Translations under genes and position numbers: made by a program
Shown: positions 1-38,711 of the stretch, piece by piece
Position numbering within the stretch: the stretch's first letter is position 1
Layout of the letters: each line of letters begins with the position of its first letter
Source: Candidatus Zixiibacteriota bacterium
Lineage (GTDB): Bacteria > Zixibacteria > MSB-5A5 > UBA10806
Assembly: GCA_024641335.1 (NCBI GenBank)
Contig: JAHEDG010000025.1
Span: forward strand, 1 to 38,711
Reading direction: 5' to 3'
DNA: 38,711 nucleotides
The notes under the pieces: model-generated
Seen by the model: only the letters and a program-made list of their open reading frames with translations
Database searches by the model: none
What the model was told of the DNA's origin: nothing

Positions 1-1
1 C

Positions 2-664
2 ATGTTGAGTGTAAAGGATGTAAGCAAGTACTACGGCAAACGTCAAGCCGCCCTTTCCGATATTTCTTTTGAACTGGCGAAAGGGGAAATGGTGTTTCTG
101 ACCGGGGCGTCCGGGGCGGGCAAATCGACTCTTCTTCGGCTTTTATTTCATGAGGAAAAGCCGACTTCCGGAGCGATCGTTTTGGGGCCGTTCGATATGA
201 GCGATCTGCCCAAATCAAAAATCCCGTTACTGCGTCGGCATGTAGGAGTTGTATTTCAGGATTTCCGTCTGATACCGGAACGTACCGCCGCCGAGAATGT
301 CGCGTTGGCCCTGGAGGTCGTAGGAAAACCGTCAGCCGAAATTAAGAAACGGGCCGACGAGATGCTCAAGCTGACCGGTATCTGGCAGAAACGCAACAAC
401 TATCCTTATCAGCTTTCCGGCGGTGAAGCCCAGAGAGTCGCCTTGGCCAGGGCGGTAATCAACGAACCGCTATTGATTTTAGCGGACGAACCGACCGGCA
501 ATCTCGACGAGAAGAACGCCCGGGCCCTGTTCGATCTGTTCCGCGAAATCAACTTAAGGGGGGCGACTATTATAGTAGCCACTCACCAGGTATCCATAGC
601 CGAGGAATATGGAAAACGAATTCTGCGTCTAATCGAAGGAACGCTATCCGGAGACGGCCGATGA
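2..664 (+). CDS. ftsE: FtsE, cell-division ABC transporter ATPase
   Basis: ATPase of the FtsEX complex. FtsEX does not move a substrate: it passes ATP-driven motion through the membrane to a periplasmic activator of peptidoglycan amidases at the septum. The 220 residues are the usual FtsE length. Walker A GASGAGKST is at residues 35-43, the LSGGE signature at 138-142, and Walker B ILADEP with D162/E163 just after. The ATG is at the second base of the window, so the upstream promoter and ribosome site cannot be seen, and an earlier start cannot be fully excluded. The gene overlaps ftsX by an ATGA-type junction, so the two are translationally coupled. Family assignment rests on the fold plus the ftsX and envC neighbours. 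Confidence 0.95.
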   Translation: MLSVKDVSKYYGKRQAALSDISFELAKGEMVFLTGASGAGKSTLLRLLFHEEKPTSGAIVLGPFDMSDLPKSKIPLLRRHVGVVFQDFRLIPERTAAENVALALEVVGKPSAEIKKRADEMLKLTGIWQKRNNYPYQLSGGEAQRVALARAVINEPLLILADEPTGNLDEKNARALFDLFREINLRGATIIVATHQVSIAEEYGKRILRLIEGTLSGDGR

Positions 665-1518
665 GATACTTCTGGCGGATAATAATAGAGATTTCGCGGG
701 CGGTCAGGTTTCAGCCGTTATCGACATTCGGGACTCTGCTGACCATAGTCCTGGCCATGTCTTTTCCCGGTCTATTCTGGATAATGTCCAATAATCTATC
801 CGATATTCAAAGCGACCTTAAATCGGGGCTTACCGTGGACGTGTTTTTAGTCGACGACCTTCCGGATAAGGAGATAGAGAAGCTGCAACTTGAATTCAGC
901 GCTATGGACGGTGTTAACGGCGTTCAGTATCTTTCCAAACAGGACGCTTTATTCAAGATGCGCGAGCGATTCGGACGGGGTATGGTTCAGGGGCTCGATG
1001 ATAATCCTCTGCCCGCGTCGTTTGTATTATCGGTTGACCAGAAGATGTTCGAGATAAACGCGGCCGATTCGCTGTTAGCCGGGATCTCCCGCATACCGGC
1101 TGTGGAGGATGTGGTTTTCGCCAGGGAAATGCTCGATCGTCTTGACGAAATTGTTAGAATGGTGAAACTCCTGGGGCTGGCGATAGCTCTATTGATCGCT
1201 TTCTCGGCAGTTTTCATCTCCGCCAATACGGTGCGGATCGCTATCGCCGACCGCCGCAGGGCGGTGGAAATAATGCAGCTGGTCGGGGCCACCCGAAGCT
1301 ATATTCTGACTCCATTTGTCTCTCTCGGAGGGCTTATAGGTCTGATAGGGACATCGCTGGCGGTATTGCTGCTTCGTTTTTCCACAAATTATTTATCGCA
1401 GCGTCTGGTGGAGATACATTTTCTGGAAATACCTGATATCACGGCGTTTATTCTGTCCGGTATGCTCCTGGGAATGATCGGCGCCCTGATCGCTACCGGG
1501 AGATACCTGAAAATATGA
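661..1518 (+). CDS. ftsX: FtsX, cell-division permease-like protein
   Basis: Integral membrane partner of FtsE. It has 285 residues, normal for the family. There is one N-terminal membrane segment (about 20-45), then a periplasmic domain of about 120 residues holding the typical 'VDVFL' and 'VQYLSKQDAL' stretches, then three further membrane segments. The conserved 'ELVGAT'-like motif of FtsX appears as 'QLVGATRSYI' before the last two segments. The periplasmic loop is the known docking site for the amidase activator, which fits envC directly downstream. It overlaps ftsE by 4 bp and envC by 4 bp. Confidence 0.94.
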   Translation: MRYFWRIIIEISRAVRFQPLSTFGTLLTIVLAMSFPGLFWIMSNNLSDIQSDLKSGLTVDVFLVDDLPDKEIEKLQLEFSAMDGVNGVQYLSKQDALFKMRERFGRGMVQGLDDNPLPASFVLSVDQKMFEINAADSLLAGISRIPAVEDVVFAREMLDRLDEIVRMVKLLGLAIALLIAFSAVFISANTVRIAIADRRRAVEIMQLVGATRSYILTPFVSLGGLIGLIGTSLAVLLLRFSTNYLSQRLVEIHFLEIPDITAFILSGMLLGMIGALIATGRYLKI

Positions 1519-2666
1519 GATTTCCTTTTCGAAGAATGCCGCTTCTGCTTCTGGTTTTTCTGATCGGAGCCGGAATAACTGCGGCCGACGATGAGAATTC
1601 GAGACAGAATGAGATCGAATCTCTTCGAGAGGAACTGGAATCGAAAAGATCGCGGCAGGAAGCTCTCGGCGAAAAGGAAAAAGATATAATTTTCAAATTG
1701 CGGGATATCGAGGAGCAGATCGCTCTTTCGAGCCAGCTTATCCTGAAAATAGACCGGGAATCGAGAAATCTCGACCGCGGGATAATATCTCAGGAAGGGG
1801 AATTACAAACCTCCAGGGAGCTGATGACTCGCAAGGAAAAAGTGCTGCACGAGAGATTACGTTACATTTACAAATTCGGGGATATGCCGGGCTGGATGGG
1901 GCTGATATCGTCTCCCGACCCGACCGGCGCGTTGGCGGCGTTGAAAAACATGCGCGCCCTGGTTTCGTACGACAGACATCTGGTACGTTCCTACAACGAA
2001 CTATCGGCGGCAGTCGAATTCAAAATCGTCAAATTGCTGAACGACCGCGGGACATTGGATGACCTTAAGGAAAAGTACTTGGAGGAAATCCGGATGAGGG
2101 AAACAGCCCTGGATACCCGGAAGAGACTGCTGATCCGTGTCCGCGGCGACAAATCGCATCTCGAAAAGTCGATTGAGAACCTGGAGGATGACGTAATACG
2201 GGTGGCCGGTATTTTTGATGATATCCAGGCCGAAAGCGAGGACGATACGATTGCGCTGAATCTTCCGGGGCTGAATAACTCCAGAGGCGATCTGATCTGG
2301 CCGGTTCATGGGAAGATTCTAAGCGAGTTCGGCACAAACAAAGACAAAAGAGGAATCAAGCTGACCAATCCGGGGATCGATATCAAAGCATCCATCGGCG
2401 CCAATGTCAAATCGGCGGCATCCGGCAGGATAATTTATATCAGCTGGCTGAGAGGGTACGGTCAGTTTATTATTATCGATCACGGCCGCGGGTATTATAC
2501 TCTCTATTCCAATCTCGACGATATATTCGTGGAGCCGGGAGATAATGTGCTTGCCGGAGAAGTGATAGCCAGGGCCGGGGAATCGGGCTATTTCGACAGC
2601 CCCAGTCTTCATTTCGAACTGCGGCTCAAAAAAGAGCAACTGAATCCTGTGGAATGGCTGCGGTAG
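1515..2666 (+). CDS. envC: EnvC-like amidase activator (degenerate LytM/M23)
   Basis: Periplasmic partner of FtsEX that activates septal amidases rather than cutting peptidoglycan. A signal peptide (about 1-24) is followed by a long charged coiled coil (about 28-250) and a C-terminal LytM/M23 domain (about 260-383). Two of the zinc ligands expected in active M23 enzymes are replaced. The first motif reads NPGID, with N285 where His is expected and D289 kept. The third reads YSNL, with N333 in place of His. H366 in LHFEL remains. E. coli EnvC is likewise catalytically dead, so this supports the activator role. The start codon overlaps the ftsX stop (ATGA). holB follows after 4 bp. Confidence 0.88.
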   Translation: MRFPFRRMPLLLLVFLIGAGITAADDENSRQNEIESLREELESKRSRQEALGEKEKDIIFKLRDIEEQIALSSQLILKIDRESRNLDRGIISQEGELQTSRELMTRKEKVLHERLRYIYKFGDMPGWMGLISSPDPTGALAALKNMRALVSYDRHLVRSYNELSAAVEFKIVKLLNDRGTLDDLKEKYLEEIRMRETALDTRKRLLIRVRGDKSHLEKSIENLEDDVIRVAGIFDDIQAESEDDTIALNLPGLNNSRGDLIWPVHGKILSEFGTNKDKRGIKLTNPGIDIKASIGANVKSAASGRIIYISWLRGYGQFIIIDHGRGYYTLYSNLDDIFVEPGDNVLAGEVIARAGESGYFDSPSLHFELRLKKEQLNPVEWLR

Positions 2667-2670
2667 ATCT

Positions 2671-3840
2671 ATGTTTACTCATCTTGACGAACTTACGAAC
2701 AGACTCAAAAAAGATATCAGGAACGGCGATCTGAACCAATCTGTTTTGCTGGTCGGCCGTCCCGGAACCGGCAAGTTTTCCCTGGCCATGGAGATAGCCC
2801 GCTCCGTTTTTTGCGAAAACGATATGACCGCCTGCGGGGAATGCCGTTCATGCAAAGAGACCATGAAATTTCAGAATCCCGATTTTTTGTTCGCCTTTCC
2901 GTTCCCCAATCTCAAGCCCGAATCAAGGAAGCTGACAGTATTCTCATTTTCCGATCAATCGTCATCCGGCGCCCGGTTTTCGGAGGATACCAAGGACGAG
3001 ATAGAGCGGTTCAAGGAGACTAAAAGCCAGGATCCGTTCGCCATTCTCGATTTCGATAAGAAAGAAAATATCCCTGTGGATGTTATCAAAGATTTAATCC
3101 GGGCCCTTTCGAAGAAACCGTTGAGGGGTGGCCGTCGGGTAGTGGTTATCCTCGATATAGATAAAATGGCTTTCGGCGCTTCCGATCTTTTTTTGAAGAC
3201 GGTGGAAGAGCCGCCGGAAAATACGCACCTCGTACTGACCACCTCTCATCCCGATCAGCTTTTGCCGACTCTTCTTTCGAGGACAAGCATTATCAAGGTG
3301 CCTCCGGCGCCATCGGAAGAATTGGAGAAATACCTTTCGGACAGACTAAAGATCGACGGCAAGCCGGGATCGTACCTGGCCAGAATTTCGGGCGGTTCTC
3401 CGGGGCAGGCGGTGCATCTTTTCGAAAATGACATTATCGAGCGACGAAACATAATTTTGGATTTCTTCGGCAAGCTGTTAGGGGGATACGATACCAACCT
3501 GCTGGCCGAGGAGATTAATAATGAGTATTCAGGCCCTAAAATCCGGTTCAACGACACCAGGATGGACTTCGAGATCATGGAATCGCTGATACACGATCTC
3601 TACCTGATAGGTGAAAATGGCCTTGAAAATCAGATCCTGAATGTTGATATTAGGAGCAGCCTGGAAAAGTTCGGCCGTCCCGATATGGAATCGCTGGATA
3701 TCTGGAGGAAGTGCTGCGGCGAGACCAGACGGGCATGTCTGGTCAACAATGTTACGGTTTCGACAGCCATGCTGTTTTTCTACATCACCAGCGCGGAAGC
3801 GTTGAACAACCCGGCCGCACCTAAATACAAACTGCCGTAG
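2671..3840 (+). CDS. holB: DNA polymerase III delta-prime subunit
   Basis: Clamp-loader subunit of the replicative polymerase. The 389 residues begin with a P-loop GRPGTGKF at about 29-36. The usual Ser/Thr after the Lys is Phe, in line with delta-prime being a non-hydrolysing member. Four cysteines follow in the zinc module 'CENDMTACGECRSC', then an AAA+ fold with 'DIDKMAFGASDLFLKTVEEPP' split over the Walker B/sensor region and 'TLLSRTSII', where SRC of the family reads SRT. Its place before ricT and metG matches the order holB-ricT-metG seen in many bacteria. Gamma/tau (dnaX) is excluded by the length and the degenerate P-loop. Confidence 0.85.
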   Translation: MFTHLDELTNRLKKDIRNGDLNQSVLLVGRPGTGKFSLAMEIARSVFCENDMTACGECRSCKETMKFQNPDFLFAFPFPNLKPESRKLTVFSFSDQSSSGARFSEDTKDEIERFKETKSQDPFAILDFDKKENIPVDVIKDLIRALSKKPLRGGRRVVVILDIDKMAFGASDLFLKTVEEPPENTHLVLTTSHPDQLLPTLLSRTSIIKVPPAPSEELEKYLSDRLKIDGKPGSYLARISGGSPGQAVHLFENDIIERRNIILDFFGKLLGGYDTNLLAEEINNEYSGPKIRFNDTRMDFEIMESLIHDLYLIGENGLENQILNVDIRSSLEKFGRPDMESLDIWRKCCGETRRACLVNNVTVSTAMLFFYITSAEALNNPAAPKYKLP

Positions 3841-3908
3841 GAGTTTTTTCGGATCGTCCTGGCAGCGACTAAAAGGATGATTCGGATTTTCGAAAAGAGG
3901 ATTTTAAT

Positions 3909-4787
3909 TTGGATATTTATCTGGTGTCATTCAAAGGAAACCGGCGGAGTTATTTTTCCAATGCCGGCGGTCTGGTTATAAAGATCGGTTCCAAGGTTGT
4001 GGTCGCCGCCGAGCGGGGCGAGGATTTCGGCCAGGTTGTCCGAAAGGGGTCGGAAGAAAATATCGATCCCGAAATCGAGATTCCGAAGATTCTTCGTCTG
4101 GGGATAGAATCGGATCTCGACCGGATGATCTTCAACCGTCAGAAGGAGACAGAGACTTTCGACGAGTGTCTGAAATTCGTCGAAAAGCACCGTCTGAATA
4201 TGAAGCTGGTCGACGTGGAATACCAGTTCGACTGCAACAAAATAACATTTTTTTTCACAGCGGAAAAGCGGGTCGATTTCAGGGAATTGGTCAAGGACCT
4301 GGCGGCCACTTATCGAACCAGGATAGAATTACGTCAGATAGGAGTCAGGGACGAGGCCAAGCGGCGGGACGGTTACGGGATATGCGGCAAGAGGCAATGT
4401 TGTTCGAGTTGGCTTAACGATTTTTCCACCATAACCACCCAGATGGCCAGGAATCAAAACCTGGCGTTGAATCCCCAAAAGCTCTCGGGCAACTGCGGCC
4501 GGCTTTTGTGCTGTCTGAAATACGAAATGGAATTTTATGATGAGGTTACTCCCCTCTATCCTTCGGTCGGCGCCCGGTGTACGACCCGTCACGGGAAAGG
4601 GGTCATTACCAAATCGGATATTTTCAAAGAGGAGATCAGGATTCTTCTGGATGAAGCCGGGGAAATCGTTATGACTCTCGGCGAGCTGAAGCGAGCGAGG
4701 AGCCGAGGCACATTCTCGGTGACCGACAGCAGATCGTCAAGATCCAACAATGTCGGCAGCAAGGAACTGGATGATCTCCAGGGATAG
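3909..4787 (+). CDS. ricT: RicT/YaaT-like PSP1 domain protein
   Basis: PSP1-domain protein. In Bacillus the homologue RicT forms the Fe-S Y-complex with RicA and RicF, which supports RNase Y-dependent RNA maturation. The function in this phylum is unknown. The Cys-rich core is clear: 'YGICGKRQCCSSWL' followed by 'LSGNCGRLLCCLKYE' at about 158-200, the cysteines expected to bind the cluster. The start is a TTG with AGAGG about 9 nt upstream, and no better ATG precedes it. A 68-bp gap separates it from holB without a visible terminator, so it belongs to the same transcript. Confidence 0.87.
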   Translation: MDIYLVSFKGNRRSYFSNAGGLVIKIGSKVVVAAERGEDFGQVVRKGSEENIDPEIEIPKILRLGIESDLDRMIFNRQKETETFDECLKFVEKHRLNMKLVDVEYQFDCNKITFFFTAEKRVDFRELVKDLAATYRTRIELRQIGVRDEAKRRDGYGICGKRQCCSSWLNDFSTITTQMARNQNLALNPQKLSGNCGRLLCCLKYEMEFYDEVTPLYPSVGARCTTRHGKGVITKSDIFKEEIRILLDEAGEIVMTLGELKRARSRGTFSVTDSRSSRSNNVGSKELDDLQG

Positions 4788-4930
4788 AGTGAATGAGGAA
4801 TCCGATCGCGCCGGCAACATGAACGCCAATTCGGCATAATAGTTTTCCCTTGTAATCAAACTGCCGATACCCTTATGATAATTTTTTCTTGCGATTCCGA
4901 TTTCGAGCAACGGCCTGATGGCGCGAGGAG

Positions 4931-6835
4931 ATGATGAAAGAACGATTTTACGTTACCACGCCGATTTACTATGTCAATGACGAGCCGCATATAGGACATG
5001 CCTATACCACTCTGCTGGCCGATGTCCTGGCCGGTTTTCAGAGAATTTTCGGCAGGGACGTATATTTTTTGACCGGCACGGACGAGCACGGCCAGAAACT
5101 CCAGGACGCCGCCGGAAGGAACAACCGTCCTCCGCTGGAATACTGCGATGAGATGGTGGTTCGTTTTAAGAACGTCTGGAAAAAACTGGGCATAAAAAAC
5201 GACGACTTCATCAGGACAACGGAAACGCGTCACAAAACCGTGGTTGCGCAGATACTCCGGAAAATTTACGACGACGGCGAGATTTACTCGGATAATTACG
5301 AAGGATGGTATTGTATCCATGATGAGCGGTTCTGGACTGAAAAGGATCTGCTCAACGGGAACTGTCCCGATTGCAACCGGCCGGTTAGCAAGATCACCGA
5401 GAAGAATTATTTTTTCAAAATGTCGAAGTACCAGGACTGGCTGATAGATTATATCGATAAGAATCCCGAATTCATCCAGCCAGATTTCCGGCGCAACGAG
5501 GTGCTCGGATTTTTAAGACAGCCGCTCGGGGATCTTTGTATTTCACGGCCGAAATCGAGGCTTTCCTGGGGAATTGAGCTGCCTTTTGATAAAGACTATG
5601 TCTGCTATGTCTGGTTCGACGCTCTGATCAATTATATCTCGGCCATCGGCTATCTCTCCGATGATGTCAGTTTTAATCGATGGTGGCCGGCTTTACATCT
5701 TATCGGCAAGGATATCCTGACCACTCACGCCGTTTACTGGCCCTGCATGCTCAAGGCCATGGGGCTCGAGCAGCCCAGGACTATTTTCGCGCATGGCTGG
5801 TGGCTTTCCGGCGAAACTAAAATGTCCAAATCGCTGGGTAACGTTATCAAGCCTTTGGAACTGGCGGATAAATACGGGGTCGACGCTCTGCGGTATTTTC
5901 TGATCAGAGAAATGACTTTGGGGCAGGACTCCACTTATAGCGAGGAATCGTTTATATCCAGATATAATTCCGATCTGGCTAACGACCTCGGCAATCTTCT
6001 CTCGCGAGTTATGAAAATGGTATCGTCGTATACCGAGGGACGGGTGCCGGCTCCGGCGGGCGACAAGACCGATTCCGACCGGGAGTTGGAGCAAAGGGGA
6101 AGCGATCTGCTCGATTCGGTTAGGAATAAGATCGAATCGTTCAAGCTCAACCAGGCGGCCGAGGATATTCTGGAGCTGGTCCGCGGAACTAACCGTTATG
6201 TGGAAATGAACAGGCCCTGGGATCTGGCCAAAAACAACGATATGGACAGGCTTTCGACAGTTCTCTACAATGCCGCCGAATCGCTTCGGATCGTATCGGG
6301 GCTGCTCTCGCCGGTCATGCCGGAAAAATGCGCGGCAATCAGGCATCAGCTCGGGTTACCGTCCGACGATCATTCGCTGAAGATAACAGGCTGGGGGGAG
6401 TTGAAGCCGGGAACGGCGGTAAAGCCGGGTGACGGTCTTTTCCCTAGAATACAGAAACCGAAAACTGAGACCGTGGCCGAAGCTAAAGAATCAATTACGG
6501 AATTGCAGGAAGGCCTGATCGGATTCGAGGAGTTCGGCAAAATCAAACTCCGAACCGCAAAAGTAATCTCGGCCGAGAAGGTCGAGAAGGCCGATAAGCT
6601 TTTGAAACTCCGGATCGATCTGGGGAGTGAACAACGACAAATTGTAGCCGGAGTGGCCCAGTATTATACTCCGGAACAGATGATCGGCAAAACCCTGATA
6701 GTGGTGACTAATTTGAAACCGGCCAAGATCAGAGGGATTGAATCCAACGGCATGCTCCTGGCGGCAAAATCGGGCAAGGAGTTAGTACTGGTGACAACTG
6801 AAGGGGAGATAACTCCCGGAGCCGATATAGGCTGA
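4931..6835 (+). CDS. metG: Methionyl-tRNA synthetase with C-terminal tRNA-binding domain
   Basis: Charges tRNA-Met in the cytoplasm. A class I catalytic core carries HIGH at residues 20-23 and KMSKS at 297-301. A zinc-knuckle-like insert has cysteines in 'WYCIH' and 'CPDC' (about 128-155). The anticodon-binding helical domain includes 'NRPWDLAK'. From about residue 530 there is an OB-fold tRNA-binding domain (EMAP II/Trbp111 type, 'ITPGADIG' end). The 634 residues match the bacterial form with this extra domain. GAGGAG abuts the first ATG, so the second ATG three bases on may be the real start. Last gene of the operon; a terminator follows. Confidence 0.96.
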   Translation: MMKERFYVTTPIYYVNDEPHIGHAYTTLLADVLAGFQRIFGRDVYFLTGTDEHGQKLQDAAGRNNRPPLEYCDEMVVRFKNVWKKLGIKNDDFIRTTETRHKTVVAQILRKIYDDGEIYSDNYEGWYCIHDERFWTEKDLLNGNCPDCNRPVSKITEKNYFFKMSKYQDWLIDYIDKNPEFIQPDFRRNEVLGFLRQPLGDLCISRPKSRLSWGIELPFDKDYVCYVWFDALINYISAIGYLSDDVSFNRWWPALHLIGKDILTTHAVYWPCMLKAMGLEQPRTIFAHGWWLSGETKMSKSLGNVIKPLELADKYGVDALRYFLIREMTLGQDSTYSEESFISRYNSDLANDLGNLLSRVMKMVSSYTEGRVPAPAGDKTDSDRELEQRGSDLLDSVRNKIESFKLNQAAEDILELVRGTNRYVEMNRPWDLAKNNDMDRLSTVLYNAAESLRIVSGLLSPVMPEKCAAIRHQLGLPSDDHSLKITGWGELKPGTAVKPGDGLFPRIQKPKTETVAEAKESITELQEGLIGFEEFGKIKLRTAKVISAEKVEKADKLLKLRIDLGSEQRQIVAGVAQYYTPEQMIGKTLIVVTNLKPAKIRGIESNGMLLAAKSGKELVLVTTEGEITPGADIG

Positions 6836-6859
6836 TCGTTTATATAATCGATTTCATCG

Positions 6860-6899
6860 GGCGGCCGGCCATTGAGGCTATCCGCCTATTTTTATTTTT
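6860..6899 (+). terminator. Rho-independent terminator after metG
   Basis: GGCGG (6860-6864) pairs with CCGCC (6882-6886), with further inner pairing of GGCC to GGCT. It is followed by TATTTTTATTTTT on the plus strand. It ends the ftsE-metG transcript and runs into the last codons of the convergent glycosyltransferase gene. The minus-strand side has no T tract, so it is one-directional. Confidence 0.75.
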
Positions 6900-9066
6900 C
6901 CAGCGTTTTGATCCGTTCGACGGCTGACTTGCCTCGGGGACTATCGGGCATTAACTCAATGAATTTTCGATAGTAGACGAGAGCGGCGGATGTGTCGTTG
7001 AGATTGCGATCATAGATCGAACCGAGATTATAATATATTTGAGGATCGGGATCGGGCATAGCCAGAGCCTCCTGGAACTTCTTGAGCGCTTCATGATATC
7101 GACGGGCGTTCAGGTTGATATAGGCATCCGACAAGGCCAGGTTATAGCGGGCTTCGGAATTTCTTTTATTCATATGGATAGCGTCGCGGTAAAACTTCGC
7201 GGCTTCGTCGAACCTGTGGGCGTCCCTTTTCATATTACCGAGATTGGTCAGGATATCCGATTTGACCTTATTGGTCAGATGAGGGGCAGCCAGAGCTTTT
7301 TCATATTCCTTTTGGGCCAGAACCGGCCAGCCGGTCCTGCGAAAAAAAACTCCGAGAGCGTTATAGACCAAAGGATTGTTCAGTTTATCCCCCTCCTCCC
7401 GCGCTTTGCGGTAATTGTCCACAGCCCCCCGGTTATCCCCGCCGCGATTAAGGTGTTCTCCCAAAGAGAGATAGATATTGCAAAGCATTGTCCGGCCTTT
7501 GAAATCGAGAGCGCCGGCAGAAATCTCATTGAACCGCAGTTCATAGCTATTCAGGACAGCGTTGTCCAGCGGCCATTTGCCCTGTTTATAGACCAGGCCG
7601 TACGAAGTCAGATCGAGAAGATGATATTTAAAGGGATTCACCCCGGGCAATAAATGTTCTTTAACTATAAACAGATTTTCAAGACCGCTGTTGAACAGAT
7701 CGATACAAAGCTCATCGGGCGATTGGTTTGTTCGGGCTGTCCGACGATAAACTATCTCGGCCAGACGGCGAACCGTTACCGCTCGGTCGTAGACGGTCAG
7801 ATCGGGCCGGACCGATTCGGCGTAGCGAAGATACAGAAGCGGGAAGGTGGCGTTATCACCGACCGTTAAGAGATAGGAACCCGTGGGAAGCGAATTCAGA
7901 ATACTCAAGCCGTATGAATAAGCTATTGTATTATCCGATTGATCGTTGGTTTTCAGGTTTCCCATAAAGGAGATGACCACAGCGAGAATAGACACTATGG
8001 AAGCGCCGTATTTGTTTATGGATGGGGGCAGTTTTTCGAATATCGATTTGATCAGAGCTATAAATCCGATACTCAGGGCGATTATGGATGGAAGATAATA
8101 CTGATCCATATCGGGGATATCGTAGAGCGCGTTGAGCAATAAATTGAAAACAATAATGGATGAGAGAATTATCGCGGCGGTTTTTCTTTTTCCGAACAAA
8201 ACAATCAGCCCGGCGAACCCTCCGAAAATCAGATACAACGGATACTGCCGGCCGAGAATTCCGGAGGCCCTGACTATATTTTCGAAAAATCCCGGCAGGC
8301 CGGATGACGATAGATAGAGCTCATACCTGGCAGCGGTAACATGCTCGAGCAAGGCCGAAAAAGCGGCCGGGTGATTCCAGTCAGCTATAGGATATTGCGA
8401 TGATCGAACAGGAAGATATAGATACAATGTCAGTCCTAAAAATAAGAGCGCCGCGCCGTACCCGTATTGCTTCAGATCTAATTTTGATTTTAGGGCGGAA
8501 TAACCGACTGCCGGCAATATCGCCAGAGCCGAAAGGTGGTTGGTCATAGCGAGAGAGAAAAGATAGATTCCGGCCATGAGCCAGACGAAGTCGCCGTTCT
8601 CCTCGAATTTCAGCAGAAAGAACAATATCAGAACAACCAGCAGCGCGGAGAGAGAATAGACCTCGAAACCGGAGGATGTCCCCCAGAGGGCATCGGCAAA
8701 ACCCCATATCAAGGCGCCGGCCGACGATATAACCATAGGGAAAATACCATCCCTCTTCCCGGCCGGAAAGACGATCATCCTGACCACCAGGGCCATGACT
8801 CCCACAGAGGCCGCGGAGAACATGGAGGATAAAATATTTAATAGATAAGCCTGATTTCCGAACGCTATCTCGGCGAAAATCCGGCCGATCAAGATCAGAA
8901 GAGGATATCCCGGGGGGTGAGCTATCCCCAGAGTGACCGCGGCCAGCGAAAGCTCGGCCGAATCGCCTGTATAGACTGTCGGACAGACAGTTTTCAGATA
9001 TACGGCCAGCGAAGCGGCGAATGATATGAAAAAGAACGTTTTATTATTCCCTTTGAATTTTATCAT
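6892..9066 (-). CDS. DUF2723/GT117 membrane glycosyltransferase with C-terminal TPRs
   Basis: Multi-spanning inner-membrane protein of the DUF2723 family (GT117, related to protein O-mannosyltransferases), probably moving a sugar from a lipid carrier to an exported acceptor. The N-terminal signature 'YTGDSAELSLAAVTLG' with 'AHPPGYPLL' holds the acidic residue and HPPGYP loop typical of the family. About ten hydrophobic segments follow, then a non-membrane region and three to four TPRs in the last 170 residues ('EARYNLALSDAYINL', 'QIYYNLGSIYDRNL'). The frame is open to a TTG at 9102. That TTG forms part of a promoter -35 and the T tract of the upstream gene's terminator, so ATG 9066 (or 9072) is preferred. 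The acceptor is unknown; nearby secreted repeat proteins are candidates. Confidence 0.85.
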   Translation of the reverse strand: MIKFKGNNKTFFFISFAASLAVYLKTVCPTVYTGDSAELSLAAVTLGIAHPPGYPLLILIGRIFAEIAFGNQAYLLNILSSMFSAASVGVMALVVRMIVFPAGKRDGIFPMVISSAGALIWGFADALWGTSSGFEVYSLSALLVVLILFFLLKFEENGDFVWLMAGIYLFSLAMTNHLSALAILPAVGYSALKSKLDLKQYGYGAALLFLGLTLYLYLPVRSSQYPIADWNHPAAFSALLEHVTAARYELYLSSSGLPGFFENIVRASGILGRQYPLYLIFGGFAGLIVLFGKRKTAAIILSSIIVFNLLLNALYDIPDMDQYYLPSIIALSIGFIALIKSIFEKLPPSINKYGASIVSILAVVISFMGNLKTNDQSDNTIAYSYGLSILNSLPTGSYLLTVGDNATFPLLYLRYAESVRPDLTVYDRAVTVRRLAEIVYRRTARTNQSPDELCIDLFNSGLENLFIVKEHLLPGVNPFKYHLLDLTSYGLVYKQGKWPLDNAVLNSYELRFNEISAGALDFKGRTMLCNIYLSLGEHLNRGGDNRGAVDNYRKAREEGDKLNNPLVYNALGVFFRRTGWPVLAQKEYEKALAAPHLTNKVKSDILTNLGNMKRDAHRFDEAAKFYRDAIHMNKRNSEARYNLALSDAYINLNARRYHEALKKFQEALAMPDPDPQIYYNLGSIYDRNLNDTSAALVYYRKFIELMPDSPRGKSAVERIKTLEK

Positions 9067-9073
9067 AGACATG

Positions 9074-9102
9074 ATTATAGCCAAACGGATTTTCTCCGGC
9101 AA
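9074..9102 (-). promoter_or_regulatory. Putative promoter, leaderless start of the GT117 gene
   Basis: On the minus strand TTGCCG (9102-9097), a 17-nt spacer, and a perfect TATAAT (9079-9074). The ATG at 9066 lies 7 nt past the -10, about where transcription would begin, so the message may be leaderless. No Shine-Dalgarno sits at a normal distance from ATG 9072 or 9066. Confidence 0.5.
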
Positions 9103-9157
9103 TATAAAACGGGGCTCTCCATCATTTACCGATAAACGAAAATCCGGAAAACCCCGT
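9100..9157 (-). terminator. Likely terminator of the Ig-repeat/dockerin gene
   Basis: ACGGGG (9109-9114) and CCCCGT (9152-9157) form a 6-bp stem, with partial further pairing of CTCTCC to GGAAAA inside. On the minus strand the stem is followed by TTTTATATT. The large loop (about 25-37 nt) lowers confidence. Confidence 0.5.
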
Positions 9158-9193
9158 GAAAACTCTTATGTATTTCAAGCACCCGATATCGGG

Positions 9194-12100
9194 CTAATCC
9201 TCTCGGTCCTCTGTCTTGCCGGTCACAGGCGCCCCGGTGCTGATGATAATTGGCGTATCATTCAGATCGTCCCTGAGAATCCAGCCTCCTGTAGGAGGGC
9301 AGGTGGGACAATAAGCTACGTGATCCACCAGATTAGTGAGGTAATTATAAAGATATACAACGTCCAACCCGTTGAAATTGCAGCTGCCGTTGGCATCCCC
9401 GCCGGCAAAGAACGGGTAGGTGGGCAGATTCGGACGGCAGTCGCAGGTATCAGGCAGATCCGGTCCGCTATGGAAATAGTTGACCATAGTGGTAATATCC
9501 AATCCGTTAATCGAAGCGTCGCTGTTGGCGTCTCCCGGTATGTACGAGCAGAAGCCCACGATCACGTTAACGGAGCAGGAATCAGTTTCGCCGCAGGCAT
9601 CGACACATGAAACGGATATGGTGTTTATTCCGGCCACGGGCGTAAAGCAGATCTCATTGCCGACCAAAGCTCCGCCGACCACATTTATGACCACGATATT
9701 GTTATCCGGGTCGTTAAACTCGAAGTTGTCCAGACATATCGGGCTGTAATCGCCGACTTCGATAATCATATCGTCGGGGCAGATAATTGTCGGGGGGGAG
9801 TTCAGGGAGACATCGATAGTAGTAGAGCACGAGGCGGTCAGGCCGCATGAATCTACGACTGTAAGGGTAATAATATTCTGGCCTATCAGGGGAATAAAAC
9901 AGATTTCATCCGCGTCATTGATTGTCCCTCCGGTAATTAGAACATCGGAGATGTTGTTATTCGGATCACCGTATGAAAATATCCCGAGGCAGACCTCGCC
10001 CATATCGCAAATAACTATGGAAGTATCGCCGGGACAGAAAACAACCGGAGGCTCATTTATCCCCTGCAAAGTAACATTTACCGATCCTGTATCGGCGGCT
10101 CCGCATTCATCCAGACAGACATATTGAACCTGGTATATACCATCGGAACCGGGGGTAAAACAGTATGTCGAACCGTCAAAGCTGCCGCCCCGTCCAGCCT
10201 GGATTACATAGCAGGAATCGAGATTGCCGTCAGGGTCAACTCCCCAGAACGGTCCCAGGCAGACTTCGGAGGGAGCGCAGGTAAAGGTAATGATCGTATC
10301 GGCGGGGACATTCACGGCCGGAGGAGCGTTGAGCCAGACTGTGACGACGGTGCGCGCCGTATCGGCGGCTCCGCAGGCATCGGTAACTATAAGAGATAGC
10401 TGGTTTTCTCCCTGTGACGGCACAAAGCAGATGGAACCGTCGGAGAAATACCCTCCGATCGCCTCGATCGACACTATATTGTTATCGGGATCGCTATAAG
10501 TATATCCCAATACGCAGGTCTCGGAGAGATCACAGACAAACAGATTTTCGGTATCCGGCCCCGACACGGTCGGAGGAGTGTTCAGGTCTATCGTTACCAG
10601 CGTAGTTGACGTATCAGCGGCGCCGCAAATATCGGTGACGATAATAGTCAGGGTATCGACTCCCTCGGTGGCCGTAAAACAGACCGTGCTGCCGTTTAAG
10701 ATTCCGCCGATAACATTAACCGATGAAATATTGTTATCAGGATCGGAACAGGTGAAACCGTCAAGGCAGATTTCCCCCGATTGGCAGACGAAAAGGCTGG
10801 TATCGTTGGGGCTTACGGCCGCGGGAGGGATGTTCAAAGAGACGGTTATATGGGTTACGCAGGTATCGCGCGCCCCGCACTCATCCCCTTTTATCAGCAT
10901 AATGGTATTAACCCCTTCCACCGGGATAAAACAGACCGAGCCGTCCAGGTAATTCCCGCCGACCACTTCGAGGTAATTATGATTATGATCCGGGTCGTCC
11001 CAGCCAAATCCGGGCAGACAGATTTCGCTGAAATCGCAAACGAAAAGCGAAGTATCCGCGGAGCAGACAGCGATTGGCGGAGAATTCACTGTGATATTCA
11101 CATTGGTTACCGACGTATCGGCGGCCCCGCAATCATCGACGCAGATCAGAGTTAACGTATTGATACCCTGAACCGGCATAAAGCAGACCGTATCGCCGTT
11201 CAGGACACCTCCGATCACCTCGACCGAGAGAAGATTGCCGTCCGGATCGCTCCAGGTAAATCCGGGCAGGCAGATCTCGGCCGGATAACAGATAAAAATA
11301 GATGTATCATTGGGGCTGGAGGCGACAGGCGGAGAGTTCAGGGCGCAGGGATCGGACAGGCAGGAGGACGAGAATTGAACTCCGTTGCCTTCATATACGA
11401 ATGCCCCGCTGAAACGGGCGCCGTAATTTTCTCCCAAAACCGCCCCGCAGGGATAGCTTTGTCCGGCAGTAATCATACCGTCGCTGTTATACGATAATCC
11501 CGTACCTGTACGGGAAGCGAATACAGTAATATTCGGGTCATTGGCCGGATCTGATCCTGCCTGACTCTGGTAGGGATCGGTTATGCCGGGATAGGTGTCT
11601 GTAAAGCCGGGAACGTCGCTGAGCCTGATCATGGAGTTTCCGAGGAATATCTGATTATCGGCAAACTCAACGTTGTGTCCGCTGGACCATATATTAAAAT
11701 CGATGGCACATCCGGTTATAGTCATTCTCATAAAATCGTTGGGATCTCCCTGACCGTTCCGCCATTCTCTGGTGGAAACATCCCACCATATCTCATATAG
11801 ATTTTCGGACCATTGATACCATCCCCAGCGATCATTCTGTTTATAGCAGACGCCGGAGGAGGTATCGCCGAATGTTTCGAAACCGGCTGTAAAGATATTG
11901 ATACCGGGCGACGGCGGCGAATCCAACACGGCCAGCACGCTTCCGTGGAACTGTTCAAGGGAATTACCGGCAGAATAGATATGCGCGGCCAGATTCCAAC
12001 TGCCTTGCCCGTCGACCCAGATATATACACCGCCGGAATCGGGCGGAGGCAGAGGCAGGGTCGGTTCTCCCATAAAATAGGAAGTATCCACCGGGTTATA

Positions 12101-12274
12101 ATTCGGCGGCGGCCCGGGAGGAACATTGCCCGGAGGATAGTAGAATGTGCCGAAGGGGGGATCGGCCATCGCGTCCATGGCCGCCGGCAGCAGTAAAAGC
12201 ATCAATAGAATCAGAAACACGCAGATCCGGGCGAAACCGGTAGTATTAGAAGGCACGCGATAACTGTTGGGCAT
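9194..12274 (-). CDS. Secreted protein with seven Ig-like repeats and dockerin-like tail
   Basis: A signal peptide (about 1-36; hydrophobic stretch 'ICVFLILLMLLLLPAAM') precedes a unique region of about 280 residues, Gly/Asn/Trp-rich, which I do not recognise. Then come seven repeats of about 84 residues (about 312-906) with the pattern N-x-PP...DTS...C...eiCL..F...DPD.N...V..GG......CF.P..G.N......D.CGa.DT. The spaced Cys pairs suggest disulphides. The C-terminus has two Ca-binding-type loops, 'GDANSDASINGLD' and 'GDANGSCNFNGLD', like a type I dockerin, though no cohesin gene is seen here. There is no NPF-type sorting domain. AAGGAGAG at 12280-12287 fixes the ATG. Probably a surface or extracellular adhesive or structural protein; no enzyme domain is visible. 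Confidence 0.85.
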   Translation of the reverse strand: MPNSYRVPSNTTGFARICVFLILLMLLLLPAAMDAMADPPFGTFYYPPGNVPPGPPPNYNPVDTSYFMGEPTLPLPPPDSGGVYIWVDGQGSWNLAAHIYSAGNSLEQFHGSVLAVLDSPPSPGINIFTAGFETFGDTSSGVCYKQNDRWGWYQWSENLYEIWWDVSTREWRNGQGDPNDFMRMTITGCAIDFNIWSSGHNVEFADNQIFLGNSMIRLSDVPGFTDTYPGITDPYQSQAGSDPANDPNITVFASRTGTGLSYNSDGMITAGQSYPCGAVLGENYGARFSGAFVYEGNGVQFSSSCLSDPCALNSPPVASSPNDTSIFICYPAEICLPGFTWSDPDGNLLSVEVIGGVLNGDTVCFMPVQGINTLTLICVDDCGAADTSVTNVNITVNSPPIAVCSADTSLFVCDFSEICLPGFGWDDPDHNHNYLEVVGGNYLDGSVCFIPVEGVNTIMLIKGDECGARDTCVTHITVSLNIPPAAVSPNDTSLFVCQSGEICLDGFTCSDPDNNISSVNVIGGILNGSTVCFTATEGVDTLTIIVTDICGAADTSTTLVTIDLNTPPTVSGPDTENLFVCDLSETCVLGYTYSDPDNNIVSIEAIGGYFSDGSICFVPSQGENQLSLIVTDACGAADTARTVVTVWLNAPPAVNVPADTIITFTCAPSEVCLGPFWGVDPDGNLDSCYVIQAGRGGSFDGSTYCFTPGSDGIYQVQYVCLDECGAADTGSVNVTLQGINEPPVVFCPGDTSIVICDMGEVCLGIFSYGDPNNNISDVLITGGTINDADEICFIPLIGQNIITLTVVDSCGLTASCSTTIDVSLNSPPTIICPDDMIIEVGDYSPICLDNFEFNDPDNNIVVINVVGGALVGNEICFTPVAGINTISVSCVDACGETDSCSVNVIVGFCSYIPGDANSDASINGLDITTMVNYFHSGPDLPDTCDCRPNLPTYPFFAGGDANGSCNFNGLDVVYLYNYLTNLVDHVAYCPTCPPTGGWILRDDLNDTPIIISTGAPVTGKTEDRED
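9556..11339 (-). repeat. Seven tandem coding repeats of about 255 bp
   Basis: Tandem repeats inside the large secreted protein, one per Ig-like domain. Repeated DNA words include the stretches coding for 'CGAADT' and 'DPDNNI'. The copies are diverged, so the duplication is not recent. Confidence 0.8.
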
Positions 12275-12660
12275 AGCTTCTCTCCTTGTTTACTCGCGCC
12301 AAGTCTTTTTTTTCGATAGTAAGGGAAAACGAATTCCGTCCAGGGTATAGACTTTTCAAGGCGGAATTTATGATCATTATAAACGTAAATGATATCGCTT
12401 CGATAAATAGAAGAGCCGGAAGTAGATTATCTGGTTTTGGGGCGAATAACTTATCCACTATATTATCCTGATTCGCTCAATTTACGCGGACAGCATTTTC
12501 TATCGGCTACCGGTAAATCGATTAAGGCGCATTAAATCGCCAATTAGGAACGCTATATTGTGTTTATTCAGTTACGCTCGGGGTTAACCGCGTTAATCGC
12601 GGTTACCTGATTTCCCCTAAGAAGCCCCAAGGATTTAAAACCGCAACAACCTGACATTTC
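12275..12660 (-). promoter_or_regulatory. Long 5' leader with strong hairpin
   Basis: About 380 nt lie between the promoter at 12661-12689 and the start of the Ig-repeat protein. The clearest structure is the inverted repeat 12582-12607: an 11-nt and a 10-nt arm around TTAAT, nearly perfect with one bulge. On the minus strand it is flanked by GGGG and CCCC that can extend it. No known riboswitch consensus was recognised. It could be a structured leader, a stability element, or an operator. Open frames here look like noise. Confidence 0.4.
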
Positions 12661-12689
12661 AATATAAATACGACCGCCAAGCGTGTCAA
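12661..12689 (-). promoter_or_regulatory. Consensus promoter for the Ig-repeat/dockerin gene
   Basis: On the minus strand TTGACA (12689-12684), a 17-nt spacer and TATATT (12666-12661). This is close to the housekeeping sigma consensus. It points towards the gene starting at 12274 and would give a leader of about 380 nt. Confidence 0.6.
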
Positions 12690-12719
12690 GAAAATTCAGG
12701 CGATGCCGATGACATTGAT

Positions 12720-12932
12720 ATGCAGGTACAGTTCAAGTTAAAAATGAAAGATGCCCGAATTTTAGATGACAAGGTCGATTACCTGGAGCTTGAATGGCAA
12801 GAGGACTTGACTCCAAGGCAATTGGCGGCCCGGTTTCATCTCTGGCTGAGCGATCATACATTCATCCAAAGACGTTTGCCGGATCTAAAAGACGCTTCTT
12901 TCTGCCAGTTGTTTATAAACCCGTTACAATGA
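12720..12932 (+). CDS. Small hypothetical protein, 70 residues
   Basis: Not recognised. The frame encodes an acidic-then-mixed protein with a protein-like middle ('EWQEDLTPRQLAARFHLWL') and no membrane segment. It ends by overlapping the convergent deacetylase gene by 9 bp. Against it: no clear Shine-Dalgarno before the ATG, no obvious promoter, and a start just upstream of a promoter that faces the other way. The open frame extends to 12639 without an earlier usual start codon. It could be a remnant of a longer gene. Confidence 0.4.
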   Translation: MQVQFKLKMKDARILDDKVDYLELEWQEDLTPRQLAARFHLWLSDHTFIQRRLPDLKDASFCQLFINPLQ

Positions 12933-14099
12933 CTCTATCGATTCAAATAACTCTTTATAGTTCAATAGCTTAACACCTAACCTATCGCATTGTCCCTGAA
13001 ACTTTATCAACGCTCCGATATTCTGGTTATCACCGCTAAGGAGCAGATCGATCCGTTTTGCCTCCCCGGAGTAAATCAGATCATCGAGTATCGGGGAAAA
13101 CCGGTTTTCCCCGGTATTTTCTTTAATATTGATCGGATCGGGAATTCGAACAATTCTTAAGCCTATGGAATAGGCCAGGCTGTCGATTTTGTCCGGCAGA
13201 GAATCGGTCAGAAGGTAATTAATATCCTCGTTTTCCGCACTTTTCAGGACAGCTTCGACAAACTCCCTGTCCGTCTTTTCGGTACGTCGGAAATAGAAAG
13301 CGAACAGGTTGGGATGGAGACCAAACAGCTCCGACGCGATATCGTCATCGGAGGCTGATCCCGACTTTCTTCCCCGCCGTCCTTTTCGTCTGCCGGCCAG
13401 CCTGGATATTTCGGTCAGACCAGATTTATCCGCCGCGATCTCGAGTATCGAGCCTATCTGCCTTGATTCCAGGATTTTTTTCATATCCTTTTGCGGATAG
13501 ACATCGATTCTCCCGTAATAGGCGAACGATATTCCGCTATCCAGAATCCTGATCAGATCCCTGCCGATCAGGCCGCCGAGATCATCGAGCACAAAGCCGA
13601 CCGATCTGCCGCGAAGATACGTATTGGCCGACGATTCCACATTGAGAGCCAGGACGATATAGTCATCGGATTTTATCATGCAGGTTAATATTTTATCACG
13701 GGGGGATTCGACACAATCGCAGGAAAAGCCTCTCGACCCGGCCTCTCTCTCTATTTTTTCCGCGTAGATAACCAATGGCAAGGCAGCCGGCCAGGGCTGG
13801 GTCATACTCATAACGGACCGTCCATCCGGCAGTAATAAATCCTGACCGACCCTGGTGGAATCGTCGAGAAAGAAACTCCGGTCGATATCGACAACCATCG
13901 ACCCGGCCAGCTGTGAGAGCTCTTTAAGTCCGCTTTTGCCGGGGAGGTTTCTTGAGACAAAGTTCTTCAGGCTTTCCAGGCGGTAGTTGCCAACAACCAG
14001 GATGATCAGTAAAAATGCCAGAATCAGGGCGATATTTTTTTTATTATCCCGGTATAGTTTTCCGCGCAGTTTTCTGCTCAGGCGTCCTTGATTTTTCAT
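12924..14099 (-). CDS. Divergent polysaccharide deacetylase family protein (YibQ-like)
   Basis: An N-terminal membrane anchor (about 18-38) is followed by a periplasmic region and a domain with 'VGFVLDDLGGLIG' at about 165-177, which fits the conserved 'DDlG' motif of the divergent polysaccharide deacetylase family (PF04748, E. coli YibQ). Later pieces also fit: a 'SFAYYGR' strand where the family has its 'ailP' strand, and a conserved 'IVRIPDPI' near the end. A basic linker (RRKGRRGRKSG) sits in the middle. YibQ lies next to envC in E. coli; here it closes the tatD-rSAM operon, 2 bp after the second lipoprotein. Activity is unproven even in the known family members. Confidence 0.6.
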   Translation of the reverse strand: MKNQGRLSRKLRGKLYRDNKKNIALILAFLLIILVVGNYRLESLKNFVSRNLPGKSGLKELSQLAGSMVVDIDRSFFLDDSTRVGQDLLLPDGRSVMSMTQPWPAALPLVIYAEKIEREAGSRGFSCDCVESPRDKILTCMIKSDDYIVLALNVESSANTYLRGRSVGFVLDDLGGLIGRDLIRILDSGISFAYYGRIDVYPQKDMKKILESRQIGSILEIAADKSGLTEISRLAGRRKGRRGRKSGSASDDDIASELFGLHPNLFAFYFRRTEKTDREFVEAVLKSAENEDINYLLTDSLPDKIDSLAYSIGLRIVRIPDPINIKENTGENRFSPILDDLIYSGEAKRIDLLLSGDNQNIGALIKFQGQCDRLGVKLLNYKELFESIESL

Positions 14100-14101
14100 A
14101 G

Positions 14102-14686
14102 CTAAATAGTAAAAGAATGATCTTCCCAGAGAACGATCCGCCAGAAGCCGTCGCTCGATTCCCGGAGCTTAAACAGCGCCTGCCCATTAGCCTCGAACTG
14201 CTGATAATTATAGGCACCGGAGAGATCGCGAAGCGAAAGGTGAAAAGTAACCAGCCAGACTTCCCATATTTCCCCATTGTGAAGTTCGGGGGCGTCGGGA
14301 TCTATTCTGCGGGGGACCCAGGTATCAAGCCTAATCTCGTTAAAAGCTCCGAACAGCCGCCCGGTACGTACCAGATCGCCGGAGGCTCCGTCGCGGGGAA
14401 CCTCGACCTCCTCGATCTCCCCCTGCCTGTTTTGATCGATAAACAGAAAAATGAAATCGCGGTCCAGGCAGTTTTCATAAACATCGTTATCCCGGTTTTC
14501 ATAAGCATACTTAAAATTCGATAAGGCGGCGGAAGCGTTAACAGAGTCAGGACATTCCGCGCAGTTTTGCGGCAGAATAGGAGCCAGGGATCCTGGGCCG
14601 ACCCTCGGCGGAGCGAAAGGATTGGAGCAGGCCAAATACAAAAGGCCTGACGTCAGCAGCCGTTTCATCAAAGTCATGTTTTTCAT
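14102..14686 (-). CDS. Lipoprotein, paralogue of its upstream neighbour
   Basis: A 194-residue lipoprotein of unknown function. The start at 14686 is chosen because it gives a short basic N-terminus, a hydrophobic stretch and the lipobox LLYLAC with Cys20, and because its ATG overlaps the stop of the gene before (ATGA). The frame is open further upstream but that part reads as non-signal sequence. The body 'FKYAYENRDNDVYENCLDRDFIF' (given here as a motif in two parts: FKYAYENRD and YENCLDRDFIF) and the ending 'WRIVLWEDH' resemble SnoaL/NTF2-like folds. The neighbouring lipoprotein has the same layout. Likely anchored in the outer or inner membrane. Confidence 0.72.
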   Translation of the reverse strand: MKNMTLMKRLLTSGLLYLACSNPFAPPRVGPGSLAPILPQNCAECPDSVNASAALSNFKYAYENRDNDVYENCLDRDFIFLFIDQNRQGEIEEVEVPRDGASGDLVRTGRLFGAFNEIRLDTWVPRRIDPDAPELHNGEIWEVWLVTFHLSLRDLSGAYNYQQFEANGQALFKLRESSDGFWRIVLWEDHSFTI

Positions 14687-15297
14687 CGTCGATACCTGGC
14701 CTTGAAATCTCCCCAGTCGTCCTGGCCCGAATTGGCCGGAATATCCTCCCAAAGATAAATAGTCCACCAGTTCAACTGTTCGGCTCGAAGATGAAACGCG
14801 GCCAACCCCTCGATAGTTGTGGTATCCCTGCTTTCCGGCGAACCGGAGATTAGCGTAAGATAATATAGTCTGTACAGCACTGAAACCGAATCCTCGATAA
14901 TATCGCTGTAATTGCCGGAGGCTGCCAGTAGAAGAAACATATCGAGCGTATCCTCGCTTTGGAAGGTCGAAAAGATATTACCGGCCACATCGATTTCCAC
15001 CGATTTACTCCACAGCGAAAAGAGCTCCCCGCGACCGTCGTTGACAGCGTCGATGGAATCTTCGGGGGATGAGAAACTGAAAGAATCGGAAAAACAAAGC
15101 TGATAATTGGATACTATCATCTCGTTATAGGCGAAGAGCAGGTTTCTGACCGCCACCTCGGGGGCCTGAGGGGTTTCCCATGTTCCGGTAGCCCCGTATG
15201 GATACTCCGAATCACGGGTGGAAAACGGATTCTTGACGCAGGCGGCCAGCATCAAGATCAGACAGCCGACGGCTATTTTGTAATTGCGCGATCTCAA
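14683..15297 (-). CDS. Lipoprotein, paralogue of its downstream neighbour
   Basis: A 204-residue lipoprotein with lipobox LMLAAC (Cys20). The layout 'LLFAYNEMIVSNYQLCFSDSF' splits into an 'AYN' helix and a 'YQLCFSDSFSF' strand that match 'AYENRD' and 'YENCLDRDFIF' of the next gene. Both end with a Trp-rich strand (here 'WWTIYLWEDI'), and this one adds 'WGDFKARYR'. An NTF2/SnoaL-like fold is plausible but not proven. The start is TTG at 15297, overlapping the TGA of the beta-barrel gene, so the two are translationally coupled. Function unknown. Confidence 0.72.
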   Translation of the reverse strand: MRSRNYKIAVGCLILMLAACVKNPFSTRDSEYPYGATGTWETPQAPEVAVRNLLFAYNEMIVSNYQLCFSDSFSFSSPEDSIDAVNDGRGELFSLWSKSVEIDVAGNIFSTFQSEDTLDMFLLLAASGNYSDIIEDSVSVLYRLYYLTLISGSPESRDTTTIEGLAAFHLRAEQLNWWTIYLWEDIPANSGQDDWGDFKARYRR

Positions 15298-17111
15298 AAT
15301 CTGTACTCCATGGATACCTTTACATAATCATTCGTTTCCCGCGGCCGGTCATTGAATTTTCTCAACCGGTGAGAGAATCCGGCTGTCAATCTTCGATTGA
15401 AGCTCCAATCGAAGACCATTTCCAATTCAAAAAACATCTTCACCTGCTCGTCTGTCAAGGATCTTATCTCCGCCGGCTCGGTCGTTTCTACGGGGATTTC
15501 CAGCGAATGATCGTAGTTTCCGGTTTTCTCCCAGGAAAAAAAGGGGCTTAGCTTTAGAATCTCCCACGGGAAGTAGTTTAATTTCGTTTCGATTCCGTTT
15601 CGTCTGCGATCCCAGCTGACAGCCTGCTGCCAGCCGTCATCCCAGATCAGCTGACCGTAATCCTCATAACGGTAAATATAGCTTTGGAGGATCTCGAGGC
15701 GGTTCGATACGACAAAGAGGATGTCGCTTCTGGAGGTGGCTCTCCTGAAAATCCTGTTTTTGGTGGCGATCTTTTTCCGGTCGTAATCGAAGGTCAGATA
15801 ATTGGCCTGTATATCGAATGTCTGTTTCAACTCCAGCCGGCTCCACGGCCTCCACAGAGTGTAGGGAGCCATGATATAGGTATCGTTGCGGCCGTTATTG
15901 GCCGATTTCATGCCGGAGATATTGATCTGGTGAAACGCGTTCGCTCCTCCGGAAATACCGGCGGTTAGATGAGGGCTGAAGACATGACTATATCGGCCGT
16001 TGATCAGGAGCGATCTTTTATCCCAGTCGTCCCGGTTGGAACCGAGGTTGGGGTTGGAAAACGAGGTAACTCCTATCAGGAAATCGAGCGAGACTGAATC
16101 GTCGGGCGATAATTCCACGAGACCATGAAATGACAGCTCACCGATATCGGTATCCTGATCGAGATTCATTCCCTGATAATCCTGGCGGGAATTGCTCCAT
16201 CTATACCCGACGGACCCTCTGGCAAGATCGGCAGCCTTGCCGGTGATCGCCAATTCATACCCTTCGCCGCTTCCGAAGTTATCTTTTTGCACCTCCGCCG
16301 GATCGTTGATCAAGCCGCCTCTATAAAGAAAGCGGGAAAGATGCGCCTGGCCGTCAAAATTCAATCTGAGACCGACGGGAAGAGCCACCGATAAGGCCAG
16401 GCCGCCGAGTCTTTCCTGTTTTATCTGTCTGGTGATACCGCCGATATCGCCGCCGGGCCCGTAGTATTTTTTAGAGGCTTCATTTCCGGCGAATGAAAAA
16501 GCCAGCGTGTCGGTTTCGAGGAATCTATAAACCGCGCCGAGATTGCCTCCGCCTTCCTGTGACGGAATATTCGAAATATTGATTCTATTATAGTTCAGGG
16601 CGGCCTGGATTACAGCGCCGTTAAATCCTATCGGTTTTAGAGCCACCTCGCAACCATAACCGATCCCCTGCTCGTCGAGCTGGGATTCCAACTCCGATCT
16701 TTTCTTGTTATCGGCCCGGATCATGGGGCTGATTTCGATATACTTAGCCGGACGGTAAGCCAGTCCCATGGCCAGTTTCGACGTCCTGACCCGCCTTCGA
16801 TCCAGACCGTTGACCGTGTATTCTCCTGAGGTCATCAGGCTGAATCTTCTCAACAGCAACACCCGCGATTCGAAATCTGCGGTGGCGTTCTCCTGCCAAC
16901 GGTCAAGATTCCCCTTGATAAGATTCGATTGACCTTCAAAAGACGCGCGGAAACTGCGGTTGTTCTTCAACATCATGTAATTAAAACCGGTTTGCCAGTT
17001 GTAGGTCTGGTTATCGCGATCGAAATCGAGGCGTATCCCGGCTCTGGATACCCCGGCGATCAGAACTACCGGGAACAGGCATAGTATTATTCTGAAAGTA
17101 TATCTACGCAT
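15294..17111 (-). CDS. Outer-membrane beta-barrel protein, unknown function
   Basis: A 605-residue protein with a signal peptide (about 1-24, ending SRA). The rest is made of alternating polar/hydrophobic strands with aromatic girdle residues, and it ends in 'VSMEYRF', the C-terminal Phe typical of barrels assembled by BAM. No plug, TonB box or known porin signature was recognised. It overlaps rsmA by 8 bp upstream and the lipoprotein by 4 bp downstream, so it is co-made with two lipoproteins. A barrel plus lipoproteins suggests an outer-membrane complex, but the substrate cannot be read from sequence. Confidence 0.75.
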   Translation of the reverse strand: MRRYTFRIILCLFPVVLIAGVSRAGIRLDFDRDNQTYNWQTGFNYMMLKNNRSFRASFEGQSNLIKGNLDRWQENATADFESRVLLLRRFSLMTSGEYTVNGLDRRRVRTSKLAMGLAYRPAKYIEISPMIRADNKKRSELESQLDEQGIGYGCEVALKPIGFNGAVIQAALNYNRINISNIPSQEGGGNLGAVYRFLETDTLAFSFAGNEASKKYYGPGGDIGGITRQIKQERLGGLALSVALPVGLRLNFDGQAHLSRFLYRGGLINDPAEVQKDNFGSGEGYELAITGKAADLARGSVGYRWSNSRQDYQGMNLDQDTDIGELSFHGLVELSPDDSVSLDFLIGVTSFSNPNLGSNRDDWDKRSLLINGRYSHVFSPHLTAGISGGANAFHQINISGMKSANNGRNDTYIMAPYTLWRPWSRLELKQTFDIQANYLTFDYDRKKIATKNRIFRRATSRSDILFVVSNRLEILQSYIYRYEDYGQLIWDDGWQQAVSWDRRRNGIETKLNYFPWEILKLSPFFSWEKTGNYDHSLEIPVETTEPAEIRSLTDEQVKMFFELEMVFDWSFNRRLTAGFSHRLRKFNDRPRETNDYVKVSMEYRF

Positions 17112-17916
17112 ATTCTTTGATGGATTCGTACAAACGCATGAACTCCTCGATAGAGATCCGTTCGGCGCGAATATCTTCGTTTTTCCCCATCTCTTCGAGC
17201 AGCTCGATAATTTTATCCCGGGGAACGAAGAGGGTCGCGGTCATGGAATTAACCAGTTTCTTTCTTTTTTGGGCAAAACAGCCTCTCAGAAAATCTCGGA
17301 ACTCCGGGTAATTGATATGCTCGCTCAATTTTCGATCCGGTTCCAGTATCAGCGCCGACGACATAACGTCGGGCCTGGGGTTAAAACAACCCGGAGGGAT
17401 ATCGAAAAGCCGTTTGATTTTATAAAATGACTGAATCATCACGGTCAATGATCCGTAATCGCGGCCGCCGGGCGCGGCCCTAAGGCGATCGGCTACTTCT
17501 TTCTGAACTGTTATGACCGCCCGTTTGACTGCCTCGTGGTATTCGATCAGCCATTCGACCAGCGCTCCGCTTATGTTGTATGGAAGATTGCCAATCACTT
17601 TCAAGCCGTCAGCCGCCCAGTTGGTCGGATTTGTTTTGATGATATCGTTTTCTATTAGCTTAAACCTGTCGTTACCCCCAAAACGTTCCTTAAGAAGCGG
17701 AAGCAGATCCCGGTCTAATTCGACGGCTATAAGATCGACCCCTTTGGCCAGGATCTTTTCTGTCAGGACTCCCTCTCCCGGTCCGATCTCCAGAATGGTA
17801 TCGCCCGGCTCGATCCGCAGGGCGTTGACCAATCTGTCGGCCTTGCGAAGATCGACCAGGAAATTCTGGCCGAATCTCTTTTTAGGAACCTGTTTTCCTT
17901 TGGAAAAATTATCCAT
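17104..17916 (-). CDS. rsmA: 16S rRNA dimethyladenosine transferase RsmA
   Basis: Dimethylates the two adjacent adenines near the 3' end of 16S rRNA during small-subunit assembly. The 270 residues show 'KKRFGQNFL' near the N-terminus, the SAM-binding loop 'LEIGPGEGVLT' (about 42-52) and the catalytic 'NLPYNIS' motif (about 110-116), all intact. The ATG at 17916 overlaps the end of the tatD fusion by 8 bp. A tatD-rsmA pair is common in bacteria, often next to metG, which here sits about 10 kb away on the other strand. Confidence 0.95.
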   Translation of the reverse strand: MDNFSKGKQVPKKRFGQNFLVDLRKADRLVNALRIEPGDTILEIGPGEGVLTEKILAKGVDLIAVELDRDLLPLLKERFGGNDRFKLIENDIIKTNPTNWAADGLKVIGNLPYNISGALVEWLIEYHEAVKRAVITVQKEVADRLRAAPGGRDYGSLTVMIQSFYKIKRLFDIPPGCFNPRPDVMSSALILEPDRKLSEHINYPEFRDFLRGCFAQKRKKLVNSMTATLFVPRDKIIELLEEMGKNEDIRAERISIEEFMRLYESIKEYA

Positions 17917-19276
17917 CGCCCCTCGAATACTTTCTCAATCTGAATTCGGCTCCCATTTCGGCTGCTATTCCCCGGCAGGCCTCGATATCGACTTCCGGCA
18001 GATCGACCACCGATACCACGGTTTCCAAGCCTGCTTTCAGGCATCCTTCAATAAATTCGAGCATACCATTATAGGCTGCCGGCCCTTTATCCGGCCTGCA
18101 TATCCTGTTATAGGTATCGGCATTATGGGCGTTAAGGCTAACCGACACCCGGTCAATCAGACCAGTTAACTTCAAAGGCAGATCGATCCTGTTAATAAGG
18201 CTTCCGTGACCGTTAGTATTGAGTCTGACCCGATGACCTTCGGTCTTTAACGCCCCGGCGATTTCCAACATCTCTTTCAGCCTGATGGTCGGTTCGCCCA
18301 GGCCGCAGAATACCACCTCGTCGAAATCAGTTTCACGTTTGACCGCCTCCAACACTTGAGCAACGGTCGGCTCTCCGGTTAGACGAAGATCGTGTCCGGC
18401 TACATATTCCTGTTTTGCGGCAGTCCTGGGGCAGAAATAGCAGCCGCAGCTGCATCTGTTGGTCAGGTTTATATAGAGTGAGCGTCGTATCTTATAAACA
18501 ATCGTGCCCTTTTGCCCTCCGGGCAAGCCGAAAAGAAGACGGGCATTGGCGGATGTTATCCGTTCGATATCGTCAAAAGTATATGGAGAAAAAATCTCGG
18601 CCAGCTTCTCGATCACATACCGGACATATTCGGGCTGGTTCCGCCGGCCTCGAAACGCCTGAGGGGTCAGGTATGGAGAATCCGTTTCGGTCAGGATTTT
18701 GGAAAGGGGCAGAGCCGTGGCGGCGTCGGGGCGATTCGATTTGGGATAGGTCAACGGTCCGGCAAAGGAGATCAGGAAGCCGAGCTCGATGCCGATCCGG
18801 CACTGATTGGCGTTCCCTGGGAATGAATGCAGAACTCCCTTGCGGACCCCTGATTTTCTGATCAGCTCGAATGAATCATCCAATGATTCCCTTATATGAA
18901 TAACCGCCGGGAGCCGCAGCTCCTTTGCCAGCTCGAGCTGTTCGGCGAATACTTTCCTCTGGATATCGCGTGGGGAATGATCACGGTAGTAATCGAGTCC
19001 GATCTCTCCGATGGCCACTACCTTTTTGTTCGAGGCCATTTCTTTTAATCGGTTCAAATAATCTTTCGAGACCGCTTTGGAATCGTGGGGGTGAATTCCC
19101 ACCGCGGCATAGATATGTTCATATTTTTCGGCCAGCTCGATCGATTTGCGGGAGCTTTCCATATCGGTGCCGATATTGATAACCGCTTCCAAGCCGTTTT
19201 CAAAACCGCTTTTGATAATATCATCCCGGTCGGCGTCATACTGGGGAAAATCGAGGTGGGCATGGGTATCGATCAT
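17909..19276 (-). CDS. TatD-family hydrolase fused to a radical SAM domain
   Basis: Two enzymes in one chain of 455 residues. The N-terminal 255 residues are a TatD-type metal-dependent DNase barrel: 'DTHAHLD' with H5 and H7, 'GEIGLDYYRD', 'HIRES', 'HSFPGN' and 'TDSPYL' supply the metal ligands. The C-terminal part is a radical SAM domain with CxxxCxxC at C275, C279, C282 (in NRCSCGCYFC), followed by 'GLGEPT'. This matches the known TatD-linked radical SAM group (TIGR04038). Its reaction is not established. The frame is open to an ATG at 19306, but ATG 19276 starts directly at the TatD fold and lies just past a -10 box. First gene of a six-gene operon. Confidence 0.9.
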   Translation of the reverse strand: MIDTHAHLDFPQYDADRDDIIKSGFENGLEAVINIGTDMESSRKSIELAEKYEHIYAAVGIHPHDSKAVSKDYLNRLKEMASNKKVVAIGEIGLDYYRDHSPRDIQRKVFAEQLELAKELRLPAVIHIRESLDDSFELIRKSGVRKGVLHSFPGNANQCRIGIELGFLISFAGPLTYPKSNRPDAATALPLSKILTETDSPYLTPQAFRGRRNQPEYVRYVIEKLAEIFSPYTFDDIERITSANARLLFGLPGGQKGTIVYKIRRSLYINLTNRCSCGCYFCPRTAAKQEYVAGHDLRLTGEPTVAQVLEAVKRETDFDEVVFCGLGEPTIRLKEMLEIAGALKTEGHRVRLNTNGHGSLINRIDLPLKLTGLIDRVSVSLNAHNADTYNRICRPDKGPAAYNGMLEFIEGCLKAGLETVVSVVDLPEVDIEACRGIAAEMGAEFRLRKYSRGDG

Positions 19277-19281
19277 GGGAA

Positions 19282-19311
19282 ATAATATAATTTCGGCAAT
19301 CATCAATTCAA
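19282..19311 (-). promoter_or_regulatory. Putative promoter, leaderless start of the tatD operon
   Basis: On the minus strand TTGAAT (19311-19306) is followed by TATATT (19289-19284, 16-nt spacer) or TATTAT (19287-19282, 18-nt spacer). The ATG of the TatD fold at 19276 is 5-7 nt past the -10, which leaves no room for a Shine-Dalgarno. Confidence 0.4.
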
Positions 19312-19345
19312 AGAGATGATTGCCGGATTTTACTCTTATGTGGAA

Positions 19346-19807
19346 CTATTTAAGGAGAACATTTTTTTCGGTCAGGACCGTATCGGAGGTCGTTAACCTA
19401 TAGAAGTAAATTCCCGATGGTAAAGATTGTTTTGATTCTCCGGTGCCGTCCCATCTTAAGGTATGATATCCGGCTCTTAATGGACAATTAAGAAGAGTTT
19501 TTACCACATCTCCCGCCATATTCAAAACTTCAAGCCTTACCGAATCTTTTTCAGCCAGCATAAAACTTATGCCGGGGGAACTTCAGAACGGATTGGGGTA
19601 ATTTTCTCTGGTGAAAACGATTTTGGGAGTTTCGGAAAGATCGGAAGAGTCTTTCAGGATATCACCGTGGTTCGCCTTAACTGAATCAGAAAATGTCTGT
19701 TTTTCGCCGTTAACCGGATCCTGCCCGGAATCGTTAATATTCTGAACAGCGAAAACCTGTACGGCGGCTATAAAAACAACGGCTGTCGAAATTGGTTTGG
19801 CCTTCAT
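19346..19807 (-). pseudogene. Small secreted sorting-domain protein, interrupted by in-frame TGA
   Basis: The frame from 19807 reads a signal peptide (about 1-20, ending VFA), a polar linker, then 'ENYPNPF' and a TGA at 19585-19583. The same frame continues without a shift as 'SSPGISFMLAEKDSV' and a complete FlgD-like sorting domain ending 'GIYFYRLT...KNVLLK' at 19346. A single base change (for example TCA to TGA) explains the break. AGGAAG 4 nt before the ATG shows it was expressed. Without the stop it would be about 153 residues: little more than a signal peptide and a sorting tail. TGA is the stop of several intact genes here, so recoding is unlikely. A sequencing error is possible. Confidence 0.65.
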
Positions 19808-19924
19808 AAGCTTCCTTTTCGTAATAAGTTACGTCTGCGGATACGTCGCTGCCGATATTATTCCCAGTTATTATAAGCTTATCAGGCCTAAAAGGTTCGG
19901 GGCAATATTCCGACTTATAATAGC

Positions 19925-20899
19925 ATGGAACGAATAATCGTACCGGATGATTATACGGCTATCAGCCTCGAGGTCATAAGGCTTGATAAGGTAGCCGGTT
20001 TCGACCTTTATTTGATGCGCCCGGAGGGGCCTGTTCTTTACCGTGAGAAGAATGTCGTTTTCACATTGAAGAACCTGCGCGCTCTTCTGGAAAACAGCGT
20101 TCGTTTTCTTTATTTCAGAAACGAAGATCATTCGCTTTTCCGGGAATATATCGAAGACAACCTGGAATCGATTGTCGCGGACAAGAAAGTTCCCCGCGAA
20201 AAAAAGGCCTCGATCATATACAATATATCGTCGCAGCTTGCCCAGGAGATGTTGATCGAGCCGGACACCGCCAAAGTTGTTCGACGGGCTTCGAAAGTGA
20301 TAGATAATTTTATAGCTTTTACGACTCAAAGCCGGGACGTTTACAAAGATATTATCAAAATGCTCCCGACCGACTATTATACTCACACCCACAGCGCCAA
20401 CGTGGCTACCTACAGCCTGGCTATAGGACAGGTTCTTGGGCTCTCTCTGAACAGCGGGCTTTGGGATCTGACATTGGGAGCGCTTCTGCACGATATTGGC
20501 AAAGCCAGAATCCCGCAGGAACTTTTGTACAAGGAAACGCCTCTGACCGCCGACGAATTCGAGATAATCAAAAAGCATGTGGAATACGGCGTGGAAATAG
20601 CCGGCAACACCAATACGGTATCAAAAGACAGTCTGCTGGTTATCGCCCAGCATCATGAACGGCTCTCGGGCAGCGGCTATCCCAAAGGGATAACGGATTC
20701 TCATCTGTTCTCCAGGATCGTATCGGTGGCCGACACCTTTGACGCTGTAACCACCAACAGACCTTACGCCAACGGAAGAACGTCGTTCGAAGCTATACTT
20801 CTTTTGAGATCCAGATCCGATGATTTTGATCAGGAGATAGTCAAATCGCTGGTGCATGTGATGGCTGATAAGCAAAGCAAAATACGGGCTATTGTTTGA
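19925..20899 (+). CDS. HD-GYP domain cyclic-di-GMP phosphodiesterase
   Basis: Cytoplasmic protein of 324 residues. An N-terminal region of about 130 residues, like the domain often found ahead of HD-GYP, carries 'YLMRPEGPVLYR'. The HD-GYP domain follows with HTHSANV (about 157), HDIGK at 189-193, and HHERLSGSGYPKG at 243-255, where GYP is 251-253. All metal ligands are present, so cyclic-di-GMP hydrolysis is expected. A perfect TATAAT lies 3 nt before the ATG and no Shine-Dalgarno is visible, so the start context is odd. The next gene, a sensor kinase-like protein, overlaps its end. Confidence 0.9.
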   Translation: MERIIVPDDYTAISLEVIRLDKVAGFDLYLMRPEGPVLYREKNVVFTLKNLRALLENSVRFLYFRNEDHSLFREYIEDNLESIVADKKVPREKKASIIYNISSQLAQEMLIEPDTAKVVRRASKVIDNFIAFTTQSRDVYKDIIKMLPTDYYTHTHSANVATYSLAIGQVLGLSLNSGLWDLTLGALLHDIGKARIPQELLYKETPLTADEFEIIKKHVEYGVEIAGNTNTVSKDSLLVIAQHHERLSGSGYPKGITDSHLFSRIVSVADTFDAVTTNRPYANGRTSFEAILLLRSRSDDFDQEIVKSLVHVMADKQSKIRAIV

Positions 20900-23354
20900 A
20901 ACCGGGCAGGATAATTTGAAAAATCGACAGGACGATCCAAGGCGGTTATTTCCGCTGAAAATTATCGGATTTATAACGGCCGGGATGATTCTCACGTTCT
21001 CCCTGGTGGGGATCGTATTGGCGCTCGCCTATGACTCCTACAATGATGTCCAGAAAAAATATTTCCGTCAGAAATGGAACTCCATCGCCTTCAGAATAGC
21101 TTCGGAAGCGTCTGATTCGATCGACAAGGACGGTTTGATCGATGATAATTTCGCATCGTACCTCTATAAGCTGCCGGGGGTCTCCAATAACGTGGGATCG
21201 CTGATACTTGTCGACCGGCTTTCCAGGCCGATCTTTTCAACCGGTAATTCGGATAAAAACGACAATCTCTTGATCAGCTTCGCCGCTCACGCGTTAAACG
21301 GTTCCGGGGAGATAATTCTCCCGACTGAATCCGGTCTGGGGTTTACGATTGTCAGCATGCCGGTGATGATCGACAGTAAAATCGAGGCCGCGCTGGTGTT
21401 GATGGTTGAAGAGGCGCCGGACGCCGGACTGGCAACGACCACAATTTACAGAATAGCGGGGTATACATCTCTGATCTTCTTTTTCTGGAGCGTCATCGTT
21501 GTTCTTGCCGCTTACATGATAAGTAGGATAATCAACCGCAGGGAAATCATGGATAATGTCAGGGTGAAATTATTTTCGCTGGACGCGGACTCTTCCGACC
21601 TGGACAGTCTCTTGAGGAAGATATTATCCGAGGCGGTCTTTGCTCTGGGGGCCGGATCAGCTTATATATTTATAAAAAACAGAATATCCGGCGAGATAGA
21701 TCTTTTCGCCCGGTACGCGGTTAAAAACAGCGGCCGATACGATCGGGTTAATACGACCTTTGTTCCCGGCGATCCTCGTCTGCAGGCGTTGACGCAAAAA
21801 CAGCCGGTTATCTACAAGCACGATGATTCCGGAAGAATATCGATAATAGATAAAATAGATAAAAACCTCGATACGATCGGCATAACCTATCCGTTGATAT
21901 CCAATTTCGAGGCGTTCGGGATATTGGATTTCAGGTCTTTTAAGGGAAAGTTGGTAAATTCTTCCACCATGGATTCATCTCTCTCCATCTCCGAACTGAT
22001 GTCATTATCTTTGCATCGGATCTTATTTTTGAAGGAAACCAGGAAACGTCTTGAATATATGCGTTTTGTTCTGGAGACAGTCGAAGCTTCGGTATCGTCC
22101 AACAACGTGACCACCATGCTGAATAATCTGTCGCTGAAAATAGCGGCTATGAAGGGGATCTCGTTTTGCAGGATATTTACTCTGGCTGACGGAGGCAGAA
22201 AGCTGATTTTGATCGCCGAGAATATTTCGGGCGAGGGTATTTCCTCCAACCAGGAGCACGGCGTTTTCGAAATTGACGAACTGCCCATTCACAAGCTATC
22301 CCTGCTTTCGGGTCAATCGCAGATACTTCATCACGAGGAGATCGAAAAGGTCTCGCCGGAAAACAGGAAAATATACGGCCCTGAAATGGAAAACTGCATG
22401 CTGCAAATCACTCCCCTGCAATCCGAGACCCGGCAGTTGGGATGTCTGGAGGTCGGTATCAGGGAAACCGGCGAATTCCCGTCGGATCTGAAAACTCATT
22501 TTGAGAATATCGCTCATTACGTATCTTTGCCGATACAGAACACGATTATTTATTCCAATATGAAGAAAGCGTTTCAGAGAATGACCGGCGCTCAGGAACG
22601 CCGTGTGCAGTTCGAGCGATTGAGGGCCATAGGGGATTTCGCCGAGGGTATCTCCAACCGTCTGGCCGGCGCCATCGATTCACTTAAATTGAACGTGGAT
22701 GTTCTCTCAAATTCGACACCAGACCAGGATTATGATCAGCTGCTCGAAAAGATCAACGCCGGAATCGACGAATATGACAGGGTTATTCGGGAGTTCAAGG
22801 CTTATTCCAGCATCGGGAAAACCGGTGAGCTTCACCAGGTGGAGCTGGCCCAGATACTACTGGATATTGCCGACAAGCTGAAAACGGATCCGAAGCTCTT
22901 CGGCGAAGATAAAACCCGTTTCGGGTTGACTGTCAAAAACGCGGGATCAGGACAGATCATGGCCGATCCGGATGATATTCACGAGATGATTCGGCAAATA
23001 GTATCCAACGCCGTACAGGCCATGCCTAACGGCGGCGAGATATCGATCGAATCGATGCTCGAAAACGCCATGGCGATTATAGAGATTGCCGATATGGGAA
23101 CCGGTATGACCGAGGAGATCAAGGCCAGGGTTTTCGAGCCGTTCTTTACGTCAAGACCCGGCGTTGCCAACGGACTCGGTATGTATATCGTGCATCGGAT
23201 TGTGGCCGCTCACAGAGGAGTAATCAATATCGAAAGCGAGCCGGGTCAGGGAAGCAGGATTATTATTCGGATTCCACTGGTGGATCCCGAGCAGACCGCT
23301 TTATACAGTGTCAAGAAAAGCACGTCGAGAAGTATCCCTCTTTCAACCGGCTGA
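20892..23354 (+). CDS. Membrane sensor histidine kinase-like protein lacking the phospho-accepting His
   Basis: An 820-residue sensor: one membrane segment at about 25-48, an extracytoplasmic domain of about 135 residues, a second segment at about 187-210, two GAF-like regions (about 225-375 and 395-555), a helical dimerisation region and a C-terminal HATPase_c domain. The helix that should carry H-E-x-x-N-P reads 'FAEGISNRLAGAI', with N589 in place of His. The ATP-binding boxes are intact: N706 in SNAVQAM, D734 in DMGTGM, and GLGMYI. It therefore probably binds ATP but cannot autophosphorylate in the usual way. TTG 20892 overlaps the HD-GYP gene by 8 bp. TTG 20916, with AGGA 4 nt before it, may be the better start. 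Confidence 0.85.
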   Translation: MFETGQDNLKNRQDDPRRLFPLKIIGFITAGMILTFSLVGIVLALAYDSYNDVQKKYFRQKWNSIAFRIASEASDSIDKDGLIDDNFASYLYKLPGVSNNVGSLILVDRLSRPIFSTGNSDKNDNLLISFAAHALNGSGEIILPTESGLGFTIVSMPVMIDSKIEAALVLMVEEAPDAGLATTTIYRIAGYTSLIFFFWSVIVVLAAYMISRIINRREIMDNVRVKLFSLDADSSDLDSLLRKILSEAVFALGAGSAYIFIKNRISGEIDLFARYAVKNSGRYDRVNTTFVPGDPRLQALTQKQPVIYKHDDSGRISIIDKIDKNLDTIGITYPLISNFEAFGILDFRSFKGKLVNSSTMDSSLSISELMSLSLHRILFLKETRKRLEYMRFVLETVEASVSSNNVTTMLNNLSLKIAAMKGISFCRIFTLADGGRKLILIAENISGEGISSNQEHGVFEIDELPIHKLSLLSGQSQILHHEEIEKVSPENRKIYGPEMENCMLQITPLQSETRQLGCLEVGIRETGEFPSDLKTHFENIAHYVSLPIQNTIIYSNMKKAFQRMTGAQERRVQFERLRAIGDFAEGISNRLAGAIDSLKLNVDVLSNSTPDQDYDQLLEKINAGIDEYDRVIREFKAYSSIGKTGELHQVELAQILLDIADKLKTDPKLFGEDKTRFGLTVKNAGSGQIMADPDDIHEMIRQIVSNAVQAMPNGGEISIESMLENAMAIIEIADMGTGMTEEIKARVFEPFFTSRPGVANGLGMYIVHRIVAAHRGVINIESEPGQGSRIIIRIPLVDPEQTALYSVKKSTSRSIPLSTG

Positions 23355-23540
23355 TCCCGGCTTATCGAGCTCTGATCATAAAACCGATATAGTTAGCTTC
23401 AGGAGCTTTCGGAGATTTGAGCTGGGGTTGTTCTCGGTAGCTTGACGCTTCGGATCGGAGTATTCTACCTTGAATACGCGGTTTCAGATGTTTCAGAATT
23501 AAACACTATTGCCGGACAACCGACTCCATTAGAATAATAA

Positions 23541-23560
23541 TATCGGGATAACGCCCGATA
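23541..23560 (+). other. Perfect hairpin upstream of the 35-residue gene
   Basis: TATCGGG (23541-23547), loop ATAACG, CCCGATA (23554-23560). It lies 36 nt before the start codon, beyond the Shine-Dalgarno. There is no T tract after it, so it is not a normal terminator. It would sit in the 5' leader if transcription begins near the AT-rich AGAATAATAA just before it. Confidence 0.45.
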
Positions 23561-23596
23561 AAAATATTGATCACTAACTCATTAAAGGAGGAACAC

Positions 23597-23704
23597 ATGG
23601 CTCGCAAGACTCGTTGCGCCGGCTGGACCAAAGACAAGAAACGTTGCAAAAACTATTCTTGGGGAAAGTCCAAATTCTGCTGGTCCCACAAGAGTTCCCA
23701 TTAA
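23597..23704 (+). CDS. 35-residue Cys/His mini-protein, likely zinc-binding
   Basis: Too short for usual gene calling but well supported: AAAGGAGG 6 nt before the ATG, own upstream region, and a strong terminator 12 nt after the stop. The protein is very basic, with Cys at 7, 17 and 28, and His at 31 and 35. The pattern C-x9-C-x10-C-x2-H with 'GWTKDKKRC' recalls the small 'C..T..G..C......C..H' family (DUF5763-type), thought to bind one zinc ion. No membrane segment or signal. The role is unknown; basic charge makes nucleic-acid binding possible. The strong expression signals suggest an abundant protein. Confidence 0.75.
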   Translation: MARKTRCAGWTKDKKRCKNYSWGKSKFCWSHKSSH

Positions 23705-23715
23705 TTTGGAAAATC

Positions 23716-23740
23716 GGGGTCCTTTCAGGGCCCCTTTTTA
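23716..23740 (+). terminator. Rho-independent terminator of the mini-protein gene
   Basis: GGGGTCC (23716-23722), loop TTTCA, GGGCCCC (23728-23734): a seven-pair stem with one G-T wobble, followed by TTTTTA. A textbook intrinsic terminator placed 12 nt after the stop codon. Confidence 0.85.
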
Positions 23741-23786
23741 TTGCCTTTTAATATCGTTTCTTCTCGTTTTTTTATGATAAATACCA

Positions 23787-23814
23787 TTGCGTATCCAAAA
23801 TCAATCCCTATAAT
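23787..23814 (+). promoter_or_regulatory. Putative promoter of the PD40 lipoprotein gene
   Basis: TTGCGT (23787-23792), 16-nt spacer, perfect TATAAT (23809-23814). It lies between the previous terminator and the lipoprotein gene and gives a leader of about 50 nt. The -35 is weak. Confidence 0.45.
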
Positions 23815-23873
23815 TACACTCGTTGTTGACCATATATCACCGCCTGCCGCGACAGGATGAAGGGAGTACTGAA

Positions 23874-24905
23874 GTGAGATCGATAATTGCCGCAGTCATA
23901 CTCGGAACCGCCATGGTATCGTGCTCGGTCAATGATCTGGCCAAACCGGATGAGAAGCACCTGAAAAATGTCCGCCAGCTGACTTTCGCCGGGGAGAACG
24001 CCGAAGCTTATTTCTCCGGAGATGAAACCAAACTGATCTTTCAATCCACCCATGGAGATCTGCAGTGCGATCAGATTTTCATTATGAATATCGACGGCAG
24101 CGACCTGAAAATGGTTTCCAACGGCCTGGGTCGGACGACCTGCGGCTACATTAATCCTGCCGGAGATAACATTATCTATTCATCTACTTTCGCCGCCGAC
24201 ACACTTTGCCCGCCGACCCCATCGATGGCCGAGGGATATGTCTGGCCGATCTACCCCGGTTATGACATTTACACCGCCGCAGTTGACGGCTCCGATCCGA
24301 GGATCCTGGTATCGTCAGGAGGATATGACGCCGAAGCGGTTTATTCGCCTGACGGAAGCATGATTGCTTTCACCTCCACCCGGGACGGCGATTTGGAAAT
24401 TTATGTTATGAACAGCGACGGCTCCGATATCAGGCGAGTTACCGATAATCCCGGCTATGACGGTGGAGCGTTTTTCTCTCCCGACGGCAAAAAGCTGGTC
24501 TTCAGGGCGCAGATATTCCCGTCAGAGGCCGATCTCGAGGATTATAAGAACATGCTGGCTAAAAACCTGGTTCGCCCGTCGCGAATGGAGATTTTCACTA
24601 TCAATATCGATGGTACCGAGAGAAAACAGCTGACCGATAACGGCGCCGCGAATTTCGCCCCTTATTATCATCCGTCCGGCGAAAAAATATTGTTCTCCTC
24701 TGATATGGATTTCCCGAGGGAGCATAATTTCGAGCTTTACATGATCGGTACCGATGGCGGCAACTTGGAACGGATAACTTTCAGCGATGAATTCGATGGT
24801 TTTCCCATGTTCACCCGTGACTGCGGAAAGCTGGTATTCGCGTCGAATCGCAATCACGCCAAGCCGCACGAGACCAATATTTTCATAGCTGATTGGATTG
24901 AATAG
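23874..24905 (+). CDS. TolB-like PD40 beta-propeller lipoprotein
   Basis: A 343-residue lipoprotein. GTG 23874 is chosen as start: AGGGAG lies 7 nt upstream and the N-terminus then gives a signal with lipobox MVSC (Cys17). The frame is open to an ATG at 23823, but that adds non-signal sequence. The body has five or so WD40-like PD40 blades ('YSPDGSMIAFTSTRDGDLEI', 'FFSPDGKKLVF', 'YYHPSGEKILFSS', 'MFTRDCGKLVFASNRN'), the repeat found in TolB and related periplasmic proteins. There is no tol-pal neighbourhood, so it is not called tolB. Probably a membrane-anchored binding propeller. Confidence 0.82.
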   Translation: MRSIIAAVILGTAMVSCSVNDLAKPDEKHLKNVRQLTFAGENAEAYFSGDETKLIFQSTHGDLQCDQIFIMNIDGSDLKMVSNGLGRTTCGYINPAGDNIIYSSTFAADTLCPPTPSMAEGYVWPIYPGYDIYTAAVDGSDPRILVSSGGYDAEAVYSPDGSMIAFTSTRDGDLEIYVMNSDGSDIRRVTDNPGYDGGAFFSPDGKKLVFRAQIFPSEADLEDYKNMLAKNLVRPSRMEIFTINIDGTERKQLTDNGAANFAPYYHPSGEKILFSSDMDFPREHNFELYMIGTDGGNLERITFSDEFDGFPMFTRDCGKLVFASNRNHAKPHETNIFIADWIE

Positions 24906-24968
24906 CGAGGTTTTACCGGGTGCCGATATTAATTCTATCGAGCCGCTCGAAACCTGATCCCGGGGCGA

Positions 24969-25841
24969 TTAAAATGCGGCTCTAAGAGCAGCGTCGCCGA
25001 CGATACCGAGGAATACTATAAACAGGTAAATAATCGAATAGCCGAAAAGCCCTCGGGCCGGCTGATTCGATTCGATCATATAAACGGCGGCCGATTTATA
25101 GATGAATATCATGCCCGCGGCCAGAGCGGTGACAGCGTAAAGCAAGCCGGCTCCGGCCGAATAAAGCAAAGCGCTGAATAGGTTCAGGGCGATAGTGTAG
25201 AGCAGTATCTGACGTTTGGTGGCCCGATCTCCGGCCGCCACCGGCATCATGGGGTATCCGACCAGTTCGTAATCGTTTTTCATATAGAGCGCCAGAGCCC
25301 AGAAATGCGGCGGAGTCCATAGAAATATGATCATAAAGAGGATCAATGGAGTCAGGGCGATAGTTCCGGAAGCGGCCGCCCAGGCGATCACCGGGGCCAT
25401 GGATCCGGCCGCCCCACCTATTACGATATTATAACGGGTGCGAGGTTTCAGATAGAGGGTATAGAAAAACGCGTAAAACAGGATGGTCCCCAGGGCCAAA
25501 AGAGCGCTTAAGAGGTTGAAAAATATCCAGAATATCGAAACTCCGGCCGCTCCTATACCGATGGCGAAGATCAGAGCATTAACAGGCTCGATAAGCCCCA
25601 GCGGTAATGGCCTGCGTTTACTGGTGCGGGTCATTCGGGAGTCGACGTCCCGTTCGAAATACATGTTGAAAGCGTTGGCCGAGCCTCCGGTCAGCATCAA
25701 ACCTGTCATTATCAAGACCAACAACCCCGGCGACCTCAAAAGCGATTTTTCCATAACCAGAGAGGCCGCTCCGGTTATCAGCACCAGGAGCATTATGCTC
25801 GGTTTGGTCAGTTGAAAGTATTTTAGTAACCGGGAATTCAT
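24969..25841 (-). CDS. ctaB: Protoheme IX farnesyltransferase (heme O synthase)
   Basis: UbiA-family membrane prenyltransferase that adds a farnesyl group to heme B to give heme O for terminal oxidases. The 290 residues hold about eight membrane segments. The first Asp-rich loop 'NAFNMYFERDVDSRMTRT' followed by 'KRRPLP' is the hallmark of CtaB/CyoE and separates it from other UbiA enzymes. The second loop region holds 'YMKNDYELVGYPMMP', also typical. No oxidase subunit genes are in the window, so the partner enzyme lies elsewhere. AGGA lies about 11 nt before the ATG. Its own promoter is visible upstream. Confidence 0.92.
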   Translation of the reverse strand: MNSRLLKYFQLTKPSIMLLVLITGAASLVMEKSLLRSPGLLVLIMTGLMLTGGSANAFNMYFERDVDSRMTRTSKRRPLPLGLIEPVNALIFAIGIGAAGVSIFWIFFNLLSALLALGTILFYAFFYTLYLKPRTRYNIVIGGAAGSMAPVIAWAAASGTIALTPLILFMIIFLWTPPHFWALALYMKNDYELVGYPMMPVAAGDRATKRQILLYTIALNLFSALLYSAGAGLLYAVTALAAGMIFIYKSAAVYMIESNQPARGLFGYSIIYLFIVFLGIVGDAALRAAF

Positions 25842-25928
25842 TCGGGGTTTATCCTTTTCTCTTTATCAGAGGCAATAACCGCGCTGGAAATCTGATAGTT
25901 CCGTCAGGGAGCGGAACGCCTACAGACC

Positions 25929-25956
25929 AATATATTTAGTTGAAAATGAGTGTCAA
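25929..25956 (-). promoter_or_regulatory. Promoter of ctaB
   Basis: On the minus strand TTGACA (25956-25951), a 16-nt spacer and TATATT (25934-25929). It lies about 90 nt before the ctaB start, between ctaB and the upstream ktrA gene. Confidence 0.6.
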
Positions 25957-25991
25957 TAACAATCGGTCCGAACCTGATTCGCGGGCGATTT

Positions 25992-26645
25992 TCAATCCTC
26001 TTTAATCTCCTCCAGGTCGTCGAATTTACCGATACAGATGAGGACGTCGGAATCCTTGAAAATAAAATCGGGCGGCGGTACGAAGGTAAAATTGCCGGTT
26101 AGAACGTCCTTAATGGCGATCAACTCCACTCTGTATTTTTGTCTTAGTTTCAGGTCCATTATGCTCTTGCCATAAAACTGCGTCGGAGCGGCGATTTCCG
26201 CCACGGTATAATCTTCGCCCAGTGGTATAAAATCGATGAAATTCGGATTGGACAGAGACTTGGCCAGTTTTTTGGCCATCTCCTCCTCCGGAAAAATAAC
26301 CGTATCTGTTCCTACTGCTTCGAGTATCCGTCCGTGATCGGCGTTTTCAGCCTTAACTATGACAGATCGGCATCCGAGTTCTTTAAGGAACAGGGCGATC
26401 AGTATGGCCGCATGCTGATCCTGTCCGGTCGAGATTACGGCGGCGTCGAACTCGCTGACACCTAACTGCTCGAGTATTTTTCTATCGGTAGCGTCGCCAA
26501 GAATGGCCTGGTTGGACGATTTCTGAATCATCTGAATCCGGTTCTTATCGCTGTCTATGGCGGTGATGTTATTCCCTTCGGCATAAAGTGTCCTGGCCAC
26601 TCCCATGCCGAAATTCCCCAATCCTATTATCAAAAAGTGCTTCAA
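25992..26645 (-). CDS. ktrA: KtrA/TrkA-type potassium channel regulatory subunit
   Basis: Cytoplasmic RCK protein that gates the KtrB potassium channel in response to nucleotides. The 217 residues hold one RCK_N Rossmann domain ('GLGNFGMGVARTLY', GxGxxG at about 8-13, with an acidic 'AIDSD' at the end of strand 2) and one RCK_C domain from about 140. A single RCK pair fits KtrA/KtrC, not the double-length TrkA. It follows ktrB after 33 bp on the same strand. Last gene of the operon. Confidence 0.9.
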   Translation of the reverse strand: MKHFLIIGLGNFGMGVARTLYAEGNNITAIDSDKNRIQMIQKSSNQAILGDATDRKILEQLGVSEFDAAVISTGQDQHAAILIALFLKELGCRSVIVKAENADHGRILEAVGTDTVIFPEEEMAKKLAKSLSNPNFIDFIPLGEDYTVAEIAAPTQFYGKSIMDLKLRQKYRVELIAIKDVLTGNFTFVPPPDFIFKDSDVLICIGKFDDLEEIKED

Positions 26646-26678
26646 TTTCTACCTCTTCTCTGAAATAGCGACTTTATT

Positions 26679-28034
26679 CTAACCGATCATTACGTTTTCT
26701 TCGGAGTAGATTATCTTGTCGGTACCTTCCGGCCGGGCTATAATATAGGCGATTGTCAGCAGGCCGACCCGTCCTGTGAACATAACGAAAATCAATATGA
26801 GTTTCCCCGGGATATGAAAAGACGGAGTGATGCCCAGCGAAAGACCTACAGTTCCGAACGCCGAGACCACTTCGAAAAAGTAATCCAGAGCGGTATCCTT
26901 GCCGATCGTGTGTGGCAGAAAGTGGCTTTCCACAATCATGAGGGCCAGAGTCGCCGCGAATATAATCATGGCCGCCAGCACGAATATCGAAACCGCTTTT
27001 ACTACGCTATCCTGGCCTACAGTTCTTTTGTAGATATTGACTCCGGATCCTCCTCTTACGCGGGATATGATAGCCGCCAGTATAATGGCGAAGCTGGTTG
27101 TTTTTATTCCGCCTCCGGTTGAGCCTGGCGAGGCTCCGATAATCATCAGGAATATTGTCACCAGCAGGCTCACGTTGGAAAAACCGGTCTGGTTGACCGC
27201 ATCGAATCCGGCGGTTCTAGAGGTTACCGACTGGAAAAAACTCTGGACGATTTTCATCGGGGTCGAGTAGGCGGAGAAAGCGTTATTTCTTTCCAGGAGG
27301 AAATAGGCGGCTGTGCCGGCGATCAGGAGTATGATGGTCGTGTTGAGGGCTATTTTGGTCTGCAGGGTAAGCGGCGTGCGTTGAGCGCTGTTCTTGAATC
27401 GGGTTCCCAGTTCGCTGGCCACTGAAAAACCGATCCCCCCTATTATTACAAGCATAGCCACGCCGAGGAGCGCTGTAACACTGTTTTGGTATTCGCTGAA
27501 ACCTCCCTCGGGAAGGCTGAAGCCCGCGTTGCAGAAGGCCGAGACCGAATGGAATATGGCAAAGTAGGCCCCTTTCAGCGGCCCCAATTTGGCGGAGAAA
27601 GGAATAAATAGTATTACGGCTCCTATGGCCTCGACTATAGAGGTCAGCAGAAAAGTCGCCTTCAGGATGGTCCTGATTTGAATTCCGCCGTCGGCGGCGA
27701 AGGTTTCTGAGAGGGTCATTCGGCTTCCCAGAGAGAGACGGCTTCCCATCGCCTTAAAAAACAGGGTGGAGAAAACCATCAGTCCGAGACCTCCGAGCTG
27801 GATCAGGATCATAATCACTATCTGGCCAAAGAGGGAAAAGTCGGTTCCGGTATTGAGCACTGTCAATCCGGTAACGCAGACAGCCGAAGAGGCGGTGAAC
27901 AGCGAATCAACCAGAGAGATCGAGTCGCCCCGCGAGCTTATGGGCAGAGCCAGCAGGATCGCGCCGGAAACGATTGCCGCCAAAAACCAGGCGACGATCC
28001 GCCGGGCGGGAGTCATTTTCATTATAATCGGCAT
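26679..28034 (-). CDS. ktrB: KtrB/TrkH-type potassium uptake channel subunit
   Basis: Membrane pore of the Ktr potassium uptake system. The 451 residues contain four membrane-pore-membrane repeats; the pore loops read 'AVCVTGLT', 'AFCNAGFS', 'SRTAGFD' and 'AFGTVGLS', each with the selectivity-filter Gly. The broken third helix region 'IGASPGSTGGGIKTTS' holds the small-residue gate loop typical of KtrB/TrkH. The start at 28034 is followed by 'MKMTPARRIVAW', usual for the family. A 29-bp gap separates it from tsaD, so it is probably on the same transcript. Confidence 0.92.
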   Translation of the reverse strand: MPIIMKMTPARRIVAWFLAAIVSGAILLALPISSRGDSISLVDSLFTASSAVCVTGLTVLNTGTDFSLFGQIVIMILIQLGGLGLMVFSTLFFKAMGSRLSLGSRMTLSETFAADGGIQIRTILKATFLLTSIVEAIGAVILFIPFSAKLGPLKGAYFAIFHSVSAFCNAGFSLPEGGFSEYQNSVTALLGVAMLVIIGGIGFSVASELGTRFKNSAQRTPLTLQTKIALNTTIILLIAGTAAYFLLERNNAFSAYSTPMKIVQSFFQSVTSRTAGFDAVNQTGFSNVSLLVTIFLMIIGASPGSTGGGIKTTSFAIILAAIISRVRGGSGVNIYKRTVGQDSVVKAVSIFVLAAMIIFAATLALMIVESHFLPHTIGKDTALDYFFEVVSAFGTVGLSLGITPSFHIPGKLILIFVMFTGRVGLLTIAYIIARPEGTDKIIYSEENVMIG

Positions 28035-28063
28035 GGTGGAATTATATGGCGGGAGACCGCAAA

Positions 28064-29056
28064 TTACAATTCCAAATAGGGAACGGCGTTAAGATTAATA
28101 TCGGAGGTTTCCCCGGCCTCAAGATGAAACTCGCCGCAGGCCGCGATCATCGCGCCATTATCGGTACAAAGCTCCGGCGAGGGGAAATACAATTCGATTT
28201 CCCGCGGCGAAAGCTCTCGGAAGATTTCTCTGAGACGTTTATTCCGGGCCACTCCTCCGGCTATGGAAATCCGGGGTATTTGGAAATTACCGGCGGCCTG
28301 AAGAGCCTTCAAAGCCAGGATCTCCACGGCCGCCTCCTGAAATGAGGAAGCGATATCGGCCAAATGACGGGAGATAAACTCAGGCGATTTGTCTTTGAGG
28401 TAAACCGCGACCGCCGTTTTAAGTCCGGAAAATGAGAACTCGTAGCTATCCTTACCCATATCCGCTCGCGGAAAACGGATGAAATTCCTGTCGCCCGATT
28501 CTGAAATCTTTTCGATGGCCGGGCCGCCGGGGTAACCGAGGCCGAGAATTTTGGCGATTTTATCGAAAGCCTCGCCGGGAGCGTCGTCGCGGGTGGAGCC
28601 GAGCAGACGGTAGCGGCCCCAATCCTCGACCAGATAGAGGTTGGAATGGCCTCCGGAAGCCACCAGGCAGATATGAGGGGTTGTCAAACCGGGATGCTCC
28701 AGCCGTCCGGCGAAGATATGTCCTTCGAGGTGATTGATTCCGATAAACGGTTTTTTCCTGGCCAGATGAACCGATTTCACGAATGAAAGTCCGACCAGAA
28801 GAGCTCCTACCAATCCCGGTCCGTGGGTTACGGCCAACCCGTCGAGATCGTCCAGTGTAATTCCGGCTCCGGTCAGAGCTTTATCGATAATTCCCACCAG
28901 TTCGGTAGTATGGATTCTCGAGGCCAGTTCCGGCACCACTCCGCCGTATTTCTCATGAATCTCCTGGGAGAGGATAATATTGGAGAGAATACGACCGTCG
29001 CTCACAACTCCGGCGGCGGTTTCATCGCAGGAGGTCTCGACCCCTAAGATCAGCAT
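28064..29056 (-). CDS. tsaD: tRNA N6-threonylcarbamoyladenosine synthase subunit TsaD
   Basis: Transfers the threonylcarbamoyl group to A37 of ANN-reading tRNAs, working with TsaB, TsaE and TsaC, none of which is in the window. The 330 residues are of usual length. Metal ligands are in 'NHLEGHIFAG' (HxxxH, about 110-114) and 'CTDNGAMIA' near the C-terminus. The ASKHA-fold phosphate loops 'GVETSCDET' (residue 5 on) and 'SGGHSNLY' are intact, and 'AGGVARNKRLRE' is present. It follows the ybbR-like gene after 6 bp. Confidence 0.96.
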   Translation of the reverse strand: MLILGVETSCDETAAGVVSDGRILSNIILSQEIHEKYGGVVPELASRIHTTELVGIIDKALTGAGITLDDLDGLAVTHGPGLVGALLVGLSFVKSVHLARKKPFIGINHLEGHIFAGRLEHPGLTTPHICLVASGGHSNLYLVEDWGRYRLLGSTRDDAPGEAFDKIAKILGLGYPGGPAIEKISESGDRNFIRFPRADMGKDSYEFSFSGLKTAVAVYLKDKSPEFISRHLADIASSFQEAAVEILALKALQAAGNFQIPRISIAGGVARNKRLREIFRELSPREIELYFPSPELCTDNGAMIAACGEFHLEAGETSDINLNAVPYLEL

Positions 29057-29062
29057 GACAGC

Positions 29063-29461
29063 TCAGCTTTTCGACTTAACTATGATATTGCAGCGGTTTA
29101 CGAATGGAAAAACGATCCTGAAATAGACGCTCGGATCGATGGGATAGATATCAATAAATGAAAAGGAATGTTCGTATTGCCCTGGTTTTTTTATGGCCGA
29201 AAGGTCGATTCGCAGCTTAATGTCGTCGGAAACCGCCAGCTTGATTAGCTGTTTGCCGGTGCCCGTGAAGGTAACGTCGGCCTCTTTAGGCGTGATACTC
29301 TCGATATCCAGATCGGCGGCCAGACCGACATATTCGATCCCGGCAGTATAGGTCCTCTCATAGATCTTCTCTGTAGTCAGGTGAAACCAGAGAGCCAGAG
29401 CCAAAAGAAGGCCGCCGATTTTCCAACCGATATTTCTGGTTAGCGTTTCTTTAATCGCCAC
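29063..29461 (-). CDS. Short YbbR-like domain protein
   Basis: A 132-residue protein with one N-terminal membrane helix ('IGWKIGGLLLALALWFHLT', about 11-29) and one extracytoplasmic beta-rich domain that fits the YbbR repeat ('EYVGLAADLDI', 'VTFTGTGKQL', 'LRIDLSAIKKPGQYE'). YbbR proteins such as CdaR usually carry two to four repeats and regulate the di-AMP cyclase CdaA; here there is one and no cyclase beside it. The start is GTG, 2 bp after the stop of the zinc-ribbon gene. Potassium transport genes downstream are notable, since cyclic di-AMP controls potassium uptake in other bacteria, but the link is inference only. Confidence 0.7.
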   Translation of the reverse strand: MAIKETLTRNIGWKIGGLLLALALWFHLTTEKIYERTYTAGIEYVGLAADLDIESITPKEADVTFTGTGKQLIKLAVSDDIKLRIDLSAIKKPGQYEHSFSFIDIYPIDPSVYFRIVFPFVNRCNIIVKSKS

Positions 29462-29463
29462 AG

Positions 29464-29664
29464 CTATTTTTCGGATTGTTTAATTACTTTACCGATCGAT
29501 ACTTCACCATTATCAATTCTAATATTATGCCCGCATTCGGGATTGCTGCATACCCACGCCTTAAATCTAATCTCGGAACCGTCTCTACCGTAATCGGATA
29601 ATGGAATCAATACCCCCTTGGAACATTTCAAGCACTGTGGAAATTTATCCAATTTATCCTCCAT
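29464..29664 (-). CDS. Small zinc-ribbon protein
   Basis: A protein of 66 residues (or 62 from TTG 29652) with CLKC at about 11-14 and CSNPEC at about 39-44, the four cysteines of a zinc ribbon. The middle 'IRFKAWVCSNPECGHNIRI' looks like the small ribbons found in RNA- or protein-binding factors. No family was recognised. Two starts are possible: ATG 29664, which would have a leader of only about 8 nt from the promoter, or TTG 29652, for which GGAGG inside the first codons gives good spacing. First gene of the operon with ybbR-like, tsaD, ktrB and ktrA. Confidence 0.75.
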   Translation of the reverse strand: MEDKLDKFPQCLKCSKGVLIPLSDYGRDGSEIRFKAWVCSNPECGHNIRIDNGEVSIGKVIKQSEK

Positions 29665-29679
29665 AAGAATTAAGATGCA

Positions 29680-29708
29680 ATATTAACGAATTCCATTCTA
29701 ATTGTCAA
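29680..29708 (-). promoter_or_regulatory. Consensus promoter of the zinc ribbon-tsaD-ktr operon
   Basis: On the minus strand a perfect TTGACA (29708-29703), 17-nt spacer and TAATAT (29685-29680). Transcription would begin about 8 nt before ATG 29664. The best promoter match in the window. Confidence 0.7.
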
Positions 29709-30037
29709 AGGGAATTATGGCCCTTATTCTATTCCTCTTGTCAATCCGTTAGCTTAGGATTTTACCCGGAGTATCCGTCTGCCCTAAGGCTGTTTGCCGG
29801 GTAGAATCGACCGACTATAAGAGCTCTTGATTATTCCCGGAAGCGGCCGAATTCCCGGCCTCTCCCGTTATTCTATCCGAAGACTATTCTTCGAAGATCC
29901 GTTACGGCCGTTTCCGGCCGTCTGGTATTTACGCCGCCAATAAACCCTAACGACTCAAACCTGTCAAGGTTAAAGTATGTCAATGCTATGATGATGTTTG
30001 TCAACTTCGCCAATGGGCGGCGCAAGGCCGGGAAATT
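29709..30037. other. Intergenic region with repeated TGTCAA hexamers
   Basis: No gene seen. Besides the promoter hexamer at 29703, TGTCAA (TTGACA on the minus strand) recurs at 29739-29744, 29962-29967, 29978-29983 and 29999-30004. None of these four has a good -10 at 16-18 nt. A perfect dyad ACGGCCG-TTTC-CGGCCGT lies at 29904-29921 without a T tract. No clear terminator follows the NHL gene. Confidence 0.4.
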
Positions 30038-31501
30038 TCATTTCAGAAGCAGGAGTTTTTTCGAGACTCTATGTGTATTGGTGTTCACCTGATAAAAATA
30101 GACGCCGCTGGAGACCCTGCTGCCGGCGCTGTTGCGACCGTCCCACGTGACGGTATGGGTTCCGGGCGGCAGGACATTATCAACTAATGTGGTAACCTTC
30201 TGACCGAGGATATTATAGATCGCGACTTGAACCGCGCCGGTTTGAGGAATATCGAATTTTATTATTGTCGTTGAATTGAAGGGATTGGGATAATTCTGGT
30301 AAAGATAAAAACGCCTGGGAATCTCTGCCGCCGCTTGTTTCGGCTGGCCGTACTGAATCGCCAGCGATTGAATTCCCGTCGCCGCGCCCCACCTTTCGCA
30401 AACCTGAAGCTCCCCTTTATCTATGAATATATCCTCGGGGTATTCGAATTGTCCCGGCGCGCTGCCCCGGGAGCCATAGACCAGAAGAATGCTATTGAGT
30501 CGGGGAACAAGCGCCGTGATCCTGTGTTTATAGCTGTCGAGCACATAGACGTCGCCGTTATCGTCGGTATCCACGGACTTTATAAAGGTTGGTTCGGTAA
30601 GCGGAAAATCGTATCGGTATTCCGCCATAATACGACCGGACGTGGACGAGTGGTAGCCCACAACCCGGTGGTTCCTCGAATCGGTGACATAGAATCGGTT
30701 TGGGAAGGAATCGGCTCGTGAGACAGCGATACCCGTGGGGTATCCTATACATCCGAAGGTCGATCCCCATGTCCCGAACGACGTCTCCAATACCCCATCG
30801 ATGGAAAAGCGAAATATTTTCGAACGAATCCCGTCGACAACATAAATATCGTCGTCGCTGTATTGCGTGGTCCTGTAATCGGCATAGTCCAGGGCTGTGG
30901 GCATTTCGAGGACATCGGGCCCGAAGGAACTTACCCAGATGAGGGAATCGAGAGTAATATCGTACCGAAACTTCACTACCCGCTGGTTACCCTGGTCGAG
31001 CACGTATATTCTATCATCGGCCAGATCGAAAAATCGTCCCTTTGATGATACCGTAACATCCACCGGCCCGGCGAAGTATTCCGCGGAGTCCGGGCCCTGT
31101 AAGGGCGGCGAAATCGAGCCTGACTGCCAACCTAACTCGTTTATCGGCACCTCGAAATAGGAAAGCGGCTTCTGGCGGCCGTAGGCTTTCAGGTTTACCG
31201 GCGTTCTTTGCCCGAAAAGGTCTTCGTCCAGCGAGAACGCCATGATTCTGTTAAGCGCGGCGTCACAGAAAAAATAAACATAGCGGACTTTGCTTCCCTG
31301 ATCCACCCGGATGAACGCACCTCCCGATGGTTGAGCGAAAGCCATGACCGTATCGCCGTACACAGCGTCGATATAATTCTGGCACATACGTACCGGCTCG
31401 GCGGTATCGAGGAAATAAGTGGGAGTGATCGTCGGCTGAGCGAATACCGCGCCCGCCGTAATGATAATGACAGTAAACGCGAATAAAATTCTATTTTTCA
31501 T
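30038..31501 (-). CDS. Secreted NHL-repeat propeller with C-terminal sorting domain
   Basis: A 487-residue exported protein. Signal peptide 1-21 (cleavage after VFA). NHL-type propeller blades fill about 40-385 ('IYVLDQGNQRVVKF', 'FYVTDSRNHRVVGY', 'VYVLDSYKHRITAL'). The tail starts with 'NYPNPFNSTTIIKFDIP' and holds a FlgD-like Ig fold ending 'GVYFYQVNT...KKLLLLK', the type used for type IX-like secretion and surface attachment in this group. ATG 31501 is chosen: GGAGG lies 5 nt upstream, inside the last codons of the preceding P4 gene. It occupies the place where an S gene would follow in the array, and probably shares its transcript. Confidence 0.87.
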   Translation of the reverse strand: MKNRILFAFTVIIITAGAVFAQPTITPTYFLDTAEPVRMCQNYIDAVYGDTVMAFAQPSGGAFIRVDQGSKVRYVYFFCDAALNRIMAFSLDEDLFGQRTPVNLKAYGRQKPLSYFEVPINELGWQSGSISPPLQGPDSAEYFAGPVDVTVSSKGRFFDLADDRIYVLDQGNQRVVKFRYDITLDSLIWVSSFGPDVLEMPTALDYADYRTTQYSDDDIYVVDGIRSKIFRFSIDGVLETSFGTWGSTFGCIGYPTGIAVSRADSFPNRFYVTDSRNHRVVGYHSSTSGRIMAEYRYDFPLTEPTFIKSVDTDDNGDVYVLDSYKHRITALVPRLNSILLVYGSRGSAPGQFEYPEDIFIDKGELQVCERWGAATGIQSLAIQYGQPKQAAAEIPRRFYLYQNYPNPFNSTTIIKFDIPQTGAVQVAIYNILGQKVTTLVDNVLPPGTHTVTWDGRNSAGSRVSSGVYFYQVNTNTHRVSKKLLLLK

Positions 31502-31503
31502 AA

Positions 31504-32520
31504 CTACCTCCATCCTACCCTGAGCCATGTAGCCTCGTTGGTGCGGGTATCGAAGATGAAAAGCATGGCGGGGGTATAATCTTCAAGGCCTCCGGGCTGG
31601 GCGAAATAATATACGATGAAATCATCCACGACATCGGCAACATCGAATTCATCCAATATATATTCTCCTTCAGGGTAATCGGGGATTACCAAAGAATCCA
31701 AAACCGTAAAATCAGCATTATTATAAATTATAACATGGCTTTGAATCCTATCCTCATCTCTTGATTTTCGGGTAAATTTACTATAAAACTCGAAATTCTG
31801 ATGGAAAACATACAAAAGACTGTCTATTACCGCAAAAACAATACTACGATGAGGATTATTGTTTATTCTAAGAGAATCGAGAATTGTACTTCTGTTCGTC
31901 TTTACAACATATCTATTTTCAGAATCCCAAGTTTTATAAAGTTGTCGAAGAGTATCCAAAGTCTCGTAAAAGTTAAAGCGCCCTAAATTCCTGAAGATGT
32001 TTGGCCTATATGAATTGGGATGTTGATTTATTAGCACAAATTGATAATTGCCAGTAATGTGAAAATCTCCTTTTATCAATCTTCGATTCGGATGCTTGAC
32101 TTCACTTGAAAGAAAAATAGAATTGTCCTGTTGGACGATGCTATTAATAATCATATTGGTATCTGAATAATCAAAAACCAGTTGTCTACTTTGAAAATCG
32201 ATAATTGACACGATTGAGGTTTTTATTCCGGGCACACTATTCTTACAATAACAACCCTGCATCACAGATGAAATAAGAAATGGGCTATTATTTATACGAA
32301 TGTGTACTGGTTTCCTGTTCAAGATATATCCTGAAGGCGCAATGGTAGTCTCGTCGGTAATGACTTTAGTATCCAAATTAATAAATTTTGTCTTTACGAG
32401 CATTAAATTACCGTTCGGATCTTCGTCATAGGTATTGACAACATATTCTTGAGCACGCGGATTAGACGTAATCCCTACTAGGAAAACGACGACTAATGCT
32501 ATTCTACCATAAGTTACCAT
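31504..32520 (-). CDS. Array partner protein P4 (secreted, unknown function)
   Basis: A 338-residue protein with a signal peptide (about 1-23, ending RAQ). Unknown family; strand-rich throughout, perhaps a beta-propeller. Features shared with P1-P3: 'EYVVNTY' after the signal, 'ILNRKPV', a Cys pair in 'GCYCKN', 'FHQNFEFYSKF', 'YPEGEYI' and the almost invariant tail 'PAMLFIFDTRTNEA' plus 'WLRVGWR'. It is closest to P2 (shared GCYCKN and 'YYF.Q...LE' near the end). The body is visibly more AT-rich than the tail. ATG overlaps the end of S4 by 17 bp, with AAGGAGG 10 nt upstream inside S4. Last P gene of the array. Confidence 0.8.
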   Translation of the reverse strand: MVTYGRIALVVVFLVGITSNPRAQEYVVNTYDEDPNGNLMLVKTKFINLDTKVITDETTIAPSGYILNRKPVHIRINNSPFLISSVMQGCYCKNSVPGIKTSIVSIIDFQSRQLVFDYSDTNMIINSIVQQDNSIFLSSEVKHPNRRLIKGDFHITGNYQFVLINQHPNSYRPNIFRNLGRFNFYETLDTLRQLYKTWDSENRYVVKTNRSTILDSLRINNNPHRSIVFAVIDSLLYVFHQNFEFYSKFTRKSRDEDRIQSHVIIYNNADFTVLDSLVIPDYPEGEYILDEFDVADVVDDFIVYYFAQPGGLEDYTPAMLFIFDTRTNEATWLRVGWR

Positions 32521-33349
32521 TATATTTCCACCTCCTTACGTTCTTCACGTAATTAGCCCAATCTATTTCAAGAAGTGTTTTTGGTTCAAATATCTTGCTA
32601 TGCCAAAGTTCAGCGTCTTCCAATGCCCACATACCGGGCTCGCCGGAATGGTATCCATAATTCGTTAAGTCCTCCTTATTTGGAGTTTTCGGAACAGAGT
32701 CACAAAGCGAATAAGGACAGGAATCTGGCCATGTTGGTTGTTCACCTCGGAGATCGTAGGTTAAAGCCGATAAGATCCACCATTTGGCGTTGAAGATATT
32801 CAGCTTCCAATTCCATGTGAGACTATCCCATGAGCAATAAATCCTGCCCTCGGGATAATGTTCATAATTTATTGTATCTTCGAAAACAGGCCCTAGCCAG
32901 CGTCTGTTCATTTGCATAATTCCTGAATCCCTGCTGGTGTTACCTTCACACGGAGTTCGCGTGTTATTCGGCCGGGTCGAATCGGCCTCCCAATAATTAT
33001 TCCATCTCGGCATTCCCCGATTAGCACCCTGATTAAACAGACCGGCTCCTTCCTGCCAGGCTATTGCTTTGAACCGTTCCGTGATCAGGCTATCTTCAAA
33101 GTTATCATTTGAGGGATCAACGTCAATTAATATCAGCTTCGTCGCCCTCGCCGTATCTTTAATCACGGTATCGGTGGTGGCGGTGAAGCGGTTGTCGATG
33201 TTGGGGATCGGCGACATCGCCCCAACGCCCGCGACCGTTAATGAGCCCCCGACCACGTACAGCGAATCGCGCCAGAATGTAGTGGCCGCGGCGTAGGTGG
33301 AATCGTTCCACCAGAGCCAGGTGGAGTCGGAGGATTCAAAAAATTCCAA
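32504..33349 (-). CDS. Array protein S4, lysozyme/SLT-like domain, no signal peptide
   Basis: A 281-residue protein. The head (about 1-80) holds 'STWLWWNDST' and 'RDSLYVVGGSLTV'. Then comes a lysozyme-fold/lytic transglycosylase-like signature: 'AIAWQEGAG' with E100 as the likely catalytic Glu, 'SGIMQMN' at about 142-148, and 'WNWKLNIFNAKWW', which fits the NI..G motif of SLT domains. The tail has 'YGYHSGE' and 'RRWKYNGNLW'. There is no signal peptide or membrane segment with any start. TTG 33349 is chosen because GGAGG lies 5 nt before it, inside the end of P3, and because it places the Glu at residue 100 as in S2 and S3. DNA of its head matches S3 while its middle matches S2. Peptidoglycan cleavage is inferred from motifs only. 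Confidence 0.75.
   Translation of the reverse strand: MEFFESSDSTWLWWNDSTYAAATTFWRDSLYVVGGSLTVAGVGAMSPIPNIDNRFTATTDTVIKDTARATKLILIDVDPSNDNFEDSLITERFKAIAWQEGAGLFNQGANRGMPRWNNYWEADSTRPNNTRTPCEGNTSRDSGIMQMNRRWLGPVFEDTINYEHYPEGRIYCSWDSLTWNWKLNIFNAKWWILSALTYDLRGEQPTWPDSCPYSLCDSVPKTPNKEDLTNYGYHSGEPGMWALEDAELWHSKIFEPKTLLEIDWANYVKNVRRWKYNGNLW
33066..33139 (-). repeat. 74-bp exact match between S4 and S2
   Basis: 33066-33139 is identical to 36800-36873. It codes for about residues 71-95 of the S protein, just before the catalytic Glu. With the junction tract it makes S4 a mosaic of S3-like head and S2-like core. Confidence 0.85.
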
Positions 33350-33426
33350 TCCTACCTCCATCCCACCCGCAGCCAGGCGGCCTCGTTGGTGCGGGTGTCG
33401 AAAATGAAGAGCATGGCGGGGGCGAA
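33189..33426 (-). repeat. Homogenised P-S junction tract, copy 1
   Basis: 33189-33333 (head of S4) matches 35076-35220 (head of S3) with about three mismatches, and 33353-33426 (tail of P3) matches 35242-35315 (tail of P2) with one. Between them lies a short unmatched spacer at the stop/start. GC-rich compared with flanking gene bodies. Confidence 0.85.
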
Positions 33427-34380
33427 CTGTGGAATTCCGTCGCCAATAAAATAGTAGTACACTATATAGGGACCGACAACGTCCGCAACTCCGAATTCGC
33501 CCCCAATGTAATCTCCCGGAGGATAATCAGGGATATATAATGAGTCAGCGAGCGATAAATCATCGATATTATATATCAAAAGATAACTGCTGATTCTATT
33601 ATCTTCGGGGCCTTTCCAAGTTGTCTCGCCATAAAATTCGTAATTTTGATTAAACACATAAAGCAAATTGTCAAAAGTTGCCACAAGTTGAGTTCTACGG
33701 GGGGAATTTGTTAACTTGAGTGAATCGATTATTGCATCCATGCTGTTACTTAGCTTTAAAACAAATCTATCTTCCGCTTGCCATGACATATATAGCTTTT
33801 CTTCATGCGAAATCGGAGTGAAAAAACTAAATCGACCTAATCCATGAATCGATTTTGGATTATATCCAAGCGGCCTTTGAGTTCGGAGCAAAAGTCGGAA
33901 ATTGCCATATAGAATGTAATCTCCACACATCCTCCGATGTAATCCTTCGAAGCTATTAGCGTCAATAAAAACGGATCCGTTTGGACCCTGCTCAAAATAA
34001 ATAAAGGCCATTCCGGAGTCAGCGAGTGAGCTTTCGAGCATTTTCGTTTGAGGATCAATAATTGTAATTCTGGTTTGATATGGCTGATCTGCCGAAGCAT
34101 TCGTGCACACACAACCCTCTCTAGAAGCGTTAATAAGGCGGGTACGGTGCCCTCTAATTATATTTAAGGACGTTTTGTTTAAGATTAATCCTCCCTGCCC
34201 ATAACTTATTTCAGAAACAATCGCCTTGGAATTTAAATTAATAAAAGCAGTTTTAATTTCCCTCAAGCCATCTATAGACTCATCACCATAGGTATTTATA
34301 GCATACTCTTGCGGGTATGCTGATAAAGTCATCGCTATTAGCAGTAGCGCGAAAATCAACAGTTTACCAAAGATTTCCAC
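33352..34380 (-). CDS. Array partner protein P3 (secreted, unknown function)
   Basis: A 342-residue protein with a signal peptide (about 1-23, 'LLIFALLLIAM'). Same family as P1, P2 and P4: 'EYAINTYGD', 'LILNKTS', the Cys pair in 'GCVCTN', 'FNQNYEFYGE', 'YPPGDYI' and the tail 'PAMLFIFDTRTNEA' with 'WLRVGWR'. The stretch before the tail ('YYYFIGDGIPQF') is closer to P1 than to P2 or P4. The start is GTG 34380 with AGGAGG 10 nt upstream inside the end of S3, overlapping S3 by 17 bp. Its last codons carry the ribosome site for S4. The final 74 bp of coding sequence are nearly identical to those of P2. Confidence 0.8.
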   Translation of the reverse strand: MEIFGKLLIFALLLIAMTLSAYPQEYAINTYGDESIDGLREIKTAFINLNSKAIVSEISYGQGGLILNKTSLNIIRGHRTRLINASREGCVCTNASADQPYQTRITIIDPQTKMLESSLADSGMAFIYFEQGPNGSVFIDANSFEGLHRRMCGDYILYGNFRLLLRTQRPLGYNPKSIHGLGRFSFFTPISHEEKLYMSWQAEDRFVLKLSNSMDAIIDSLKLTNSPRRTQLVATFDNLLYVFNQNYEFYGETTWKGPEDNRISSYLLIYNIDDLSLADSLYIPDYPPGDYIGGEFGVADVVGPYIVYYYFIGDGIPQFAPAMLFIFDTRTNEAAWLRVGWR

Positions 34381-35236
34381 GGTATTTAAACCTCCTAACC
34401 CATTTGACGTAATTTGCGCGATCCGTATCTATAGGCGTGGGCGGATCGAATATATACTTATCCCAGGCTACCTGATCTTTTAGTCTACGCATATTGCCTT
34501 CCCCCGCGTGATACCCATAGGTAGTCAAATCTTCTCTATTTGCTACCGAAGGAACTGAATCACAAACTAAATACGAACATGAATCTGGAAATAATTCCTG
34601 ACTCGGTCCTAACTTTCGCGGCAAAGCATCTGTCATTATCCAACTACCGTTATTGATATTCAATTGCCAATTCCATGCTAAACTATCCCATTGGCATACC
34701 GTGAACGTTTGAGGATACTCACCTTGATGTTCTGTTGAGTCGAAAGTGGTTTCCCAGGTTGTTCTGAAGATCTGCATAATTCCAGTATCAGTACCAATTC
34801 GATTTTCACAAGGCAGTCTGGTATCAAGACAGGTATCCCCTTGTGAGTAAACAAAATTATCCCAATAATGATTCCACTGTGGATTATATGACCATATTCC
34901 CTCATGACAATGAGCGGGATCTGAACTACCGGCATACTCCTGCCAAGCTACTGCTCTGATTCTGTCGGTGCGCAGGGTATCACTTAATAAAGCGTTCGAC
35001 GGATCCCGATCCACGATTATCAGCTTCGTCGCCCGGTTGGTGTCGTTTATCACTGTATCGGTGGTGGCTGTAAAACGGTTGTCTATGTTGGGGATCGGCG
35101 ACATCGCCCCAACGCCCGCGACCGTTAATGAGCCCCCGACCACGTATAGCGAATCGCGCCAGAATGTAGTGGCCGCGGCGTAGGTAGAATCGTTCCACCA
35201 GAGCCAGGTGGAGTCGGAGGGGTTAAAGTAATTCAC
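34364..35236 (-). CDS. Array protein S3, lysozyme/SLT-like domain, no signal peptide
   Basis: A 290-residue protein with the same plan as S4: head 1-80, then 'AVAWQEYAG' with E100, a longer insert containing 'CHEGIWSYNPQWNHYW', 'TGIMQIF' at 151-157, 'WNWQLNINNGSWI' at 188-200, 'YGYHAGE' and the end 'RRFKYRGNLW'. The insert and the TRLPCENR segment are shared with S1, not with S2 or S4. The frame is open further upstream into the end of P2, but GTG 35236 has GGAGG 7 nt before it and gives the same Glu position as S2 and S4. No signal peptide. An active-site Glu plus GIMQ and NI..G are the basis for the call. Confidence 0.75.
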   Translation of the reverse strand: MNYFNPSDSTWLWWNDSTYAAATTFWRDSLYVVGGSLTVAGVGAMSPIPNIDNRFTATTDTVINDTNRATKLIIVDRDPSNALLSDTLRTDRIRAVAWQEYAGSSDPAHCHEGIWSYNPQWNHYWDNFVYSQGDTCLDTRLPCENRIGTDTGIMQIFRTTWETTFDSTEHQGEYPQTFTVCQWDSLAWNWQLNINNGSWIMTDALPRKLGPSQELFPDSCSYLVCDSVPSVANREDLTTYGYHAGEGNMRRLKDQVAWDKYIFDPPTPIDTDRANYVKWVRRFKYRGNLW

Positions 35237-35315
35237 AAGATTACCTCCATCCCACCCGCAGCCAGGCGGCCTCGTTGGTGCGGGTGTCGAAGATGAAGAG
35301 CATGGCGGGGGCGAA
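35076..35315 (-). repeat. Homogenised P-S junction tract, copy 2
   Basis: Partner of the tract at 33189-33426. The flanking P bodies and S C-terminal parts are far more diverged, so this junction was copied between units recently. Confidence 0.85.
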
Positions 35316-36269
35316 ATTTTCCAAATCATTTGACTGCCCGAAATAATATACAATATAATTACCTATAACGTCAGTCACGCCAGAAGATCCGCTAATATAA
35401 TCTTCTTGGCTATAATCCGGAACTGAAATAGAATCTAGTAGATTAAAGCTGTAAATATCATAAATTTTAACGCTCGAATCGATCCAATTCTGGCCATAAC
35501 CTTTCACAATCTTATCTTTAAAATGAATCTCATAATTGAGATTGAAAACATATAATAAATTATCCGCGACAGCGAACAAATGATTGCTACTCTTATAAGG
35601 GCGACAGCGTAGGGAGTCAGCTAATTGCTGGTTCGTAGGATCGGTTTTAATAACGTAATAGTGCTCATCGTAAGAATCATAATAAATATTTTCATGGATT
35701 AGTCGTGGAAAAGTGAACACGTTAAGGCTGTCAAGAGATCCAGTAGTATAACCGACCGGCGCGTTTTCAATAAACGATAGGGCATATTGAGTTGTTAGTC
35801 CATAAATACCGTTAATAACCGGTACGTTATCAGAGTTTCCAGAAGCGCTTACGTATAATCTGTTAAAGTTCATTGAATTTAAATCGAGAAGTGAATAATT
35901 TGCCAGCAATTGAGTATTCAATATGTTGCCCGTTACAACATTTACGCAGATTATTCTGGAACTTCCCGTATCCGGGGCTGTATTCTTGCAATAACACCCA
36001 GAGTTAATCGCGGTTAAAAGTATATTTCTATTAAAAACGTTTAATGGAACAGGTTTAATATTTAGTATTTCTCCTTCCGTTGCCAGCGGAATCTCATCAA
36101 TAACATTCTTAGATTCTAAGTCTATTGCCTTTGTAGATATGGCGTAATAGTTGGAATTATCATCATTTGGAGTATAGCAATTGACGTAGTAAACTTGTGT
36201 TAATGCTATCTTTAAATTACAAAAGAAGATAATAATAGTAATGAACAACAGTTTACCATAGGTTTCCAT
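35241..36269 (-). CDS. Array partner protein P2 (secreted, unknown function)
   Basis: A 342-residue protein with a signal peptide (about 1-24). Family features: 'VYYVNCYT', 'ILNIKPV', 'GCYCKNTAP', 'FNLNYEIHFKD', 'DYSQEDYI', tail 'PAMLFIFDTRTNEA' with 'WLRVGWR'. It resembles P4 most. The body (about 35340-36250) is strikingly AT-rich beside the GC-rich tail, which is nearly identical in DNA to the tail of P3. ATG 36269 overlaps S2 by 17 bp, with AAGGAG 11 nt upstream inside S2. Confidence 0.8.
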   Translation of the reverse strand: METYGKLLFITIIIFFCNLKIALTQVYYVNCYTPNDDNSNYYAISTKAIDLESKNVIDEIPLATEGEILNIKPVPLNVFNRNILLTAINSGCYCKNTAPDTGSSRIICVNVVTGNILNTQLLANYSLLDLNSMNFNRLYVSASGNSDNVPVINGIYGLTTQYALSFIENAPVGYTTGSLDSLNVFTFPRLIHENIYYDSYDEHYYVIKTDPTNQQLADSLRCRPYKSSNHLFAVADNLLYVFNLNYEIHFKDKIVKGYGQNWIDSSVKIYDIYSFNLLDSISVPDYSQEDYISGSSGVTDVIGNYIVYYFGQSNDLENFAPAMLFIFDTRTNEAAWLRVGWR

Positions 36270-37083
36270 TATATTTCCATCTCCTTACTTTCCGCGCGTA
36301 ATCGGCAAAATCGTCAGTACCTTCTAATATATATTCCTTCCACTTGTCATCTGTTGTGATCTTTTTCATACGCGTTTCTCCTGCGTGATATCCGTAATTG
36401 GAAAGATCCTCTTTGTTTGCTTTTCTTGGCAATGAATCGCAGTTGGTATATGAACATGAATCAGGCCATAGTTTTTGCGTATCCGTCATTACAGAACACA
36501 ACGCAGCTTCTGTCCACCATTTAGCGTTAAATATATTCAATTTCCAATTCCATGTTAAACTATCCCACTCACAATAGAATCGACCTTCCGGATAGCTGCC
36601 ATCATATGAACCATTAAATACTTTTTCAAGTACGTGCCTGTTCAATTGCATAATACCGGAGTCTTTACTACCATCGCCCTCGCACGGCATTCGAGAATTA
36701 TTCGGCCTGGTCGAATCGGCCCCCCAATAGTTATTCCACCTTGGCATTCGACGGTTTCTCCCTTGATTGTTCATACCAGCGCCTTCCTGCCAGGCGATAG
36801 CTTTGAACCGTTCCGTGATCAGGCTATCTTCAAAGTTATCATTTGAGGGATCAACGTCAATTAATATCAGCTTAGTCGCATGTGCCGTATCGTTAATCAC
36901 CGTATCCGTAGTCGCGCTGAAACTATTGTCTATATTAAGAACATGCTTCAACGCGCCGGAACAATCCACGCTCAACGATCCGCCGACTACGTAAAGGGAA
37001 TCTCTGAAAAATGTGACTGCACTTGAATCTCTGGTCTTATTCCACCATAAATAGGTGGAGTCTGAGGGATAAGAGGGAACCAA
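36253..37083 (-). CDS. Array protein S2, lysozyme/SLT-like domain, no signal peptide
   Basis: A 276-residue protein. Head with 'STYLWWNKTRDSS' and 'RDSLYVVGGSLSV' (more diverged than in S3 and S4), 'AIAWQEGAG' with E100, 'MPRWNNYWGADSTRPNN' shared with S4, 'SGIMQLN', 'WNWKLNIFNAKWW', 'YGYHAGE' and 'RRWKYNGNLW'. TTG 37083 is the first start after the P1 stop and has GGAGG 6 nt upstream inside the last codons of P1. It is in the same frame as P1, separated by one TAG, but other P-S junctions are not in frame. No signal peptide. Confidence 0.75.
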   Translation of the reverse strand: MVPSYPSDSTYLWWNKTRDSSAVTFFRDSLYVVGGSLSVDCSGALKHVLNIDNSFSATTDTVINDTAHATKLILIDVDPSNDNFEDSLITERFKAIAWQEGAGMNNQGRNRRMPRWNNYWGADSTRPNNSRMPCEGDGSKDSGIMQLNRHVLEKVFNGSYDGSYPEGRFYCEWDSLTWNWKLNIFNAKWWTEAALCSVMTDTQKLWPDSCSYTNCDSLPRKANKEDLSNYGYHAGETRMKKITTDDKWKEYILEGTDDFADYARKVRRWKYNGNLW

Positions 37084-37086
37084 CCT

Positions 37087-38175
37087 CTACCTCCATCCTA
37101 CCCGCAACCAGGTCGCCTCATTGGTGCGGGTATCGAAGATGAAAAGCATGGCGGGATTAAATCGACCCATCCAATCGTCCTCAAAGAAATAATAGACTAT
37201 AAAATCACCGACAACATCCGCTATACCGTTTTCTCTGCCAGGATAATCGCCCTCCGGATAATCCGCAACCGGAAGCTGTTCCAATAATTCAAGGCTGATC
37301 GGATCGTAGATCAATACTTCCGGTTCTATATAATAATCTTCGCGGTATTTATGCGTATATTGACCATGCATTTCATAATTGAGATGGAAGCAATAAAACC
37401 TGTTGCGGTCGGGATGATAAGCATAAATAGTCGCTTGTCCTCCGCTTTGCCGCAATTGTAAAGAATCAACAACCGCGTCGTTTCCATCATTAAGTTTGAC
37501 CAACCAATATTGGCTGTTATAAAAAGAGTGATAGAGATGATATCTATCGCTCTCCCATATTTTACGCAATAGGGAATAACCGTCCAAATTACCTATACTG
37601 CCCGGAATTTCGTTTATTGGTACGCCTCGTTCGAACTCAAATCTGTCATTTCTATTTAATCCATAAACGCCAGGTCGCAAGATGACAACATTCCCTGTAT
37701 CACTTACAATACCTAATCTGAAACCCTGTTCATAAGGCACCTTATACAGTAGATTTATATTGGCTGCTGAGATTTCATCTCGCCGTAAATCATGTATATT
37801 ACCATTTTGATTAAAAAATAGTGCATAATGTAAATTAGACAGGCCGGACGTAAAACCAGAGTTTTTTGCCATCATACCGTTCGCCCAGAAGGATATCAAA
37901 AAAGTTCCTCGGGTATTGGAAACGGTCATAGGAGTCCTATTGAGAATAGTCCCTGAATCCGCTAAAACCGTACTATCGATAATTTCCTGTTGATCCAAGT
38001 CAACCATAATGGTATGAATCTGCATAAAATTTGAAGCGGAATCTCCGTGAGAAACATAAGCATTAATAAAGTACGTTTGACCTACCGATATACCGGTCAA
38101 TGTTAAGAAAACGCAAGCCATAATAAAAAGAAAATTACACAATCGCCGGTGATAATTATTCCCACGGCTTTTCAT
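37087..38175 (-). CDS. Array partner protein P1 (secreted, unknown function)
   Basis: A 362-residue protein, the most diverged P copy. The N-terminus has a longer basic region, then a hydrophobic signal ('FLFIMACVFLTLTGISV'). Family features: 'TYFINAYV', 'TILNRTPM', 'FHLNYEMHGQYTHKY', 'YPEGDYPG', tail 'PAMLFIFDTRTNEA' with 'WLRVGWR'. The Cys pair of the other copies is lost (GMMAKN). ATG 38175 is preferred over an upstream ATG at 38211 because it gives the same short overlap (20 bp) with the S gene before it as in other units. Confidence 0.78.
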   Translation of the reverse strand: MKSRGNNYHRRLCNFLFIMACVFLTLTGISVGQTYFINAYVSHGDSASNFMQIHTIMVDLDQQEIIDSTVLADSGTILNRTPMTVSNTRGTFLISFWANGMMAKNSGFTSGLSNLHYALFFNQNGNIHDLRRDEISAANINLLYKVPYEQGFRLGIVSDTGNVVILRPGVYGLNRNDRFEFERGVPINEIPGSIGNLDGYSLLRKIWESDRYHLYHSFYNSQYWLVKLNDGNDAVVDSLQLRQSGGQATIYAYHPDRNRFYCFHLNYEMHGQYTHKYREDYYIEPEVLIYDPISLELLEQLPVADYPEGDYPGRENGIADVVGDFIVYYFFEDDWMGRFNPAMLFIFDTRTNEATWLRVGWR

Positions 38176-38711
38176 AATAAAATCCTCTGACTTTTTGAAC
38201 ATAATCAGCATCCTCTCTTATGGGAGGTATCGTATCGCATATGATCTCCGTCCATAACGCGTCATTTACGATTATTTTCATATCTTGTTCTCCAGCATGA
38301 TAACCATACGATTTGAGATCTTCCTTGTTCTTCTTGGAGGGAAAATTCCCACAATCCGTGAACGCACATGAATCGGGAAACAACTTTTGTTGGCTAGTAA
38401 ATTCCGCAGGATAGTACGTGTCATGAATGTACTTTCCATTGAATATATTAATCTGCCAATTCCAGGTCAGACTATCCCATTTAACCTGTAAATATCCATC
38501 AGGTTTATTGTTTGGGGCGCTGAAAAACGGCCCCCAACCCCAACCGACACCCTTTCTGAATATTTGCATAATCCCGGTATCCAGACCCCATCGATTTTCA
38601 CAAGGCAGTCTGGTATCGATGCAGGTATCCCCTCGCGAGCTGACAAAGGTATCCCAGTAATGATTCCACTGTGGATTATAGGTTGCTGTACCCTCGTGGC
38701 AATGCGCCGGA
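38156..38711 (-). CDS. Array protein S1, lysozyme/SLT-like, 5' part beyond window
   Basis: Partial gene; its frame is open to the right edge. The visible 184 residues start in 'AHCHEGTATYNPQWNHYWD', as in S3, then 'TRLPCENRWG', 'DTGIMQIF', 'WNWQINIFNGKYI' and 'YGYHAGE', ending 'YYEKPWE'. The catalytic Glu lies just outside the window. It belongs to the S3 subtype. The array therefore continues upstream of position 38711. Confidence 0.72.
   Translation of the reverse strand, partial: PAHCHEGTATYNPQWNHYWDTFVSSRGDTCIDTRLPCENRWGLDTGIMQIFRKGVGWGWGPFFSAPNNKPDGYLQVKWDSLTWNWQINIFNGKYIHDTYYPAEFTSQQKLFPDSCAFTDCGNFPSKKNKEDLKSYGYHAGEQDMKIIVNDALWTEIICDTIPPIREDADYVQKVRGFYYEKPWE

What the first reader, a model, noticed from the sequence alone, without database searches (positions are those of the whole stretch)
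31504..38711. Tandem array of lysozyme-like (S) and secreted partner (P) gene pairs: possible effector/partner system
Seen: four S-P pairs in a row on the minus strand, with no spacing. S proteins carry a lytic-transglycosylase-like signature (E100 in AWQE, GIMQ, WNW..NI) yet have no signal peptide; P proteins all have one. Known: peptidoglycan-cutting effectors of contractile secretion systems lack a Sec signal, while their immunity proteins are periplasmic, and the toxin gene comes first with a stop/start overlap. Inferred: the pairs could be antibacterial effector/immunity modules or enzyme/inhibitor pairs. P proteins are large for immunity proteins and no delivery system is seen here. Another reading is a remnant of once-larger secreted enzymes.
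Basis: partly seen in the sequence, partly recalled or inferred. Interest (0 to 1): 0.8.

Follow-up and report, generated by a model that had tools for sequence, protein, structure and literature searches.

The report
Lysozyme-like enzyme and propeller cassette array
An uncultured Zixibacteria genome carries a tandem array of paired genes, each pair a probable cell-wall-cutting enzyme that lacks an export signal plus an exported beta-propeller protein, arranged like the interchangeable toxin-and-antidote cassettes bacteria use against rivals, although neither the toxicity nor the delivery route has been shown.

Summary
The array is real: S1-P1-S2-P2-S3-P3-S4-P4 on the minus strand, S1 cut by the contig end, followed by an NHL-propeller gene with a T9SS tail (N). 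S is probably a divergent SLT (GH23-like) enzyme: all SLT motifs occur in order, but Pfam SLT scores far below cut-off and the S structure prediction failed. P has a signal peptide and a confident beta-propeller model. S and P were found in only 3-4 of 133 Zixibacteria genomes. Every S is followed by an overlapping P; four further P genes do not directly follow an S; no S lacks a P. The boundary (P 3' end plus S 5' end) is constant, GC-rich and conversion-prone; S cores and P bodies are variable and AT-rich. This resembles the orphan toxin/immunity cassettes of CDI and Rhs loci, and known inhibitors of peptidoglycan hydrolases (Tsi1, XAC2610, PliI) are propeller-like. Contractile delivery is not supported: no sheath or TssC gene in this genome or in G003, G004 or G007. 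A programmed P-S fusion is excluded because all three relative frames occur. No full-length exported parent was found, but the contig ends inside S1. Best reading: toxin/immunity-like cassette array with unknown, non-contractile delivery (about 0.5).

The parts
38156..38710 (-). S1, 3' part only (184 aa), truncated by the contig end; SLT motifs GIMQ, NIFNGK, YGYHAG, YV..VR
37087..38175 (-). P1, exported beta-propeller protein (start ATG 38175, overlapping the S1 stop); the longest frame starts at 38211
36253..37083 (-). S2, SLT-like enzyme without signal peptide (TTG start, in frame 0 relative to P1)
35241..36269 (-). P2, exported beta-propeller
34364..35236 (-). S3, SLT-like enzyme without signal peptide (GTG start, frame +1 relative to P2); weak Pfam SLT match E=0.22
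33352..34380 (-). P3, exported beta-propeller; the modelled protein (pLDDT 84)
32504..33349 (-). S4, SLT-like enzyme without signal peptide (TTG 33349, or ATG 33361; frame -1 relative to P3)
31504..32520 (-). P4, exported beta-propeller, last of the array
30038..31501 (-). N: NHL-repeat propeller with signal peptide and T9SS C-terminal sorting domain, coupled to P4 through the same GGAGG in the P 3' end
37087..37155 (-). constant P1 3' end (PAMLFIFDTRTNEATWLRVGWR + stop, contains the SD for S2)
35241..35309 (-). constant P2 3' end with SD for S3
33352..33420 (-). constant P3 3' end with SD for S4
31504..31572 (-). constant P4 3' end with SD for N
35057..35236 (-). S3 constant N-terminal region (up to 98% nt identity with S4; GC 0.58)
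33170..33349 (-). S4 constant N-terminal region (GC 0.60)

Best explanation
A tandem array of toxin/immunity-like cassettes. Each cassette is S (a short constant N-terminal region followed by an SLT-type peptidoglycan-cleaving domain) plus P (a periplasmic or secreted beta-propeller that binds and blocks its S). S lacks a signal because it is a displaced or stand-alone C-terminal cassette, comparable to orphan cdiA-CT/cdiI modules. If made, it could act in the periplasm only when joined to an exported N-terminal part or carried by an unidentified non-contractile exporter. P protects the cell envelope. Translation is chained: the S stop overlaps the P start, and the constant P 3' end carries the ribosome-binding site of the next gene. 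The constant P-end/S-start boundary is a homology anchor through which S core + P body cassettes recombine. Shown: gene order, overlaps, constant boundary, mosaic identity, GC contrast, P signal peptides, P propeller model. Inferred: SLT activity, P as inhibitor, cassette exchange, delivery.
For: Every S is followed by an overlapping P (5 of 5: four here, one in G003), while four P genes do not directly follow an S (G003 two, G007, G004) and no S lacks a P. SLT motifs occur in order in all S. hhalign of the S core against SLT beats 0 of 100 shuffles in local mode and aligns GIMQ, NI.NG, YGYHAG and YV..V in register. P is a propeller (pLDDT 84; Foldseek E to 5e-7 against propellers), and three known PG-hydrolase inhibitors share a propeller-like fold (PMC10933484, PMC3391265). 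Mosaic blocks of 72-98% nt identity shared by different unit pairs indicate gene conversion. The constant P end has GC 0.58-0.68 against P bodies 0.35-0.40; array GC3 is 0.35-0.54 against 0.59-0.63 in neighbours. Distribution is patchy (S in 3 and P in 4 of 133 phylum genomes) with differing gene neighbourhoods. Orphan CDI cassettes likewise lack signals, carry a short constant 5' stretch and sit in arrays (PMC3150448; PMC3482391).
Against: No full-length exported parent of S was found in G000 or in the closed genome G003. All S cores are homologous, whereas polymorphic toxin arrays usually carry unrelated toxin domains. S and P trees do not match: S2-S4 and S1-S3 are closest, but P3-P4 is closest, so pair specificity is not supported. 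The P-N linkage (G000, G003, G007) is as constant as the S-P linkage. The S fold is unconfirmed, global-mode hhalign was not significant (11 of 100 shuffles as good), and HMMER scores of S against an SLT model were within shuffles for most copies. No assay exists.
Confidence: 0.5

Rival explanations
1. A non-toxic envelope module: P and N are surface or periplasmic propellers (binding, adhesion or surface coat) and S is an accessory cell-wall enzyme that makes room for them; the array is an amplified, diversifying surface system rather than a weapon.
For: P and N co-occur: N full-length orthologues only in the four genomes with P. N has a T9SS tail. P bodies diversify more than S (27-36% against 37-64% identity within the array). 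P and N occur without an intact S in G007.
Against: S has no export signal in any copy, which a housekeeping envelope enzyme would need. The overlap of S with P is the tightest linkage. The constant S N-terminus homogenised with the P end is not expected for a simple accessory enzyme.
Confidence: 0.25
2. A decaying remnant of once-larger secreted enzymes, duplicated in tandem, with S now unexpressed or useless.
For: S starts are weak and signals are missing. G007 keeps only a frame-broken P-S relic on contig C78. A lookalike enzyme gene in G003 (L088) directly follows a transposase-like gene and is probably truncated.
Against: All four S frames and the G003 S are open without stops, with low dN against saturated dS, conserved motifs, and conserved overlaps and SD sequences. 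This indicates selection on the coding sequence.
Confidence: 0.15
3. Effectors of a contractile injection system (T6SS or eCIS) with periplasmic immunity proteins.
For: No Sec signal on S, signal on P, toxin-first order with stop/start overlap. The closest biochemical analogue is Tse3/Tsi3, an SLT-fold effector with an exported immunity protein (PMC3792639).
Against: No sheath PF04984 in 10 genomes, and no VipB/TssC PF05943 except in G008, which has no S or P. G000 is estimated 100% complete. No secretion genes in the window.
Confidence: 0.05
4. P and S are made as one exported fusion by programmed frameshifting or readthrough.
For: P has the signal, S follows within 4 nt, and S2 is in frame with P1 past a single TAG.
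Against: The S frame relative to the preceding P is 0, +1 and -1 in the three complete window junctions, and +1 in G003 (read), and a GGAGG lies just before each S start, so re-initiation is the simple reading.
Confidence: 0.03

Closest known systems
Orphan cdiA-CT/cdiI and rhs-CT/rhsI modules of CDI and Rhs loci (PMC3150448, PMC3482391)
   Same: Tandem toxin-then-immunity pairs on one strand; toxin fragment without signal peptide and with weak initiation; short constant 5' stretch; extra immunity genes; recombination between cassettes.
   Different: All S cores are one enzyme family; the immunity candidate is exported; the constant anchor includes the 3' end of P; no full-length parent gene found; Zixibacteria.
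Tse3/Tsi3 (T6SS muramidase with SLT fold and exported immunity protein; PMC3792639)
   Same: SLT-type enzyme without a Sec signal; partner with a signal peptide.
   Different: No T6SS here; P is a ~340-aa propeller; tandem array; no sequence similarity found in PDB searches.
X-Tfe XAC2609 / X-Tfi XAC2610 (Xanthomonas T4SS lysozyme-like effector and propeller-like immunity lipoprotein; PMC10933484), with Tsi1 and PliI
   Same: Lysozyme-like enzyme without Sec signal paired with a periplasmic propeller-like inhibitor.
   Different: T4SS delivery there, not tested here; the solved inhibitors are smaller; P has no obvious lipobox; no sequence relation found.
TANFOR polymorphic toxins of Bacteroidetes (PMC7073777)
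   Same: T9SS-tailed proteins enriched next to toxin genes, as N is next to the array.
   Different: TANFOR proteins are large with Sec signals and mostly nuclease-type toxins; S has neither signal nor N-terminal delivery domain.

Membership tests
SLT / GH23-like lytic transglycosylase (S) | Catalytic Glu, G-[LI]-M-Q, N-I-x-x-G, Y-N/H-A-G motifs in order | tested here: met
   motif positions in S1-S4 and G003 (Glu not covered in truncated S1; G003 has GTMQ and YGYYQG); alignment
SLT / GH23-like lytic transglycosylase (S) | Score above Pfam SLT cut-off | tested here: not met
   only S3 matches, 11.6 bits against 21.3; others none
SLT / GH23-like lytic transglycosylase (S) | Lysozyme fold | tested here: inconclusive
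   model pLDDT 30, uninformative
Beta-propeller with signal peptide (P) | All-beta propeller fold after an N-terminal signal | tested here: met
   (many propellers E<1e-3, TM 0.3-0.4 only)
Contractile (T6SS/eCIS) effector-immunity pair | Contractile apparatus in the genome | tested here: not met
Orphan polymorphic toxin cassette array | Tandem toxin-immunity pairs, immunity gene directly downstream, toxin fragment without signal | tested here: met
   for order and signals; toxicity and immunity themselves untested
Orphan polymorphic toxin cassette array | Constant 5' stretch homologous to a full-length exported parent toxin | tested here: inconclusive
   constant stretch present; no parent in 133 genomes, but the contig ends inside S1
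Orphan polymorphic toxin cassette array | Unrelated toxin domains behind the constant stretch | tested here: not met
   all S cores homologous, 37-64% identical
Orphan polymorphic toxin cassette array | Cognate immunity (P neutralises its own S) | not testable with these tools
   needs expression assays; S and P trees are not congruent
T9SS substrate (N) | Signal peptide and Por_Secre_tail C-terminal domain | tested here: met
   PF18962 36.5 bits over cut-off 27; TIGR04183 44.8 bits over 23
T4SS effector (X-Tfe) | T4SS in genome and XVIPCD-type signal | not tested

The most novel reading that the evidence does not exclude
A peptidoglycan-lyase/propeller toxin-immunity system in Zixibacteria that is not contractile but linked to the type IX secretion pathway, with a new cassette logic in which the recombination anchor is the 3' end of the immunity gene joined to the 5' end of the next toxin, carrying the ribosome-binding site; the enzyme can be swapped for others, as suggested by lookalike modules (DCSGF or HExxH protein - exported partner - NHL/T9SS protein).
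Probability: 0.25. Interest if true: 0.75.

Novelty: new variant of a known kind. Interest (0 to 1): 0.5.

Why it matters
If right, it extends cassette-type toxin/immunity arrays to an uncultured phylum, pairs an SLT-type cell-wall enzyme with a propeller inhibitor, and offers a testable case of a T9SS-associated route for cell-wall toxins. It also shows a boundary in which the end of one gene is protein motif, ribosome-binding site and recombination anchor at once.

Tried and rejected
Phmmer/hmmsearch of S and P against PDB gave nothing credible. NCBIfam and PHROGs gave nothing credible. Viral contigs, phages and plasmids had no relatives. Programmed P-S fusion was rejected by the frames. A search for the parent protein with the G003 S N-terminal extension gave only the array copies, the G007 relic and chance-level hits; the nine best of those inspected were unrelated proteins. 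Other copies of the constant P end in the genome: none besides the four. S versus the large exported proteins of L090/L091: no detectable similarity.
Full report
Observation. The window is an entire contig (C21 of G000, 2.86 Mb in 98 contigs, estimated 100% complete). On the minus strand it ends with S1(partial)-P1-S2-P2-S3-P3-S4-P4 and then N, an NHL-repeat protein with signal peptide and T9SS tail. Each S stop lies inside the start of the following P (17 nt overlap; about 20 for S1-P1). Each complete S begins 2-4 nt after a P stop, and the GGAGG of its ribosome-binding site is part of the last codons of P, G-W-R-stop. The relative frame of P to S is 0 (S2), +1 (S3) and -1 (S4), and +1 in relative G003, so programmed fusion is not the explanation. 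S lacks a signal, P has one.

Relatives. The nearest named relatives are Candidatus Zixiibacteriota MAGs. Among 133 genomes of the phylum, S occurs in G000, G003 and as a relic in G007, and P in those plus G004. G003, a single-contig genome, has P-P-S-P-N. G007 has P-N at a contig edge and, on another contig edge, a decayed P end followed by a frame-broken S start. G004 has a lone P and, on another contig, N beside the YbbR-like and TsaD genes, as in the window. N full-length orthologues occur only in these four of ten close genomes. The other P-bearing loci have different neighbours (tuf and ribosomal genes; heterodisulfide-reductase-like genes; nuo-type genes). No homologues were found in phage, plasmid or viral-contig collections.

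What S is. Pfam gives one sub-threshold SLT match (S3, 11.6 bits, cut-off 21.3). The motif series [AG]W[QK]E - G[IT]MQ - NI.N[AG] - YGY[HY].G - YV..VR is kept in all copies that cover it (S2 has DYARKVR). Profile alignment to the SLT domains of the same order places GIMQ, NI.NG, YGYHAG and YV..V in register; its local score is reached by none of 100 column shuffles, but the formal probability is low, global mode was not significant (11 of 100 shuffles as good), and single-sequence HMM scores are mostly within shuffles. I therefore call S a probable, divergent SLT/GH23-like enzyme. The Glu-to-GIMQ spacing is about 46-55 residues, wider than the roughly 20 in ordinary SLT domains of these genomes. 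S has 4-6 Cys, which suits an oxidising compartment (inference). S is under purifying selection.

What P is. The AlphaFold2 model has pLDDT 84 and is all-beta after the signal helix. Foldseek against PDB returns propellers (AADH, BtuG-type and YVTN surface proteins) with E to 5e-7 but low TM-scores, so the family within propellers is open. The P body is 15-36% identical between copies, while the last 22 residues, PAMLFIFDTRTNEATWLRVGWR, are almost invariant. In that stretch nucleotide identity is 77-98% with dS often between 0.1 and 1, even between genera. It occurs nowhere else in the genome.

Cassette anatomy. The P end (GC 0.58-0.68) plus the first 180 nt of S (0.58-0.60 in S3 and S4, 0.46 in S2) forms a constant, GC-richer boundary. 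S cores (0.42-0.45) and P bodies (0.35-0.40) are AT-richer than the genome (window 0.50), with GC3 0.35-0.54 against 0.59-0.63 in neighbours. Blocks of high identity are shared by different unit pairs (S3-S4 up to 98% at the S start, S2-S4 up to 97% further in, S1-S3 up to 83% in the core), with 40-60% between blocks, which is a gene-conversion pattern. S and P distances are not congruent.

Interpretation. Three of three fragmented assemblies break at or beside this locus (G000 in S1, G007 at S and P, G004 just upstream of N), which is compatible with strain variation or repeats there (inference). P always follows S and occurs without S; S never occurs without P. P shares the propeller type of fold with Tsi1, XAC2610 and PliI, which inhibit peptidoglycan hydrolases (PMC10933484, PMC3391265). 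Orphan cdiA-CT/cdiI arrays show the same combination of a signal-less toxin fragment, a short constant 5' stretch, a downstream immunity gene and recombination (PMC3150448, PMC3482391). I therefore rank a toxin/immunity-like cassette array first (0.5). Delivery by a contractile machine is not supported; T4SS could not be tested; the T9SS-tailed N next to the array makes T9SS a candidate, as proposed for TANFOR toxins (PMC7073777), but S itself carries neither signal nor T9SS tail. A full-length exported parent is missing, and in G003 it is missing from a closed chromosome; this is the main weakness. The main rival is a non-toxic envelope module built on P and N.

Lookalikes. A search with N turned up three further loci of the form enzyme-like gene - exported partner - NHL/T9SS gene. 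L088 has a protein with DCSGF (NlpC/P60-like by motif only), directly downstream of a transposase-like gene, followed by a signal-bearing propeller. L090 and L091 have about 820-aa proteins with signal peptides and HExxH, followed by HEAT-repeat proteins. None of the enzyme assignments was confirmed by profile searches, so this is a lead only.

Verdict. Real, conserved, and unusual; a new variant of a known kind if the cassette reading is right. No function is demonstrated.

Noticed in passing
L088 (G003) 7044-10106, minus strand: Gene with DCSGF motif and no signal peptide, directly downstream of a REP-type transposase-like gene, then an exported propeller, then an NHL/T9SS gene: the same three-part layout as S-P-N with a different enzyme-like gene.
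   Followed up: partly
L090 5855-10650 (G008) and L091 5236-10064 (G003), minus strand: Related modules: ~820-aa exported protein with HExxH (HEKYH / HEAYH), exported HEAT-repeat protein, NHL/T9SS protein; no Pfam match for the large protein.
   Followed up: partly
window 31504-31572, 33352-33420, 35241-35309, 37087-37155: The 3' end of P is nearly constant in DNA across genera while the rest of P is 15-36% identical; it doubles as the SD of the next gene.
   Followed up: yes
window 38711 edge; L023 edge; L022 edge; L087 edge: Contigs of all three fragmented P-bearing genomes break at or next to this array.
   Followed up: no
L024 (G004) 6960-8036, plus strand: Solitary P gene with the full constant C-terminus but no S or N next to it.
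   Followed up: partly
G000 genome: About 87 places match the N protein, mostly its T9SS tail, indicating heavy use of T9SS-type sorting in this Zixibacteria genome; T9SS core genes were not searched.
   Followed up: no
window 661-2666, plus strand: FtsX-like and M23 peptidase genes, an ordinary cell-wall division module, far from the array.
   Followed up: no
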